From Bacteroidota bacterium (GTDB lineage Bacteria; Bacteroidota; Bacteroidia; Bacteroidales; Paludibacteraceae): DNA of 64,000 nucleotides. Location: NCBI GenBank assembly GCA_017860295.1, contig JAFNAS010000007.1, forward strand, positions 1 through 64,000. The letters are read 5' to 3'. Under the pieces are notes generated by a model. That model saw only the letters and a list, made by a program, of their open reading frames with translations, had not been told where the DNA came from and did not search any database. This document shows positions 1 through 64,000 of the stretch, piece by piece; the first letter of the stretch is position 1; every line of letters begins with the position of its first letter. Both the position numbers and the translations under genes were made by a program.

Positions 1-70
1 CGAAATAGACGAAACTGTCGGGGCTGGTTCTGCAAATGTAAAGGCATTTGCAAGTGTGTCTGCCTGCGTA
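1..70. repeat. Direct repeat, copy 1 (identical to 1471-1540)
   Basis: Positions 1-70 are identical to 1471-1540. The similarity continues beyond, but the 1471 copy lacks 33 nt present here at 71-103, an in-frame loss of 11 residues. It encodes the junction between one TIG domain and the start of the next. Confidence 0.9.
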
Positions 71-3000
71 TCGGGGTTAATCACAATCACGTCATAAGTT
101 CCCACAGCATGGGCAGGCACAACCACACTCAAAGTGTTATCGTCAACTCTGCTTACGGAAGTTGCATTTATCTTTCCGAACTTGACTATTGGAGTCTGTA
201 AGAAATTAGATCCGGAAATTGTAACAGTGATTCCTTCCGCAGCCAACGAAGAGGCTGGTGTTATACTGCTGACAGTTGGAGGCTCATTGAAAGTATAGCT
301 GCTGAATGTTGCCGATTGTCCATCGTAATTTGTAACGACTACATCCGTTGCACCACTGGAGTGAGCCGGGGTGGTAGCGGTTATGGAAGTTGCGCTGGCA
401 AAGTCAATGTTTGTGGCTTGGTTTCCACCGATAGTGACATTGGATTGATCTGTTGCAATTGTCCTCCAGTTGGTCAGCCAAGGTTTGTTATAAACATTGG
501 GACGATTATGGTTCAGAGGAGCCCGGTAAATAGCGTCGGTTGATGTGGTTGTATAACCCCCCAAAATGTATGCATAGTTATCTATAACAGCAACACTTGA
601 AAGACGTAGTGCTGCAGACAGAGTACTTGCAGAGGTGGCCCAAGTGGTTGGATCAGTTGTGGAAGCTGTAAAAATTGCAGACACACTAGCACTGCCGTTG
701 TAACCTCCAAGTAAATGCAAAGAATCACCAATGGTTATAAGTTGACCATAAGCCCTGGCACTTGGTAAAGTCTTACCAGTATTGGTCCAATTAGTCGGAT
801 CCGCAACCGGAGCGGAGTAGATTACATTTGTATATGCGCTGCCATTATATCCTCCAAACAAGTACAAATTATTGCCAACAGTTGCTATATGCGAGCTGTA
901 GAGATTACCCGGCAGGGTCTTACCGGTATTAGTCCATGTAGTCGGATCGGCAACCGAAGCGGAGTAGATTACGTTCGTTGCTGTACTGCCATTATTACCT
1001 CCCAAAAGATATAAACTATTGCCAACAGTTACCAATTGCGAGCTATGAATATTATCAGGTAAAGTTTTACCTGGTACCACTGTCCAAGTGGTAGGGTCAG
1101 AAATTGAGGCCGTATAAATTACATTAGTAGCAGCACTGCCATCATATCCCCCCAATAGATATAAATTATTGCCAACGGTTACTAATTGTGACATATAAAG
1201 ATTGCTAGGCAAAATTTTGCCGGTATTAGTCCAATTCGTTGGATCCGTAACCGGAGCGGTATAAATGGTATTCGTGTAAGCACTGCCATTATGTCCTCCA
1301 AAAAGATATATCTTATCTTCAACAACGGCCAATTGCGAACCATAAAGTGCACTTGGTAATGTTGTTCCGACTACGGTTTCCCAATTAGCATCATCTCCTG
1401 AATTCGGCGAAATGAAATTCGTTCCCGTGATTGTCACATTTGTCCCACCTGCAGTCGGTCCATTGTCTGGCGAAATAGACGAAACTGTCGGGGCTGGTTC
1501 TGCAAATGTAAAGGCATTTGCAAGTGTGTCTGCCTGCGTAACAGCATGAGCAGGTACAACCACACTCAAAGTGCTTGCGTCAACTCTGCTTACTGAAGTT
1601 GCATTTACACCTCCGAACTTCACCGTAGGAACACCAACAAAATCAGATCCTAAAATTGTCACGGTGATTCCTCCGGTTGCTAACGAAGTTGCAGGGGTGA
1701 TACTGCTAACTGTTGGCGGAAGAACATATGTATAACCATTAGTATATGTTGCCGATTGCCCGTCACAGTTGGTCACAGTTACATCGACCACACCAGCAGT
1801 ATTGGCTGGTGTGCTAACTACAATTGTTGTTGAGTTGATCACCGTTCCATACACAACAGTACCCCCAAATGAAACACGAATGGTTGTACCACCTTCAACC
1901 TGTTGGGCATATGCAGCAGGCGTAGATGATCCAGAGATATTATTACTATAAAGTAAAGCAACACGGCCAAGTCCACCAGCACCACCGTAATAACTTACAG
2001 TACCCCCGGTACCTCCATTGGCTACAACAGTATTTGAACCCAACCCGGCATTAGTAACATTCAGTAGGATTGACCCTCCGGATCCGCCACCGCCACTACC
2101 CGGCTCGGCATCACCCGGATCATATGCACCAGCACCATTGCTGCCATTAGACTTTATTGATCCTCTATTTGTAAGAGTGCCTGCTGAGAGCATAATGATA
2201 CCTCCACCTCTTCCACCAGTGCCTCCATATCCAACTTGAGAATCAGTATCAGCACCACCACTGCCACCGCCGGAGCCAAGATATATGGTCGAAAGGTCAG
2301 CAGTTCCATAAACAGCACCAGGATAACCGCCATAAGCGTTGGAATAATAAGCACCCCTCCCGCCCGCAGTTCCATAGCTTCCGCCACCGCCACCGCCACC
2401 ATTATCACCAATATTTTCAGATAAATATCGTCCGCCTCCACCAGCACCATAGTAGCTCAGGTAAGATTGATCATTAGGATAACCAGGGTAGGATTCACCG
2501 CGTCTTCCGCTGGTATTTCCAGTGACTTGAGTTCCCCCCCTATATCCGTTACCGCTCATGTCAATTGTTCCGTTGTTGAGTATCTTTCCGCTGGCTCTAA
2601 AGAAAAGAACACCACCTTTTGTCCCATCCCAGGCGTCAGCAGTCAAAGTGATACCGGAGTTGATGGTGACATTAGTGTAGTTTGGCACTCTCTGAAGCAT
2701 TACCCGCTGACTTGTTGAAGTAATGCCTATATTGGTATCGTCTGTTGTGTTGTTTCCGTAATATTTCGTTTTATTGGTCGTGAATGTAACTACATTTGAA
2801 GATATTGATTTAATTATCAGCGTTTCATGATTTCCAACGTTGTCATTGTTCGTACTATTACCCTGTAAGTTAATAAGCAGAACCTCATCGCCAACGGCAA
2901 GACACCCAGCGTCAGGCGAGGTAGAAAGCGTTGCTGTATTTGCAGTGAGTCCTACGACAGAATAATTAACAGCATCAGCACAAGTTCTGCCTGATGAGAT

Positions 3001-6000
3001 AGCATCTGTATTGATGTTTTTGTTAGCATCAACTGTTATTGAGCCATCTAGACCTGTACCAACACTACCTACAAAATTGGTTCCTGTGATTGTCACAGTT
3101 GTTCCTCCCGTAGTTGTTCCGTTGTTCGGGGAGATTAAAGAAATTGTCGGAGCCAAATATGCAAAACCATTTGTTAATGTTGCCGATTGTCCATCGTAAT
3201 TTGTAACGACTACATCAGTTGAACCTACAGGGTGAGCCGGAGTGGTGGCTGTGATGGAGGTCGTGCTTACAAAATTGATATAGGAGGCTTGGTTTCCTCC
3301 GATAGTGACATTGGATTGATCCGTTGCAATTGTTTTCCAGTTGGTCAGCCAAGGTTTATTATATACATTGGGGCGGCTATGTCTCAGAGGTACACGATAA
3401 ATAGCGTTGGTTGCAGTGGTTGTATAACCCCCCAAAAGATATGCATAGTTATCTATAACCGCAACGTTTGACACATGCAGAGCTGCCGGCAAAATATCTG
3501 GTGAGGTCGTCCAAATTGTTGGATCAGAGATGGAAGCCGTATAGATTGACGATATACTTCCACTCCCGTTGTTTCCACCAAATAAATGCAAAGAATCTCC
3601 AATGGCTACTAGTTGGGCATAACCTGTGGAAGTTGGTAACGTCCTCCCGGTATTGGTCCAATTAGTTGGATCAGTAACGGGCGCGGAGTAGATTACGTTT
3701 GTGTAAGCACTACCATTATGACCACCCAATAAATACAAATTATTGCCTATCGTAATTATTTGAGAGGCACAGAGATTACCGGGTAGTGTTTTTCCGGTAT
3801 TAGTCCATGTAGTCGGATCAGCAACCGAAGCGGAGTAGATTACGTTCGTTGCTGTACTGCCATTATGGCCTCCCAAAAGATATAGATTATTGCCAACAGT
3901 TGCCAATTGCGAATTATAAAGATTACCAGGCAACGTTTTACCAGACACAACAGTCCAAGAGGTTGGATCAGAAACAGAAGCCGTATAGATAACGCTGGTT
4001 ACACTGCCATTACTCCCCCCAAAAAGATATAAGTTATTGCCTACCTTTACCAATTGTGATAGATAAAGGCTTCCAGGCAACGTCTTTCCTGTATTACTCC
4101 ACGTTGTCGGGTCTGAAAGAAGTGCGCTAAAAATAGTATTTACATATGCACTGCCATTATACCCCCCAAAAAGGTAGATCTTATTTCCAATAACGGCTTG
4201 CTGTGCACCATAAAGATTACTTGGCAGTGTCTTTCCTGTCACGGTTCCCCAATTAGCATCACCTCCTGTATTTGGCGGCATAAAATTCGTTCCCGTGATT
4301 GTCACATTTGTTCCACCTGCAGTTGGTCCCGTTTGTGGAACAATGCTGCTGATAGAAAGAGGAGGGTTAGTCGTAAAACTATCAACGGGAGAACTGTATG
4401 CCGTTCCTACACTGTTAATGGCATAAGCACGCACATAGTATGTGGTGTTAGCTTTTAATCCGCTCAGAACTGTAGAGAATATGCCGGTTCCTGCTAAACT
4501 ATCAATGGCCGTGCTATCAGCCACAGTTGGATTCCCTGTTGTATTCCAACAGAAACCTCGCTCTGTTACCGGAGAACCACCATCGGGAGATACGATAGCA
4601 GAAATACTTGCAGATGTTGAATTAATATCAGATACAGTAACATTACGTACTGTTGGAATGCTAATCACAACAGTATCCCAGAGGCAGCGTAGCGAAAATG
4701 CATAGGTTGCTTTGGAGTGATTTTGTATTTCACTCACGGAATTACTAAATGCAATATTATATGCATTGGCTGTGCTGTATTGTGTGGATGACCAATATTC
4801 GCCAACACTTCCTCGGCCTGTGATTGTTCCAGCATTCAAATAACCTGCCGCATGGAGTTTAATAACAGAACCATAAGTCCCGGTATAGCTAGTCCAGTTT
4901 TGCGGAGCTCCATCTGCGTTGGTCCACTCTGAATTGGTAGGAATGCGCCAGCCTATTCCTAGGAACAGAGAACATGGATCGTTTGCTTGCTCCCAGTTGC
5001 TATCCTCGTTAATAGCACTTATCCATGAAGATGGATAACGAGCAGCGTAATATTGATAACCTTGCGCATTATTGAATTGCCAATACCAACCGGCAGAAGC
5101 TTCCGTGGCATCTGTAGCCGATGTTGCCTGTTGATCAGCACCCAGATTCTGTGTTAACCAACAAGCGGGTTTTCCACTGATATTCGTACTGACAGAATGA
5201 TAGGTAACCGTCTTGGTCACAGGAGCTCCATCGATACCTTCAATATGTTGTATCGTGAATGTTGGAGGACATATTTTGAAAGGTGTAACTGTTGTGCTAT
5301 ATGCTGTTCCGATGGAATTGGTAGCAAATGCACGTACATAGTAGGTAACTCCTTGTTTCAAAGAATCTAGTGATTCAGAAACAATACCTAACCCACTGCC
5401 AGAATGTATCACATTATCTGAAGTTGTTGGGGTGGAATTGGTGATACTCCAGCAAAATCCTCTATCCGTTACGGGGCTACCTCCATCAGGAGATACGCCG
5501 GATGTAAGTTGAATTGAATTGTTAGTCGTGTCAGACAAACTGACTATTCCTACACTTGGAACGGTCAAACTGATGGTATCGCGTAAACATCTTAAAGCAA
5601 AACCATAGGCCTTGTAGTTGGTTGCCAGTGTAGTTGCTGTACTGGTGAATTGGAAACTACTTGCTGTATTAGTAGCAACCGCTGTGCTACTCCAAAAGTC
5701 GCCTTGCGTACCACGAGCTGTTAATACTCCTGTATTATACACTATGTATCCTCCATAATGCATTTTTAATGGAGATGTATATGGGATTTCACCTTTAACC
5801 ACAGTATTGGCCACAACATTTGCGTATTCAGTTGCGGTTGGCATACGCCAACCACCTCCAAGAAGCAATACACATGGATCATTTGTGGAGAGCCAATCGC
5901 TGGTTTCTGAAATGCTTGTACTCCATGTTGTGGCCGGTAGGCGAGATGAAGCATACACATAACCTTGTGGGCGATTGAATTGCCAATACCATCCTGCCGA

Positions 6001-9000
6001 TTTTGACGTGGCGTCGGCAATAGAAGTGGCTATAGAGTCGGCACCTAAGTTTTGAGTAATCCAACAGCGAGCTGCACCTGAGTATGTACTACTTATTGAA
6101 TGATATGTTACAGTTTTTGACTCAGGGGCACCGTTTAATCCTTCAAAGTGTTGCACTGTGAATGTTGGAGGACATATTTTGAATGCGGTGGAATCCGCAC
6201 TATAGGCAATACCCTGGCTATTGATAGCAAATGCACGAACATAATAAGTCACTCCTTCTTTCAGATCCGATAACGTAGCTGTCATAGTGCCAATGCCTGA
6301 TCCACTATCAATCACATTGTCATTAATCGTTGGATTGCCGGAGGTGCTCCAACAGAATCCACGTTGAGTAACCGTAGCTCCACCATCAGGAGTTACTGTA
6401 GCTGTCAGGTCAACTCCTGTATTAGTCATGTTTGACAGAGCAACATCACTCACGGAAGGAATGCTCAGGAAGAATGTATCTCTTAAGCAGCGTAGATTAA
6501 ATGCATATTTCGATTTGGAATTAGCATCTGCTGCAGATATAGAGAATGAAGATGCACTGTAACCGGTATATCGACCATCAGTATTGCTATATTGGGTAGA
6601 ACTCCAGTGATTTCCCTGAACACCTCTGTTTACAATGGCTCCACTTCCCAAATACCCGGCATAATGCAACTTGAGTACCGAATTGAATGCCAATGTACCG
6701 TTGGTCCAGTTTTGAGGGGCCCCTTTTGCATTGCTCCATTCTGTATAGGTCGGTATACGCCATCCGTTGCCGAGTAATAACGAGCAGGGATCGTTTGCGG
6801 ATTGCCAGTCGCTGTTTTCACTAAAGGTTGCTGTCCATGAGGATGGATAGCGGGCTGTGGTATACTGATATCCTTGTATACGGTTGAATTGCCAGTACCA
6901 TCCGGCTGACGGTTCGGTTGCATCAGTTACGGATGTTGCCTGATGATCGGCACCCAGGTTTTGAGTTAACCAACACACAGCCTTACCACTAATGCTACTG
7001 CTTATAGAATGATATACTACAGATTTGGAAACTGGAGCACCGTTCAATCCTTCGGCGTGTAAGATTGTAAAGCTTGACGGACATATTCTGAAACTTGTAA
7101 CAGTTGGGCTATAGGCCGTACCGACACTATTGGTAGCATAAGCCCGAATATAATAAGTCAGGTCTCCGGAAGAAAGATTAGTCAACGTATCAATAATTGC
7201 ACCAATGCCTGTTTCCACGGGTAATGCTAAAATATTATCAGATGTTGTAGGATTTCCTGTGGTATTCCAACAGAATCCTCTAGCTGTAATAGAATCTCCT
7301 CCGTTGTAAATAACAGTTGCATTGCTTACTCCAGAGCTATCAGTAAGATTAGACATTACCACATTGCTTACACTTGGTTTGACTGGCATAGTGGTCAAAC
7401 TATCTAGGTTGCCATAAGCTGTTCCTTTACTATTAATAGCATAAGCACGGACATAGTATTTGGTTCCAGGAGATAGCCCAGAAATAACAGCAGTATATAT
7501 GCCTGTTCCACCTGAAGCATCATTGATTTTAGTGGCTAAAGCGGTTGTTGGATTAGGAGAGGTGCTCCAGCAGATTCCCCTAACTGTTACAGACATACCT
7601 CCGTCATCAATAATATTACCTCCACTTGTAGCTTTCACACTGTCAATGGAAGATGGTTGTAATGTGATTAGAGTAGGTAACATTACCGGCAAGGTCGCAA
7701 ACGTGGTTTCACTTCCGTATCCAACACCTACAGCATTAGTAGCATAAGCCCGTATATAATATGTTGTATTAGGAGTTAGTCCGCTCATATTTGCCAAGAA
7801 ACTACCTATCGTATGAGCAGTTGTATCAACCGTTTTTGTCGATAATGCTATGGTCGGATTACTATAGATGCTCCAACAAATTCCTCTGCTAAGTATTGTA
7901 CTACGTCCGTCATCGGTCACTTCACCTCCACTTGTAGCTGTTGTTGCTATAATATTAGTAGCAGGGAATGTTGCCGTTAAGGTCGGAACACCATTGGTTA
8001 GAATTTGTTTTTCCTCTCCGTAAGCAACTCCAATTTTATTGATGGCATAAGCCCTGACATAATAGAGCGTGTTAGGTAGAAGGCTCGTAAGGTTTGCCGA
8101 GAAAGACGCAGTGCCAGTACCATTGTTGGTAATTACATCGCTGATTGTCGGATTGGTATGCGTAGCCCAGCAGATACCTTTTTGCGTGATTGTTTCTCCT
8201 CCATCGCTTGTAATAATACCTCCACTAGTCGATGAGTAACCAGTTATCGCAGTCGGATCCACGGTCTCAAGTATTGGCGAAGTTGGGAATATGGTGATTG
8301 TTACTTGATTTCCATATGTAGTTCCTGCACTATTGGTAGCATAAGCCCGTATATAATATGCTGTACTTAACGCCATACCGGTAACTGTACTGGTATAACT
8401 GCTGGTTCCGGTACCATTGTTTGTTCTGTTTACTACAACGGTATCCGGGTCGAAATTAGGATCCGTGCTCCACACAATACCTTTTGCCGTAATAGTACCA
8501 CCTCCAGCACTTGATATAGTACCTCCTGTGACTGCAGTTGAGGTTGATGTAGCGGCCACTACTTTAGTAGTTAGAATAGGTAAAGCCACAGGAGTTGTAA
8601 AGGACACTTCATTACCATAAGAAACACCCTGGCTGTTTACGGCATAAGCCCGGACGTAATATGTTGTGACAGGTGACAGGTCTGTGAGCGAACTATAGAA
8701 GCTACTGCCCGACCAAGAATCATAGATGGTTTTGGTATATAACCCAACGGTTGGATTAGGACTTGTGCTCCAGCATACACCTTGATTTGTAATCTCTGCA
8801 CCTCCATCGCTGATAAGGGTTCCTCCTCCACTTGCAGCATAGCCAGAAGTGCTGGGAGTAACCGTCATTGTTGTCAGGGTCGGTTTGGTCAACGTAGTAA
8901 AGCTAATCTGATTACCGAAGGCAATTCCAACACTATTGACGGCATATGCTCTGGCATAATAAGTGGTGCCCATTTTAAGACCACTTATAACCGATGTGAA

Positions 9001-12000
9001 GTTGCCGTTGCCGGCACCTGTCATTGCATTTTTATTGACAGATACTGTATCGGGATTAAATCCGGAAACAGTGCTCCAGACCATGCCTCTCGTGGTGACA
9101 GTTTCTCCTCCGTTATCGGATATATACCCACCGGTATACACATATGTACCACTAATACTCCACGCATCTCGCGTAACCAGAGTTGCCAGAGAAGGTGGAT
9201 CTGTTATGAAGCTCAGAACGTTACCGTAAGCAGTACCTGCAATATTGGTAGCATAAGCTTTGATGTAATACGTTGTGCTCCCCTTTAAATCAGTTAACTT
9301 GCTCACAAAGCTTGGTGTACCAGTACCATCTGAAGTACTATAGACTGCCGCCTCAGAAGTATCAAAGTTCATTGAAGTACTCCATACTACACCTTTGGCA
9401 GTGATGGCAGCATCTCCGTTATCGGTAATTGTTCCTCCTGAAGTTGCTGTTGTCGGACCGGTGGCGCTGGCATAAGCAGTGGTAATGGTAGGCAAGGTGG
9501 GTGTTATAAAGCTGACTTCGTCTCCATAAGAGATGCCGACACTGTTTTCGACATAGGCTCTTACATAATAAACCGTTTTTGCCGACAATCCGGTCATAGC
9601 CGCAGAGAATGAACCGACATAGTATCCAGTTGTTGCTGTTTTATTGTATACCACTGTGTCGGGATTGAATCCTGTTACTGTGCTCCATACGATACCACGT
9701 GTTGTAACCAATGCACCACCATTGCTGGTAATATTACCGCTTCCAATCCCAGTTGTTGTTGACGTAGCATATGCAGATGTTGTGGCAATTGTTGCTAGTA
9801 TTGGAGGATTGGTTGTAAAGCTTTCGACACTACCGTATGAGAGGCCCACATCATTGATAGCATAGGCTCTTACATAATAGGTTGTACTTCCCATTAATCC
9901 GGTAATAGTTCTGATAAAGCTACCACTTCCCGGACCATTACTGATCGTATTGTTATTAATGGTGGGAGGAGAATCTACACTCCAGCAAATACCACTTTCT
10001 GTAACCGAGGTGCCACCATTGGACACCACGTTACCGCCAGCATTTATAGATACACTTGTGACGGTAGACATATCAGGAGCCGTAGTAGTAACCGTAGGAT
10101 AATCGTATGTAGTAAACGAGATCTCATTAGAGGCATAAGTGGTACCTGCACTATTTGTTGCAAATGCTCTAACATAGTAAGTAGAGCCCGGTTTCAAGCT
10201 GCTTATCGTTGTTGTGAAGCTGCCGGATTTGGCTAGTGTTATTTTATTGATAACCACTGTATCCGGATCGAATCCAGATACGGAGCTAAATACCAGTCCA
10301 ACTGTTGAAATTATACCACCACCGTTACTGCTGACGGTTCCCCCTCCCGTAGCATGCCTGCCATCACTCCAGCTTGAGACCGAATTGGTTGTCAAAGTTG
10401 GCATTACAGGAGGATCAGTCGTAAATGTTTCCACTTGTCCGTAGGCGGTGCCTGCTTCATTGATGGCATAAGCTCTCACATAATAAGTGGTGCTACCTAA
10501 CAATCCTGTCATTGTATGGATAAAGGTTCCGATGCCTATTGTTCCTGTAGTATGTGCATCATCTGTAGTTGGATTGCCTGTTGTATTCCAGCAAATACCG
10601 CTACTTGTTACCGCAGTTCCACCATCGCTGATAATTTGACCTCCTCCTACGGCAGTAATGTTGGTAACTGAACTTACGGTTGAAGTTTCAATTGTTGCAG
10701 TGGTAAAGGTGGTAAATGAGATTACTTCACCATACGAAATTCCTACGTCGTTAATGACATAAGCCCTCATATAATATTTTGAGACAGGAGATAAGCCTGT
10801 GATACTTGCCGAATAATTACCCAATCCACTTCCCCCGGCAGCATGGTTGTCATCAATAGTTGGGTTCCCGGTTGAATTCCAACAGATCCCACGTTCTGAA
10901 ACGGTAGCTCCACCAGAACTGGTTACCTGACCACGACCAGTTGCTGTCGTGCTTCCAATATTAATGACATCGCGTGTTGTTACGCTAGCCAACACTGGAG
11001 GTGCAGTCGTTAAACTATCCAGATTCCCATAAGTAATTCCTACACCGTTGATAGCATAAGCTCGAACATAATATTTTGTACTGCCTATTAAGTTTGTGAG
11101 TGTTGTCACAAACGCTCCCGTTCCCGTTCCATTAGTAGTATAGTTGCTATTAATAGTAGGGTTGGATGTTGTGCTCCAACAGATACCTCGGGATGTTATC
11201 TCACTGTTACCATCATCGGAAATGTAACCGCCCGTAACAGCTGTTGTAGATTTGATCGTACTTGGACTGGTAGTAACAAGCGTTGCTACATTATCCGTAG
11301 TTAGACTGTCTAGATTGCCGTATCCTACCCCGTAACTGTTAATAGCATAGGCCCGGACGTAATATTTTGTAAAGACTTTCAGACCAGTCATGTGGCTTAC
11401 AAATGTGCCAGTTCCAGCGCCACTTATAGACTCTGAAGTTTTAGTCGAGAGATCGATCGTAGGAATTGTGTCTGTACTCCAACAAATTCCGCGGGCTTGT
11501 AGGGTTTCATCTCCTACATATTTCACCGTACCTCCACTATAAGCATCGGAACCATTTATGTTATTGGGTTGAGTTGTGATTATAATTGGGAGTGCTGTTG
11601 TTTTAAAGCTGTTTTCAGAGCTATATGCTGTTCCAACCGAATTAATTGCATAAGCTTTGACATAATAAGTGGTATTTGGTGATAGATCTGATAGATAACT
11701 TGCAAAGGTTCCAATATCAGTTTTGTTTAGTGTGGTAGATGGAACATACGTATATGTAATTCTATCCGTTGAGTAACATAATCCACGAGAAGTGATGTAT
11801 GCACCTCCATTGTTAAGAATAAGGAATGTTCCTACTGCAGCTGTATCTGTAGCGTTACTCATAGTTGGCGGATTCAGTTCTGCCAAAATAGGAGGTAATG
11901 TTGTGAAAATTTTGAGATCACCATACACCTTACCATACACATTGACCGCATATGCTCTGACATAATAAGTAGTGCTCCCCAAAATATTCAACATAGAACT

Positions 12001-14283
12001 TGGAAATTCTCCAACGCCAGATCCATCATTGGTAATAGATGCGTTAGGATCATCAATAGGATCACCTTCAGTACTCCAGATAATGCCTCGTTTAGTGATC
12101 GGAGCACTCCCATTGCTAGTAATATTTCCGCCACTCACTGCCGAATAACTGGTGATATCAGAAACATCTAATGTTATGATATAAGGTGCATCAGGATTGA
12201 TTGTAAGTGTTCGATCTTCACCATATGAAGTCCCGATGATATTTTGAGCATAAGCTCTATAATGGTAGACAGTACCGGATGTAAGGCCAGTCATGATACT
12301 AGTAAAGATGCCTAATCCATCTCCATCGGTTGTATATGAGTTACTCAATGTCGGATTGGCATTTATACTCCAGCATACTCCACGTTGGGTAACCGATGAG
12401 CCTCCATCACTAAGCACGTTACCACCAACAGTTGCTGTTGTATTAAATAATGACGATGCGCCAAGAGTTAAGACTTTCGCGGAGTCGGGCAATGTTATTT
12501 CTTCTTGTTGTCCATAGGATGTACCAGCAGCATTTATGACATAAGCTCTTACGTAATATGTTTTTCCTGCAATCAGGCCTGTCATCACACTTGTAAATGA
12601 ACCTGTTCCATTACCAGAGAATGGAACTACCGTTTTAGTACTAACGCTGGTTGTAGGACTTGGAACTGTATCCCAGCAAATACCACGTGTGGTAATAACA
12701 GAATACCCTACATCTAAGACATTTCCACCACTATTTGCAGTTGTTCCTTGTAAATCGGAAGGAGCTGTGGTAGTGATATGTGCCAGAGCGGCTGTAGTGA
12801 AACTAGTTTTGCTACTATAAGCTGTACCCACGCTATTGGTAGCATAAGCTTTGACATAATAGGTGGTGCCTTCGGTTAAGCCAGTCAAATTAAGCACAAA
12901 ATTTCCAATATCACTTAGAGTATCTGTCGGTGCAGCTATGCATTGATAGTTAATATCGTCACTGCTAATGCAAATACCTTTCTCTGTCACTATTGCACCA
13001 CCATTAGTCAGAACTGTTGCTGACGCAATGGCTGTAGTTCTTGTAATATTGCTTATTGTAACGCTATTGCTAAATGTAGCCAAGATAGGCGGTGGCGTGG
13101 TAAATTGAATGAGATTCCCATATGCGATGCCAGCAGCATTTATGGCGTAGGCGCGGACATAATATGTTGTGTTTCCTAATAGATGCATTAACGTACTGAT
13201 AAAGGTTCCAACTCCAGACCCATCATTTGTGGTAGTATAAGAACTTTCGTTGAGAGGATCCTCTACAGAACTCCAGATGATACCCCGTTTTGTTACAGGT
13301 GAGCCTCCATCAGCCGTAATATCACCACCACTTAAAGCTCTCATACAAGTAATGCTATCGGCATCCAATGTGATTATTGTAGGCACAGCAATAGGTGTGG
13401 TAAATTTAATATTATCACCATAGGTGATTCCTTGTGAATTAACAGCATACGCTCTGACATAGTACGTAGTGGCAGGGAGTAACCCGGTTATATTACTGAT
13501 GAAACTACCAATGCCTGTACCTGTAGCTATGTGCGTGGTTTTAGAAGTGAGTGTGGTATCAGGATCTGCTAGTGGGCTCCAGCAGACTCCTGTTAGGGTA
13601 ACATCAGACCCTCCGTTTGAGACAACAACCCCTCCTCCGGTAGCAGTATAACCGGTAGTATTGCTGGTGATTGGAGATGTGACGACAATAGGATAGCAGG
13701 CTATGTCTTTCCATTCAGAACCGTTGTAAAAGCGTATGGATTTGGTAAGAGAATTCACATAGATAGCTCCCGCAGTGAGTCCTGTTATGGTCGGATCGCT
13801 ATTGATGACAGGTAATTTATAGGTGGAAATGCTCTTCCCTGAGGTAAAACTGCTATTATCAGTAATGCTGCTGGCTGTAGATAATGCTGCCATCTTTGTC
13901 CAAACAGTGCCATTATAGACAATCACAGCTTTGTTGACGGTGGAATAGTAGATAGACCCGGCTTGTGGATTTGGCGGAGCATCGCTTAATGATGGAAGAT
14001 ACGGAATACCATTTTTAACGGCAAAGAAATCTTGTGTGGTGGCGGTCGAAATATTACTTGTACAAAGGGTTTCCCATCCAGATCCTGTATAAATAAGAGG
14101 ATTAGAATCGGTACTGCTAAAAATAAGCATGCCAAGTTCGGGAGAGGAAATAGCAGACGGATCTATCACCGGAAGATGGGGAAGTCCCCCGATTACCCGG
14201 AAATAGTTTTGCCCGTAAGCCGTACTGACAACGGAAAACAATAATACAATCAGGAGGTGTGCTATGTATAGTAATCTTTTCAA
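1..14283 (-). CDS. Giant secreted multidomain repeat protein (partial, C-terminus beyond left edge)
   Basis: One reading frame (triplets in phase with position 1) runs from a TTG start at 14281-14283 to the window edge. I read most of it triplet by triplet and spot-checked the rest; no stop was seen, giving at least 4,761 codons. The TTG lies 10 nt after the stop of the preceding S74 gene and gives a clean signal peptide (MKRLLYIAHLLIV..., ending near AYGQ), so I prefer it; there is no upstream ATG in frame. Residues about 26-190 carry two beta-hairpin modules of the YYST/VYNG type. Then come 22 fibronectin-like repeats, three FISUMP domains separated by further such repeats, TIG domains, two kelch cassettes and a glycine-rich block. 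All these families occur in extracellular adhesins. It is probably surface-displayed, but the sorting tail is out of view and the ligand is unknown. It is the last visible gene of a minus-strand run of surface-protein genes. Confidence 0.85.
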   Translation of the reverse strand, partial: MKRLLYIAHLLIVLLFSVVSTAYGQNYFRVIGGLPHLPVIDPSAISSPELGMLIFSSTDSNPLIYTGSGWETLCTSNISTATTQDFFAVKNGIPYLPSLSDAPPNPQAGSIYYSTVNKAVIVYNGTVWTKMAALSTASSITDNSSFTSGKSISTYKLPVINSDPTITGLTAGAIYVNSLTKSIRFYNGSEWKDIACYPIVVTSPITSNTTGYTATGGGVVVSNGGSDVTLTGVCWSPLADPDTTLTSKTTHIATGTGIGSFISNITGLLPATTYYVRAYAVNSQGITYGDNIKFTTPIAVPTIITLDADSITCMRALSGGDITADGGSPVTKRGIIWSSVEDPLNESSYTTTNDGSGVGTFISTLMHLLGNTTYYVRAYAINAAGIAYGNLIQFTTPPPILATFSNSVTISNITRTTAIASATVLTNGGAIVTEKGICISSDDINYQCIAAPTDTLSDIGNFVLNLTGLTEGTTYYVKAYATNSVGTAYSSKTSFTTAALAHITTTAPSDLQGTTANSGGNVLDVGYSVITTRGICWDTVPSPTTSVSTKTVVPFSGNGTGSFTSVMTGLIAGKTYYVRAYVINAAGTSYGQQEEITLPDSAKVLTLGASSLFNTTATVGGNVLSDGGSSVTQRGVCWSINANPTLSNSYTTDGDGLGIFTSIMTGLTSGTVYHYRAYAQNIIGTSYGEDRTLTINPDAPYIITLDVSDITSYSAVSGGNITSNGSAPITKRGIIWSTEGDPIDDPNASITNDGSGVGEFPSSMLNILGSTTYYVRAYAVNVYGKVYGDLKIFTTLPPILAELNPPTMSNATDTAAVGTFLILNNGGAYITSRGLCYSTDRITYTYVPSTTLNKTDIGTFASYLSDLSPNTTYYVKAYAINSVGTAYSSENSFKTTALPIIITTQPNNINGSDAYSGGTVKYVGDETLQARGICWSTDTIPTIDLSTKTSESISGAGTGTFVSHMTGLKVFTKYYVRAYAINSYGVGYGNLDSLTTDNVATLVTTSPSTIKSTTAVTGGYISDDGNSEITSRGICWSTTSNPTINSNYTTNGTGTGAFVTTLTNLIGSTKYYVRAYAINGVGITYGNLDSLTTAPPVLASVTTRDVINIGSTTATGRGQVTSSGGATVSERGICWNSTGNPTIDDNHAAGGSGLGNYSASITGLSPVSKYYMRAYVINDVGISYGEVISFTTFTTATIETSTVSSVTNITAVGGGQIISDGGTAVTSSGICWNTTGNPTTDDAHTTGTIGIGTFIHTMTGLLGSTTYYVRAYAINEAGTAYGQVETFTTDPPVMPTLTTNSVSSWSDGRHATGGGTVSSNGGGIISTVGLVFSSVSGFDPDTVVINKITLAKSGSFTTTISSLKPGSTYYVRAFATNSAGTTYASNEISFTTYDYPTVTTTAPDMSTVTSVSINAGGNVVSNGGTSVTESGICWSVDSPPTINNNTISNGPGSGSFIRTITGLMGSTTYYVRAYAINDVGLSYGSVESFTTNPPILATIATTSAYATSTTTGIGSGNITSNGGALVTTRGIVWSTVTGFNPDTVVYNKTATTGYYVGSFSAAMTGLSAKTVYYVRAYVENSVGISYGDEVSFITPTLPTITTAYASATGPTTATSGGTITDNGDAAITAKGVVWSTSMNFDTSEAAVYSTSDGTGTPSFVSKLTDLKGSTTYYIKAYATNIAGTAYGNVLSFITDPPSLATLVTRDAWSISGTYVYTGGYISDNGGETVTTRGMVWSTVSGFNPDTVSVNKNAMTGAGNGNFTSVISGLKMGTTYYARAYAVNSVGIAFGNQISFTTLTKPTLTTMTVTPSTSGYAASGGGTLISDGGAEITNQGVCWSTSPNPTVGLYTKTIYDSWSGSSFYSSLTDLSPVTTYYVRAYAVNSQGVSYGNEVSFTTPVALPILTTKVVAATSTSTAVTGGTISSAGGGTITAKGIVWSTDPNFDPDTVVVNRTNNGTGTSSYTSTVTGMALSTAYYIRAYATNSAGTTYGNQVTITIFPTSPILETVDPTAITGYSSTSGGIITSDGGETITQKGICWATHTNPTISDVITNNGTGTASFSANLTSLLPNTLYYVRAYAINKIGVAYGEEKQILTNGVPTLTATFPATNIIATTATSGGEVTDDGRSTILSRGICWSIYSNPTIALSTKTVDTTAHTIGSFLANMSGLTPNTTYYIRAYATNAVGVGYGSETTFATLPVMLPTLITLQPSSIDSVKATSGGNIIDDGGMSVTVRGICWSTSPNPTTALATKINDASGGTGIYTAVISGLSPGTKYYVRAYAINSKGTAYGNLDSLTTMPVKPSVSNVVMSNLTDSSGVSNATVIYNGGDSITARGFCWNTTGNPTTSDNILALPVETGIGAIIDTLTNLSSGDLTYYIRAYATNSVGTAYSPTVTSFRICPSSFTILHAEGLNGAPVSKSVVYHSISSSISGKAVCWLTQNLGADHQATSVTDATEPSAGWYWQFNRIQGYQYTTARYPSSWTATFSENSDWQSANDPCSLLLGNGWRIPTYTEWSNAKGAPQNWTNGTLAFNSVLKLHYAGYLGSGAIVNRGVQGNHWSSTQYSNTDGRYTGYSASSFSISAADANSKSKYAFNLRCLRDTFFLSIPSVSDVALSNMTNTGVDLTATVTPDGGATVTQRGFCWSTSGNPTINDNVIDSGSGIGTMTATLSDLKEGVTYYVRAFAINSQGIAYSADSTAFKICPPTFTVQHFEGLNGAPESKTVTYHSISSTYSGAARCWITQNLGADSIATSIADATSKSAGWYWQFNRPQGYVYASSRLPATTWSTSISETSDWLSTNDPCVLLLGGGWRMPTATEYANVVANTVVKGEIPYTSPLKMHYGGYIVYNTGVLTARGTQGDFWSSTAVATNTASSFQFTSTATTLATNYKAYGFALRCLRDTISLTVPSVGIVSLSDTTNNSIQLTSGVSPDGGSPVTDRGFCWSITNSTPTTSDNVIHSGSGLGIVSESLDSLKQGVTYYVRAFATNSIGTAYSTTVTPFKICPPTFTIQHIEGIDGAPVTKTVTYHSVSTNISGKPACWLTQNLGADQQATSATDATEASAGWYWQFNNAQGYQYYAARYPSSWISAINEDSNWEQANDPCSLFLGIGWRIPTNSEWTNADGAPQNWTSYTGTYGSVIKLHAAGYLNAGTITGRGSVGEYWSSTQYSTANAYNIAFSNSVSEIQNHSKATYAFSLRCLWDTVVISIPTVRNVTVSDINSTSASISAIVSPDGGSPVTERGFCWNTTGNPTVADSTAIDSLAGTGIFSTVLSGLKANTTYYVRAYAINSVGTAYSSPVDSFTTNPPLSISSIVPQTGPTAGGTNVTITGTNFMPPNTGGDANWGTVTGKTLPSNLYGAQQAVIGNKIYLFGGYNGSAYVNTIFSALLSDPTTWSNTGKTLPGSLYLSQLVKVGNNLYLFGGSNGSVTSVIYTASVSDPTSWTVVSGKTLPGNLYNSQLATVGNNLYLLGGHNGSTATNVIYSASVADPTTWTNTGKTLPGNLCASQIITIGNNLYLLGGHNGSAYTNVIYSAPVTDPTNWTNTGRTLPTSTGYAQLVAIGDSLHLFGGNNGSGSISSIYTASISDPTIWTTSPDILPAALHVSNVAVIDNYAYLLGGYTTTATNAIYRVPLRHSRPNVYNKPWLTNWKTIATDQSNVTIGGNQASYINFVSTTSITATTPAHPVGSTDVVVTNYDGQSATLTNGFAYLAPTISLISPNNGTTTGGTTVTITGTNFVGSVGTGLDGSITVDANKNINTDAISSGRTCADAVNYSVVGLTANTATLSTSPDAGCLAVGDEVLLINLQGNSTNNDNVGNHETLIIKSISSNVVTFTTNKTKYYGNNTTDDTNIGITSTSQRVMLQRVPNYTNVTINSGITLTADAWDGTKGGVLFFRASGKILNNGTIDMSGNGYRGGTQVTGNTSGRRGESYPGYPNDQSYLSYYGAGGGGRYLSENIGDNGGGGGGGSYGTAGGRGAYYSNAYGGYPGAVYGTADLSTIYLGSGGGSGGADTDSQVGYGGTGGRGGGIIMLSAGTLTNRGSIKSNGSNGAGAYDPGDAEPGSGGGGSGGSILLNVTNAGLGSNTVVANGGTGGTVSYYGGAGGLGRVALLYSNNISGSSTPAAYAQQVEGGTTIRVSFGGTVVYGTVINSTTIVVSTPANTAGVVDVTVTNCDGQSATYTNGYTYVLPPTVSSITPATSLATGGITVTILGSDFVGVPTVKFGGVNATSVSRVDASTLSVVVPAHAVTQADTLANAFTFAEPAPTVSSISPDNGPTAGGTNVTITGTNFISPNSGDDANWETVVGTTLPSALYGSQLAVVEDKIYLFGGHNGSAYTNTIYTAPVTDPTNWTNTGKILPSNLYMSQLVTVGNNLYLLGGYDGSAATNVIYTASISDPTTWTVVPGKTLPDNIHSSQLVTVGNSLYLLGGNNGSTATNVIYSASVADPTTWTNTGKTLPGNLYSSHIATVGNNLYLFGGYNGSAYTNVIYSAPVADPTNWTNTGKTLPSARAYGQLITIGDSLHLLGGYNGSASVSAIFTASTTDPTTWATSASTLSAALRLSSVAVIDNYAYILGGYTTTSTDAIYRAPLNHNRPNVYNKPWLTNWRTIATDQSNVTIGGNQATNIDFASATSITATTPAHSSGATDVVVTNYDGQSATFSSYTFNEPPTVSSITPASSLAAEGITVTISGSNFLQTPIVKFGKINATSVSRVDDNTLSVVVPAHAVGTYDVIVINPDTQADTLANAFTFAEPAPTVSSIS
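442..1413 (-). repeat. Six-repeat kelch cassette nested in a TIG domain (cassette A, protein-coding)
   Basis: A second copy of the TIG-with-kelch arrangement, very similar to cassette B in protein and largely in DNA. It is entered from a TIG opening at about 1414-1502 and left at about 425-450 (VTIGGNQ). The linker after repeat six again contains KPWLTNW. An intact TIG domain follows (about 30-283), and a further TIG opening begins at the window edge, so more cassettes probably lie to the left. Confidence 0.75.
1471..1540. repeat. Direct repeat, copy 2 (identical to 1-70)
   Basis: Second copy of the 70-nt exact repeat, 1,470 bp downstream. The spacing equals one full unit of an intact TIG plus a TIG-with-kelch, which points to duplication of whole cassettes. 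Confidence 0.9.
1895..3065 (-). other. Glycine-rich block nested in a second TIG domain (protein-coding)
   Basis: About 390 residues are inserted after the TIG opening at 3070-3160 (TTTGGTTVTITGTNF); the TIG domain resumes at about 1895 with GGTTIRVSFGG. The block begins with a small domain containing two cysteines, then a beta-rich stretch (INSGITLTADAWDGTKGG), then long glycine runs (GGGGGGGSYG, GGRGGG, GGGGSGG). The composition recalls glycine-rich surface modules of gliding-type proteins; no specific function is claimed. Confidence 0.65.
3323..4278 (-). repeat. Six-repeat kelch cassette nested in a TIG domain (cassette B, protein-coding)
   Basis: Six repeats of about 49 residues follow the pattern GKTLP..LY.SQLV.VGNNLYLLGG.NGS....VIY.A...DPT.WT. 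The last one runs into a linker with KPWLTNW. A TIG domain starts just upstream (GPTAGGTNVTITGTNF, about 4280-4365) and its missing second half (VTIGGNQ ... SITATTPAHPVGSTDVVV) resumes after the cassette, at about 3155-3322. The kelch block therefore replaces one TIG loop. Confidence 0.75.
4690..7079 (-). repeat. Three FISUMP domains alternating with fibronectin-like repeats (protein-coding)
   Basis: Three copies, at roughly 6480-7079, 5580-6180 and 4690-5275, share the order CWLTQNLGA, GWYWQFN..QGYQY, W....DPC..L.G.GWR.PT..EW, and finally YWSSTQYS or HWSSTQYS followed by Y.F.LRCL.D. This matches the Fibrobacter succinogenes major paralogous domain (FISUMP, a C-type-lectin-like fold by family knowledge). 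Each copy is followed by one fibronectin-like repeat. A binding role is inferred, not shown. Confidence 0.75.
7080..13710 (-). repeat. Tandem array of 22 fibronectin-type-III-like repeats inside the giant gene
   Basis: Each unit is about 300 bp (about 100 residues) and carries the signature TYYVRAYA.N..G..YG.......T near its end, and GG......G.PVT.RGICWS...NPT near its middle. Counting the YYVRAYA signature gives 22 copies here, and three more (near 6230, 5330 and 4430) between FISUMP domains. Copies differ clearly from each other at DNA level, so this is not a recent expansion. Such repeats act as stalks or spacers in Bacteroidota surface proteins. Confidence 0.8.
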
Positions 14284-14293
14284 TAGAATAGCC

Positions 14294-15322
14294 TTACCTA
14301 GATTTGTCTAACTTTTGCAAAATAGAATTAATCTGCTCTTGTTGTTTATTTAACCGGTTGTTCAGTTCGTTGATCTGTACCTGTTGTTCTTTTACTGCTT
14401 GTATCAGGACAGCAGTCAACTGTGTGTAATCCACTTTGAGATAACCGTCAGAGCCCATTGTTACCATTTCCGGAAAGATCTTTTGGAGCTCTTGGGCAAT
14501 AACTCCTATCTTGAAACCTTTAGCATATCTTTTTTGGTCTTTGTATTCGAAACGAACTCCTCGCAATTGATCTATTGCTTGTAATGTTTTGCTTAGCGTT
14601 TCGATTTTGGTTTTCAGTCGTTGATCGGAAGGCGTATAAAAATTACCTTTGACCGTGACATCCTGAGCAAAGGTTGCATTGCCTGCTGTTTCGAAAGTGA
14701 GGCCTTTGCCGTCTTGGCCATCGTTATTAATAGCGAATGTGGAAGTCTTAATATTTTTAGTTGCTGTGTGATTTCCTAAGTTGTCTCCTAAAACTGCTGG
14801 AGTCCACGTTGATCCATTGTAGACATAGAGTGTACTGTCGGTAGTATTGTAGTAAGTACTACCGGTGGTAGGATTAGTTGGTTGAGTTGTCGTCGTTGTT
14901 CCGCTTTTTCCGTCCACATATTTTTTGGTAGCCGCATCCTGATCTCCGGAAGGATCCGCCAGATTAATTATCTTATAATTATTTGATCCGGTTCCCATCG
15001 ATACATTCGCTTCTGCATCTCCGAATCCGCTGAGTGTGATAGCACTTTTAGCCGTAGCTGCAGCTTGGTTGGAAGCATTCCCAACATAAAGTTCCCCTTG
15101 CGGTAGCTTATTGTCTACCGGTACCCAAGCAGATCCGTTGTAGACATAGAACGTACTATCGGAGGTATTGTAATAAGTACTTCCGGCAGTAGGAGAGGTT
15201 GGTTGTGTCGTGGTTGTAGACCCAGCTTTGGTGTCGACATATTTTTTAGTAGCGGCATCCTGATCGGCAGTAGGATCTGCAACGCCGCAGTGCAACATCA
15301 GCAGTAGCCGCACCGAATCCAC
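14294..15322 (-). CDS. C-terminal part of a fibre-like protein with Peptidase_S74 intramolecular chaperone
   Basis: The first dozen codons arise from a frameshift junction; authentic sequence starts near 15285. It holds copies of the SGFG/QDAATKKYVD repeat and the YYNT...VYNG..W hairpin, then a classic Peptidase_S74 domain from about residue 228: S232-D-Q-R-L-K237, then IGVIAQELQKIFPEMV and VDYTQLTAVLIQAVKE. A C-terminal coiled coil rich in Q, N and L closes the protein. In phage endosialidases and tail spikes this domain trimerises the fibre and then cuts itself off with a Ser-Lys dyad; the Ser-to-Lys spacing of five here matches. Upstream codons lie in another frame (15400-18459), so this is probably the 3' half of one gene. 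The giant gene starts 10 nt after its stop. Confidence 0.75.
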   Translation of the reverse strand: MDSVRLLLMLHCGVADPTADQDAATKKYVDTKAGSTTTTQPTSPTAGSTYYNTSDSTFYVYNGSAWVPVDNKLPQGELYVGNASNQAAATAKSAITLSGFGDAEANVSMGTGSNNYKIINLADPSGDQDAATKKYVDGKSGTTTTTQPTNPTTGSTYYNTTDSTLYVYNGSTWTPAVLGDNLGNHTATKNIKTSTFAINNDGQDGKGLTFETAGNATFAQDVTVKGNFYTPSDQRLKTKIETLSKTLQAIDQLRGVRFEYKDQKRYAKGFKIGVIAQELQKIFPEMVTMGSDGYLKVDYTQLTAVLIQAVKEQQVQINELNNRLNKQQEQINSILQKLDKSR

Positions 15323-15497
15323 TTAGAGGAATGCTGCTTTTTGCGGTAGCTTCTGCTTGATCGGAAGCATTACCAACATAAAGTTCGCCTTGCGGCAGTT
15401 TATTGTCTACCGGTACCCAGGCAGATCCGTTGTAGACATAGAAAGTACTGTCGGTGGTGTTGTAATAGGTACTTCCTGCGGTAGGAGAGGTCAGTTT
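15285..15497 (-). pseudogene. Double frame disruption joining two halves of one fibre-like gene
   Basis: Aligned with neighbouring repeat copies, about 23 nt are missing at about 15491-15496 (the codons between YVDSK and TSPTAG) and about 17 nt at about 15286-15288 (between DVAL and GVADPT). The three resulting frames are 15400-18459, an intermediate one ending at 15246, and 14294-15322. The whole 14294-18459 span is 4,166 nt; adding back 40 nt gives 4,206, exactly 1,402 codons. This supports one ancestral gene broken twice, either in nature or in assembly of a repetitive region. Confidence 0.7.
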
Positions 15498-18459
15498 TGC
15501 TATCGACGTATTTCTTTGTGGCGGCATCCTGATCTCCGGTTGGTTCTGCTAGATTGATGATCTTGTAATTGTTCGATCCGGTTCCCATCGATACATTCGC
15601 TTCTGCATCACCGAAGCCACTAATAGAGATTGAGCTTTTGGGGGTGGAGACGGCCTTCCCGGATGCATCTCCTACAAACATATTTCCTTTAGCAAGAGTC
15701 AGTACTGTACTTATACCGGAAATTGCGTTGTCGACATATGTTTTTGTGGCGGCATTTTGAGCGTAAAGAGGATCTGCTAAATTGACCAATCGATATCCTC
15801 CCATGTTTACTGTATCTTTTGCGGCTCCGAACCCACTGAGAGAAATGCTACTTTTTGCCGTAGACGTTGCTATATTGGACGCATTCCCAACATACAATTG
15901 ACCATTATACAATTTATTGTCCACTGGCATCCAGGCAGATCCGTTGTAAACATAGAAAGTACTGTCGGTAGTATTGTAATAAGTACTTCCGGCGGTAGGA
16001 GAGGTTGGTTCGGTAGTGGTTGTAGACCCGGCTTTGCTATCTACATATTTTTTGGTTGCAGCATCCTGATCTGCTGTTGGATCCACTAAATCAGTTATCT
16101 TGTTGTTTCCTAATGAAATATCTGCATTAGCAGTTCCAAAACTGCTTACAGGCACACTATTTATTGCGGTGGCTTCTGCTTTACCTGATGCATTTCCAAC
16201 TAGAATATAATTCTGAGAAAGAGAAATGGAACCTGGATTAGCAACGGTATTATCTACATAATTTTTTGTAGCTGCATCTTGTGCATACAAAGGGTCAGAC
16301 AAATAATTAATATTATATTGAGTAGTGGAATTCCCCATTGCAACATTTGCAGTGGCAGCTCCGAAGTCACTTAGAGGTACCGATGCTTTATTTATACTAG
16401 CTGCTTTCCCTGCTGCATTTCCAACAAAGATGTAATTTAACGGGAGAGCAAGACTCGAAGAAGGACTTGCCAATTGAGTCTCTAAATAATTTTTAGTCAC
16501 AGCATCTTGAGCCGAAACCGGATCAGCTACTCCGGTTAATTTATAGCCACCTAATGCAACGTCAGATGTCGCAGCTCCGAATCCACTAAGCGGTATGGAA
16601 CTCTTTGCCACATCGGCTGCCTTTCCGCTTGTATTACCTACTAAAAGGTCTCCGGAAGTGAGGTTGATACTTGCTGGATCTATAGTTTTCGTGTCTACAT
16701 AATTCTTTGTCGCTGCGTCTTGAGCCGAGACTGGATCAGCTACTCCAGTCAACTTATATCCTCCTAGTGCCACATCGGCTGCTGCAGCTCCGAATCCACT
16801 CAGTAGAATAGAGCTTTTAGCAGTAGCGGCAGCGACTCCAACAGTATTACCTACTAGAAGATAGTTTTGAGTTAGTAAAATGTTGCTCGGACTTATATTA
16901 TGATTATCTACATAGTATTTAGTTGCGGCATCTTGATTTGATGTCGGATTTGCTACATTGGTAATTCTGTAATTGGTAGTGCCATCACCCATTGATATTG
17001 CCGCTGTCGCATTGCCAAATCCACTAAGCGGAATTGAACTTTTTGCAACAGCGGCTGCCTTGCCCGAAGTATTTCCTACGAAAAGATTACCAGAGGGAAG
17101 AGCCAGTAAGGTTGCTGGGCTAGAGAAAAGGGCATCTACATAATTTTTAGTTGCAGCATCTTGAGCGGAAGTCGGATTGGACAGATAGGTGATTTTGTAA
17201 TTTGTGGTTCCATTGCCCAGAGCAATATTATCGGTAGGTATTCCAAACCCGCTAAGCGGAATGTTGGATTTATCAAGTTTAGAATCGGTTACAGCCGCAT
17301 TTTGGATGGTGATCTTACCACTGGAAGATATGGTAACATCTCCCGAGACGGCAACAGCTGTTGCTATGTTTGATGAGTTTCCTACATAAATTTTGCCACT
17401 GGCAAGTGTATTGTCAATAGCATTCCAATCTGTTCCATTATATACATATAATCTTGAATCGGAAGTATTAAAAAACAATGTGCCTACTTTGATGTGATCG
17501 TTTGTTACATCAGGATTGACTATGCCACTGGGTGTCGATCCATTAATTGACACCTGTATCCACCGGGCAAAGGCATCATAAACGTAGAGGATATTATTGT
17601 CTGTGTCAAAATAAAAGTCTCCCGGATTGCCACTTGTAGGCATATCAGAAGAGGTTCCACTCGGTACTGTTGCACTACTGATACAGACCCAGTTTCCTGC
17701 AGCATCATACATATATAATTTTTGCTCCGTAGTATTATAGAATACATCTCCGTAAGTATTTGTGCTGGGAAGTGAGTCTACCGAACTTACTGTTTGCCAA
17801 GAGCTTCCGTCGTAATAATAATATTCACTGGTAAAAAGATTGAAAGCGACATCACCTGCTGTTCCTGGATCTGAGGGCATAGCAAATACAGAAGTGTAAG
17901 TGGTTACCTTGGTCCAGCTTGAGCCGCTTAAAATATAGGGAGATTCATTATAAAGAACGACTGCTCCTGAACTATATGATGATGTTGGTAATGAGATCCC
18001 TGAAGAGTAACTACGCATATTTGCATCTACAGAGATTGTGGTTGTATTCAATGCGGCCGTAAGGACTGGAGTCGGAGTATCATTGGTTATCAGAGGAAAC
18101 CCACTTCTGGTTGGTTGATATATAATGCCAGTACCTCCTGTTGGAAAGTTTGCTCCGGATGGATCTGTTGATATAGTATTGATTGTTGATCCTACTACAC
18201 TAATGATGGTAGTTATAGTGTATGCATTCCCCTTAGGGTCAATAATAATATCTCCTACGGCTACGTCCGATGCTGAATATACATTATTCCCATCCGAAAA
18301 CTGTCCGTCAATTTCGTATTCATTAGCCGTAGACTGAGCTATAATAGAACCGATATTGAATTGTCCGTTGAATTGACTCTTAGTTTGCGCATTGGCGTTG
18401 AGGTAGCTGTAGCAAATAAGAATAAGAATGAAACTATATACTTTGTAAAAATGTTTCAT
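15400..18459 (-). CDS. Secreted phage-tail-fibre-like repeat protein (N-terminal portion of broken gene)
   Basis: It begins with a signal peptide (MKHFYKVYSFILILIC..., cleavage near NANAQ). Residues about 195-365 hold four beta-hairpin modules of the form GD.FYNT....LYVY.G..W. From about 370 onward there are eight repeats of roughly 70 residues, each with PLSGFG, a DVALGGYKLTGVADP-like strand, AQDAATKNYVD and LFVGNTSGKA. The QDAATK.YVD signature is common in phage tail fibres, but the signal peptide and neighbours argue for a cell-surface protein. The last 26 residues (after YVDSK) are out of frame. The S74 chaperone that should end this protein lies in another frame at 14294-15322. The start is 5 nt after the stop of the gene at 18465. 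Confidence 0.75.
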   Translation of the reverse strand: MKHFYKVYSFILILICYSYLNANAQTKSQFNGQFNIGSIIAQSTANEYEIDGQFSDGNNVYSASDVAVGDIIIDPKGNAYTITTIISVVGSTINTISTDPSGANFPTGGTGIIYQPTRSGFPLITNDTPTPVLTAALNTTTISVDANMRSYSSGISLPTSSYSSGAVVLYNESPYILSGSSWTKVTTYTSVFAMPSDPGTAGDVAFNLFTSEYYYYDGSSWQTVSSVDSLPSTNTYGDVFYNTTEQKLYMYDAAGNWVCISSATVPSGTSSDMPTSGNPGDFYFDTDNNILYVYDAFARWIQVSINGSTPSGIVNPDVTNDHIKVGTLFFNTSDSRLYVYNGTDWNAIDNTLASGKIYVGNSSNIATAVAVSGDVTISSSGKITIQNAAVTDSKLDKSNIPLSGFGIPTDNIALGNGTTNYKITYLSNPTSAQDAATKNYVDALFSSPATLLALPSGNLFVGNTSGKAAAVAKSSIPLSGFGNATAAISMGDGTTNYRITNVANPTSNQDAATKYYVDNHNISPSNILLTQNYLLVGNTVGVAAATAKSSILLSGFGAAAADVALGGYKLTGVADPVSAQDAATKNYVDTKTIDPASINLTSGDLLVGNTSGKAADVAKSSIPLSGFGAATSDVALGGYKLTGVADPVSAQDAVTKNYLETQLASPSSSLALPLNYIFVGNAAGKAASINKASVPLSDFGAATANVAMGNSTTQYNINYLSDPLYAQDAATKNYVDNTVANPGSISLSQNYILVGNASGKAEATAINSVPVSSFGTANADISLGNNKITDLVDPTADQDAATKKYVDSKAGSTTTTEPTSPTAGSTYYNTTDSTFYVYNGSAWMPVDNKLYNGQLYVGNASNIATSTAKSSISLSGFGAAKDTVNMGGYRLVNLADPLYAQNAATKTYVDNAISGISTVLTLAKGNMFVGDASGKAVSTPKSSISISGFGDAEANVSMGTGSNNYKIINLAEPTGDQDAATKKYVDSKTDLSYRRKYLLQHHRQYFLCLQRICLGTGRQ

Positions 18460-18464
18460 GACTA

Positions 18465-21400
18465 TTAAAATTGAAAGATGATATTATAGCCATAAGTATT
18501 GGTCTTCTGTGCTGATATTCCTTGTATGAAAAGAGTGAGCACTCCATTTGCTCGAGAGTAAACATACATTGAATAGCTTCCGGATGACATTGGCACGCAA
18601 TAGTCCATTCCAGTAGCATAGGGATCTGCGGCACTTTTTACAACAAACATACCTGTAGGATAAACCATATCGGTTGCTGAATTATTAACATCTCCATTCT
18701 GATCAGTAATAACTACATAAAGATAAGTGGCAGAGGTACCAACTTCAGCCGCACTCGTATTAATTCGTAAATAATTTAGTCTTACCCCAGCAGGAACCGT
18801 TACATAGAAGTAGATTGATCCCGTTGTATGTGAATATGTGATACCAGTTCCTGTTGCTTTTACATAACAGCTTGTATTGTCACTGGGATGATAATATACA
18901 AGAGAGCTACCGCTTCCAGTAGAAGGTGTTTGCCACGATGCAGTTGAAGTGGATGTCGCCGTTAGTACTTGCCCGGTAGTTGGCGTGTTGCTAACAGTAG
19001 GATAGGAATCCAGCTTCGATTTATCTGTGGGAATCATTAACCCCGAAACAGATGAAGATGCAACAGGAATGGTTGCGCTGCTACTACCATTGGTTATGCT
19101 TACAGATCCAGTTCCGGTTGTTCCTGTGTAGGTTAACCCAGGTTGCACCCAACTTGCAGTACTACTTGAGCTATCGTATGTGAGTGCTTGTCCGGTAGTG
19201 GTAGGTGATCCACTAATAGTAGGAATGTTGAGTAGTTTGGCATGATCCGTTTGTACCATTAAACCGGCAACATCAGACGTATTAGCTGTGGTTAGTACAG
19301 GTATATATGTTGTATAATTAGTGCTACCGGAGATAGTAAGAGCCGCAGTCGTTCCTGAAGAATATGCATAACTAAAGCCGGTAACACCACTGCTACTTGA
19401 TGAAATAGCTTGCCAGCTTCCATCTCCTCTTAGGTAGGTGGAAGAGCTTGCAGTACCGGATGCATTAATTGCCGAAACAGGGATAGTGGCGGCTCCATAT
19501 CTTGCAGTTGGAATTGTTCCCGAAGACAAATTTGTTGCATTTAAATTTCCGGAAAAAGAAGTAGCTGTTAACGTCCCTGTCGAAGGAGTAAAATATAAAT
19601 TACTTGAGGAAACTTTGAGGGGTAGGTTTCCTGTATTAGCAGTAACCCATGTTGGGAATACTGATGCCGTGGTAGTTATGTCGTTTGTAATCGTGGAGTT
19701 AGTACTATTTGTTGCTGTGGTAGCTGTTGCAGCATTCCCAGTTGTACTCTGAGTTAATGTTGTGGGAAGATCTGCTGTTGTGAGAGCTCTAAATACAGGG
19801 GTTCCACTTGATGCTGTTGGTGCAGCAAAGACATAACCTTGTGTTTGAGATGCTAACGTTGCAGTCAGAGTTCCAGCGCTTGTTACAGGAGAGTTTGTAA
19901 TTGTAAAGATTGAGGGTAAGCTTAATCCTACAGAAGTGACAGTCCCGGTTCCAACCGATGCCCATGAAAGATTATTGGATCCATCGGTTTTAAGCACTTT
20001 TCCTCCATTATCTGTTTGAGAAGGAAGTAGATTGGTAATTGCTTCTGTGGCAGTACTTGCTCCAGTTCCTCCATATGCGATAGGGATTACTGATCCATTC
20101 CAGATGCCACTGGTGATGGTTCCTAATGTTGTTATATTGCTGGATCCTGTCCATGTTGATAAAGCTGTGTTTTCTACATTCCCCAGTCCGATCATACTGG
20201 GAATAGCAGTAGCTGTTATGGCAGATGGAGAGGCTGTGGTGCTGCCATTATTCCCTAAAATAGTACCGGCTGCTATGGTTGCCAACTTTGAATAAGCAAT
20301 TCCTCCTGTAGTAATTCCCAGTGTAACTGCTCCGGAAGTAACTGTACCTCCCGATAGTCCGTCATTTGTAGCGACAGATGTAATCGTACCGGTATTGGTT
20401 GCAGATAAAGTTCCATCAGTTGTAACAGAAAGTCCGGTTCCTACCTTAATTCCCCCCAGTGAGCTCGAGGTGGCCGCCGTTAATGCCGATAAGCCATCTA
20501 ATTTTGTTTTGTCGGTAGGCAACATAAGGCTGGCAACGGAAGTGGATCCGGCTGGAATCGTGGCACTGGTTCCGGTGCTACTAGTGACTGTTCCATTGGT
20601 TGCACTTGAGGTATACCCTAAATTGGTAGCAGTAGAACTACCCCATGCAAATCCGCCTGTCCCATCCGAGGTTAGAACTTGCCCAGAGGTTCCGGTCGTG
20701 GAAATATTTTTTAGTTTCGCTGTGGTAACACTCTGACTCGCTAGGTCAGCTGATGCAATAGTTGCATCAACTATCTTGGCTGACGTGATTGTATTATCTG
20801 CTATTGTTGTAGCAATGGATGTTGTTTTCGTTGCTCCTGTCCCGGTGACATCTCCTGTCAGCGTAATTTGCTGATCTCCGGTGTTGCTTCCCGATACGGT
20901 AGAACCACTGGCTATATTCGATCCTGAAATTGCGCCTGTTGACGTAACGGAGGTGGCGGTAATTGCTCCTCCACTGATTGTTCCGGTGGTTGTTATGGAT
21001 GTTGGGGTGATATCTCCTAATGAAAGCGTAATTACCGGAGTAGTTGTAGCATCAGCAACGGATGCTATGATACCTGAATTGCCGGTTGCCGATACTGATG
21101 TTACGGTACCTCCTCCGCTAACAGCCTGCCATGTTGGTGAACCACTTACGATGGTTAGCACGTACCCATCCGAAGCAGATGTAAATGACGGTACTTTCGC
21201 ATCGATGTATGTTTTTACAGCTTTTACACTTGGATAGTAGGTATCGGAGTTGGATGATAGAGTTCCATCCGTATTTTTGTTCGATTTATCTTCTTTGTTT
21301 GTCCCCAAAGCCACAACGGTGGAGTTGGCACTAACCCGTGCATCTGTGTAGTATAAATTAGTAGTTCCTTCTGTAACCTGATCAGATTTATAATCGCCGC

Positions 21401-23945
21401 TTGTTGCAACCACACTACCAACACGACCAAATACGGAACTTACGGTATTGTGGTTGCTTACCTTGCTCCAGCTTGTACCATCCGAGATAATCCAGTCGCC
21501 GGTCAGATATGATTCTGAATTATAGGTTCCATCAGCAGATGCGACATAATAATATCCTTTATTGCTGGAAGAGGCAGTAGCAATAGTAGTAGTCCCCGGG
21601 ACGAATGTCCCCATGTAAGTTACAGCACCCACCAAAGAACTGGGCAAATATTTGGTATCGATTGTCCCGGTCGAATTTAGAGGTACAACGCCACTGTTTG
21701 CCCCTTTTGATGATAACGGAACAAAGTAAGTGTCGACATAGTTTTTTGTAGCTGCATCTTGCGCTAAAGTCGGATCTTTAACATTGTTGATATATTGAGA
21801 ACCCATGTCAACAGCTGCAGTGGCAGCTCCGAATCCGCTAATAGGGACATCAGCCTTGTCTGTGGCTGCCGCTTTCCCAGATGAATTCCCGACAAAGAGT
21901 TGTCCGCTTCCCAATGAAAGGCTGGAGGGATCAGCCGATACTCCAGACGAGATGTCTAACCAAGAAAAGGTGCCGTTTCCATTAGATTTCAGAACATAGC
22001 CGGCAGTCCCATTATCGAGGGCTGTACTGCTACTTCCTTTAAGATTGGTGGCACCAATGGCATTTGTAGCGATAGCTAGGGTAGCATCTCCGGAAGTTGC
22101 TCCACCGGTAAGCCCATCTCCAGCAATTACACTAGTAATATCTCCAATGCCAGTTACACTGTTACCATTTGTGCCTGAAATAGTCAAAGTACTTCCTGAC
22201 AAACTTAGCGTTTGATCTCCGGTATTTGTTCCGGAAGTTTTATCTAGGGTGGCTAATTGTGTATCAGTGACATAATTTTTGTCGGAGGAAGCTGCTATAT
22301 CGGCGGTGGTAGCATCGGCTCCAGCTGTTACCAGCCCTTTGGAGTCATAGGTGATCTTTGTTTTAGTTGCTGCAGTAATAGGACTGTTGGCCGTTACTTT
22401 TGTTGTAATATCTGTGGTATTGGTGGTTACTTGGCTTGCAATACTTTCAAGAGCAGATTGTACAGTTGTTCCGGTAACACCGGAAATCGTATTGATAGCA
22501 ACGGTACTGGCAGTTTGGTCTCCGGTATTTGTTCCCGATATTGATGCATTATCAGTTACGGTTAGTGTCTTGGGAGTCGTTCCTCCGGCAATTGAAAATC
22601 CGGTTGCATTGCTGGTTAGGGTTAATCCGTTAATACTACTTATTCCGGTCAACGTTGTAGGAATATTGGACATGGGAAGTGTACCTGTAACCTTTGTAGT
22701 CAGATCAATGGTGCCGTCTTTAATCATGGAATTGGTTATTTTACCGGATCCAATTGTTAATGTTGGAGTTAATGATGTTGTTCCTGTTGCAGACCCCGTT
22801 ACATCTCCTGTTGCAGACGGAGTAAAATTGATTGTTTGAGCTGTAGCAGATGAAAGAGATATATTAATCCAACTGCTGCCATTCCATTGTAAAATATCTC
22901 CGTTAGTTTTTGAAGTGACCGATACATTTGATAACCCATCTAAGGTATGGTTATGTGTCGAAGATGCCGCATCGGTGATACCGTACCCCGCCAGCGTCGT
23001 AGGGTTGGTTCCGGCTGTTACGCGTCCCTTGGCATCGACAGTAACCGATTTATAAGTTCCAGCCGTTACACCAGTGGTACTTAGTGATGTGGCTAACGAA
23101 CCGGCCGTTGTAGTCACATCTCCGGTTAGTGCTGGAAAACGTGCCGCTGCCAGAATCCCGGTTGCATTGGTTCCGGATAGATTGATTGATAGAGCTTTTA
23201 ATGTTTGGCCGGTTAATGAAAGGTAATTTTCGCCGGAGGAATCTAATGTAACTCCTACAGAAACCCATGCCGTCCCATTAAAAATTTTCAAAATACTTTG
23301 TGTAGCATCGGAATTAGTCAGATAGTATAAGTCACCGATGTTGGCATCGGTAGTAGCTGGTAGAGTAGTTCCATTGGGAGTAGATGTTACAGGTACCCAC
23401 TCATCATCCTTATAATAATAAAGGCTTTGAGTCGTCGTATTGTAAAATATATCTCCGGCAGAAGGAGATGTTGGGAAAGTACTTCCACTGGGAGTTTTTA
23501 CATCGTTTTGATTTGCGATACGAATCCACTCACCATTTGTAATATCTGTCGTATAGGATGTATTTGTACCGGCATTTGGATTACTAAAATAGTAATACCC
23601 CGGAGTAACACTGGTTGATTTAACTCCTTGTGTTGATGGAGTTGTGCCTGTTGCAATATTATATACGATCATTCCATCAAAAGCAGAAGGAAATGTGAAT
23701 CCATCAAGTAACCCTGTACTAAAAGTAAAGGAAGTTAAATCTGTTCTTGGAAATACAAGCCCTTTACCTGAGTTGGATGGATCTATACTTAAATCAAAAT
23801 TACTGGAAGCATCGAAAAAAGGGTTCTCTGCCGTGATATTTGCAGTGACTGTTCCATTCGTGAATACCTGTGAGAAGGTGTAACTGTAAAATAGTGTCAG
23901 TAGAAAGAACAATCCTACTTTCTTTGTATTTAGTAATTGTAACAT
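18465..23945 (-). CDS. Large secreted tail-fibre-like repeat protein (1,826 aa)
   Basis: A signal peptide (KKVGLFFLLTLFYSYTFSQ) is followed by an N-terminal part with hairpin modules (GDIFYNTTTQSLYYYKDDEW). A very long Ser/Thr/Gly/Ala-rich fibre comes next, with recurring SGTNTGDQ, TLAGYGITDA, VTVDAKGRVTAG, LTGDVTGTG and SVKAVKTYIDAKV motifs that are typical of phage and bacterial fibre proteins. One AQDAATKNYVD repeat lies mid-protein, linking it to the next gene. The last 140 residues form a different, aromatic-rich domain with two cysteines (SCYVKATG, DYCVPMSSG), perhaps a tip domain. No enzyme motif or T9SS tail was seen. It is 14 nt from the upstream gene and 5 nt from the downstream one, so almost certainly co-transcribed. 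Confidence 0.8.
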   Translation of the reverse strand: MLQLLNTKKVGLFFLLTLFYSYTFSQVFTNGTVTANITAENPFFDASSNFDLSIDPSNSGKGLVFPRTDLTSFTFSTGLLDGFTFPSAFDGMIVYNIATGTTPSTQGVKSTSVTPGYYYFSNPNAGTNTSYTTDITNGEWIRIANQNDVKTPSGSTFPTSPSAGDIFYNTTTQSLYYYKDDEWVPVTSTPNGTTLPATTDANIGDLYYLTNSDATQSILKIFNGTAWVSVGVTLDSSGENYLSLTGQTLKALSINLSGTNATGILAAARFPALTGDVTTTAGSLATSLSTTGVTAGTYKSVTVDAKGRVTAGTNPTTLAGYGITDAASSTHNHTLDGLSNVSVTSKTNGDILQWNGSSWINISLSSATAQTINFTPSATGDVTGSATGTTSLTPTLTIGSGKITNSMIKDGTIDLTTKVTGTLPMSNIPTTLTGISSINGLTLTSNATGFSIAGGTTPKTLTVTDNASISGTNTGDQTASTVAINTISGVTGTTVQSALESIASQVTTNTTDITTKVTANSPITAATKTKITYDSKGLVTAGADATTADIAASSDKNYVTDTQLATLDKTSGTNTGDQTLSLSGSTLTISGTNGNSVTGIGDITSVIAGDGLTGGATSGDATLAIATNAIGATNLKGSSSTALDNGTAGYVLKSNGNGTFSWLDISSGVSADPSSLSLGSGQLFVGNSSGKAAATDKADVPISGFGAATAAVDMGSQYINNVKDPTLAQDAATKNYVDTYFVPLSSKGANSGVVPLNSTGTIDTKYLPSSLVGAVTYMGTFVPGTTTIATASSSNKGYYYVASADGTYNSESYLTGDWIISDGTSWSKVSNHNTVSSVFGRVGSVVATSGDYKSDQVTEGTTNLYYTDARVSANSTVVALGTNKEDKSNKNTDGTLSSNSDTYYPSVKAVKTYIDAKVPSFTSASDGYVLTIVSGSPTWQAVSGGGTVTSVSATGNSGIIASVADATTTPVITLSLGDITPTSITTTGTISGGAITATSVTSTGAISGSNIASGSTVSGSNTGDQQITLTGDVTGTGATKTTSIATTIADNTITSAKIVDATIASADLASQSVTTAKLKNISTTGTSGQVLTSDGTGGFAWGSSTATNLGYTSSATNGTVTSSTGTSATIPAGSTSVASLMLPTDKTKLDGLSALTAATSSSLGGIKVGTGLSVTTDGTLSATNTGTITSVATNDGLSGGTVTSGAVTLGITTGGIAYSKLATIAAGTILGNNGSTTASPSAITATAIPSMIGLGNVENTALSTWTGSSNITTLGTITSGIWNGSVIPIAYGGTGASTATEAITNLLPSQTDNGGKVLKTDGSNNLSWASVGTGTVTSVGLSLPSIFTITNSPVTSAGTLTATLASQTQGYVFAAPTASSGTPVFRALTTADLPTTLTQSTTGNAATATTATNSTNSTITNDITTTASVFPTWVTANTGNLPLKVSSSNLYFTPSTGTLTATSFSGNLNATNLSSGTIPTARYGAATIPVSAINASGTASSSTYLRGDGSWQAISSSSSGVTGFSYAYSSGTTAALTISGSTNYTTYIPVLTTANTSDVAGLMVQTDHAKLLNIPTISGSPTTTGQALTYDSSSSTASWVQPGLTYTGTTGTGSVSITNGSSSATIPVASSSVSGLMIPTDKSKLDSYPTVSNTPTTGQVLTATSTSTASWQTPSTGSGSSLVYYHPSDNTSCYVKATGTGITYSHTTGSIYFYVTVPAGVRLNYLRINTSAAEVGTSATYLYVVITDQNGDVNNSATDMVYPTGMFVVKSAADPYATGMDYCVPMSSGSYSMYVYSRANGVLTLFIQGISAQKTNTYGYNIIFQF

Positions 23946-23959
23946 ATTCTTTTCTCGTT

Positions 23960-26900
23960 TTATGCACCTGCAATTAGATACCAGTTTGTCCCGTCAGATA
24001 TTAACATCTGTCCTCTCGAAGCAGCAATGGATGTATTGTTGACAGGAGGATAAGTGATGTATGTATACGTGCCAGATGTTCCAGCTTGCACACTGTTATT
24101 TCTTATAATAAGAATACGACCGGAACATGTTGATGGATCTGGCAGTGTGATGTTTCCTGCGCCGGAGATTTGTATATTAATAATATAGTCGTCTGTATTT
24201 ACTGAGAAACCTGCAAAGGTGCCAGTGTATGTCCTAACTTTTGCATAGACAGCACCTTTGATTTGAATTGTGCCATCAAAGATGGTATTTCCTGTTGTTC
24301 CCGATGATCCTGTATTGCTAAAAGTTAGCGTATTAACTCCTTGGTTGATGATTGTAGCTGCGGTTAAAGTTCCTCCTAGAGCGACATTACTTGAAGTAGC
24401 AGTTAAACCGTTACTGGCGGTTGTAATGCCACTACCTCCAGAACCATTCGCGGCAGCCGTAATGCGGCCCTGAGCATCAACGGTAATATTAGCAGATGTA
24501 TAAGACCCTGCAGTAACGGCCGTACTGGCTAATGCTATTGTTGGATTCCCAGAGACTCCATCTCCGTTAGTAACAGTAATTCCGGTGCCTCCTGTGATTG
24601 TACGGGCAGTAGCAGTTCCGGATCCGGTTCGTGCCAGAATACCGGTAGTAGATACTCCTGCTAAAGCTGTTAGGTCTGCATCTGCTGCTTGTGCCCCTAA
24701 TGCTGTCAAGGCTGCGGTTGCAGTAGCAGCTCCTGTACCCCCATTGGCTACAGCTAGCGTTCCACTTAAGGTTAGTGTTCCCGAACTTGTGATAGGACCG
24801 CCGCTAAACGAGAGGCCGGTAGTTCCTCCACTTGCAGCAACGGAAGTCACGCCGCCACCTGTACTTGCCTGCCAGGTTGGTGTACTGCCATTCCAGGTCA
24901 GAACGTATCCTGTGGTAGATGGATTGGAGATTGTGGTAGTTGTATTTGCCGCAGATTGATAAAGAATGCCGGTGGTTGATACACCAACATTCGTTGCAAT
25001 TGCAGCGGTGCCAGAAGGTAATAAATAGTCTGTGCCGGCAGTGGCAGCGGTAATCGCTCCTGTAGTGGCATCTCCTTTTAACAAGCCAGTAACCGTGGTT
25101 CCTAAAGTAATTGCCGGAACTGTGGCTGATGTGGCAGAGCCTTTAAAACCATTGGCTGTTAATACTGATACTCCGGTGACAGTTCCACTACCGCCAGAAG
25201 ATACAATGCTGGAGATTTCGCTTTGTAAATTTTCTAATGCCGTTTGAACAGTGGTCGCTGTCGACGGTAATCCATTTTGCACAGTGACCGATACGGCAGA
25301 TGCCAGTGGTGATATCCATTCAGTAGCCGTCCCTGAACTGTTGACAGTTAAGAACTTATTTGCATCTGAAGTGGTAAATGAAGGAACTTTAGAATCAACA
25401 TATGTTTTAACAGCGGATACTGTAGGGTACAGCGTAGAAGAGGCCGTAGTGAGGGTTCCGTCATTGCTTTTATTTGCTTTATCCTCTTTTAGATCTAATG
25501 CAGTTTGTGTTGCAGTACTTATGGGCTTATTTAGATCACTGGTATTATCTACATTGCCAAGTCCTAAATCACTTTTAGTTAGCCCAATCATTGACTTTAG
25601 AGTTGTTGCCGTGATAGCCGTAGGTGTTGCCGTGGAACCTGAAGTATTACCAAGAACAGTGTTATTTGCAATACTGCTCATCCCGACGGTTACGGCACCG
25701 GAGGTTCCGCCTCCTGTTAGTCCAGCTGTTGTTACAACACCTGTAATTGTTCCACTTCCACTGGAGGAAACTTTAGAATCGACATATGTTTTAACGGCAT
25801 AGACCGAAGGAAATAGAGTAGTAGATGCCGAAGCAAGTGTTCCGTCATTGCTTTTATTTGCTTTATCTTCTTTGAGATCCAATGCGGTTTGCGTTGCAGT
25901 ACTTATGGGCTTACTAAGATCGCTGGTATTATCTACATTGCCTAAGCCTAAGTCACTCTTGGTAAGGCTGAGCATTGTTTTGAGTGCTGATGAGGTAATA
26001 GCCGTCGGAGCTGCTGTCGCTGTTGTATTGTTTCCTAAGATAGTACCCGAGGCAATGCTACTCAATGCTAATGTGACGTTTCCAGAACTTCCACCTCCTG
26101 TTAGACCCGTACCTGCCGAAACGCCTGTAATAGTTCCGCTTCCGCTTGAAGATCCGGTTGCAGAAAGAACGCCTCCTGTCAACGACAATCCGGTTCCTAT
26201 AGTTATTGCTTCGGGTACTCCACTACCGGTACTCGAACGCCCGATTAATGTACTAGTAGCAATATCAGCCATTTTAGCCAATGATACTGATTTGTCTGCG
26301 ATCTTGCTTGTCGTTACAGCTCCATCAGCAAGACCTAAAAGAGATCCGGAAATCCCCGATCCTGTTAAAGTTCCGTCGTGATAAACGGATGTGATGCCAC
26401 CTCCTGCTGCCGTAGTTATTTGTTGTTGTAATTGATAAAGGGCATCCTGAACGTTATCTGCATAAATTCCTGTAAGTTGAGGTGATAGAGCGATATATTT
26501 TGCGTACGGAGATTCAGGAATCCATGTTCCTCCGTTGAATCTGAGTATCTGTCCGCTTGCTGGGGCTGTTACAGAAACCGGTATATTTTGTATTTGGGTA
26601 ACTTTCGTTGAGGCATAAGTGCCTGTTACATCTCCAGTTAAAGTTTCTGTTACTGGACCCCAGTAAAGGCCATTGAATCTCAATGCTTGCCCTGCTAGCG
26701 GGACTGTTGCCATTAGGATATTGCCTTGGATTTTTTCTATTTTAGTTACATTTCCGGTAGATGTTACATCTCCGGTAAGTGTGGAACCGGAGGACGTACT
26801 TCCCGAACTTGTACTAAGGTTATCTATCAATCCTTTTAATATCTTCCCTTGGTATGCAGAAAGAGCATCAGATGTAGAAGTGGATGTGAGGTTGTCTATT

Positions 26901-27322
26901 ACATTGACAGATGAAGCAGACCCACTTGTTGTTGCGTAAAGTGCATAAGGAACGCTTAATAACTGACTGGATCCCGAGACGGTATAATTGGTGCTTCCGT
27001 TAGTATCGACTTCCGTCTTGAGATAATAGGGGCCCTTCGACCAATCGATGGAGCTGAAAGATGATGACTGAGCCGAACCTCCACCCACTTCTATGGTCAC
27101 TAATCCATTTGCATTAGTGGATGCATTATGAGTCTCAACATAAACGGCAGTCCCCGTTGATGACCCCTGGAGTATACTAATTCGGATGCCTACATTCTTA
27201 TTTTGTATCAAAGTGGAAGTGGCGTCCCTGATAACGGCTTGATAAGTCATTTTTTGAGGTGCCTGAGCATACAAAAAAGATGTAATAAATAGGGCAATAA
27301 GCAAATGTAGCAGCTGTTTCAT
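23960..27322 (-). CDS. Secreted fibre-like protein with Bacteroidota N-terminal domain (1,120 aa)
   Basis: A signal peptide (MKQLLHLLIALFITS, cleavage near YAQ) precedes a domain at about 21-135 with QKMTYQAVIRDA, VGIRISILQG and SVPYALYA. That domain is a common head of Bacteroidota surface proteins. The rest is fibre repeat: LRFNG.YWGPV and LRFNGGTWIPE hairpins, two copies of NKSNDGTL......SVYAVKTYVDSKV, and LAVANGGTGAATATAALTALGA. The final 100 residues look like a compact beta domain (ITLPDPSTCSGRILIIRNN, ending WYLIAGA). Its ATG overlaps the TGA of the upstream T9SS-tail gene (ATGA), implying coupled translation. No catalytic motif was seen; a structural or adhesive role is inferred. Confidence 0.8.
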   Translation of the reverse strand: MKQLLHLLIALFITSFLYAQAPQKMTYQAVIRDATSTLIQNKNVGIRISILQGSSTGTAVYVETHNASTNANGLVTIEVGGGSAQSSSFSSIDWSKGPYYLKTEVDTNGSTNYTVSGSSQLLSVPYALYATTSGSASSVNVIDNLTSTSTSDALSAYQGKILKGLIDNLSTSSGSTSSGSTLTGDVTSTGNVTKIEKIQGNILMATVPLAGQALRFNGLYWGPVTETLTGDVTGTYASTKVTQIQNIPVSVTAPASGQILRFNGGTWIPESPYAKYIALSPQLTGIYADNVQDALYQLQQQITTAAGGGITSVYHDGTLTGSGISGSLLGLADGAVTTSKIADKSVSLAKMADIATSTLIGRSSTGSGVPEAITIGTGLSLTGGVLSATGSSSGSGTITGVSAGTGLTGGGSSGNVTLALSSIASGTILGNNTTATAAPTAITSSALKTMLSLTKSDLGLGNVDNTSDLSKPISTATQTALDLKEDKANKSNDGTLASASTTLFPSVYAVKTYVDSKVSSSGSGTITGVVTTAGLTGGGTSGAVTVGMSSIANNTVLGNTSGSTATPTAITATTLKSMIGLTKSDLGLGNVDNTSDLNKPISTATQTALDLKEDKANKSNDGTLTTASSTLYPTVSAVKTYVDSKVPSFTTSDANKFLTVNSSGTATEWISPLASAVSVTVQNGLPSTATTVQTALENLQSEISSIVSSGGSGTVTGVSVLTANGFKGSATSATVPAITLGTTVTGLLKGDATTGAITAATAGTDYLLPSGTAAIATNVGVSTTGILYQSAANTTTTISNPSTTGYVLTWNGSTPTWQASTGGGVTSVAASGGTTGLSFSGGPITSSGTLTLSGTLAVANGGTGAATATAALTALGAQAADADLTALAGVSTTGILARTGSGTATARTITGGTGITVTNGDGVSGNPTIALASTAVTAGSYTSANITVDAQGRITAAANGSGGSGITTASNGLTATSSNVALGGTLTAATIINQGVNTLTFSNTGSSGTTGNTIFDGTIQIKGAVYAKVRTYTGTFAGFSVNTDDYIINIQISGAGNITLPDPSTCSGRILIIRNNSVQAGTSGTYTYITYPPVNNTSIAASRGQMLISDGTNWYLIAGA

Positions 27323-27813
27323 CGAGTATAGTCCTTAATTATTTTAAAAATTCGCATTATATTTTTCTTGGAGTTACGAATTGTTAATAGGTAAACTCCT
27401 GTAGGCAGATCAACCATCGAGATCTCGGTGCTGTTAGTTTGAATATTATCTTGTTTGATCAACTTTCGGGTGGAATTGTACAATAGATAGTTAAACACCG
27501 TCGGATCGGCATTTTTTATTGTTAATGTTACATTATTTGGTGTCGGATTCGGAAATACAATGCAATCGATAGATAAGTCATCACTACTGTCCGGGTTGAC
27601 AGGAGACACCTTCAAATTGTAAGTCTGTTGCACCCCTTCAGCAAACGATCTGTCGGAATTGGAAATGGTGGTATATGCAATTTGCCCTAACGTGTAGCTT
27701 ATGCTGCTACCATCAGAGCTATGGATATCACCACCGGTGCTGGTTGTTGCTTCTTGAGCAACTAAACTTCCGGAGAATATCAAAAATAAATATAAAGTAA
27801 TAAAATATTTCAT
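27319..27813 (-). CDS. Small secreted protein with T9SS C-terminal sorting domain
   Basis: 164 residues with a signal peptide (MKYFITLYLFLIFSGSLVAQ). A short conserved region (SYTLGQIAYTT, EGVQQTYNL) is followed by a type-A sorting tail with VFPNPTPNNVTLTI, LPTGVYLLTI and a basic end (RIFKIIK). In the T9SS family such tails direct export across the outer membrane and attachment to the surface. The mature part is only about 65 residues, so this is more likely an anchor, adaptor or founding subunit than an enzyme. It is the first gene of the surface-protein run and overlaps the next start codon by 4 nt. Confidence 0.8.
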   Translation of the reverse strand: MKYFITLYLFLIFSGSLVAQEATTSTGGDIHSSDGSSISYTLGQIAYTTISNSDRSFAEGVQQTYNLKVSPVNPDSSDDLSIDCIVFPNPTPNNVTLTIKNADPTVFNYLLYNSTRKLIKQDNIQTNSTEISMVDLPTGVYLLTIRNSKKNIMRIFKIIKDYTR

Positions 27814-28930
27814 AAAACTGACGAAGACATATTAAATCTGAGCCAAATGTTTCATTTTCATATAAAATCGATGACGAGCACAATAAATGACTTTCTTTCT
27901 ACGTTAATAATAATTCAAAATCACCTGTATTAATAATTGATTTATATACAATAACTTATAATGGAAATTCAGGTTGTATTTTCATTTTGTTTTTCAGTGA
28001 GATGAAAACAAAATCAGGTACAAATCTGAACCACCAGATTGCATGACAATAAGATCGATTTATTCAAGTTTGAACAAAAAGACTTAATTAATTTTAAAAG
28101 ATCAGGAATTTTCTCTTTTGATTATTAGAAGAAAGCTTGTAAGCTTATTTTAGTGTGCAAAAGCGGATTCTATAACTAAATTCTTCAACTATTTCTATTT
28201 CGAGATTCTTTATCGTTTTGATTTCGAATAGAATCTTTGCCATTCAAATCAGCAACATTTCAACAAAGGCAGAACTCATTCGATTGAACTTATAATGTTG
28301 CCAACTAATAACTTAAAAGTACTATCTCCTGCGGACAATGCGATTGGGAAAATGTCGCGCCAAAATAGTTGCCTGCATTATGTATATACTTTTATATACT
28401 TTGCTTTTAATCCACACTACAAAACAAATATACATATATTTAGTTCAATCCTCAATGATAATAGATATTTTATTGTGGTTAAATAATGTTGTACTAAAAC
28501 AATGACAAATTGAGGATTTCTTCCTTTCGTTATTCTGCTTTCGGAATCTGTTTTCTGTAAAATGCAATAGTAATATAATCAATAATATACACTCATATTC
28601 TATTGAGACATTTGTAAATAAAGTAAATTTGTTTGATATAATTTGAACTATTTTGCAAATGATTATTTGTTGCAGAAGTGTTTCATCTTGTTTTAAATAT
28701 TAAATAAATGCAACAATATAAAAAATTAACTATATAAGATTTCTTGTTGTCAGCTAAGAAATAGATAGTGTGTAATACTATTTTTATCGGGAAGTCATAA
28801 ACCCATTTGGATAAGCCCATTGTTTTGATTCCGTCGCAATTGAAAAAAACAAGAAATCTTTAGTTATTGCCGATAATTGTGTATTTTTGTGCTCCAAATA
28901 GAATTTTCATCTTTTAAACACTCCATTTTT
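27814..28930. other. Long AT-rich divergent intergenic region
   Basis: About 1.1 kb between divergent genes. It must hold the promoter of the surface-protein run. On the minus strand I see only a one-mismatch -7 box (AACATTTG at about 27862-27869) without a good -33 partner. The only ORF of note (28295-28486) has no recognisable family, start context or signal. No RNA gene or repeat was recognised. Confidence 0.5.
28882..28889 (+). promoter_or_regulatory. Possible -7 promoter box for the TPR gene
   Basis: TATTTTTG matches the Bacteroidota -7 consensus TAnnTTTG and lies 41 nt before the preferred ATG. No TTG was found at the usual 19-21 nt spacing (the nearest is 12 nt upstream), so support is partial. 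Confidence 0.35.
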
Positions 28931-29623
28931 ATGGCAACAAAAAAAGAAGGTCAAGAACCTGATAATCTGAAAACCGTTGAAAACGTGTTAAGTCAATCAG
29001 AGGCTTTTATCGAAAAATACCAAAAACAAATTTTATACGGGGTAGGCATTGTTGTTCTGATTGTGCTGGCCATTTTGGCTTTCCGCAATTGGTATCTTGT
29101 TCCGAAAGAAAACAAAGCAGAAACTAAGTTAGCGGTGTGTCAGAACTATTTTGCGGTCGATTCATTTCGGGTCGCTCTTAATGGCGATGGCACTGAAAAC
29201 TGTATCGGATTCAAAGGCGTGGTAGACGAATATGGCATGACCAAATCGGCTAACCTTGCTAATGCGTATGCCGGAGTTTGTTGCTACAAGTTGAAAGATT
29301 ACAACAATGCTATCAAATATCTGAAGAAATTTAATGGTAAGGATCTGAATATTGCGCCGTCAATTACCGGTCTTATTGGTGATAGCTACATTGAGCTGGG
29401 TCAGACAGAAGAAGGAATTAAATATTTCTTGAAAGCGGCTGATACCGATAATGAAATGATCAGTCCCATTTATTTGAAAAAAGCAGCTATCGCTTACGAG
29501 AGCCGGGGCGATTACAAAAAAGCAATTGAAGCCTATACTAAAATAAAAGACGAATATGTTCGAAGTCAGGAAGCTTCGGATATTGATCGTTATATTGCCC
29601 GTGCACAAGCATTGGTGAAATAA
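28931..29623 (+). CDS. Membrane-anchored tetratricopeptide-repeat protein (YfgM/TPR_21-like)
   Basis: I start at the ATG at 28931 (MATKKEGQEP); the longer frame from 28877 adds 18 residues with no family support. A single membrane segment spans residues about 34-52 (ILYGVGIVVLIVLAILAF), with a short cytoplasmic N-terminus and a periplasmic TPR region (AYAGVCCYKLKDYNNAIKY, GDSYIELGQTEEGIKYF, AYESRGDYKKAIEAY). Proteins of this shape, related to YfgM, are thought to help envelope protein folding or complex assembly. It sits just before ribH, but a terminator separates the two. The precise role is unknown. Confidence 0.75.
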   Translation: MATKKEGQEPDNLKTVENVLSQSEAFIEKYQKQILYGVGIVVLIVLAILAFRNWYLVPKENKAETKLAVCQNYFAVDSFRVALNGDGTENCIGFKGVVDEYGMTKSANLANAYAGVCCYKLKDYNNAIKYLKKFNGKDLNIAPSITGLIGDSYIELGQTEEGIKYFLKAADTDNEMISPIYLKKAAIAYESRGDYKKAIEAYTKIKDEYVRSQEASDIDRYIARAQALVK

Positions 29624-29651
29624 GAAATTTTGAATTACACACTAGAATGAG

Positions 29652-29682
29652 ACTGCTTCAAATGTGTTGAAGCAGTTTTTTT
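29652..29682 (+). terminator. Rho-independent terminator after the TPR gene
   Basis: Perfect 10-bp stem ACTGCTTCAA / TTGAAGCAGT (29652-29661 with 29667-29676), 5-nt loop, followed by a run of T. Confidence 0.85.
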
Positions 29683-29704
29683 ATCTTTTAATCAAATCAA
29701 ATTT

Positions 29705-30193
29705 ATGTCAACTGCAAATCACAATTTGTCCGACTATGAGAGTGATAAACTCCCATCTGTCAGTGATATGCGTTTTGGGGTGGTTGTGTCGGAATGGAAT
29801 CCGGATGTTACCGAAGGTCTGTTGAGTGGCGTTTTGCAAACTTTGCAAAAACAGGGAGCCAATCCCGATCAGATTGTTGTTCAGTATGTTCCCGGGAGCT
29901 TTGAATTGGTTTATGGCGCAAAATGTTTGGCCGACCATGCTCATGTGGATGCCGTAATTGCTCTGGGATCTGTTGTGCGTGGTGATACGCCCCACTTCGA
30001 TTATGTTTGCCAGGGAGTGACACAGGGAATTTCGTTCCTGAATGCATCGCAGCCGGTACCTGTTATTTTTGGGTTGCTTACCACCGACACTATGGAACAA
30101 GCCACCGATCGTGCCGGAGGGCGGTATGGTAATAAAGGAGATGAGGCTGCTGTTACGGCAATCAAAATGATTGCTTTGAAAAGAAGTTTCTAA
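29705..30193 (+). CDS. ribH: 6,7-dimethyl-8-ribityllumazine synthase
   Basis: Penultimate step of riboflavin synthesis: it condenses 5-amino-6-ribitylamino-uracil with 3,4-dihydroxy-2-butanone 4-phosphate. The 162-residue length is normal. Substrate-site motifs are all present: SEWN (W31), [20 protein letters not shown] with the catalytic His97, and GLLTTDT...A..RAGG..GNKG. It is flanked by terminators on both sides, so it is probably a single-gene unit in the cytoplasm. No FMN riboswitch was seen in the 22-nt gap upstream. Confidence 0.95.
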
Positions 30194-30216
30194 ATCTATA
30201 ACTAGAAAAAGCAGGA

Positions 30217-30265
30217 CAAGAGAAGATCAAATTCTGGAATTTGATCTTCTCTTGATCTTTTTTTT
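30217..30265 (+). terminator. Strong rho-independent terminator after ribH
   Basis: Perfect 17-bp inverted repeat (30217-30233 with 30238-30254), 4-nt loop CTGG, then ATC and eight or more T. Confidence 0.9.
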
Positions 30266-30426
30266 GGTTAATCGATTTTTGAAGGTCTTATTTTTAGATT
30301 GTTATGTGTTTTGTCAGACAATATATACGGACTGGCGTTTCGGGATATTGGGACTGATGGAGGTTGAATTATAATAACATCACTGTTTTGTTGCTATTTT
30401 TGTAACTTAATGTAGAATGTTCGTTT

Positions 30427-30855
30427 ATGTTATTCAAAAATTCGATACCGGCTGATTTGGTTCAGGAACTGTTTGATGACAGCGAGAAAGCGTTGCGCTT
30501 TATTGCCGATATTAAATGGGAAGATGGATTTGTGTGTCGGAAGTGCGGAAATACAAACTATTGCGAAGGAAAATCTCCCTCTTCAAGGCGGTGTACCCGA
30601 TGCAAAACAGAGGAATCGGCCACAGCACATACGCTTTTTCATAATTGCAAATTCCCGATCAACAAGGCATTTTATATTGCGTACACGGTGTGTGTGGAGG
30701 GAAAACCATTGTCGTCCTATTGCTATGCCGATCAACTGGGACTGAATCAAATGACCTGTTGGAAATTTAGGAAGAGAATAGAAACCTGTCTCGGAAAGCA
30801 GAAAGAGCAAAAAGAGGAATCTTCATTGCAATCGATTTTAATGACGCATGATTGA
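30427..30855 (+). CDS. Stand-alone IS1595-type zinc-ribbon protein (transposase N-terminal domain only)
   Basis: 142 residues matching the N-terminal zinc-ribbon region of IS1595 transposases. It has an F..D..A..FI...KW.DGFVC start, a zinc ribbon C37-x2-C40 ... C56-x2-C59, then a helix-turn-helix-like part (INKAFYIAY, SSYCYADQLGLNQMTCWKF). The DDE nuclease domain is absent, and the 56 nt before tRNA-Tyr leave no room for it. No terminal inverted repeats were seen. The frame is intact, so it is either a retained DNA-binding relic or a domesticated regulator. A TATTTTTG box lies at 30395-30402. Confidence 0.65.
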   Translation: MLFKNSIPADLVQELFDDSEKALRFIADIKWEDGFVCRKCGNTNYCEGKSPSSRRCTRCKTEESATAHTLFHNCKFPINKAFYIAYTVCVEGKPLSSYCYADQLGLNQMTCWKFRKRIETCLGKQKEQKEESSLQSILMTHD

Positions 30856-30864
30856 CCGGTGTCA

Positions 30865-30894
30865 TTGTTTTATTGCAGAATATTCTTATCTTTG
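30865..30894 (+). promoter_or_regulatory. Bacteroidota-type promoter of tRNA-Tyr
   Basis: TTG at 30865-30867, a 19-nt spacer, and TATCTTTG at 30887-30894, a full match to TTG-N19-21-TAnnTTTG. The tRNA starts 17 nt downstream. Readthrough could also supply the queuosine genes. Confidence 0.75.
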
Positions 30895-30911
30895 CACCCG
30901 CTTTATGCAAG

Positions 30912-30994
30912 GGGCAGTTACCAGAGTGGCCAAATGGGGCAGACTGTAAATCTGCTAGCTTACGCTTACGGTGGTTCGAATCCATCACTGCCCA
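30912..30994 (+). tRNA. tRNA-Tyr (anticodon GTA)
   Basis: The acceptor stem GGGCAGT (30912-30918) pairs with ACTGCCC (30987-30993), and A follows as discriminator. The anticodon arm GCAGA-CTGTAAA-TCTGC gives GTA. The long variable arm of a class II tRNA (TAGCTTACGCTTACG) and a T arm with GGTTCGAATCC are present. CCA is not encoded. GUN anticodons such as this are queuosine targets. Confidence 0.95.
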
Positions 30995-31046
30995 CAAATT
31001 TATTGACCGGTGATATCGGAAATGAATAAATTGTAAATGTATTTAC

Positions 31047-31077
31047 ACGTGTTCTTGGTAACCACGTAAAAAACAAG
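31047..31077 (+). promoter_or_regulatory. preQ1-I-like riboswitch aptamer
   Basis: P1 is ACGTG (31047-31051) paired with CACGT (31063-31067). Inside the loop, CTTG (31054-31057) can pair with CAAG (31074-31077) after the A6 run 31068-31073, forming the H-type pseudoknot of the preQ1-I class. The loop segment GTAACC matches the known Thermoanaerobacter tengcongensis aptamer. The pseudoknot ends 3 nt before the ATG of the queuosine-precursor transporter gene, so ligand binding would block ribosome access. A 7-bp hairpin (31032-31047) lies just upstream. Confidence 0.75.
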
Positions 31078-31080
31078 ATT

Positions 31081-31761
31081 ATGAAACAAAATATTTCTCC
31101 TGTATTCCTTCTTTTGACAGTGGTATTCACCACTTGTTTGTTAATTTCCAATTTAGTTGCGGCAAAGATTGTGGTTATTGCTTCGGTAGCAGTGCCTGTA
31201 GGTATTTTCCTTTTCCCGATCACCTATATCATCAACGACGTTATTGCCGAGGTTTGGGGATTCCGCAAAGCCCGCCTGATGATCTGGCTGGCCTTTGCAA
31301 TGAACTTTTTTACCGTGCTGTTTTATCAGTTTGCTGTGGCATTGCCTCCGGCTCCATTTTGGTCGGGACAAGAAGCTTTTAGTGCTGTTTTGTCGCAAAC
31401 GCCGCGCATTGCCGTGGCGAGTTTGTTAGCTTTTTTTGTAGGTTCGTTTCTGAATGCTTACGTGATGAGCAAGATGAAAGTTGCCATGAACGGGAATAAA
31501 TTTTCGGTACGTGCTATTGCGTCTACAGTGGTAGGCGAGGCCGCCGATTCAACTATATTTATCTCGATTGCATTCTGGGGAATACTATCGGCGAACCAAC
31601 TGGTGCTGATGATTATTACCCAGGCATTGCTGAAAACGTTGTATGAGGTTATTATTCTTCCTGTGACGCAACAGGTTGTGTCTTATATTAAAAAGAAAGA
31701 ACAAACCGATGTTTACGATACCAATGTTTCGTATAACATCTGGAAAGTGAAAGAAGTATAG
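31081..31761 (+). CDS. yhhQ: Queuosine precursor transporter (YhhQ/Vut_1 family)
   Basis: 226 residues with about six membrane helices. Family hallmarks are SNLVAAKI, FPITYIINDVIAEVWGFRKAR near the start, and SFLNAYVMSKMK plus GEAADSTIFI in the second half. YhhQ proteins import queuosine precursors such as preQ0 or preQ1 across the inner membrane. It lies directly behind a preQ1-I-like riboswitch and 3 nt before queF, fitting that role. It is probably shut down when preQ1 is plentiful. Confidence 0.88.
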   Translation: MKQNISPVFLLLTVVFTTCLLISNLVAAKIVVIASVAVPVGIFLFPITYIINDVIAEVWGFRKARLMIWLAFAMNFFTVLFYQFAVALPPAPFWSGQEAFSAVLSQTPRIAVASLLAFFVGSFLNAYVMSKMKVAMNGNKFSVRAIASTVVGEAADSTIFISIAFWGILSANQLVLMIITQALLKTLYEVIILPVTQQVVSYIKKKEQTDVYDTNVSYNIWKVKEV

Positions 31762-31764
31762 TTT

Positions 31765-32208
31765 ATGGAACTACACCATTTAGGCAAGAAAACCGACTAT
31801 CCGACCGATTATGCTCCTGAGCTGTTGGAGTCGTTTGATAACAAACATCCGGATAATGATTACTGGGTGCGTTTTAACTGTCCCGAATTTACCACCTTGT
31901 GTCCGATAACCGGACAGCCCGATTTTGCCACACTGGTTATCGACTATATTCCGGCCCGGAAAATGGTCGAAAGCAAAAGCCTGAAACTATATCTGTTTAG
32001 TTTTCGCAATCATGGCGATTTTCACGAAGATTGCGTAAACATTGTGATGAAAGATTTGATTCGGTTGCTCGAACCGAAATATATTGAAGTAACCGGTCTC
32101 TTTACTCCTCGTGGAGGCATCAGCATTCACCCGTATTGCAACTACGGAATGCCAGGGACCGAATTCGAAGAGATGGCAAAGCATAGGTTGAGAAACAGAA
32201 ACCTGTAG
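31765..32208 (+). CDS. queF: NADPH-dependent 7-cyano-7-deazaguanine reductase
   Basis: Short-type QueF (147 residues) that reduces preQ0 to preQ1 with NADPH. Motifs are [13 protein letters not shown] with nucleophile Cys46 and Asp53, ESKSLKLYL (69-77) for NADPH/substrate contact, and [11 protein letters not shown]. It is translated in series with yhhQ (3-nt gap) under the same riboswitch. Its end product is used to modify GUN-anticodon tRNAs, including the tRNA-Tyr encoded 770 bp upstream. Confidence 0.95.
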
Positions 32209-32238
32209 GACTCTCATTTCAGTATCACTAACCAAAAT

Positions 32239-33459
32239 CTAAAGGTATCCGGGTGTTTGTGAAAAATATTCGGATACGTATTTGTTTATCCAGCGATACA
32301 GGTCGCCCATCTCTTTCTCGTCAATTCCGTTGCTTCTCCACTTATTCAGCTCCGTTTCTGCGCGGCGGATAATCTCTTCCTCTACCACAAGATTCTTTTG
32401 TAGTATACCCTTGTTTTCTTTGTTCACTAAAGCCGAAAGGTTCAGATAATCGTTTCCTTCTCCTTTCTCTACCGGGAAAAGTTGCTTTTTCAGGTTCAGT
32501 GACCATTCGCACAACGGAGCATTTCCGCTTGCATCCGGCAACAAAATGTTCGGGCAATTGCCTTTCGCATTGATCCAGACCGGTATTGCCACCGAGGTGA
32601 GTGGCGATCCGAGAATTGTCCACATAGTGGTTAGTGCGGTTGGTTCGTGCAGTTTGGTGCCCTGAATCAGAATGGCAGCTGACGTAATATAGCGGGGAAT
32701 AAAATCGCGAAACGGCACATAGACCGGCGAATCTCCGTTTTGAGGCATTGCATCATACAGATTGACTTTTGTTAGCCCGTGTGTGAGGCAACGCGAAACC
32801 CGGTGCAGCAGGAAATCACAGGAAAGAGCTTTGTCTTGTGCGGCGCCGGTAAAGAGTTGTTCGGCTTCCAGATAGCGGCTGACGCCTTTGTCCTGACTGC
32901 GGTTGCCTGAAAAGGAGAAATTGGTTCGGATGATGTACCCGTCGGGTGCAACTGTCGGATCATTGACATCGTATTTTCTATAACGCGAATTTCCCGTTTC
33001 AAAATAGGCGCCTCCTCCCTGCGCATCGATAACGCCGAAGTTGGCTTCAACACCCAGAGGCTTAGGCAGCGAATCGAGTAGCTGCTCGAAATCGCGAACG
33101 GTGCGGCACCGCTGCAACGCCAGTTTCATTACAAGGCCCTCTTTGTCTTTAATGGGTGCCTGATCGTGTTCATTGAGGTTGTACGATGCGGAGTTGATAA
33201 TGGCAAAGCCGGTGCTGTTGTAACCACCCCAAACGGCGTGCGACGGGTCGTTGCTGTTGACCAGTCCTACGTAGTCGTACCTTCCGTCGTGAAAAAATTC
33301 TATTTTATTGTGCAATTCGTCTGTGTCGCGCTGTTTGAACAACAAGGCGCGGCCGTCGGGGGTGAACTTACCCGAAACGAGGGCTGTGGTACATGCAAAA
33401 ACGGTGGTTGCCTGAAGCAATAAAAAAGCAACAAATAGAATACGGGTAAATTTTATCAT
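32239..33459 (-). CDS. Exported Ntn hydrolase (C45 / linear-amide C-N hydrolase type)
   Basis: 406 residues. A signal peptide ends VFA and the next residue is Cys23 (CTTALVSGK), so signal cleavage would itself expose the N-terminal nucleophile used by this superfamily. Other matches are LLFKQRDTDE (substrate-site region), VWGGYNSTGFAIINSASYN and GVIDAQGGGAYFETGN. Relatives cleave amide bonds in acylated amino acids, peptides or bile-salt-like compounds; the substrate here is unknown. VFAC is close to a lipobox but has Phe at -2, so lipoprotein processing is a less likely alternative. It is last in a minus-strand group, 25 nt after a small unknown gene. Confidence 0.7.
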   Translation of the reverse strand: MIKFTRILFVAFLLLQATTVFACTTALVSGKFTPDGRALLFKQRDTDELHNKIEFFHDGRYDYVGLVNSNDPSHAVWGGYNSTGFAIINSASYNLNEHDQAPIKDKEGLVMKLALQRCRTVRDFEQLLDSLPKPLGVEANFGVIDAQGGGAYFETGNSRYRKYDVNDPTVAPDGYIIRTNFSFSGNRSQDKGVSRYLEAEQLFTGAAQDKALSCDFLLHRVSRCLTHGLTKVNLYDAMPQNGDSPVYVPFRDFIPRYITSAAILIQGTKLHEPTALTTMWTILGSPLTSVAIPVWINAKGNCPNILLPDASGNAPLCEWSLNLKKQLFPVEKGEGNDYLNLSALVNKENKGILQKNLVVEEEIIRRAETELNKWRSNGIDEKEMGDLYRWINKYVSEYFSQTPGYL

Positions 33460-33484
33460 TTCAAACAGGTAAATATCGGTTGAT

Positions 33485-33877
33485 TTATTCGTTTAGCAGA
33501 GCAATAATTTTAGTCTGATTTTCCATCTGCTCCAGATCCAGCGTTTTGGTCTTTACCTCCCAACTCTTCCAGGCAAAAAGTGTTTTTTTCAGGGAGCGTT
33601 TGTCGGTCTCTGTCAATGGACGGTCAATGTTTACGGAAGCATAGAGTAAATTTCCAAGGTAACTGAGCAAAGAGGCATTTTTATCTTTGGCAAAGAGCTG
33701 GAATTCCACTTCGGTCATTTGCTGTAGCTGAGGGAGCGTTATGTCGAAGTAGTGTAGCAGTTCGGTCGAGATAATCTCTTGCGATTCCTCTTCCCTATCG
33801 ACACGCATGCGGAATATTTTTTGAAGCACCGCGTGCATCTTTTCAATTTCCCTCTCCAAGTAATCGCGACGCTCCAT
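33485..33877 (-). CDS. Conserved-looking hypothetical protein, charged and helical (130 aa)
   Basis: No family recognised. It is rich in Glu, Lys and Leu and predicted mostly helical, with no signal peptide, membrane segment or metal motif. The N-terminus (MERRDYLEREIEKMHAVLQ) looks like a short coiled coil, and a second helix-rich half follows. Its start overlaps the end of the upstream peptidase gene by 35 nt in a different frame, implying translational coupling, so a partner or regulator of that peptidase is a reasonable guess. The alternative is an unrelated cytoplasmic protein. Confidence 0.6.
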   Translation of the reverse strand: MERRDYLEREIEKMHAVLQKIFRMRVDREEESQEIISTELLHYFDITLPQLQQMTEVEFQLFAKDKNASLLSYLGNLLYASVNIDRPLTETDKRSLKKTLFAWKSWEVKTKTLDLEQMENQTKIIALLNE

Positions 33878-34625
33878 GGCAAGATTCTTTAATGTTTTTG
33901 TAAGAAGAGACGAAGTCGTCTCCTTTGTTCAGGTTTTCAATAATTTGCTGAATTCCGTCCATTCCGCACGAAGTGAGAAATTGTTTCACTTCTATTCGGG
34001 CGACAATATAATTTTTTTTCATCAGAGGCCAACCGTTTTTGTAGAACTGTTCTGGAGATTCAATAGCTTTTAAGGTTTCATAGTTTGTAACGTAATTTTT
34101 TTCAAATGTGGAATCTTTCAGAAAAGAGCGGTAGTCAAGCTGCATCGCAAGTCCTTCGTCGAACCATGCCGGAATTTTGCGTTGATCGAAATATCCCAGT
34201 TGAGACCAGAAAAACGAATGGCAAAGTTCATGGCTGATGACGTCGAGATCGAACCCTTCGTTGCCCAGTACGATAAAGGTACCCAACAGGGTGTGGCGGC
34301 TTACCATCCGGTTTTGTGTATTGCCTGAATATTTACTTATCTCATTTTGAGTAGCGCAAAAAACAATTTTGTATTTGTGTCCGCTGATTCTCCAAAAGGC
34401 AATATTACGTTGCTCCGCTTTTTTTACTAACAAGCTCAAACTGTCTTGTAATGAAGGTGAAAGCAATGGGCTGTAATACGTTTTTTTATCTTTCGAGATG
34501 AATCCGGACTGATTGATAAAGACATTGCTCAGGATAAATGAAAATTGCCAGAAAACAAGAGCTATCGCCAGAATGCAGATAGCTGTTGTAATCAGTGTTA
34601 TTTTTTTACTACTCATAAGCAACAA
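33843..34625 (-). CDS. Membrane-anchored HExxH metallopeptidase (peptidase MA-like)
   Basis: 260 residues. One N-terminal membrane helix (about 10-34) anchors a periplasmic domain. The zinc motif is HELCH at 132-136, and the third ligand is probably Glu157 in WFDEGLAM. This is the gluzincin arrangement seen in small MA-type peptidases. A second ATG three codons in (MSSKK) is an equally good start. The C-terminal third has no recognised domain. It follows the Rieske-like lipoprotein by 18 nt and overlaps the next gene by 35 nt. The substrate is unknown. Confidence 0.7.
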   Translation of the reverse strand: MLLMSSKKITLITTAICILAIALVFWQFSFILSNVFINQSGFISKDKKTYYSPLLSPSLQDSLSLLVKKAEQRNIAFWRISGHKYKIVFCATQNEISKYSGNTQNRMVSRHTLLGTFIVLGNEGFDLDVISHELCHSFFWSQLGYFDQRKIPAWFDEGLAMQLDYRSFLKDSTFEKNYVTNYETLKAIESPEQFYKNGWPLMKKNYIVARIEVKQFLTSCGMDGIQQIIENLNKGDDFVSSYKNIKESCHGASRLLGEGN

Positions 34626-34643
34626 AGGATCTAAATATTCAAT

Positions 34644-35099
34644 TTAGTAAGTGATGTAAAGATAATTCCCCGAAGGATAAACGTGGTATTGTTTGAGCTT
34701 TTCTTCCGATGGACCCTCTATGCGCCAGCCTGTTCCATCAATTATGCGGTATCTGGATCCACATTGGGGGCACTTGGCCGACAGGTCGGATTGAACTTCC
34801 ACCCGAACAGTACTTTGTACTTCATAGGGACAAGCCAAATCAAAAGCATAATAACTATCATCGTAGGCATGTATGACCAGAATACCGCCGAATCCCAGAG
34901 CTTCCAATCCTGTCGATACTTTTGTGTATGTTTTATATGCACCGAGAGATTGTAGCGCAACATCCGCTCCGACAAGATTTAGCTGCATACTGACCGGCAT
35001 TACAGGAATGGAGGTTTTATTATCTCCACAGCTTAGTAGTGCAATTATCGATAGAAGGCATATCTGCCGGATCGTCAACTTTATTGTACAAAAATGCAT
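34644..35099 (-). CDS. Lipoprotein with degenerate Rieske-like motif
   Basis: 151 residues. The signal ends in lipobox LLSC (Cys24), indicating a lipoprotein facing the periplasm or outer membrane. The rest resembles a Rieske fold: YYAFDLACPYE, then CPQCGSRYRI, then WRIEGPSEEKLKQYHV. Normal Rieske proteins use C-x-H and C-x2-H to hold a 2Fe-2S cluster; here the sites read C90-P-Y and C110-P-Q-C113, so both His ligands are missing. It may bind another metal through three Cys, or have lost its cofactor. It sits in a minus-strand group between a DUF5686 protein and a peptidase. Confidence 0.6.
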   Translation of the reverse strand: MHFCTIKLTIRQICLLSIIALLSCGDNKTSIPVMPVSMQLNLVGADVALQSLGAYKTYTKVSTGLEALGFGGILVIHAYDDSYYAFDLACPYEVQSTVRVEVQSDLSAKCPQCGSRYRIIDGTGWRIEGPSEEKLKQYHVYPSGNYLYITY

Positions 35100-35171
35100 G
35101 ATAACATGAAATTTTACAATATAACGTTACGAAGATAGAGATTATTTTCTTGTTTCTGCCGGATCGGGCGA

Positions 35172-37586
35172 CTAAAATGCAATATAGAGTAGTGCGCGGA
35201 TTCCCCAGTTGTTGGCGTTGGGATCATTCCGGTGGGTCAGTCTCCAAACCGATTGTACGCCCAGACAACTTAAAATATTATATACGCCGGCGCCTACTTC
35301 GACGTAGGGTGTATTTAGTGTCTGCGAACCGGGTGGCAATGCTATCAAATTTACATGTTTATTACTAAGCCCGTTTTCTGCAATCCGTAGAGAAAACATC
35401 TCCTTGAGATGCAATAAACGGATCAACGGAAGTTTTTTCAACAAAAAACCACATGTGTAATAATCGACATAAAGGTTGGCATATTTATCTCCCACATACT
35501 CTAGGTTGTTCATCAGGTTGAAATTGTAGTCTGAAAACTCCAACGTTTCATTACCACGTTCAAACGATAGCAGCGGAAAGGGCACTTTGCCGAGTATACA
35601 GCCGGTTTCTCCGGTATAATAAATGCTGCCGCCGATAAAATCAACCGATTGTTTTATCGTTGCCTGTATTTTTCCGTAATTGCGAATAACGTCATTCATA
35701 GAGAATTGACCGCCTTCCACCTGAAAATGGATTACCGGAAAGTGATTGGACAAGAAACGGCGTCCGAAAAAGCCATCCCATACCAACTGATCGCGCGAAA
35801 ACCGGAAATCGAGTTTGGCTCCATAGTGCAAAATGCTTGGAACCGGAACGCCTTGACTTACAAATGGGACATATTGATTGGAATAATAGCGATTGTCGAA
35901 TAGAACAAGCGTGGTCTTGAATTCGCGTCGCCACTCTTTTTCATACTGAAATTTCCATGTACCCACGTCATTTACCGCATAATTGGGTTTGTAGCGGAAG
36001 AGGGTGGAAAACATATTGTCGTCGCTTAAAAAGACCTTTTTTTCGTTCACAAGCATGATGTCTTCGCTGAATCCGGTGCGATAAGCATTTTTGCTATATG
36101 AAAAGTGTACCTGCTGGAACTCTTTTGTCGGGAACCGGTACAAGACTTGCCCTCCTAGTTTCCAGGTGTGGTTGTCGAAGGCATAACCCACAGTTGCTCC
36201 GATGCTGAAGTTTTTCCACATCTTTTCTCCAGTCCTGAAACTGAAAGCTCCGGTCGGTCCGTCGAGCGCATTTTTGTGATACAGTGAATTTAGTGGGCCG
36301 ACATCGATTTTGCCAACATGGGCATACTGATACATCATCAGGTCGGTAACCCATTTTATTTCGTGCATAAAACGCGTTTTATTTAGCTGTATTACACCTG
36401 AATAGATCGAATCGCTTGCCGGTTTGCTCTCTTTTTGGCGCATCGAATTGACCTGTATCAAATCACCGTCATCGTGAGTCGGTGGAGAAAAGAGAAGTTC
36501 TTTATCAATGACGCCCAGCACCGGACGTTGGTGCGATCCGACCGGTATGGGAAGTTTGAGAACAAGTAACGTGTTGATACTGTTGTAATCCCATCGACCC
36601 TTGTTCAGTGCAAATTTTTGGCGGATAGAAAGCGAATGGGCAAAATTGATAGAAAGAGTTTTGGGAATATTGGCATCGATGCTGGCTAAACCCGAAGTCA
36701 GGGAATCAACCACCATGCTTCCGGTTAGCAGTAGAACATCCCGTTGCTTGGGACGAAAACCAATGGTATAACATTTGCGATTGTTGACGAATAAACTGTC
36801 CTGAAAAAAGAAAGCATAATGTTTGCGAGCTTTCTTGGAAAGCGGACTTAGAAAATATTTTCCTAATATTTCTACATGCTCTTTATAAAAATTTTGTTGT
36901 AAGGTCAGCAGCAGCAATAGTTTTTCAACATACTCTTTATCAAGAGGAAGAATGGTAATCTGTTTGTTTTTGAAAATTTCTTTTTCCTCTCTGACAGAAG
37001 GAAACTGAGGTTGACGATAAATCCTGTCGGCGATAAAAAGGGGAACCGTGAATAACGAATCGGGCGACCAGCTTGCTGCTTTTCGTGCATTGATGTCGGT
37101 CATCCAATTGGGTGGAACGTTGTATGCATAGGCTTTCAACCGATCCGATACGGTGGTGGGGTTGTACTTCGAAGGAGGACTGTTACTTCCTCTGTTGAGG
37201 ATGACTTTTTGGATGATAGATTGAGATAGGCCATCTTCAATAACCTTCTCCATCGGAATGTCCGGAGCTTCTATCGGCGATAACCATATTTCAATGCCAA
37301 GAGTCGACCTACCTTTAATTCGCATATTGAAAGGTTTATATCCGTTGGCTAAAACCGTCAATTTTGACGTGTGCAATGAACTTTTCAATAAAAAATACCC
37401 CTCATTTCCAGTTATGGTAGAAACAGAGGTATTTGTAAATTGAATGGCAGCTCCTGCTACAGGCTGTTGGGTAAATCGATCAAAGACTTGTCCGATCACC
37501 AGCGTTTCATTCTGGGCGGTAACCACAAACGACAACAAACCGAAATATAAGAAAAACAGTAAGCGTTTGACGAATGAGGTTCCCAT
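35172..37586 (-). CDS. DUF5686 outer-membrane protein with carboxypeptidase-like regulatory domain
   Basis: 804 residues. A signal peptide (KRLLFFLYFGLLSFVVTAQ) is followed by a CarboxypepD_reg-like beta-sandwich at about 28-110 (VIGQVFDRFTQQPVAGA, GNEGYFLLKS, LEIWLSP-like end). The rest matches DUF5686: a middle region (KAYAYNVPPNWMTDIN, CYTIGFRPKQRDVLL) and a C-terminal half of alternating strands ending in aromatic residues (WGIRALLYIAF). This suggests an outer-membrane beta-barrel. The function of the family is unknown; it is widespread in Bacteroidota. It starts 30 nt after gcvH and is likely co-transcribed with it. Confidence 0.75.
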   Translation of the reverse strand: MGTSFVKRLLFFLYFGLLSFVVTAQNETLVIGQVFDRFTQQPVAGAAIQFTNTSVSTITGNEGYFLLKSSLHTSKLTVLANGYKPFNMRIKGRSTLGIEIWLSPIEAPDIPMEKVIEDGLSQSIIQKVILNRGSNSPPSKYNPTTVSDRLKAYAYNVPPNWMTDINARKAASWSPDSLFTVPLFIADRIYRQPQFPSVREEKEIFKNKQITILPLDKEYVEKLLLLLTLQQNFYKEHVEILGKYFLSPLSKKARKHYAFFFQDSLFVNNRKCYTIGFRPKQRDVLLLTGSMVVDSLTSGLASIDANIPKTLSINFAHSLSIRQKFALNKGRWDYNSINTLLVLKLPIPVGSHQRPVLGVIDKELLFSPPTHDDGDLIQVNSMRQKESKPASDSIYSGVIQLNKTRFMHEIKWVTDLMMYQYAHVGKIDVGPLNSLYHKNALDGPTGAFSFRTGEKMWKNFSIGATVGYAFDNHTWKLGGQVLYRFPTKEFQQVHFSYSKNAYRTGFSEDIMLVNEKKVFLSDDNMFSTLFRYKPNYAVNDVGTWKFQYEKEWRREFKTTLVLFDNRYYSNQYVPFVSQGVPVPSILHYGAKLDFRFSRDQLVWDGFFGRRFLSNHFPVIHFQVEGGQFSMNDVIRNYGKIQATIKQSVDFIGGSIYYTGETGCILGKVPFPLLSFERGNETLEFSDYNFNLMNNLEYVGDKYANLYVDYYTCGFLLKKLPLIRLLHLKEMFSLRIAENGLSNKHVNLIALPPGSQTLNTPYVEVGAGVYNILSCLGVQSVWRLTHRNDPNANNWGIRALLYIAF

Positions 37587-37616
37587 TGTTGATCCGATTC
37601 TGTTTGGTGAAGGTTA

Positions 37617-37994
37617 TTATCCTATCAAAGCCTGATATTTTTCGGCAGATAGCAGGTGAGCCGTTTGAGAAGCGTCGGTAACAGCTATTTTTATAATCCA
37701 GCCTTTGCCGTAAGGATCGTCATTAATCCATTCCGGATGGTCGTTGAGCTCTTCGTTGAATTCCACTACGCTGGCATCAACGGGTAAGAACAGATCAGAA
37801 ACAGTTTTTACCGCTTCAATGGAGCCGAATGTGTCACCGGCTTTGAGAGTTTCACCTAATGAGGTGATATCGACAAAGACAATTTCTCCTAACTCACTTT
37901 GGGCATAATCTGTGATCCCAACAAATGCGGTTTCACCTTCAATGCGAATCCATTCATGTTCCGCAGTGTAATAGAGATTTTCAGGGACGTTCAT
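37617..37994 (-). CDS. gcvH: Glycine cleavage system H protein
   Basis: Lipoylated carrier that shuttles the aminomethyl group between the P, T and L proteins of the glycine cleavage system in the cytoplasm. The 125-residue length is typical. The lipoyl-attachment site is Lys63 in GSIEAVKTVSDL. Other family matches are YTAEHEWIRIEG, VGITDYAQSELGEIVFVDI and PYGKGWIIKI. The other gcv genes are not in the window. A -7-like box (TACTTTTG on the minus strand, 38159-38166) lies about 165 nt upstream without a clear -33 partner. Confidence 0.95.
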   Translation of the reverse strand: MNVPENLYYTAEHEWIRIEGETAFVGITDYAQSELGEIVFVDITSLGETLKAGDTFGSIEAVKTVSDLFLPVDASVVEFNEELNDHPEWINDDPYGKGWIIKIAVTDASQTAHLLSAEKYQALIG

Positions 37995-38736
37995 AATAAA
38001 TTGTAATTTAGAAATAATGAATAGAGTGTACTTATAGTGCTATTGATAGCATTGGTTGTCGTTACGAATATTAATGCATCGGTTATTAATGTGTTTGCAT
38101 TATAATGATCTGATGACAAAATCATTATAGGCCAATCGCAAAATACATAATGCGCACACAAAAGTAATACAAATATTTATTTATTTATGCGACTATTCGA
38201 GATGATCTTCCGTTATATACTTTTTAAGCAGGAATTCCCGGGTTTATTCTTTATTTCAAAAGCAGGAATTAAAATAAGTCAGAGAATAAGCAGGTTGCTG
38301 CTCTGTTCGTAGAAATGAATTTTTAAGTAGTAGAATTTAAGGAAGTTACAGCAGTTACAACTTCCATAAGTCAACGACTTTTAGCGTTTTTTTGACGTTT
38401 TCCGGCTATTTACTGTTTCCCTTCCATTTGTGCCTCTTTTTTCTATTGTGTTTTGAAAAGCAAATAACTAGAAAGAATAATCTCTGCAAAAGAGCAGGTG
38501 ATATTTGTTAAAAAAATTACTGTTTCTTGTATTTAATTCTCTGTTATACAGTAAAATGGAACTATTCTGTTTCGATTTTGTGTAGATAATATTAAAAATA
38601 TGTTGTATAACATATCTTTTTAAGACAGAAAGTAATAAAAAGCCTCTATTTTTGTCAGCACAGTACAGTACAGCATACCAAAATTTAAATAGCTGTATTT
38701 ATTTTATTTAGCGTAAGGCATCCAAAAATTATTCTA
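37995..38736. other. Divergent intergenic region with a 9-bp inverted repeat
   Basis: 740 nt, AT-rich, between gcvH and the PUL regulator. The clearest structure is TATAATGAT / ATCATTATA at 38101-38109 and 38121-38129, a possible operator. A TATTTTTG box lies at 38647-38654, followed by CAGTACAGTACAG at about 38660-38674, a short repeat that could be an operator of the regulator gene. No gene was recognised. Confidence 0.45.
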
Positions 38737-39726
38737 ATGTTTGAGATAGAATTTTCCCAACAAACGACAAAAGTAAAACAATTGGCCAATGCGATTCAGG
38801 ATGCAATTACAATCGGAGAATACCCGGAAGGGAGTTCATTACCTTCTATTAACGATCTTAGTAAGAAATGTTGTGTGGCTCGAGATACCGTTTTTAAAGC
38901 ATTCCAGTCTTTAAAAGAAGCCGGAATTATCGAATCAACGCCAACAAAAGGTTATTATGTTGCAACTTCCATAACGCAAATTCTGGTCATGTTCGATATT
39001 TTTAGTCCGTATAAAAACGATATGTACCATGCGTTGACTAATAATTTACCAGCCAATTACAAAGTTGATTTATATTTTCACCATTATAACAAGAAATTTT
39101 TTGACAATATTATTCGAGACAGTATTGGGAAGTATAACCTGTATTTGATAATGAATTTTTCGAACGATGTTTATTCTAATGTATTGGATGAACTTGACAG
39201 CAACCGGGTTTTATTGATCGATTTTGGTAATTTTGAAAAAAATAAGTATGCGTATATATGTCAGGGGTTTGATAACGCTTTATATGACTGTTTGATGTCC
39301 GGGGCAGACTTATTTAAAAAATATCGGAAATTGACATTGGTCTTTCCAGAAAGCTCGGAACATCCCCGAAGTTGTATTCCTTATTTTGAGAAATTTTGTT
39401 TAGACAATGGCTTGGATCATGCATTGTTGACTCGTGAAAATATTTTGGAGGCTGACGTGGACGTACACGCTGCTTATCTTATTGTCAGGCATTCGGATCT
39501 GATTGATTTTACAAAGATCTGCAGAAAAAAAGGATTGGTGATGGGTCGAGATGTCGGAGTGGTAACATTTAATGATGCTCCTATGTTGGAAGTGATTGAA
39601 AATGGGATTACTACGATTTCGACAGACTTTAAACAAATGGGGAGTCAGGCCGCCGAGTTTATTCGAACAAAACAAAAAATACAAACCTATATTTCCACAA
39701 AATTAATTGTTAGGGGTTCTCTCTAA
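38737..39726 (+). CDS. GntR-family regulator with LacI-type sugar-binding domain
   Basis: 329 residues. The N-terminal winged helix-turn-helix (about 1-75) fits GntR: AIQDAITIGEYPEGSSLPSI, then RDTVFKAFQSLKEAGIIESTP and GYYV. The C-terminal 250 residues resemble a periplasmic-binding-protein/LacI effector domain (DVGVVTFNDAPMLEVIENGITTIS, MGSQAAEFI). Such hybrids control sugar-use operons in Bacteroidota. It lies directly before a DHDPS-family aldolase and the SusC/D genes, so it probably senses a sugar or sugar acid released by the PUL. No hybrid two-component or ECF regulator is visible nearby. Confidence 0.85.
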   Translation: MFEIEFSQQTTKVKQLANAIQDAITIGEYPEGSSLPSINDLSKKCCVARDTVFKAFQSLKEAGIIESTPTKGYYVATSITQILVMFDIFSPYKNDMYHALTNNLPANYKVDLYFHHYNKKFFDNIIRDSIGKYNLYLIMNFSNDVYSNVLDELDSNRVLLIDFGNFEKNKYAYICQGFDNALYDCLMSGADLFKKYRKLTLVFPESSEHPRSCIPYFEKFCLDNGLDHALLTRENILEADVDVHAAYLIVRHSDLIDFTKICRKKGLVMGRDVGVVTFNDAPMLEVIENGITTISTDFKQMGSQAAEFIRTKQKIQTYISTKLIVRGSL

Positions 39727-39792
39727 TGATTGTGGACGTTTGCGTACACGGTAAAAAAGATTGTTATAGTTTTTAGAAATCATAAAATTAAG

Positions 39793-40728
39793 ATGAAATC
39801 ACAAACAAAGCCATACAGTAAGTTAAACGGGATTATTCCACCGATGATTACTCCATTGCTGGATACTGATAAACTGGATGTAATTGGCGTTAAAAATTTG
39901 GTAGAACACCTTGTTAAAGGAGGCGTGAGTGGCATTTTCATTCTGGGTACAACGGGAGAGACCCAGCATTTGAGTATCCGGCTAAGGGAAGAGCTTATTC
40001 GTGAAACATGCAGGGCCGTTGAGGGGCGATTGCCGGTATTGGTAGGAATTACCGATACTTCGATGAGCGAAAGCTTGTATTTGGCCGGTGTGGCTGCCGA
40101 GTGTCAGGCGAATGCTTTAGTGGCAGCACCACCTTACTATTTCGCTTTGGGACAACCTGAACTCTATGAATATTATCAGGCTTTGAGCGAAAAATGTCCA
40201 TTGCCCTTATATCTTTACAATATGCCTTCACATACAAAGGTGATGATTGAACCGGATACAGTAAAGCGTCTTGCCGAACTTCCGAATATTGTGGGATTGA
40301 AAGATAGCTCGGCTAATGGAGTCTATTTTCATAAGTTATTACATCTCATGAAAGATGATTCTGAGTTTTCTTTATTTGTTGGTCCGGAAGAAATGATGGC
40401 ATCGGTTGTCCTGATGGGTGCGAATGGAGGAGTGGCTGGAGGTGCCAATTTATATCCCGAGCTGTTTGTAGCTCTTTACAATGCTGCTGCAGCAAAAGAT
40501 TTGGCAAAAGTAGCCGAGTTCCAGGAAAAAGTGATGCAAGTAGGCGATGCTTTATATGGTATCGGACGCTTTGGATCGAGCTATATCAAAGGACTTAAAA
40601 CGGCATTGGCATTGAAAGGCATCTGTAGCGATAGTCTTGCACAGCCTTTCAATACATTTCAAATGCCCGAAAAACAAAAAGTTCAAGTAGCTTTAATGCA
40701 ATTGGAATCCTTGTTAAAATCGAAATAA
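39793..40728 (+). CDS. DHDPS/NanA-family aldolase (first copy)
   Basis: I start at the ATG 39793 (MKSQTK); the frame extends to a TTG at 39730, but those residues look untranslated. 311 residues form a TIM barrel of the pyruvate-dependent aldolase family, with GTTGE (52-56), Tyr142 in LYNMPSHT and Schiff-base Lys170 in IVGLKDSS. The family makes or breaks C-C bonds next to pyruvate: dihydrodipicolinate, sialic acid, 2-keto-3-deoxy sugar acids. Its place between a sugar regulator and SusC points to catabolism of a 2-keto-3-deoxy acid, not lysine synthesis. A paralogue closes the PUL at 59757. Confidence 0.85.
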   Translation: MKSQTKPYSKLNGIIPPMITPLLDTDKLDVIGVKNLVEHLVKGGVSGIFILGTTGETQHLSIRLREELIRETCRAVEGRLPVLVGITDTSMSESLYLAGVAAECQANALVAAPPYYFALGQPELYEYYQALSEKCPLPLYLYNMPSHTKVMIEPDTVKRLAELPNIVGLKDSSANGVYFHKLLHLMKDDSEFSLFVGPEEMMASVVLMGANGGVAGGANLYPELFVALYNAAAAKDLAKVAEFQEKVMQVGDALYGIGRFGSSYIKGLKTALALKGICSDSLAQPFNTFQMPEKQKVQVALMQLESLLKSK

Positions 40729-40776
40729 ATTTTGGCGATTATTATATATTAATTATTTATTTAATTTCTATTCCCT

Positions 40777-43700
40777 ATGGAAAAGCTTCACAAAATGTTT
40801 TTAGGGCAGAAGGCTTTGCAAAGTAGTTTTTTGCCGTGTGCCAAATGGGTATGTTGCTTTTTGCTGGTATTTGCAGGAGTTGTGCCGCCGCTCTATGCTT
40901 CATCAGCAACTGTAGCCTCTGTCCAGCAACAAGATAAAAAAGTATCTGGTACTGTTACTGATGAGAATGGTGAGCCATTGATTGGTGTAACCCTTGCTAT
41001 TAAAGGTCAAGCGCGAGGTACTGTTACAGATATTAATGGCAAATATGCTTTGAATGTGTCGAATTCTGATGTTTTGGTGGTTTCTTATGTAGGTTATAAA
41101 CGACAGTATGTAACTTATAGAGGAGAAGCTAGCTTAAACATCAAAATGGCTCCTGATGCAAAGGAGATGAATGAAGTTGTTGTAATTGGTTATGGTTCAC
41201 AGCGTGCAAAAGATGTAACAGGATCAGTTGCAACCGTAGATATGAGTAAATCGGAGGCTCTGCCTGTGGCTACATTGACTGAAGCGTTAACCGGTCAAAT
41301 ACCTGGTCTTGCAGTTAGTGCTGGTACTAGTCGCCCAGGGGCTCAGGATGCTAGTTTAAGTATCCGTCAGCAATTTGGTTATTCGAAAGATGGTTCGAAC
41401 ACTGTTCCTTTGATTATTATTGATGATGTAATTCAAGTTGATCCAACCAATGGACAATCGACAATGGATCAGTTTAATATGCTGAACCCATCAGAAATCG
41501 AAAGTATTACAGTGTTGAGAGATGCAAGTGCTGCTGTTTATGGTTCTCGTGGTGCCCAAGGTGCTATTATTGTTAAGACCAAAAAAGGGAAAATAGGCGC
41601 ACCGAAAGTAACCTATTCTGGAAAATTTGAAACGCAGGATGCTGTCAGTGTAGTAAAGAATATGAATACTTATCAGTATGGACTTTATGCTAATAGTTTG
41701 ATGCGTAATGCAATCGGAAGTACAATCACAACAGATAATTATTTTTCTGATGCAGAATTGGACCAGATGAAATCGTTGAACTATAACTGGTTGGATAAGG
41801 CATGGTCCAAAGCACAGACAATGCAACACACACTCAATGTATCGGGCGGTACCGAAAATGCCACTTATTTTGCTGGGGGATCTTACTATAATCAAGGAGC
41901 AAACTTGGCAAATCAGAATTATAATAGATGGAATTTTAGAGCAGGTTCAGATATTAAGGTTATGTCTCACTTGAGACTTAATGCATCTGTTTCTGCAAAT
42001 AGTGGCAAACAGGTTAAAATTTTCACAAAAGCATCGAATAATATTAGTGATGGAAGTTATGGTTCATCAGGATCTGGAGAATCTGGAGATTACTTGTTAT
42101 TAAGACAGATGCCAGGATATATTCCATGGAGTTATAATGTCGATGGCACCGAATACTATGTTTCACCTTCACTTGGTCCCAAAAATATTGCAGGTACTGC
42201 TAATACAGCAAACTCAATTGCGGCTTGGAACTATTTTTCGATGATCAACAGTGGATGTTATCAAACAAGCCAACAAAATAACTATACTGCAAATTTCTCG
42301 TTAAATTATGAAGTGCCATGGGTCAAAGGTCTATCTGTAAAGGCGTCTTATGCAAGAACATACGAAACAAACCAGACGGAGCAAGATGCTTTGCCATATC
42401 AATTGGCTTTAGCAAAAAATACCAATAAAGCTAACTTACATCTATATTCAGATCAGACTACCTGGACAGTCTATACGAACAATAAGAACTCACGGGTAGA
42501 CTACAATAGTTGGTTTAGCAATTATGAGCAAATGAATGGGTATATTAACTATGACCGTACTTTTGGTTTGCATCATGTTGCCGCAATGGCATTGGTAGAA
42601 CGTTCCACTAACGATTATAGAACAAACTTTTATGAATGGGATACTCCTCTTGCTAATGCATATCAGGGTTCAAGTTCTTCTGCCGGTACCCTGAGTTCGA
42701 ATAGCTATACAAATAGAACTAAAATGGGGACTCTTTCTTATGTGGGGCGATTTGATTATAGCTATGCAGGCAAATATATTGCACAATTTACTATACGTTC
42801 AGATGCTTCAACTAAATTTGCTCCTGCAAAATATTGGGGCGTCTTTCCTTCTTTGTCCTTTGGTTGGATTGCTTCGGAAGAATCATGGTTTAAGAAGAAG
42901 ATTAGATGGATGGATTATTTAAAGGTAAGAGCCTCTGTGGGGATGACGGGGAAAGACAATGTAAAACCTGATGCCTGGAAACAGACATATACCTATGCTT
43001 CCAACAAAGGTCTCGGCTTTGGGACGAGCAATGGAGGGTTATTGACTAGCAGTTTGACGGCTAATGCATCACCTAATTCTCAAATGACATGGGATAATGA
43101 CCTCAAATCCAATTTGGGTTTTGATATGAACTTTCTGAACAATCGTCTTTCTATTAAATTAGATGGCTATTTTGATCATAACTATAATATGTTGGTTACA
43201 ATGGCAAGTGCTGGTGGCGTACCGATTTCTACAGGTGGCGCTTTTGCAGAACAAAATTATGCGATTGTTAATGCATGGGGAACTGAAATTTCTATTAACT
43301 GGAAAGATAAAATAGGACCGGTTGATTATAATATCGGATTAATATCTAGTTGGGGAAACAATAGAGTAATTAAATACCCATCAACGGCAGCTGTTTACCC
43401 ATCAGATATGCCTGCACACATGGCTGGTTATTCTGATATACGTCCGGTATATGGGTTTAAAGTATGGAAAGGAAACTCTGGTCATGATGGAGTATTGCGT
43501 ACGCAGTCGGATATTGATTCTTATTGGAAATATTTGACAGATCTGGCAACAAAAGCGGGAACAACTCCTTCGTATTTGGGCATAACGAGTAAGAGTGCAA
43601 TATATCCAGGTATGTTAGCTTATCAAGATTTACACGGTACAACAGCAACATCTGATCCAAACGGGCAAGTTGCGACAAGTCAGGATTACGCTGAATTGGT

Positions 43701-44187
43701 TCATAAAAATACTTCTTATGGTTTTACTACAAATCTTGGAGCTTCTTGGAAAGGTCTTAAATGGACAGCTCAAATTGCGACTTCTTGGGGTGGTTATGCC
43801 TCCATTGATAATGTTAAACAGGGAACTTCATCAAGTGTAATAATCTGGAATCATGAATCGTATTGGGCAGACATGTTTGATGCTACTACTAATGCAAATG
43901 GCAAATATCCAAATGCATATTATTCATCGCAGAACAATTATAACTCTGATTTCTGGCAGGTTTCTTCTTTCCGTTGTTATGTAAAAAGTATGGGATTAGC
44001 TTATACTTTGCCTAAGAAAATCTCTCAGAAACTATATCTAGACAATTGTTCTTTCAGCTTGACAGGAAATAACCTGTGGGACTTTTATAATCCTTATCCA
44101 AACCATTATCGTAATATGTATGATAATTCAACGAAGAATTATCCGACATTACGTACGTTTGCTTTGGGTGTTAATGTTTCATTCTGA
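40777..44187 (+). CDS. SusC-family TonB-dependent outer-membrane transporter
   Basis: 1,136 residues. After an export signal (VCCFLLVFAGVVPPLYA) come a carboxypeptidase-like domain at about 56-130 (VSGTVTDENGEPLIGV, GTVTDINGKYAL) and a TonB-box region (NEVVVIGYG). The plug (LTEALTGQIPGLAV, IIDDV, IESITVLRDASAAVYGSRGAQGAIIV) and a long barrel ending in F follow. It imports oligosaccharides with the SusD partner that starts 36 nt downstream. Codon use is clearly more AT-rich than in the enzyme genes from 46.4 kb onward. Confidence 0.93.
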   Translation: MEKLHKMFLGQKALQSSFLPCAKWVCCFLLVFAGVVPPLYASSATVASVQQQDKKVSGTVTDENGEPLIGVTLAIKGQARGTVTDINGKYALNVSNSDVLVVSYVGYKRQYVTYRGEASLNIKMAPDAKEMNEVVVIGYGSQRAKDVTGSVATVDMSKSEALPVATLTEALTGQIPGLAVSAGTSRPGAQDASLSIRQQFGYSKDGSNTVPLIIIDDVIQVDPTNGQSTMDQFNMLNPSEIESITVLRDASAAVYGSRGAQGAIIVKTKKGKIGAPKVTYSGKFETQDAVSVVKNMNTYQYGLYANSLMRNAIGSTITTDNYFSDAELDQMKSLNYNWLDKAWSKAQTMQHTLNVSGGTENATYFAGGSYYNQGANLANQNYNRWNFRAGSDIKVMSHLRLNASVSANSGKQVKIFTKASNNISDGSYGSSGSGESGDYLLLRQMPGYIPWSYNVDGTEYYVSPSLGPKNIAGTANTANSIAAWNYFSMINSGCYQTSQQNNYTANFSLNYEVPWVKGLSVKASYARTYETNQTEQDALPYQLALAKNTNKANLHLYSDQTTWTVYTNNKNSRVDYNSWFSNYEQMNGYINYDRTFGLHHVAAMALVERSTNDYRTNFYEWDTPLANAYQGSSSSAGTLSSNSYTNRTKMGTLSYVGRFDYSYAGKYIAQFTIRSDASTKFAPAKYWGVFPSLSFGWIASEESWFKKKIRWMDYLKVRASVGMTGKDNVKPDAWKQTYTYASNKGLGFGTSNGGLLTSSLTANASPNSQMTWDNDLKSNLGFDMNFLNNRLSIKLDGYFDHNYNMLVTMASAGGVPISTGGAFAEQNYAIVNAWGTEISINWKDKIGPVDYNIGLISSWGNNRVIKYPSTAAVYPSDMPAHMAGYSDIRPVYGFKVWKGNSGHDGVLRTQSDIDSYWKYLTDLATKAGTTPSYLGITSKSAIYPGMLAYQDLHGTTATSDPNGQVATSQDYAELVHKNTSYGFTTNLGASWKGLKWTAQIATSWGGYASIDNVKQGTSSSVIIWNHESYWADMFDATTNANGKYPNAYYSSQNNYNSDFWQVSSFRCYVKSMGLAYTLPKKISQKLYLDNCSFSLTGNNLWDFYNPYPNHYRNMYDNSTKNYPTLRTFALGVNVSF

Positions 44188-44222
44188 AAATTGTCCAATA
44201 TAACACACTAAACCGTATTATT

Positions 44223-46241
44223 ATGAAATACAAATTATTATACCTGATTTTATTTACAGGTCTGGTACTGACAGGATGTAGCGACAATTTCCTTAAGGAA
44301 GCACAATCCTATGGTAAGTACGATGAATCAATTTTTGCAAACCAAACCGAGACGGGTTGGTTTATTGATAAAATGTATTATGACTATTTCTATGGATTCA
44401 ATTCTCCTATTAAGACTATTGTTGGCTTATATTCCACAGATAATACCTATTGTACCGAAGAGAAAGGGGGTACAATCACTTCGCTTAATCAAATTAATGG
44501 AAATCAAGTTACGCTGACTAATGCTGCTGATGGTAATGCTTATTATGGTGCGACAATGACATCAACTGTAACGGCGAATCCATATACACGTATCAGAAAC
44601 TGTAATATTCTGATATCTGAAATGGATGATACAGGAAAAGGATTGCCTACTACATTCAGAAATACAGCGAAGGGGCAGGCCTATTTTCTTCGAGCTCTTC
44701 AGTACTACGATTTGGTACGTATCTATGGTGGAGTACCTATTGATACCGTTGTTTATATCGCATCGACGGATGCTAGTACACAGTTGCCCAGAGCAACAAC
44801 GACACAGTGTGTAACCCAGATTGTAAGCGACCTGAAGATGGCTGCAAGTTTGTTACCAACCTCGTGGACTGCGTCAACAGATTATGGTCGATTCACAAAA
44901 GGTGCAGCTTTGGCGGTAATCAGTAGAGTATTGTTAACCTATGCAAGTCCTTTATTTAATAATGATTGGGACAACTCGTCAAATCAAAGATGGAAAGATG
45001 CATTGGCTGCCGGATTGGCTGCTAAGGCTGAGTGTGATGCTGATGGATATGGATTGTATGGAAGCTCTGCAAAAGATTGGGCGACTATGTTTGCAATGTC
45101 AAACACTGTCAATAAAGAAGCAATCATGGTTCAGCTTTGTAATTCATCATCCGCAAGTAGTTCTGCTGTAAATAACGGATGGGAAAATACGATTCGGTTA
45201 ACAAGCCAAGGTGGTAGCGGAGGTTTAGCAGCCCCAAAGGAAATGATTGACTTATTTCCTCTGGCAAATGGGACACGTCCTACTGTTTCTAATGGTTATG
45301 TAGATTCTTTATTTTTCTTGAATCGTGATCCTCGTTTTTATCGTACATTTGCCTTTAATGGTAGAGTTTGGGGACACAAGGCAAATTCTTCAAGAGTGGT
45401 TTGGTCTTATCGGCACCTTTTCTACAACACTTCTAAAAAATCGACGTCTATTGTCTATACAGGGAACAATACAATTAATAGTCCGGCTTATGTATGTAAA
45501 ATGTCAAGTTCTACAGCTGATACAACAGCCATACAGTATTCTGGAACACAAATATATGAATACCGTTATGCCGAACTGTTATTAAATATTGCGGAATGTT
45601 ATGCGGCGACAGGAGATCTGACGAATTGTCTTTCTTATCTGAAGCTTATACGTGCACGTGTTGGTGTACCCGCAGGTACTCTTGGTGATTATGGTATAAC
45701 AAACGGAGCTGGATCTTTTGCAGATAAATATGCCGCTATTGAAGCATGTTTGTATGAACGGCGCATCGAGTTGGCTTATGAAGGCAAGCGTTTCTGGGAT
45801 ATTCAACGTTGGTTGTTATATAGTGGTAGTAGTACGGCATCTACAGGTTCTAATACTTGTAGCAAATTGGGTCTAACTCCAATTAATGGAACTTGCAGGA
45901 CTGGTAACTATTGGCAGACTAAAACAATGATTAGTGGAACAACCGACAGTGATCCTTTGGCATCAGTTCGAGGCAGTATCTCAGTTAATCCTGATGATGC
46001 AACTTTCCAAACTGAATTACAGAATCTGGCAACATTTTATAAAACGTATTTGGTTAGGGTTAAGACAGAAAGCCCAATGGATTCTTATTCTTCTGGATCC
46101 CAGGCTTATATCAAATGGAATCCTAATTATTACATCTGGGGCTTGACAAGTACTATTCTTAGTAATAATACATGGTTACCACAGACAATAGGTTGGAATG
46201 ACAATAGTGGTACAAACGGAACATTTGATTATACAAAATAA
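44223..46241 (+). CDS. SusD/RagB-family surface glycan-binding lipoprotein
   Basis: 672 residues. Lipobox LTGC (Cys19). The SusD fold is indicated by RNCNILISEMD, GQAYFLRALQYYDLVRIYGGVPI, the middle TPR-like helices, and the C-terminal YRYAELLLNIAECYAATGD, RARVGVP and ERRIELAYEGKRFWDIQRW. It caps the SusC barrel and binds the incoming glycan. It is longer than most SusD proteins, mostly through loops rich in Ser, Thr and Asn. It shares the AT-rich composition of susC. Confidence 0.92.
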   Translation: MKYKLLYLILFTGLVLTGCSDNFLKEAQSYGKYDESIFANQTETGWFIDKMYYDYFYGFNSPIKTIVGLYSTDNTYCTEEKGGTITSLNQINGNQVTLTNAADGNAYYGATMTSTVTANPYTRIRNCNILISEMDDTGKGLPTTFRNTAKGQAYFLRALQYYDLVRIYGGVPIDTVVYIASTDASTQLPRATTTQCVTQIVSDLKMAASLLPTSWTASTDYGRFTKGAALAVISRVLLTYASPLFNNDWDNSSNQRWKDALAAGLAAKAECDADGYGLYGSSAKDWATMFAMSNTVNKEAIMVQLCNSSSASSSAVNNGWENTIRLTSQGGSGGLAAPKEMIDLFPLANGTRPTVSNGYVDSLFFLNRDPRFYRTFAFNGRVWGHKANSSRVVWSYRHLFYNTSKKSTSIVYTGNNTINSPAYVCKMSSSTADTTAIQYSGTQIYEYRYAELLLNIAECYAATGDLTNCLSYLKLIRARVGVPAGTLGDYGITNGAGSFADKYAAIEACLYERRIELAYEGKRFWDIQRWLLYSGSSTASTGSNTCSKLGLTPINGTCRTGNYWQTKTMISGTTDSDPLASVRGSISVNPDDATFQTELQNLATFYKTYLVRVKTESPMDSYSSGSQAYIKWNPNYYIWGLTSTILSNNTWLPQTIGWNDNSGTNGTFDYTK

Positions 46242-46255
46242 GATGTGGTTATTTT

Positions 46256-46285
46256 ACAACCGGATAGAGTTATCTATCCGGTTGT
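46256..46285 (+). terminator. Stable hairpin after susD (attenuator or processing site)
   Basis: Perfect 12-bp stem ACAACCGGATAG / CTATCCGGTTGT (46256-46267 with 46274-46285), 6-nt loop, 14 nt after the stop. No T run follows, so partial termination or RNA stabilisation that sets susCD apart from downstream genes is more likely than full termination. Confidence 0.55.
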
Positions 46286-46446
46286 ATCCTCATAGTATCA
46301 GCAATTTCAAGGCAGAGAAATACTGATATTAGGTAGTAGATTTAGTAAGGCAAAAAAGATTACAATCATCGTGGATTATTACCTGCTTGCGTGAGGCTCT
46401 GAGATAACAAGCGCGAGATGTAGTACATAATTTAAAATTTATTTGA

Positions 46447-48129
46447 GTGAAAAAGTTTGTTTTAACAGCATCTCTCCTGCTTTTTGTTGGAATGATGCAA
46501 ACTGTAAGCGCACAGTATCCAAAGGTGCCTGTAGATGTTCAGAAAAAAGCCGATACAATGCTGAAGGAGGCTGTACGCCGTTCGGATAGTATATGGCAAA
46601 AAGCGTTACCGATTATTCAGGAAGAGGCAAAACATGGCCGGCCTTATATTCCATGGGCTGCTCGTCCAACTGATTTACCTGTAGCTGAAATTCCGGCATT
46701 TCCCGGTGCAATGGGTGGTGGCGAATATGCTATCGGTGGCCGTGGCGGTAAGGTAATTACCGTAACCAATTTGAATGATAGCGGACCCGGAAGCTTCCGT
46801 GAAGCTTGTGAAACCGGTGGCGCACGTATTGTCGTGTTCAATGTTGCCGGTATTATTCAACTGAAGACTCCGCTTATTATCCGTGCTCCTTATATTACCA
46901 TTGCCGGACAAACTGCTCCGGGTGACGGTGTGTGTATTGCCGGCGAAACGGTGTGGGCAAATACGCACGATGTGGTAGTGCGCTTCATGCGTTTCCGTCG
47001 CGGGCAAACCGATGTCGGGCGTCGCGACGATAGTTTCGGAGGTAATCCGGTGGGTAACATCATGATAGATCACTGTTCCTGCTCATGGGGTCTGGACGAA
47101 AACATTTCGTTCTACCGCCACATGTTCGATCCGGGCGCTGGTATCAAAGAAGAAAAATTGCCGACAGTAAATGTAACTATCCAAAACACGATCTCTGCAC
47201 AGGCATTGGATACTTACAACCATGCTTTCGGTAGTACATTGGGTGGCGAAAATTGTTCGTTCCTGCGTAACCTCTGGGCTGACAATGCCGGTCGTAATCC
47301 GTCGATCGGATGGAACGGCGTGTTCAACTTTGTGAATAACGTTATCTACAACTGGAACCACCGTTCGGTAGATGGCGGCGATTATACTGCGTTGTACAAC
47401 ATTATCAACAACTACTACAAACCGGGTCCTGTTACCTCGAAAGGTAATGTGGGTCACCGTATTCTGAAACCGGAATCGGGCCGTGCAAGACTGGGTTATC
47501 TGGTATTCGGTCGTGTATATGCCAACGGTAATATCATGGAAGGTTATCCTGAAATTACAAAAGATAACTGGAACGGGGGTATTCAGGTAGAAGACCAGCC
47601 TGATACAAAAGGGTATACCGATAACATGAAATGGAACAAGCCTTTCCCTATGCCTCAGTTCCCGATTATGTCGGCTCAGGAAGCATTCGATTTTGTTTTG
47701 GAAAATGCAGGAGCTTACTTGCCTAAACGCGATATCGTTGACCAACGTGTGTTGAAGCAGGTAAAAACCGGCGAGGTTTACTACGACAAAGAGGCGGACA
47801 AACGTGATTACTATCAGTTTGAACACCGTAAATTGCCGAAAGATTCCTACAAAATGGGTATTATTACCGACATCAGTCAGGTTGGTGGTTATCCCGAATA
47901 CAAAGGGAAACCTTACAAAGACAGTGATGGCGACGGTATGCCCGATGCATGGGAAAAGAAATATGGTTTGAATCCGAATGATCCTTCCGATGCCAACGGT
48001 GACATCAACGGCGACGGATATACAAACATCGAAAAGTACATCAACGGCATCGATCCTACCAAGAAGGTAGACTGGAAAGATCCGAAGAACAACAACGATA
48101 CATTGAAAGGCAAAACAGGCCTGATGTAA
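46447..48129 (+). CDS. Pectate lyase-like polysaccharide lyase (PL1 type) with C-terminal calcium-repeat region
   Basis: 560 residues from a GTG start. A signal peptide (ending TVSA) and a helical linker precede a parallel beta-helix lyase domain starting near residue 86. Motifs are AFPGAMGGG, NLNDSGPGSFREAC, YITIAGQTAPGDGVCIAG, VVVRFMRFRRG and MIDHCSCSWGLDEN. PL1 enzymes cut homogalacturonan by beta-elimination with calcium. The C-terminus has a thrombospondin-3/dockerin-like Asp-rich stretch (DSDGDGMPDAWEKKYGLNP, DINGDGYTNIEKYI). It is secreted or on the surface and is the first enzyme after SusCD. GC content rises here. Confidence 0.85.
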   Translation: MKKFVLTASLLLFVGMMQTVSAQYPKVPVDVQKKADTMLKEAVRRSDSIWQKALPIIQEEAKHGRPYIPWAARPTDLPVAEIPAFPGAMGGGEYAIGGRGGKVITVTNLNDSGPGSFREACETGGARIVVFNVAGIIQLKTPLIIRAPYITIAGQTAPGDGVCIAGETVWANTHDVVVRFMRFRRGQTDVGRRDDSFGGNPVGNIMIDHCSCSWGLDENISFYRHMFDPGAGIKEEKLPTVNVTIQNTISAQALDTYNHAFGSTLGGENCSFLRNLWADNAGRNPSIGWNGVFNFVNNVIYNWNHRSVDGGDYTALYNIINNYYKPGPVTSKGNVGHRILKPESGRARLGYLVFGRVYANGNIMEGYPEITKDNWNGGIQVEDQPDTKGYTDNMKWNKPFPMPQFPIMSAQEAFDFVLENAGAYLPKRDIVDQRVLKQVKTGEVYYDKEADKRDYYQFEHRKLPKDSYKMGIITDISQVGGYPEYKGKPYKDSDGDGMPDAWEKKYGLNPNDPSDANGDINGDGYTNIEKYINGIDPTKKVDWKDPKNNNDTLKGKTGLM

Positions 48130-48141
48130 GTACAATTAGTC

Positions 48142-48187
48142 AGTAGCTGGTGGCCCCAATTTAATGACATTGTGTCCACCGGCTGCT
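48142..48187 (+). other. Hairpin downstream of the pectate lyase gene
   Basis: A 12-bp stem with two G-T pairs (48142-48153 with 48176-48187) and a 22-nt loop; no T run. Possibly an RNA-processing or stability element. Confidence 0.4.
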
Positions 48188-48251
48188 AAACGACTATCAT
48201 ATTATTGTTTATTGTGGTTTATTTGTTGATTATTTGTCGCTTGTAAACTTG

Positions 48252-48279
48252 ATTACAGGACTATTACCGGTCCTGTAAT
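48252..48279 (+). terminator. Hairpin upstream of the DUF3826 gene
   Basis: Perfect 10-bp stem ATTACAGGAC / GTCCTGTAAT, 8-nt loop, followed by TTGTTTG. It could be a weak terminator for the lyase transcript. Confidence 0.5.
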
Positions 48280-48324
48280 TTGTTTGTGGCAGATATGAAT
48301 CGCGACCACCAATTTAAAAAAACT

Positions 48325-48975
48325 ATGAAGAAAAATCTAATGTCTTTATTTTTGTTGCTGATTCTGGTTGCAACCGCATCGGCTCAAAACAACGAAGACA
48401 AATACAATAAGACACTTACGGATCGTGCCGAGAAAATTGTGAAAACTTTATCGATTTCCGACTCAATCGTCTTTAAACGTTTGACCGGGATCTTAGTCTA
48501 TCAATACAAGAGCCTCGGTAAAATCCACGATGGTCGTGATGCGGCCATCAAATCTGCCAAAGAAAAAGCCGGGAATGATAAAGCTGTTTTTCAATCTGCC
48601 GAAAAAGCTTTACAAGACGAAGCGAACTTTCAATTGTACAACCTGCATTGTGAATTTATCGGTAAACTTGCAGGCGACCTTAATGCCGAACAGATCGACA
48701 AGGTGAAGGATGGAATGGTCTTTAACCTGATTAAGGTTACTTACAGTGCGTATCTCGATATGATTCCTACGCTCAAGCCTGAGGAAAAACGTCAAATTTA
48801 TTGCTGGCTGGTAGAAGCCCGCGAACGTGCCATGGATGCGCAGTCGTCCAACAAAAAACACGAGATTTTCGGAAAGTACAAAGGTCGTATCAACAACTAT
48901 CTCTCGAAACAGGGATACAATCTGGACAATGAGCGCAAAGCATGGGGAGAACGATTGAAAGCTGCTAAAAAGTAA
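48325..48975 (+). CDS. DUF3826 protein, exported
   Basis: I start at the ATG 48325 (MKKNLM), which gives a standard signal peptide cut near ATASA; the longer frame from 48280 lacks support. 216 residues, mostly helical. It matches DUF3826 by LTDRAEKIVKTLSISDS, LTGILVYQYKSLGKIHDGRDA and PEEKRQIYCWLVEARERAMD. Members recur in pectin utilisation loci, but their function is unknown. No catalytic motif is apparent; a periplasmic accessory or binding role is inferred from context only. Confidence 0.75.
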   Translation: MKKNLMSLFLLLILVATASAQNNEDKYNKTLTDRAEKIVKTLSISDSIVFKRLTGILVYQYKSLGKIHDGRDAAIKSAKEKAGNDKAVFQSAEKALQDEANFQLYNLHCEFIGKLAGDLNAEQIDKVKDGMVFNLIKVTYSAYLDMIPTLKPEEKRQIYCWLVEARERAMDAQSSNKKHEIFGKYKGRINNYLSKQGYNLDNERKAWGERLKAAKK

Positions 48976-48977
48976 GA

Positions 48978-49017
48978 ATATTTCATCCGGTGAATCGAAT
49001 GTTTGCCGGATGAATAT
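48978..49017 (+). terminator. Hairpin after the DUF3826 gene
   Basis: ATATTTCATCCGG pairs with CCGGATGAATAT (one bulged T), followed by CTTT. Terminator-like but without a long T run. Confidence 0.5.
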
Positions 49018-49059
49018 CTTTGTCATCGAAAAAGCTTCGTAATTTTATAGCCCGATAGT

Positions 49060-49290
49060 CGACCCAAGTTGAGGAACAGTCGGACTGATCTTTTCCTAGA
49101 ACAACACAATCTGTAGAACAAACAAAGTCATCTGTTTTTATCTCAAAGTCATTTGAGGAGCGATCAGAATCATCTGTTGGGTTCGCAAAAGCATTTGTCG
49201 GAGGCTCAAAATGATTTCGTGGATAAGCAAAACAATCAATTGAGTTATCGGAACCATTTGTTGCATGTTCGGAGGTGGGCTAAGTTCCAA
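49060..49290 (+). repeat. Eleven degenerate 21-bp tandem units
   Basis: The 231 bp divide exactly into eleven 21-nt units with a core near CAAARTCATYTG; the best are 49123-49206. Read in phase, each unit gives a heptad like QSHLFLS, QSHLRSD, QNHLLGS, QKHLSEA, with Leu at position four in most. The frame is interrupted by a TAG at 49114-49116, has no start codon, and ends with TAG right after unit eleven. It is either a decayed coiled-coil coding stretch or a DNA/RNA element with two-helical-turn spacing. Confidence 0.7.
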
Positions 49291-49348
49291 TAGATTGAAG
49301 TATAGTTAAGAAGAATTACGAACATTTACAGGATAAAACTGATTATTA

Positions 49349-52300
49349 ATGCACAATTATTCAATGTTTATCAAAGTTAGATATTCGGTTGTTGCGCTGT
49401 TTTTATTTTTTGTACCGACAGTTGTTTTTGCCGGAAGCGCTCCAAAGAAGGGGATAAAACCCAGTTTGCCTCTCGAAAATACCAAACAAGGATTGGTGTA
49501 CACTCCTGACAGTCTGGGAAACCGTATCCCTGATTTTTCCTACAGCGGTTATATGGACGGTGAACAGGCAATCCCTGCTGTTTCCGCCAAAGTGGTTGTC
49601 CCGTTCAAAACGGGTGATGCCACCGCACGCATTCAGGCTGCAATCGATTACGTATCGTCACTCAGGCCGGATAAATCGGGTTTTAGAGGCGCAGTCCTTT
49701 TGCAACCCGGAACGTTTGAAGTACAAGGTCAACTGTTCATTCGTACTTCTGGAGTCGTGCTGAGAGGTAGTGGCATCGGCGAACACGGAACGAAGCTGGT
49801 TGCAACCGGCAAAGACCGTCGCACCCTGATTCGCGTGGTCGGTAAAGATGATCGCACGAAAGCTGAAGCGCTGAAAGTGGCCGACGCTTATGTTCCGGTC
49901 AATGCGATGAAACTGACGCTGAAGAATGTTGGTTCGTTGAAAGCCGGAGAAAAAATTATGGTTCGTCGTCCGAGTACCCAAAACTGGATTGAGACGCTGG
50001 GCACCGTAACTTTTGGGGGTGGAGTTTCTTCTCTCGGATGGAAGCCTGGTGACCGCGACATTTATTGGGACAGAACCGTCGTTGCCCTGAATGGGAATGA
50101 AATTACGCTGGATGCACCTCTGACAACCGCTCTTGATGCCAATTACGGCGGAGGTGAAGTGATTCCTTACACGTGGAACGGGAGAATAAGTCAGGTAGGT
50201 GTTGAAAATATGCAATGCACATCTACTGTTGATGCAGCCAATCCCAAAGACGAAGCTCATGCCTGGATGGCAATTACTCTTGAAAATGTAATCGATGGCT
50301 GGGTACGTCAAATTACCTTCTCACATTTTGCCGGTTCGGCTGTGATGGCGCTCGAGTCTTCACGCCGCCTCACGGTGGAAGATTGTATCTCGCAGGATCC
50401 GGTTTCCGAACTGGGAGGTCAACGTCGCTACACTTTTTTCAATGCCGGGCAGCAGTCGTTGTTTCAACGCTTATATGCCGAAGGCGGTAATCACGATTTC
50501 GGTGTTGGATTCTGTGCTGCCGGTCCCAATGCGTTTGTGCAATGCCAGTCGGTGTTGCCCTACAGTTTCAGCGGTGCGATCGATAGCTGGGCTTCCGGTG
50601 TTTTGTTCGATATTGTGAATGTAGACGGCAACAATCTTCGTTTTTCGAATCGCCAACAGGATAATCGTGGAACCGGATGGAGTGCAGCCAACAGTGTCTT
50701 CTATCAATGTTCGGCATCGTTGATTGATTGCCCGAAACCGCCGACTGCGCAAAATTGGGCGTTCGGGTGCTGGTCGCAATTTGGCGGTGATGGTGGGTGG
50801 TACGACTCCAACAACCAGATTCAGCCCCGCAGTCTCTACTATGCGCAATTGGTACAACGTCTTGGAGATGCGGTTAACGATCGCGCCGTATTGGTGGCAG
50901 TGGAGGGCGATCCCAATAGCAGTCCTCCCGTCAACATTGCGTTGCAGATGACTCAATTGGCAAAAAAAACAGCTCCAACCCTCTTTTCATTGATAGAAGA
51001 GGCTTCGGTGCGTAATCCCATTATTACCGAAGGGAAAGGGTTGAAGAGTATCGACGAAATTGGAGTTCCTGCTCCTAAAAAAATAAGTACACTCCCAACT
51101 GCCGTCATCAACGGAAAATTGATTCACGGCGATGAACTGCTGGCAGGAATGCAGCACAATACGCCCTGGTGGAATGGTAGTGTTCTGCCAACTTTTTTGG
51201 GTGAAGCCAAACCTGCACTCACCCGTTTTGTGCCGGGTCGTACCGGTACCGGTCTGACCGATGATGTGACCGAGGTGGCTGAGTGGATGAAGAAGAGCAA
51301 CATTGTATCTTTCGAACAACATTACGGGCTATGGACCGATCGCCGTCGCGATGACCACGAGCGCATTCGCCGCATCGACGGTGACGTGTGGCCCCCGTTT
51401 TACGAACAACCTTTTGCTCGTTCGGGTGAGGGCACTGCCTGGGACGGCCTGAGTAAATATGATCTCACCAAATACAACATCTGGTACTGGCTGCGTCTGA
51501 AGCAGTTCGCCGACTTGGCGGATCAAAACGGATTGGTATTGCTCCACAATAACTTCTTTCAACACAATATTATCGAGGCCGGCGCTCATTGGGTAGATTG
51601 TCCTTGGCGTACCGCCAACAATATCAACAGTACCGGATTTCCCGAACCCGTCAATTTTGCAGGAGATAAGCGCATTTTCTTTGCCGAAATGTTTTACGAT
51701 ACAACCAACGTGGTTCGCAAAGAGTTGTACAAAAAATATATCCGTCAGTGTTTGAATAACTTTGCCGAAAACAGTTCTGTTATTCAACTGACGAGTGACG
51801 AATATACCGGTCCGCTTCATTTCATGCAGTTCTGGCTCGACGTGATTGCCGCCTGGGAAAAAGAAACTGGCAAACATCCATTGATTGGGTTAAGCGCTAC
51901 CAAGGATGTGCAGGACGCAATACTGAAAGATCCGAAACGGGCAGCTGTGGTCGATGTGATCGATATTCGTTATTGGTTCTATCGCGACAATGGCACGGTA
52001 TATGCTCCTCAGGGAGGGCTCAATCTGGCACCGCGCCAACATGCTCGTTTGGTGAAACCCGGAAAAACATCTTTCGATCAGGTATACCGTGCCGTTAACG
52101 AATACCGTACCCAATGTCCCGACAAAGCGGTAATGTACTATTCGGACAATTACCCTACTTATGGATGGGCTGTTTTGATGGCCGGTGGATCCTTGCCCAA
52201 CTTGCCTGCCGGGCTGGAGAAGAATTTTCTGAAAGATGCTGCCCAGATGAGCGTCGTTAAATCGCAGGTCGAAGGCCAATATGTTCTCGGAAATATGGAG

Positions 52301-52501
52301 AGAGGATATATTGTCTATTCCAAAAACGGAAACGCGGTTCTCGATCTGAGCAGTGACAATAAAACGTTTGTTGCAAAATGGATTAATCCGGCTAACGGTG
52401 AAAGTGTTTCCGGAGAGAAGATCAAAGGAGGCAAACTTATGTCGTTGAAAGCTCCGAAATCAGAAGCAAACGTACTCTGGTTATCCGTAAAAAAGAAATA
52501 A
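49349..52501 (+). CDS. Secreted beta-helix protein fused to a DUF6298-type domain (1,050 aa)
   Basis: A signal peptide (VALFLFFVPTVVFA) is followed by a pectate-lyase-3-like parallel beta-helix from about 85 to 560 (ATARIQAAIDYVSSL, GAVLLQPGTFEVQGQLFI, VVLRGSGIGEHGT, VEDCISQDPVSELGGQRRYTF). A linker leads to a second half matching DUF6298 as I recall it: FEQHYGLWTDRRRDDHERI, DGDVWPPFYEQPFARS, HNNFFQHNIIEAGAHWVD, a probable TIM-barrel-like domain. A small C-terminal beta domain closes it. It probably acts on a rhamnogalacturonan fragment, but the reaction is unknown. Next in line is GH43, 72 nt away. Confidence 0.6.
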   Translation: MHNYSMFIKVRYSVVALFLFFVPTVVFAGSAPKKGIKPSLPLENTKQGLVYTPDSLGNRIPDFSYSGYMDGEQAIPAVSAKVVVPFKTGDATARIQAAIDYVSSLRPDKSGFRGAVLLQPGTFEVQGQLFIRTSGVVLRGSGIGEHGTKLVATGKDRRTLIRVVGKDDRTKAEALKVADAYVPVNAMKLTLKNVGSLKAGEKIMVRRPSTQNWIETLGTVTFGGGVSSLGWKPGDRDIYWDRTVVALNGNEITLDAPLTTALDANYGGGEVIPYTWNGRISQVGVENMQCTSTVDAANPKDEAHAWMAITLENVIDGWVRQITFSHFAGSAVMALESSRRLTVEDCISQDPVSELGGQRRYTFFNAGQQSLFQRLYAEGGNHDFGVGFCAAGPNAFVQCQSVLPYSFSGAIDSWASGVLFDIVNVDGNNLRFSNRQQDNRGTGWSAANSVFYQCSASLIDCPKPPTAQNWAFGCWSQFGGDGGWYDSNNQIQPRSLYYAQLVQRLGDAVNDRAVLVAVEGDPNSSPPVNIALQMTQLAKKTAPTLFSLIEEASVRNPIITEGKGLKSIDEIGVPAPKKISTLPTAVINGKLIHGDELLAGMQHNTPWWNGSVLPTFLGEAKPALTRFVPGRTGTGLTDDVTEVAEWMKKSNIVSFEQHYGLWTDRRRDDHERIRRIDGDVWPPFYEQPFARSGEGTAWDGLSKYDLTKYNIWYWLRLKQFADLADQNGLVLLHNNFFQHNIIEAGAHWVDCPWRTANNINSTGFPEPVNFAGDKRIFFAEMFYDTTNVVRKELYKKYIRQCLNNFAENSSVIQLTSDEYTGPLHFMQFWLDVIAAWEKETGKHPLIGLSATKDVQDAILKDPKRAAVVDVIDIRYWFYRDNGTVYAPQGGLNLAPRQHARLVKPGKTSFDQVYRAVNEYRTQCPDKAVMYYSDNYPTYGWAVLMAGGSLPNLPAGLEKNFLKDAAQMSVVKSQVEGQYVLGNMERGYIVYSKNGNAVLDLSSDNKTFVAKWINPANGESVSGEKIKGGKLMSLKAPKSEANVLWLSVKKK

Positions 52502-52573
52502 AAATCGGTTTTTACACGAAGACAGAAAAGATACACTTTGTTTTTTCGTGCTGATTTACAACTCTATAATATA

Positions 52574-53494
52574 ATGAAGAAATTGATTCTTTCGTTTTTG
52601 TTGATTTTTAGTCTTTTACCATTGGTAAACGCGCAAGATGCCTATCTGTTTGCCACGTTTCGTGAACCGCAGCAGGATGGGTTATTGCTTGTTGGAAGTA
52701 CCGATGGTTATCACTGGCAATCGCTGGGAGGCCCGTTCAATACGCCGGGTGTGGGTACTGATAAAATTATGCGGGATCCTTCTGTTTGTCGGGGATCCGA
52801 CGGCACGTTTTACATGGTATGGACCAGCAGCTGGACCAAAGATAGAGGCTTTGGCTATGCCAGTTCCAAAGACCTGATTCATTGGACTCCGTCGAAGTAT
52901 TACGAGGCAATGAAATATGAGCCTACAACGGTCAATACCTGGGCTCCGGAGGTTTTCTATGACGATGTGCACAAGCAGTTTATCATTATGTGGGCATCTA
53001 CCATTCCTTTCCGTTTCGAAAAAGGGCAGGAAGCCGAGGATAACAATCACCGCATGTATTACTGCACTACCAAAGATTTCAAAACTTTTTCCAAAACAAA
53101 ACTTTTCCTCGATCCGAAATTCAGTGTGATCGACTGCGTGTTGCTGAAACGCGCGCCGAAAGATTATGTGTTGATTCTCAAAGATAACACTCGCCCGGAG
53201 CGCGATGTAAAAGTAGCGTTTGCCAAATCGCCTCTGGGTCCGTTTACAACTCCCTCAGCGGCAATTACTCCTCATTTTACTGAAGGACCGACAGTGACGA
53301 AAGTAGGCGACGACTACCTGATCTATTTCGAGTTTTACAAGGATAAAAAGTATGGTGCGGTAAAAACCCACGACTTCAAATCGTTTACCGATGTAACAAA
53401 TGAAGTGTCTTTGCCTCAGGGACATAAGCATGGGACAATCTTCAAAGTGTCGCGTAAATTTTACGATCAGCTACTGCTTAATTTGAAAAAATAA
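52574..53494 (+). CDS. GH43-type five-bladed beta-propeller glycosidase
   Basis: I start at the ATG 52574 (MKKLIL), which gives a normal signal peptide (cut near VNA); the frame opens at 52538 without support. 306 residues, a single-domain GH43-like enzyme. Candidate catalytic residues are base Asp68 in MRDPS, pKa-tuning Asp187 in SVIDC and acid Glu237 in TEGPT; APEVFYD at about 125-130 is also typical. GH43 enzymes usually remove arabinofuranose, xylose or galactose. In this pectin locus an arabinofuranosidase or galactosidase is plausible. Confidence 0.78.
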   Translation: MKKLILSFLLIFSLLPLVNAQDAYLFATFREPQQDGLLLVGSTDGYHWQSLGGPFNTPGVGTDKIMRDPSVCRGSDGTFYMVWTSSWTKDRGFGYASSKDLIHWTPSKYYEAMKYEPTTVNTWAPEVFYDDVHKQFIIMWASTIPFRFEKGQEAEDNNHRMYYCTTKDFKTFSKTKLFLDPKFSVIDCVLLKRAPKDYVLILKDNTRPERDVKVAFAKSPLGPFTTPSAAITPHFTEGPTVTKVGDDYLIYFEFYKDKKYGAVKTHDFKSFTDVTNEVSLPQGHKHGTIFKVSRKFYDQLLLNLKK

Positions 53495-53510
53495 ATTTGA
53501 CCAATTTACA

Positions 53511-56500
53511 ATGACAAAAAAAATCATATCTGTTGTTGCGGTTTTAATGGTTTTGACGGCATCTGCACAAGAAGGTGTTTATTATACCGGCAAAACCTTG
53601 TCGAATGTCGATTATCACCATGGACAACTGGCTCCTGCTATTGGGGTGCACAATATTCAGGTGTTGCGTGTCAATCGCGAACATCCGGCTAATATGTCCG
53701 AAGGCTGGACCTACAATCACCAGCCTATGTTGTGTTATTGGAACAACCGGTTTTACATGGAATATTTGTCCGATCCCGTGGGCGAACACGAAGCTCCGGG
53801 TCGTACCTTGTTGATGAACTCTCAGGATGGTTACAACTGGAGCGAATCGACGGTGATCTTTCCAGAATACAAAGTGCCCGATGGTACCACCAAACCTGAT
53901 TTTCCGGGCGTGGCCAAAGATCTGATGGCGGTGATGCACCAACGCATGGGTTTTTATGTATCGACCAAGAACCGGCTCCTCGTTTTGGGATTCTACGGTA
54001 TTGCTTTTGGAGCAAAAGATGATCCCAACGATGGGAACGGCATTGGCCGTGTGGTGCGTGAGATACTACCCAATGGTAAGTTCGGCCCGATCTATTTTAT
54101 CCGTTACAACCATGCTTTCAACGAGAGTAATACCTCTTATCCGTTTTATACCAAAAGCAAGGACAAAGGTTTTGTGGCTGCCTGCAACGAACTCTTGGCA
54201 AACCCGCTGATGATGCTTCAATGGAACGAGGAATCCGACCGTAACGATCCGTTGATTCCTATTCATAAAGATTACAAAGCGTTTAATTTCTATCATTTGC
54301 CCGATGGCCGAGTGGTCGGCTTGTGGAAATTTGCATTGACAACCATCAGTCCAGACGGTGGTAAAACCTGGCCGGTGATGCCACAGCGTGGCAAAGGTTT
54401 TGTGAACAGCAATGCTAAAATCTGGGGACAACGCACCTCTGACGGGCGTTATGCTACGGTTTACAATCCTTCCGAATACCGTTGGCCGCTGGCCATTTCC
54501 ACTAGCGACGATGGTTTGGAATACAAAGACTTGCTGCTTGTTCATGGCGATATTACCCCGATGCGTTACGGCGGTGCCTACAAAAATCTGGGACCGCAAT
54601 ATGTGCGCGGAATCCTTGAGGGCAACGGCACGCCACCCGACAAAGACCTTTGGGTTACCTACAGCATGAACAAGGAGGATTTGTGGATCTCGCGCATACC
54701 TGTTCCCGTAACGGGCAAAGCTACAGCACAGGCCGACGACGTTTTCGATCGTTTTAACTCCATTCAGGAGATGACAAAATGGAACATTTACAGTCCGTTG
54801 AAGGCCCCTGTAAGCCTCGAAAAACGTGCAGATGGCAAACGTTGGCTGACACTCAAAGACAGCGATCCGTTCGATTATGCCAAAGTGGAACGCGTCGTTC
54901 CAGAATCAAAAAAACTGACGGCTGAATTTACAGTTGTTTCCGGTCAGAACGGGAATGGACAGCTCGATATCGAGTTTCAAAATTCCAAAGGACAAGCTTG
55001 CATTCGTTTGACCTTCGACAAAGACAGCGTCTTCAAATCAAAGAGCGGAGCCCGTTATTCCGGTATTTTGAAATATAAAGCCGGCGAAACCTATCGCGTA
55101 AAAGTGATGCTGGATGTATCCACTCGTAGCTATAAAATGGTGGTAAATGGCAAAGAGATTGCTACCCGCATCTTCTTTAATCCGGTTGAAGCGGTTTCGC
55201 GTGTTGTGTTCCGCACCGGCGAATTACCCATTGAGCCAACGCCAAACACTCCTGCCGATCGATTTACCGATCTGGTTAATCCGGGTACTTCCGACAAAGA
55301 AGCGATTTATTATCTGGAAAACTTCAAAACCTCCAGTCAGGATGACGATAACTCGGCTGCCGTGTTGAAAGCCGATGATTTCAAGCATTATGTGGATAAT
55401 TTCAACACGATGGAGAACGAAAATATTGCACAGGCAATTCCAAATTCCGAGTCGTGGAGCTGGATGAAGAAGAATGTTCCCTTGTTCGAATGTCCGCAAC
55501 AAAACATCGAGGAGATGTTTTACTACCGCTGGTGGACATTGCGCAAGCATATTAAACAAACACCTGATGGATATGCCTTTACCGAATTTTTGGTGCCCAG
55601 AACGTATGCCGACAAATACAATTTGATTAGCAGCGCGTTGGGACATCACATCTACGAGGCTCGCTGGTTGCGCGACCGTAAATACCTCGATGATTACCTC
55701 CATGTCTGGTATCGTGGCAACGAAGGGAAGCCGATGAACAAACTGCGCAAATTCAGCAGTTGGACAGCCAATGCTTTATACAACCGTTACCTCGTTGATG
55801 GAAATAAAGAGTTCTTGTTGGGCATGTATCCTGATTTGCAGGCCGACTATGCCGCATGGGAAGGCGATCACCGCTTGCCGAGCGGATTGTATTGGCAGGG
55901 TGATGTGCAGGACGGCATGGAAGAGACCATCAGTGGCGGCCGTAAAAAGAAGTATGCCCGTCCGACCATCAATAGCTACATGTTTGGCAATGCTCAGGCA
56001 CTGGCGGCTATTGCCGATTTGAAAGGCGATAAAGCAACCGAAAAGAGCTACCTTCTGAAAGCTGATACGCTGAAACAGTTGGTTCAAACACAGCTTTGGA
56101 ACAAGGATTCTCTTTTCTTCGAAACCTTGCGCGAGCCGGGTAAACTGGCTCAGGCTCGTGAAGCGGTCGGATTTCTTCCCTGGTATTTCAATTTGCCGGA
56201 TAAGGGCAAAGGATTTGAGGTTGCATGGAAACAGTTGACCGATACCAAGGGCTTTTCTGCTCCTTTCGGTTTGACAACCGCCGAACGTCGTCACCCGCAG
56301 TTCCGTACGCATGGTGTGGGCAAATGTGAGTGGGATGGTGCGGTATGGCCGTTCGCCACTTCGCAAACATTGACCGCACTTGCCAACGCAAAAAACAATT
56401 ACGATGCCAACGTGGTGAGCGATAGCGTTTACTTTGCCCTGATCAATCAATATGTGGAGAGCATGCATTACCGCGGTCGTCCCTACGTGGGCGAATACCT

Positions 56501-56825
56501 CGACGAGGTGACCGGTTACTGGTTGAAAGGTGACCAGGAACGAAGCCGCTATTATAACCATTCCACATTCAATGATCTGGTTATTACCGGACTGGTAGGT
56601 CTCCGTCCTCGTGCCGATGAAACGATAGAGATTAATCCGTTGGTTCCTGCAAAACAGTGGGATTGGTTTTGTTTGGACAACGTGCCGTATCACGGTAAAA
56701 CGCTGACCATTGTTTGGGATAAAGACGGTGGTAAATACAATCTTGGCAAAGGATTGATGTTGTTTGTCAATGGAGAGAAAATGGCCTCAAGACCGACTTT
56801 AGAAAAATTGATTTACAAGCAATAA
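53511..56825 (+). CDS. Two-domain glycoside hydrolase resembling GH143-GH142 (Dha hydrolase / beta-L-arabinofuranosidase)
   Basis: 1,104 residues with a signal peptide (VAVLMVLTASAQ). Residues about 22-410 form a sialidase-like propeller with Asp-box-like turns (NSQDGYNWSES, ISPDGGKTWPVM, STSDDGLEY). About 420-600 is a concanavalin-like sandwich (DVFDRFNSIQEMTKWN, SYKMVVNGKEIA). About 640-1100 is an (alpha/alpha)6 barrel (EEMFYYRWWTLRKHI, FSSWTANALYNRYL, KCEWDGAVWPFATSQTLTAL, TFNDLVITGLVGLRP). This order and size match, from memory, the RG-II enzyme BT1020 of Bacteroides thetaiotaomicron: GH143 frees the acid sugar Dha and GH142 removes the beta-L-arabinofuranose attached to it. It starts 16 nt after GH43. 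If this assignment is wrong, a generic sialidase-like/GH63-like fusion is the alternative. Confidence 0.65.
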   Translation: MTKKIISVVAVLMVLTASAQEGVYYTGKTLSNVDYHHGQLAPAIGVHNIQVLRVNREHPANMSEGWTYNHQPMLCYWNNRFYMEYLSDPVGEHEAPGRTLLMNSQDGYNWSESTVIFPEYKVPDGTTKPDFPGVAKDLMAVMHQRMGFYVSTKNRLLVLGFYGIAFGAKDDPNDGNGIGRVVREILPNGKFGPIYFIRYNHAFNESNTSYPFYTKSKDKGFVAACNELLANPLMMLQWNEESDRNDPLIPIHKDYKAFNFYHLPDGRVVGLWKFALTTISPDGGKTWPVMPQRGKGFVNSNAKIWGQRTSDGRYATVYNPSEYRWPLAISTSDDGLEYKDLLLVHGDITPMRYGGAYKNLGPQYVRGILEGNGTPPDKDLWVTYSMNKEDLWISRIPVPVTGKATAQADDVFDRFNSIQEMTKWNIYSPLKAPVSLEKRADGKRWLTLKDSDPFDYAKVERVVPESKKLTAEFTVVSGQNGNGQLDIEFQNSKGQACIRLTFDKDSVFKSKSGARYSGILKYKAGETYRVKVMLDVSTRSYKMVVNGKEIATRIFFNPVEAVSRVVFRTGELPIEPTPNTPADRFTDLVNPGTSDKEAIYYLENFKTSSQDDDNSAAVLKADDFKHYVDNFNTMENENIAQAIPNSESWSWMKKNVPLFECPQQNIEEMFYYRWWTLRKHIKQTPDGYAFTEFLVPRTYADKYNLISSALGHHIYEARWLRDRKYLDDYLHVWYRGNEGKPMNKLRKFSSWTANALYNRYLVDGNKEFLLGMYPDLQADYAAWEGDHRLPSGLYWQGDVQDGMEETISGGRKKKYARPTINSYMFGNAQALAAIADLKGDKATEKSYLLKADTLKQLVQTQLWNKDSLFFETLREPGKLAQAREAVGFLPWYFNLPDKGKGFEVAWKQLTDTKGFSAPFGLTTAERRHPQFRTHGVGKCEWDGAVWPFATSQTLTALANAKNNYDANVVSDSVYFALINQYVESMHYRGRPYVGEYLDEVTGYWLKGDQERSRYYNHSTFNDLVITGLVGLRPRADETIEINPLVPAKQWDWFCLDNVPYHGKTLTIVWDKDGGKYNLGKGLMLFVNGEKMASRPTLEKLIYKQ

Positions 56826-56835
56826 ACATAAGCAA

Positions 56836-59742
56836 ATGCGTTGCAATTTTAACTTCAGACCTCTCCTCCTAACCTCCTCTCCCGGAGGAGAGGAGGAACG
56901 CTTTTGCAAAAACAGGATGAGTCCTTTGTTGTGCAGATGTTTTACCCCTCTCCTTGGGAGAGGGGCAGGGGAGAGGTCGGTACATTGCAAGCGATTTTTA
57001 TTGTCCATGTTTTTGCTGGCTTTCGTTTTATTGGTTCCAGGCACAGCTTCAGCCATCACCGCTTCCAAAATCACTTGCGAGATGGCTGTTAATCCGCTTG
57101 CAGTTACCACTACGACTCCCCGTTTTGGCTGGGAGTTATGGTCAGGTGTGAATGATGATAAGCAGACGGCCTACGAACTGGAATTGTTTTCTTCTCAGGT
57201 AAAATTGATTTGGAAGAGTGGCAAAATAAAATCGGATGCGAGTCAGTTTGTTCAGTATAAAGGATCTTATCCATTAAAAAGGGGAGAGGAATATATTTGG
57301 CGGGTTCGTGTGTGGGATGCCAAAGATAAGGTATCTGATTGGCGTAAGGCACGTTTTTTTGTCGCACCTGATGAGGCATTTCTCGATGCCCAATGGATCG
57401 GTGCGGTGACCAAATCCGACTCACATCTTCCGGTTGGAAAGAGTTATCACATGCCTTCCAAAAAGTCTCCGGAGAATGTTGCCATGCTCAAAAATTTCGA
57501 CAGTATGGCGTTGCGCAGCATCATGCTTCGGAAAGATTTTAAAGCAGAAGCATCAGTAAAAAAAGCAACGGTTTATGTTTGTGGACTGGGTCATTATCAG
57601 TTTTCTATTAATGGAAAGAAAATTGGGAACAGCGACTTTGCGCCACTCTGGAGCGACTATTCAAAGACGGTTTATTACAATACTTACGATGTGGGCGTTT
57701 TGATCGAAAAAGGTGAAAATGCTATTGGAGTCGTTCTTGGCAATGGTTTTTACAATACCATTAGCACCCGTTACAGCAAGTTGTGGCGCACATACGGACC
57801 TCCGACTCTGTTTTTCAAGATGGTGGTGGAGTATGCCGATGGCAGAAAAGAGATCATTCGTTCCGATCAAAGCTGGAAATTGGCGCCGAGCCCCATCACG
57901 TTCAATAGTATTTATGGCGGCGAGGATTATGATGCTAATCTGGAGCAACCGGGTTGGAATGTTGCTGGTTTTAACGATTCCAAATGGCGAAATGTTGTGT
58001 TGCAGGAGGCTCCGGAAGGGAAACTGACTGCTCAGACAGCGCCTTTTGTTCAGATCAATAAACAATATGCTGTCAAGAAGCTGAAGCATCTTTCCGACTC
58101 GGTCTATGTGCTCGATATGGGTCAAAATCTATCGGGTTTTCCGTCCATTAAAATTCATGGTAAAAAGGGGCAGACTGTCCGCTTGTGGGTGGGAGAGTCG
58201 CTCGATAAGGATGGAAAGGTAAGCCAGAAACGAACCGGTGCTCCCTACTATTTTCAATATACGCTCAAAGGAGTAGGGGAGGAAGAATGGCAACCGATGT
58301 TCAGCTATTACGGCTATCAGTATATTCAGGTGGAAGGCGCCGATGTACGGAAATCACCATCAGGAAGCACGTTGCCGCTGATCACCGACATCAAATCGAA
58401 TTTTGTCTACTCTTCGGCAGCCGAAGTGGCCACTTTCGATTGCTCAAATGAGATTTTCAATAAAACGCACTGGTTGATTAACAATGCCATCAAGAGCAAT
58501 TTTCAGGGCGTGATGACCGATTGTCCGCAGCGCGAAAAGCTGGGATGGATAGAAGAGTTGCATCTCAACGGTCCGGGTCTGCTCATGAACTACGACATGT
58601 CGACCATGTTCCCGAAAATTTTGCGGGATATGAGCGATGCGCAACATGCCGATGGTTTGGTCCCGAGTATTTGTCCCGAATATGTGCGCTTTGCCGAACA
58701 CTCAGCAGCTGACTTTGCCGATTCTCCCGAATGGGGTTGTGCCTCCATCGTGGTGCCGTGGATGTACTATTGGCATTATGGCGATCAGTCATTGATTCGC
58801 AATTATTATTCCGTGATGACCCGCTACGTCGATTATCTCGGGACGAAAGCAACCGGGCATATTTTGTCGCATGGCTTGGGCGACTGGTACGATTACGGGG
58901 TGAAACCGGCAGGATATTCACAGAACAGTTCCATCGCAATTTCGGCTACTTCACATTATTACCTCTCGGCAATGCTGGTGGCCAAAGCTGCGGCACTATT
59001 GGGCATTGCTCAGGATACACTCAAATACGGGCAGTTGATGCGTGACATCCAAAAGGCTTACAACGAACGCTTTTTCAATAAATCGACCCGTCAATACGAC
59101 ATCGGGAGCCAGTTTGCCAACGCCGTCTCTTTGTACCTCGGTTTGGTGGAACCGCAATATCGCCAGGCTGTTTTGAAAAACCTTACCGACGACATTGCTT
59201 ATCACGACGATCGTCTTACGACCGGCGATGTGGGCAATCGTTATCTTTTTCAAATCCTGGCCGATAATGGGCAGAACGAACTGATGTACAAAATGGTGAA
59301 TCACTACGATGCTCCGGGTTATGGCTTTCAGTTGAAATACGGTTTGACTACGCTGACTGAGCAGTGGGATCCGCGCAAAGGCAATTCGTGGAACCATTTT
59401 ATGATGGGGCAAATTGAGGAATGGTTCTTCAACACGCTGGCAGGTATCCGTTACGATGAAAAACAACCCGGGTTCAAGCATATTATTTTGCGGCCGACAC
59501 CAGTGGGCGATCTGAAGAATGTGTCGGCTTCGACAGAAACATTGTACGGAAAGGTGTCCGTAGCCTGGACAAAGACCGAAAAACAGTTCAATCTGAAGGT
59601 TGCGATTCCTGTCAATACAACTGCGACGGTGACATTGCCTTTTGCGGCGACTTCGGTACGTGTCAACGACAGAACCATGACAGTGAAGGACAATGCGGTG
59701 GAATTGGGTTCGGGAAAATGGGAGATTACAATTGATTTATAA
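56836..59742 (+). CDS. GH78 alpha-L-rhamnosidase with element-interrupted signal peptide
   Basis: It releases terminal alpha-L-rhamnose. 968 codons from the ATG at 56836, 10 nt after the previous stop. Domains in order: fibronectin-like start (PLAVTTTTPRFGWEL), beta-sandwich with DAQWIGA and YVCGLGHYQFSINGKKIG, then the (alpha/alpha)6 barrel with TDCPQREKLGWIEELHLNG. This is a variant of the usual DCPQRDERLGWTGD catalytic loop, with Glu in place of the second Asp. LTEQWDP and WNHFMMGQIEEWFF follow, then a C-terminal beta domain. Codons 5-52 come from an inserted palindromic element; without it the start would read MRCKRFLLSMFLLAF..., a normal signal peptide. Expression may now rely on a start at 57001 or 57007. 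Confidence 0.85.
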   Translation: MRCNFNFRPLLLTSSPGGEEERFCKNRMSPLLCRCFTPLLGRGAGERSVHCKRFLLSMFLLAFVLLVPGTASAITASKITCEMAVNPLAVTTTTPRFGWELWSGVNDDKQTAYELELFSSQVKLIWKSGKIKSDASQFVQYKGSYPLKRGEEYIWRVRVWDAKDKVSDWRKARFFVAPDEAFLDAQWIGAVTKSDSHLPVGKSYHMPSKKSPENVAMLKNFDSMALRSIMLRKDFKAEASVKKATVYVCGLGHYQFSINGKKIGNSDFAPLWSDYSKTVYYNTYDVGVLIEKGENAIGVVLGNGFYNTISTRYSKLWRTYGPPTLFFKMVVEYADGRKEIIRSDQSWKLAPSPITFNSIYGGEDYDANLEQPGWNVAGFNDSKWRNVVLQEAPEGKLTAQTAPFVQINKQYAVKKLKHLSDSVYVLDMGQNLSGFPSIKIHGKKGQTVRLWVGESLDKDGKVSQKRTGAPYYFQYTLKGVGEEEWQPMFSYYGYQYIQVEGADVRKSPSGSTLPLITDIKSNFVYSSAAEVATFDCSNEIFNKTHWLINNAIKSNFQGVMTDCPQREKLGWIEELHLNGPGLLMNYDMSTMFPKILRDMSDAQHADGLVPSICPEYVRFAEHSAADFADSPEWGCASIVVPWMYYWHYGDQSLIRNYYSVMTRYVDYLGTKATGHILSHGLGDWYDYGVKPAGYSQNSSIAISATSHYYLSAMLVAKAAALLGIAQDTLKYGQLMRDIQKAYNERFFNKSTRQYDIGSQFANAVSLYLGLVEPQYRQAVLKNLTDDIAYHDDRLTTGDVGNRYLFQILADNGQNELMYKMVNHYDAPGYGFQLKYGLTTLTEQWDPRKGNSWNHFMMGQIEEWFFNTLAGIRYDEKQPGFKHIILRPTPVGDLKNVSASTETLYGKVSVAWTKTEKQFNLKVAIPVNTTATVTLPFAATSVRVNDRTMTVKDNAVELGSGKWEITIDL
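56847..56984. mobile_element. Palindromic MITE/REP-like element inserted in the GH78 signal-peptide codons
   Basis: The core 56858-56978 has matching inverted ends (GACCTCTCC ... GGAGAGGTC) and two internal hairpins (CCTCTCCCGGAGGAGAGG; CCCCTCTCCTTGGGAGAGGGG). TTGCAA occurs on both sides (56841-56846 and 56985-56990), like a target duplication. Element plus one TTGCAA is 144 nt, exactly 48 codons, and removing it restores a continuous signal peptide in frame. No protein is encoded by the element itself. Confidence 0.75.
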
Positions 59743-59756
59743 TTATATAATTAGCA

Positions 59757-60662
59757 ATGCAAAAAAGATTTTCAGGTGTAGTGGTACCGATGATTACACC
59801 GCTCAAAAAAGACTTTACGGTTGATGTAGATGCTGTTGCCGTTATTATGAAACGTTTTGCCCAACACGACATTCATCCCCTGGTATTGGGAACAACCGGC
59901 GAATCAAGTTCGGTTGACGAAAAAGAGAGCCTTCGTTTTGTAGAGGCCGCTGTCAGGGCAAAAAGTCCGGGACAGTGTGTTTATGCTGGTTTGGTTGGCA
60001 ATCAGGTAGCCGAACTGATCAAGCGTGGCAATCAGTTTATCGAATTGGGTGCTGATGTAGTTGTGGCCACATTGCCGTCGTACTACATCCTTACGCCGGA
60101 TCAGATGGTGGCGTTTTACACACAGTTGGCCGACAATGTGAAAGGTCCGGTGATGATGTACAACATCAAAGCTACCACGCAGATGTCTATTCCTTTGAAC
60201 GTAGTTGCCAAGCTGAGCAATCATCGGAATATCTGGGGATTGAAGGATTCGGAACGTGATGCCGACCGTATGAAAGCGTGCATCGAAGGCTATAAACATA
60301 GAGCTGATTTCGCTTATTTCTGCGGTTGGGGCGCACAAAGCTTCGGCAGTTTGCAATTGGGTGCCGACGGCGTGGTACCGAGTACCGGAAACATTGTGCC
60401 TGAACTGTACGGTAAGTTGATGGATGCAGCAAAAGCCGGCGATTGGAAAACGACTCAACATTATCAGGAACTGACCGATAAAGTGGGGGTAGTTTATCAG
60501 AAAGATCGTACGTTGGGCGAGTCGCTGGCTTCGTTGAAGGTGTTGATGAACCATGAGGGCATTTGCGGTACTACGATGATGCCTCCGTTGACAGAGCTGA
60601 CTGCCGAACGTAATCAGCAGATTATCGACAGTTTCGAAGCATTGAAAAAAGAATTGAAATAA
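59757..60662 (+). CDS. DHDPS/NanA-family aldolase (second copy)
   Basis: 301 residues. GTTGES (45-50), Tyr135 in MMYNIKAT and Schiff-base Lys163 in IWGLKDSE mark the pyruvate-lyase TIM-barrel family. It differs strongly from the copy at 39793, so the two likely handle different substrates. It starts 14 nt after GH78 and 9 nt before the symporter, so it belongs to the PUL transcript. Context suggests retro-aldol cleavage of a 2-keto-3-deoxy acid set free by the GH143-like enzyme (Dha), or of Kdo. No export signal, so it is cytoplasmic. Confidence 0.85.
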   Translation: MQKRFSGVVVPMITPLKKDFTVDVDAVAVIMKRFAQHDIHPLVLGTTGESSSVDEKESLRFVEAAVRAKSPGQCVYAGLVGNQVAELIKRGNQFIELGADVVVATLPSYYILTPDQMVAFYTQLADNVKGPVMMYNIKATTQMSIPLNVVAKLSNHRNIWGLKDSERDADRMKACIEGYKHRADFAYFCGWGAQSFGSLQLGADGVVPSTGNIVPELYGKLMDAAKAGDWKTTQHYQELTDKVGVVYQKDRTLGESLASLKVLMNHEGICGTTMMPPLTELTAERNQQIIDSFEALKKELK

Positions 60663-60671
60663 CACAGATAA

Positions 60672-62213
60672 ATGAACCAGGAACCTATTCATTGGATTGA
60701 CGGCCTGATTGTTGCGGCCTCGGTGATTTTTACAATCGGCACCGGATTTTATTTTGCACGACGTCAGAAGAGTTCGGATCGATATTTCTCAGGAAGTAAA
60801 AATATTCCTTCCTGGGCGATCGGTATTTCCATCTTTGCCACACTGTTGAGCAGTGTGACCTTTTTGGCCTATCCGGCAGCAGCCTACAAGTCGAACTGGA
60901 TTTTGCTGGTACAGGGTCTGATGGTGCCGGTGGTACTGGTCGGTCTGATCGGATTTATCGTACCGCTGTTCAGAAAAGCAATTAAATTAAGTACGTACGA
61001 ATATTTTGAGCGTCGTTTCGGGGTGTTTGCCCGCATGTACAGCTCTGTAGCGTTTTTGCTGACCCACTTTTCGAAGATGGGAACAGTACTTTATTTAGTA
61101 AGTATCGCATTAAGTAGTTTCACCCATTTTCCGGTGCTGACTGTGATGCTGGTACTTTCTACAGCAATCATTATTCTAACTGTTTTTGGGGGAATGGAAG
61201 CTGTAATCTGGATGGATGTGATTCAGGGAGGCTTGTTGATTGGTGGCGGATTGCTCTGTTTGGGCATCCTCTTGTTCCGTCCCGAAGGCGGACCAACAGT
61301 GGCTTTGAGTCAGGCTTTCCAAATGGGAAAAATTGATGTCGGGCCGTTCAATTTCAGCTTTTCCGAGCTCACTTTTTGGGTGATGTTAGTTAACGGAGCC
61401 TTTTATGCGCTGCAAAAATATGGTACCGATCAAACCATCGTACAACGTTATCTGGCCGCTAAGTCGGATAAAGACGCGAAACATGCTGCGTTGATCGGGG
61501 TTATCATGAGCGTTTGTGTCTGGACATTGTTTATGCTGATCGGTTCGTTGCTGTATGTGTATTATCACAACGGAACAGCAACCTTGCCCGAAGGCATTTC
61601 GGCCGATAAGGTATTCCCTCTTTTTATCAGTACGCAGTTGCCGGTAGGTGCTGTTGGATTGGTACTGGCTGCATTGGTGGCTGCTGCGCTTGCCAGTTTG
61701 CAATCCGATCTGAACTGTATTTCGGCTATTGGAATCGCCGACTATTATCGCCGTTTTAAGCCTAATAGCACGGATAAACAGCAGTTACGGATGGGTCGGA
61801 TTTTGGTATTGGTTGCCGGTATCCTGATGATGACGGTGGCTTACCTTTATGTTACCTGGGAAGGCGAAGGTGTCCTCGGGGTTGTCTTCGGATTGTATGC
61901 CATCTTCTCGGCCGGTATCGTGGGGATCTTCCTGTTGGGATTACTCTCCCGTCGTGCTAACTGGCAGGGTTTGTACATCGGGATTGCAGTGTGCATCTTG
62001 TTTACAGCTTATGCCGTTCTGACAACAACAAAGATCGACGATACGCCGATTCTCGATCTGGGGGAATTCAATTTTCCGCATCACAAATATATGTTGGGTG
62101 TTTATAGCCACATCATCGTGTTGGTGGTGGGTTACATTGCCAGCCTCTTCTTCAAATCGGAACCGGCTGACGAGCACCTGACCATTTATGGGTATATAAA
62201 AAGCAAAAAATAA
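60672..62213 (+). CDS. Sodium:solute symporter (SSS family)
   Basis: 513 residues with about 13-14 membrane helices. Family motifs are the N-terminal FYFARRQKSSDRYFSGSKNIPSW-type segment, ISIFATLLSSVTFLAYPA, FGGMEAVIWMDVIQGG and QRYLAAKSDKDAKHA. It imports a small acid, sugar or sugar acid across the inner membrane with Na+. It sits between an aldolase and a dehydrogenase, so the cargo is probably a monosaccharide or sugar acid made in the periplasm by the PUL enzymes, for example Dha or Kdo. SSS members are too diverse to fix the substrate from sequence. Confidence 0.88.
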   Translation: MNQEPIHWIDGLIVAASVIFTIGTGFYFARRQKSSDRYFSGSKNIPSWAIGISIFATLLSSVTFLAYPAAAYKSNWILLVQGLMVPVVLVGLIGFIVPLFRKAIKLSTYEYFERRFGVFARMYSSVAFLLTHFSKMGTVLYLVSIALSSFTHFPVLTVMLVLSTAIIILTVFGGMEAVIWMDVIQGGLLIGGGLLCLGILLFRPEGGPTVALSQAFQMGKIDVGPFNFSFSELTFWVMLVNGAFYALQKYGTDQTIVQRYLAAKSDKDAKHAALIGVIMSVCVWTLFMLIGSLLYVYYHNGTATLPEGISADKVFPLFISTQLPVGAVGLVLAALVAAALASLQSDLNCISAIGIADYYRRFKPNSTDKQQLRMGRILVLVAGILMMTVAYLYVTWEGEGVLGVVFGLYAIFSAGIVGIFLLGLLSRRANWQGLYIGIAVCILFTAYAVLTTTKIDDTPILDLGEFNFPHHKYMLGVYSHIIVLVVGYIASLFFKSEPADEHLTIYGYIKSKK

Positions 62214-62293
62214 ATTTCAATGTTGAAACTTGTGATCGTTCAAACGTTGTGTCGGTTCAACGATTACACATTCAAAGCATAAACGACTCTCTA

Positions 62294-63442
62294 ATGAATT
62301 CTGTAGTTTTACAACAACCGGGAACCATTGTTTTCGGAGAAAATAGTATACAACAACTGGTCGAATGCCGGTTTATTACATCATCCGAGCAAATATTAAT
62401 GCTGGTTGCCACTCCTCTTTTAGGGGCGTTGGCACCTTCTGTTGACGCTATTAAAGCTTCCGGCAAAAAGGTGGAAGTGGTGGAATATAATTTTCCCGGA
62501 GAACCTACCTTTGCACAATTCGATACATTACTGACAATTTCGGAAAAGTTCAACCCCGATTGCATTATCGGCATAGGGGGCGGTAGCGTTCTCGATTGCG
62601 CAAAATTGTTGGCTGCGCTTACCGGAAATACTCAAAAACTGGCGGAAGTAGTTGGTATCGGTATTCTCAATGGTCGTACACGTAAATTGATTTGTGTGCC
62701 GACTACATCGGGAACCGGCAGCGAAATGTCGCCCAATGCTATTCTGCTCAACGAAGCAACTTTGGCAAAAAGCGGTATCATCAGTCCCTATCTTGTTCCG
62801 GATGCCTGCTTTATCGATCCGGTACTGACGGCTTCATTGCCTGCAAAACTGACTGCCGAAACGGGTATGGATGCTCTTTCGCACTGCATCGAGGCATTTA
62901 CCAATAAGTTTGCCCATCCGGCAGTCGATACGTATGCATTGAAAGGAATTGAGCTGATAGCGGCAAACCTTCAATGTGCCTGCGAAAACGGGAAAGACAT
63001 GGAAGCCCGTGCCGCTTTGGCGCTGGGATCGATGTACGGAGGCTTGTGTCTGGGTCCGGTCAATACTTCGGCCATTCATGCTTTGTCGTATGGTTTGGGA
63101 GGAAAATTCCATGTACCGCACGGCTTGGCCAATGCCATCCTGATGCCAGAAGTCCTCCGTTTCAATATGATGGCATCGCTTGAGCGTCATGCGCGGCTTG
63201 CACTGGCGTTGGGCGTAGAAAAGCAATCGACTGATGAGGCTACAGCGTTGGCAGGTATCGAAAAGATTGCTGCTATATCAAAAGCATGCGGCATCCCGCA
63301 ACATTTGTCGGAGATTGGCATCGGCAAAGAAGACTTGTCCGAACTGGCCGATATTGCCATGAACGTGACCCGATTGCTGAAGAACAATCCGCGTGAAGTA
63401 ACCAAAGCGGATGCAATAGAAATTTATACGAAACTATTATAA
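62294..63442 (+). CDS. Iron-containing alcohol dehydrogenase
   Basis: 382 residues from the ATG at 62294 (MNSVVLQQPG); the frame upstream to 62249 has no family match. It has the NAD(P)-binding GIGGGSVLDCAKLLA, PTTSGTGSEMSP, and metal-site segments DPVLTASLPAKLTAETGMDALSHCIEAF and NTSAIHALSYGLGGKFHVPHGLANA. The group III family reduces aldehydes or oxidises alcohols with Fe or Zn. Placed between an acid-sugar aldolase and pdxA, a good guess is reduction of the C4 aldehyde acid formed by the aldolase to threonate. Lactaldehyde reduction from rhamnose breakdown is the main alternative. Confidence 0.85.
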   Translation: MNSVVLQQPGTIVFGENSIQQLVECRFITSSEQILMLVATPLLGALAPSVDAIKASGKKVEVVEYNFPGEPTFAQFDTLLTISEKFNPDCIIGIGGGSVLDCAKLLAALTGNTQKLAEVVGIGILNGRTRKLICVPTTSGTGSEMSPNAILLNEATLAKSGIISPYLVPDACFIDPVLTASLPAKLTAETGMDALSHCIEAFTNKFAHPAVDTYALKGIELIAANLQCACENGKDMEARAALALGSMYGGLCLGPVNTSAIHALSYGLGGKFHVPHGLANAILMPEVLRFNMMASLERHARLALALGVEKQSTDEATALAGIEKIAAISKACGIPQHLSEIGIGKEDLSELADIAMNVTRLLKNNPREVTKADAIEIYTKLL

Positions 63443-63533
63443 CGTGTAACCGTTGAATCGAGTAATCGTTAAGTAGTGAGGCTGCAGATTGACGATTAAA
63501 CGATCAACAATTGAACCATTAAACAAAGGTTTT

Positions 63534-64000
63534 ATGAACCCGATTATAGGAATTAGCATGGGCGATCCCGCCGGGATTGGTCCTGAAATATGTATCAAAG
63601 CGCTGTCGGATGCTACTGTTTACGAACGTTGCCGTCCGGTGGTGATTGGTGATGCGGCCGTGATGGCTCAGGCTGCCACACTGTTGAATGCTCCGCTCAA
63701 GGTAAATGCAATCGAAAAAATTGCCGATGCAACCTTTGCTTTCGGAACGGTGGACGTGTACGATCTGAAGAACGTTACTCTTTCGGAACTCAAGCCGGGT
63801 GAAGTGTCGGCTATGGCGGGGAATGCTGCTTTCGAGGCTGTGCATAAAGTGATTGAACTGGCTTTGGCCAACGAAGTGGATGCTACGGTTACCGCTCCCA
63901 TCAACAAAGAGTCGATTCACAAAGCAGGGCACCATTTTTCGGGTCATACCGAAATTTATGCTCATTATACCAATACAGCCAAATATGCCATGTTGCTGGC
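63534..64000 (+). CDS. pdxA: PdxA-family 4-phosphate dehydrogenase (partial, runs off right edge)
   Basis: 155 codons are visible. MGDPAGIGPEI near the N-terminus and TAPINKESIHKAGHHFSGHTE with metal-binding His are diagnostic. PdxA oxidises 4-phospho-hydroxy-L-threonine for vitamin B6. The close PdxA2 group instead oxidises and decarboxylates 4-phospho-D-threonate (or erythronate) to DHAP. The visible part cannot separate them, but the setting in a sugar-acid cluster favours the catabolic form. A DUF1537 kinase would be expected just beyond the edge. Confidence 0.85.
   Translation, partial: MNPIIGISMGDPAGIGPEICIKALSDATVYERCRPVVIGDAAVMAQAATLLNAPLKVNAIEKIADATFAFGTVDVYDLKNVTLSELKPGEVSAMAGNAAFEAVHKVIELALANEVDATVTAPINKESIHKAGHHFSGHTEIYAHYTNTAKYAMLL

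What the first reader, a model, noticed from the sequence alone, without database searches (positions are those of the whole stretch)
53511..64000. Predicted complete catabolic route for the RG-II sugar acid Dha
Seen: a GH143-GH142-like enzyme, then GH78, a DHDPS-family aldolase, an SSS symporter, an Fe-type alcohol dehydrogenase and pdxA, all co-directional. Known: RG-II carries Dha (3-deoxy-D-lyxo-2-heptulosaric acid), and PdxA2 with a DUF1537 kinase turns D-threonate into DHAP. Inference: cleaving Dha between C3 and C4 gives pyruvate plus a C4 aldehyde acid. Keeping the D-lyxo centres C5 and C6 and reducing the aldehyde gives D-threonate exactly, the known DtnK/PdxA2 substrate. The gene order therefore spells release, uptake, aldol cleavage, reduction, phosphorylation and oxidative decarboxylation to DHAP. 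I know of no described Dha catabolic pathway.
Basis: partly seen in the sequence, partly recalled or inferred. Interest (0 to 1): 0.9.

Follow-up and report, generated by a model that had tools for sequence, protein, structure and literature searches.

The report
Predicted breakdown pathway for pectin sugar Dha
A five-gene block beside a pectin-digesting enzyme looks like a route by which bacteria turn Dha, a rare acid sugar of the plant polymer RG-II, into ordinary metabolites; its chemistry is still untested.

Summary
53511-56825 is a full-length BT_1020-type (GH143-GH142) enzyme (1642 bits to PDB 5mqr), followed by GH78, a DHDPS-family aldolase (ALD1), an SSS symporter, an Fe-ADH and pdxA.

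ALD1-SSS-ADH-PdxA2-DUF1537 is a conserved unit: complete in 59 of 80 related loci, in two gene orders. In 247 genomes of the order, all 8 block genomes have strong GH143 (14 of 247 overall). Of 79 genomes behind the 80 loci, 75 match GH143. Block PdxA is split from housekeeping PdxA. A second aldolase in the locus (39730) is of another group, whose relatives sometimes sit beside FucI and ribulokinase, which would fit Kdo.

Against: six loci lack the ADH; two of five phylum-level block genomes lack GH143; 18 of 21 strong-GH143 genomes there lack ALD1. No reaction was assayed. Best reading: Dha -> pyruvate + D-threuronate -> D-threonate -> DHAP + CO2, a new pathway built from known enzyme families.

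The parts
53511..56825 (+). GH143-GH142 enzyme (BT_1020 type), signal-peptide-like N-terminus (by eye); predicted to release Dha after removal of its arabinose cap
   Evidence: PF24067 4e-121, PF22585, PF22422; 1642 bits to PDB 5mqr over 18-1101; GH143 activity from a passage of PMC6811678
56836..59742 (+). GH78 alpha-L-rhamnosidase (true start probably further downstream)
   Evidence: PF17389 2.7e-98, PF08531 1.8e-56
59757..60662 (+). ALD1: DHDPS-family aldolase, predicted Dha aldolase
   Evidence: PF00701 2.7e-39; none of the 7 NCBIfam models listed reaches its cut-off; model pLDDT 96.7 with DHDPS/NAL fold; Tyr135 and Lys163 invariant in 51 aligned sequences
60672..62213 (+). SSS-family sodium:solute symporter, predicted Dha importer
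   Evidence: PF00474; TIGR00813 206.5 bits against cut-off 184
62249..63442 (+). iron-type alcohol dehydrogenase, predicted D-threuronate reductase (probable start about 62294)
   Evidence: PF00465 + PF25137; best NCBIfam models ErcA, lactaldehyde reductase, sulfoacetaldehyde reductase and 4-hydroxybutyrate dehydrogenase, all below cut-off
63489..64000 (+). PdxA2-type dehydrogenase, predicted to act on 4-phospho-D-threonate; runs past the window to contig position 64562 (probable start about 63534). The block's fifth gene, the DUF1537 kinase, follows outside the window at contig position 64559-65737 (+)
   Evidence: PdxA: PF04166 7.2e-111; second PdxA of the genome on contig C22; block clade split 100/100 from housekeeping PdxA. 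Kinase: PF07005 + PF17042; best NCBIfam model D-threonate kinase NF047819, below cut-off; 8 of 8 Foldseek hits at E<=0.001 of a close homologue's model are DUF1537-family entries by title or by sequence search
49349..53494 (+). Upstream partners seen beside GH143 elsewhere too: DUF6298 protein (49349-52501) and GH43-like enzyme (52538-53494)
   Evidence: PF19815 and PF04616; homologues near GH143 in several other genomes
39730..40728 (+). ALD2: second DHDPS-family aldolase of the locus, candidate Kdo aldolase
   Evidence: PF00701 200.6 bits; relatives beside FucI (4 of 14 regions) and ribulokinase (2 of 14); group supported 98/99, apart from ALD1

Best explanation
[quoted passage not shown] GH142 removes the arabinose cap and GH143 frees Dha outside the cytoplasm (known for this family; by homology here). 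The SSS symporter imports it (inferred). ALD1, a Schiff-base aldolase, cleaves C3-C4 to pyruvate and D-threuronate (2,3-dihydroxy-4-oxobutanoate; inferred). The Fe-ADH reduces the aldehyde to D-threonate (inferred). The DUF1537 kinase makes 4-phospho-D-threonate and PdxA2 oxidises and decarboxylates it to DHAP (known chemistry of these families; inferred here). Net: Dha + ATP -> pyruvate + DHAP + CO2. It is redox-neutral if the NADH spent by the ADH is regained by PdxA2, which would suit a fermenter.
For: Five-gene unit complete in 59 of 80 related loci, 55 in the window's order and 4 in a second order. In the order sample block genomes are a subset of strong-GH143 genomes: 8 of 8 against 14 of 247, Fisher 9.8e-12, not corrected for kinship but spread over 6 families. 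75 of 79 genomes behind the 80 loci match PF24067, and a 76th (L080) carries a BT_1020-type hit outside that model's region. GH143 lies within 10 kb of the block in 11 of the 80 loci, among them Echinicola, Anditalea, Niastella and Larkinella. Block PdxA is an extra copy (8 of 8 block genomes have two PdxA matches, though the second of G111 and G211 is divergent, against 1 of 6 block-free GH143 genomes) and a separate clade. D-threonate kinase is the best NCBIfam model for 5 of 5 block kinases tested. Chemistry: by my reasoning only Dha among RG-II's sugars gives a C4 acid aldehyde on one retro-aldol step, and its stereocentres give D-threonate; D-threonate kinase plus 4-phospho-D-threonate dehydrogenase to DHAP is in a passage of PMC10079672. 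Kdo has another candidate aldolase in the same locus. ALD1 lacks the acidic pair of NanA: position 192 is A/G/T and 193 is A in 27 of 27 rows (26 picked loci plus the window, of 79 ALD1 sequences at hand).
Against: No assay. Six loci lack the ADH (four with full flanks, L095 and L134 near a contig end), and their genomes hold only 23-29% identical relatives. Five of 80 loci have ALD1 with room on the contig but no PdxA or kinase in the stretch held. In the phylum sample of 395, two of five block genomes (G399, G501) have no GH143 match, and 18 of 21 strong-GH143 genomes lack ALD1; in the order 6 of 14 lack it. G131 and G715 have an ALD1-like gene without the block. The kinase, ADH and D-threonate-4-phosphate dehydrogenase models all score below their curated cut-offs, while PdxA passes the general PdxA model TIGR00557. 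The DapA arginine recalled to bind the acceptor carboxylate is Thr or Ser in ALD1. The 80 loci are the best-scoring of at least 559, not a random draw.
Confidence: 0.74

Rival explanations
1. The block serves Kdo, the other ulosonic acid of RG-II, with ALD1 giving pyruvate and D-arabinose.
For: Kdo and Dha occur in the same polymer, so genome co-occurrence alone cannot separate them. FucI, which could serve D-arabinose, also lies in 2 of 80 ALD1 loci (L142, L145).
Against: D-arabinose is no substrate for a tetronate kinase or PdxA2, yet both clusters are found in 63 of 80 ALD1 loci. ALD2 more often has partners that Kdo would need: full-length FucI in 4 of 14 and ribulokinase in 2 of 14 regions (against 2 and 0 of 80 for ALD1), and none of the 14 has ADH, PdxA or DUF1537. 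FucI may also serve L-fucose: one of the four regions (L199) has a fucP gene over cut-off beside it.
Confidence: 0.08
2. The block is a D-threonate (or other tetronate) pathway for free C4 acids, and the aldolase acts on some other keto acid, such as a 2-keto-3-deoxy aldonate or aldarate from pectin hexuronates.
For: D-threonate use by a kinase and a 4-phospho-D-threonate dehydrogenase is known (PMC10079672 passage). Two block genomes have no GH143 match. Four-gene forms without ADH exist.
Against: A free-tetronate pathway needs no aldolase or aldehyde reductase, yet both are kept with the kinase and PdxA in 59 of 80 loci over two gene orders. GH143 matches 75 of 79 of these genomes, against 14 strong (17 at E<=1e-3) of 247 in the order sample.
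Confidence: 0.13
3. The block degrades Dha, but also or mainly from other sources such as the scales of green algae, with RG-II only one source (a variant of the best explanation, not exclusive of it).
For: Dha occurs in prasinophyte scales and thecae (PMC10762512 passages). G399 and G501 carry the block without a GH143 match, near genes whose best NCBIfam models are sulfatases, below cut-off.
Against: GH143 is present in 8 of 8 block genomes of the order and 75 of 79 of the wider set, and the window's block sits inside a pectin PUL.
Confidence: 0.15

Closest known systems
D-threonate catabolism by DUF1537 kinase (DtnK) and PdxA2
   Same: Same kinase and dehydrogenase families; end product DHAP (PMC10079672 passages; PdxA2 as a hard-to-annotate paralog in PMC9997740 passages; names DtnK/PdxA2 and Zhang 2016 recalled)
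   Different: Here D-threonate would be made inside the cell by an aldolase and a reductase; neither step is mentioned in the passages seen
Galactarate/glucarate pathway (aldolase, tartronate semialdehyde reductase, glycerate kinase; recalled)
   Same: Same logic: retro-aldol of a 2-keto-3-deoxy aldarate, reduction of the semialdehyde acid, phosphorylation
   Different: One carbon longer here, other kinase family, extra oxidative decarboxylation; no dehydratase needed because Dha is already 3-deoxy-2-keto
Sialic acid catabolism (NanA lyase; SSS-type sialate importers recalled)
   Same: Aldolase of the same superfamily; Dha is called a seven-carbon sialic acid analogue (PMC6811678 passage)
   Different: ALD1 lacks the acidic pair of NanA's pocket and the downstream enzymes are unrelated
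B. theta RG-II utilisation (Ndeh 2017, recalled; paper not held)
   Same: Homologous GH143-GH142, GH78 and neighbours
   Different: GH143 genomes G133, G019 and G165, whose loci carry close homologues of the window's GH143 and GH78, have neither ALD1 nor DUF1537
[quoted passage not shown] PMC10580937 passages)
   Same: An aldolase and a DUF1537 kinase in one cluster for C4 acids
   Different: There the free C4 acids are first oxidised to 2-oxo-tetronate; the sequence and role of that aldolase were not compared here

Membership tests
GH143-GH142 (BT_1020 type) | Full-length two-module homology to BT_1020 | tested here: met
   1642 bits to 5mqr over residues 18-1101; PF24067
GH143-GH142 (BT_1020 type) | Hydrolysis of Dha from RG-II | not testable with these tools
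   needs an assay
DHDPS/NAL class I aldolase superfamily | Fold and catalytic Lys/Tyr | tested here: met
DHDPS (DapA) proper | NCBIfam dapA cut-off and the substrate-binding Arg (recalled) | tested here: not met
   135.9 bits against cut-off 206; Arg is Thr in 26 of 27 and Ser in 1
N-acetylneuraminate lyase | NanA cut-off and acidic pair in the pocket (recalled) | tested here: not met
   TIGR00683 66 bits against 382; acidic pair absent in 27 of 27
DUF1537 tetronate kinase | Both Pfam domains over cut-off and same fold | tested here: met
   PF07005 108.9 against 25 bits; PF17042 28.4 against 28.3 bits, barely; 8 of 8 Foldseek hits at E<=0.001 are DUF1537-family, query-TM 0.46-0.78 (model of homologue L072:9409-10584, 86% identical)
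D-threonate kinase (NF047819) | Equivalog cut-off 450 bits | tested here: not met
   107.1 bits, N-terminal part only, though best model; 112.8-138.5 bits in four homologues
PdxA2 | PdxA paralog apart from the vitamin B6 PdxA, in a tetronate-kinase locus | tested here: met
   extra copy; 100/100 split; next to DUF1537
PdxA2 | NCBIfam D-threonate 4-phosphate dehydrogenase cut-off (NF002891) | tested here: not met
   354.1 against 583 bits; passes general TIGR00557, 364 against 290
PdxA2 | 4-phospho-D-threonate dehydrogenase activity | not testable with these tools
   needs an assay
Fe-type alcohol dehydrogenase | Pfam Fe-ADH domains | tested here: met
   PF00465, PF25137
SSS symporter | TIGR00813 cut-off | tested here: met
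   206.5 against 184 bits

The most novel reading that the evidence does not exclude
A hitherto undescribed pathway for Dha, widespread in Bacteroidota, redox-neutral to pyruvate, DHAP and CO2, with an undescribed Dha aldolase and D-threuronate reductase, paired in the same locus with a Kdo aldolase (ALD2; in some relatives with FucI and ribulokinase), so that both ulosonic acids of RG-II are accounted for. GH143 bacteria without the block would release Dha that they cannot use by this route and could feed it to others.
Probability: 0.66. Interest if true: 0.82.

Novelty: new variant of a known kind. Interest (0 to 1): 0.74.

Why it matters
RG-II is among the most complex plant glycans and its depolymerisation by gut bacteria has been worked out (Ndeh 2017, recalled), but the open papers I searched do not say what bacteria do with the rare acid Dha. 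A concrete route names two missing activities (Dha aldolase, D-threuronate reductase) and gives genomes a marker for Dha use. It would explain why an extra PdxA and a DUF1537 kinase sit in pectin loci, where they may be mistaken for a vitamin B6 gene and an orphan kinase. It also raises a testable split between bacteria that release Dha and bacteria that can use it.

Tried and rejected
Kdo as substrate of ALD1: rejected for now because the downstream enzymes do not fit and ALD2 more often has fitting partners. A plain DapA or NanA identity for ALD1: rejected. Chance adjacency: rejected. Housekeeping PdxA: rejected. A replacement reductase in the six ADH-less loci was looked for by eye among their ORFs and as a relative of the window's ADH in the genomes; only remote Fe-ADH relatives were found. 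GH143 further along the contigs of G399 and G501 (about 20 kb more on each side) was not found. No ALD1, ALD2, DUF1537 or PdxA hit at E<=1e-8 was found in the 20-kb GH143 regions of the 9 block-free phylum-sample genomes that I fetched, of 18. Pocket geometry could not be inspected, because no coordinate file of the models was found. The fold searches only confirm superfamily membership.

Rows dropped: the own DapA of contig C21 could not be extracted and was left out of the aldolase tree; the two divergent PdxA of G111 and G211 were left out of the PdxA tree; A3 used 50 loci plus the window, A4 38 of 60 kinases, the aldolase tree and pocket table 26 loci plus the window, the PdxA tree 19 picked loci. 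ALD2 regions were fetched for 14 of the 16 other ALD2 genomes, G108 and G176 left out. ALD1 is not strictly monophyletic, because the block-free G131 gene falls inside it, and E. coli rows have long branches.

Literature: RG-II with DUF1537, heptulosaric with catabolism and D-threonate with rhamnogalacturonan gave 0 papers; searches showed no title on Dha catabolism, but some lists were cut (20 of 57, 25 of 43, 40 of 88). The library holds open-licence papers only; Ndeh 2017 and Zhang 2016 are not held, so what I say of them beyond other papers' passages is recalled.


Full report
WHAT IS THERE. The window is positions 1-64000 of contig C4 (180,693 bases) of a 3.39-Mb, 96% complete genome. The closest ALD1 relatives in a scan of species genomes, at 94-96% identity, are a Paludibacter MAG and a Bacteroidota MAG, so the genome is probably a Paludibacter-like member of Bacteroidales (inference). 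From 49349 to beyond the window runs a co-directional series: DUF6298 protein, GH43-like, GH143-GH142, GH78, ALD1 (DHDPS family), SSS symporter, Fe-ADH, PdxA, then, outside the window, a DUF1537 kinase, GH28, an esterase, GH95, SusC, SusD and GH106. Gaps between the genes from GH143 to the kinase are 9-46 nt or a 4-nt overlap by the listed starts. This is a pectin (RG-II-type) PUL with sugar-acid catabolic genes inside it.

THE RELEASING ENZYME. The 53511 protein matches PDB 5mqr over nearly its whole length at 1642 bits and the Pfam BT_1020 propeller at 4e-121. A passage of PMC6811678 states that GH143 was created for a bimodular B. [quoted passage not shown] A passage of PMC12282258 gives side chains C and D as the carriers of the acidic sugars Dha and Kdo, with chain D ending in beta-1,5-Araf.

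THE KINASE PREDICTION. It is the next gene (64559-65737), overlapping pdxA. Its best NCBIfam model is D-threonate kinase, at 107 bits against a cut-off of 450 and over the N-terminal part only; the same model is best in four homologues, also below cut-off. A structure model of a close homologue (L072; pLDDT 92.7) has 8 hits at E<=0.001: six say DUF1537 in their titles and the other two, both 3dqq, appear in the sequence search with the family.

CONSERVATION. In 247 genomes of the same order, strong GH143 (E<1e-80) occurs in 14 (17 at E<=1e-3), DUF1537 in 13 and ALD1 (E<=1e-40) in 9. Eight of the 9 ALD1 genomes have the full five-gene block, two of them (G006, G064) rearranged as ADH-ALD-PdxA-DUF1537-SSS, and all 8 have strong GH143; the ninth (G131) has the aldolase alone. 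Fisher p for block and GH143 is 9.8e-12; kinship is not corrected, but the block spans 6 families and strong GH143 11. Of the five genomes with DUF1537 but no block, one has strong GH143 (p 0.26). A scan of GTDB species genomes returned the best 80 loci of at least 559: 59 have all five genes (55 in the window's order, 4 in the other); 12 have a contig end within 6 kb right of the aldolase; 4 lack only the ADH, as do two of those 12; and 5 have ALD1, with or without the symporter, but no PdxA or kinase in the stretch held. Of 79 genomes behind these loci (L115 left out, same MAG as L111), 75 match GH143 at E<=1e-3; the four misses are L080, L081, L121 and L149, and L080 itself carries a BT_1020-type hit over query residues 253-1100, cut by the contig end.

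RESULTS AGAINST A SIMPLE STORY. In a phylum-wide draw of 395 genomes, ALD1 is in 6 and strong GH143 in 21, with 3 in common including the window's own genome. The block is present in 5 of the 6 (in G501 the symporter lies about 23 kb upstream; G715 has the aldolase alone). Two of these five, G399 and G501, have no GH143 match; their surroundings hold proteins whose best NCBIfam models are sulfatases, below cut-off, and, in G501, a GH28 52% identical to the window's. Dha is also known from green-algal scales (PMC10762512 passages), which may be their source. Conversely 18 of 21 strong-GH143 genomes there, and 6 of 14 in the order, lack ALD1. So the block is not the general fate of Dha. In six loci the ADH is missing, with only remote relatives (23-29% identity) elsewhere in those genomes; another reductase must serve there, or the scheme is incomplete.

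PDXA2. All 8 block genomes have two PdxA matches, though the second of G111 and of G211 is divergent (84-88 bits); 5 of 6 block-free GH143 genomes have one, and the sixth (G176) has a second one beside another DUF1537 gene. In a tree of 40 PdxA, the 27 block sequences plus the G176 pair gene, which has a long branch, are split from 12 housekeeping sequences with 100/100 support (the two divergent PdxA left out). PdxA2 is described as a hard-to-annotate paralog for organic acid catabolism (PMC9997740 passages). The window's PdxA passes the general model TIGR00557 and not the D-threonate-4-phosphate dehydrogenase model.

KDO AS THE CONTROL. The same PUL holds a second aldolase, ALD2 (39730-40728), one of three PF00701 genes of the genome. 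The 15 ALD2 rows form one group (98/99) apart from ALD1. ALD2 is found in 17 of 247 genomes, 11 of them with strong GH143. In 14 ALD2 regions none has ADH, PdxA or DUF1537 hits; 4 have full-length FucI and 2 ribulokinase, and L203 has ribulokinase, ALD2, symporter and FucI together. In the 80 ALD1 loci full-length FucI occurs in 2 (L142, L145; a fucP lies in L142) and ribulokinase only as two weak partial hits. FucI plus ribulokinase is what Kdo would need: pyruvate plus D-arabinose, then D-ribulose and its phosphate (FucI acting on D-arabinose is recalled). But FucI can equally serve L-fucose, and in L199 a fucP over cut-off lies nearby. So the Kdo assignment of ALD2 is a lead, and with it the argument by exclusion that Dha is left for ALD1; the tetronate kinase and PdxA2 beside ALD1 carry more weight.

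CHEMISTRY. Dha has OH left, left, right at C4, C5, C6 in Fischer projection (D-lyxo). Cleavage of C3-C4 gives pyruvate and an aldehyde acid that keeps C5 and C6. Reduction of the aldehyde and renumbering from the carboxyl end gives C2 left, C3 right, that is D-threonate (2S,3R). [quoted passage not shown] By my reasoning no other RG-II sugar gives a C4 acid in one retro-aldol step.

INDEPENDENT RG-II LINK. In five Prevotella-type loci (L085, L086, L094, L096, L100) the block is near a split transketolase, an FGGY kinase and a Fucose_iso_C isomerase; L112 has the kinase and isomerase, L087 and L095 the isomerase (families from one representative of each cluster; the kinase is closest to glycerol kinase models). 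In G358 the block is near a glycerol-kinase-like FGGY kinase and a transketolase C-terminal half, with an ABC sugar transporter and an N-terminal half read by eye. This resembles D-apiose pathways (recalled), and apiose is also an RG-II sugar (PMC6353982 and PMC7939467 passages).

NOVELTY. Ten literature searches were made; no title listed is on Dha catabolism (some lists were cut, see Tried and rejected), and a 2025 RG-II review has no occurrence of 'catabol' or 'aldolase' (PMC12168206, term search and passages). Subscription papers are not covered. All enzyme families are known; the pathway, and two of its activities, appear not to be described. I rate it a new variant of a known kind.

Noticed in passing
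window 39730-40728; L203:6026-13036; L190:5049-9525; L191:5404-11857: Second DHDPS-family aldolase (ALD2), in some relatives beside a symporter, FucI and ribulokinase: a candidate Kdo module.
   Followed up: partly
PDB 4xky against window 39796-40725: The B. thetaiotaomicron structure deposited as DHDPS is the closest solved relative of ALD2 (383 bits, next best 137), so it may be a sugar-acid aldolase rather than the lysine enzyme.
   Followed up: partly
L085, L086, L094, L096, L100, L112; L216:9888-18971: The block lies near a possible D-apiose operon (split transketolase, FGGY kinase, in Prevotella an isomerase) in Prevotella-type loci and in G358.
   Followed up: partly
L092, L095, L112, L125, L134, L149: Four-gene versions without the Fe-ADH; the genomes have only remote Fe-ADH relatives.
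   Followed up: yes
L212, L213, L229, L231: Block without a GH143 match in two genomes (G399, G501), near sulfatase-like proteins; possible algal Dha source.
   Followed up: partly
L218-L226: Nine GH143-bearing genomes of the phylum sample without ALD1 or ALD2 hits near GH143; how they dispose of Dha is open.
   Followed up: partly
L123, L130, L079: MAGs titled Paenibacillus, Bacillota and Flavobacterium carry the block; L079 groups with Paludibacter in both trees. Mis-binning or transfer.
   Followed up: no
L111 and L115: One MAG (Mgla_MAG_8-bin_20) has two block loci about 98% identical in DNA on different contigs.
   Followed up: partly
window 1-14283 (-): Giant 4761-aa frame, open at the window's edge, with kelch, TIG and fn3 domain hits.
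   Followed up: no
window 15403-27813 (-): Two of three large proteins have phage tail-fibre-like Pfam hits (PF03906, PF22337), next to a T9SS sorting-tail protein at 27319-27813.
   Followed up: no
window 56836-57050; L149:12594; L213:10673: N-terminal extensions of GH78 and of two PdxA ORFs look alike by eye (PLLGRG/PLGRG-type), perhaps a translated intergenic repeat; true starts probably lie further in.
   Followed up: no
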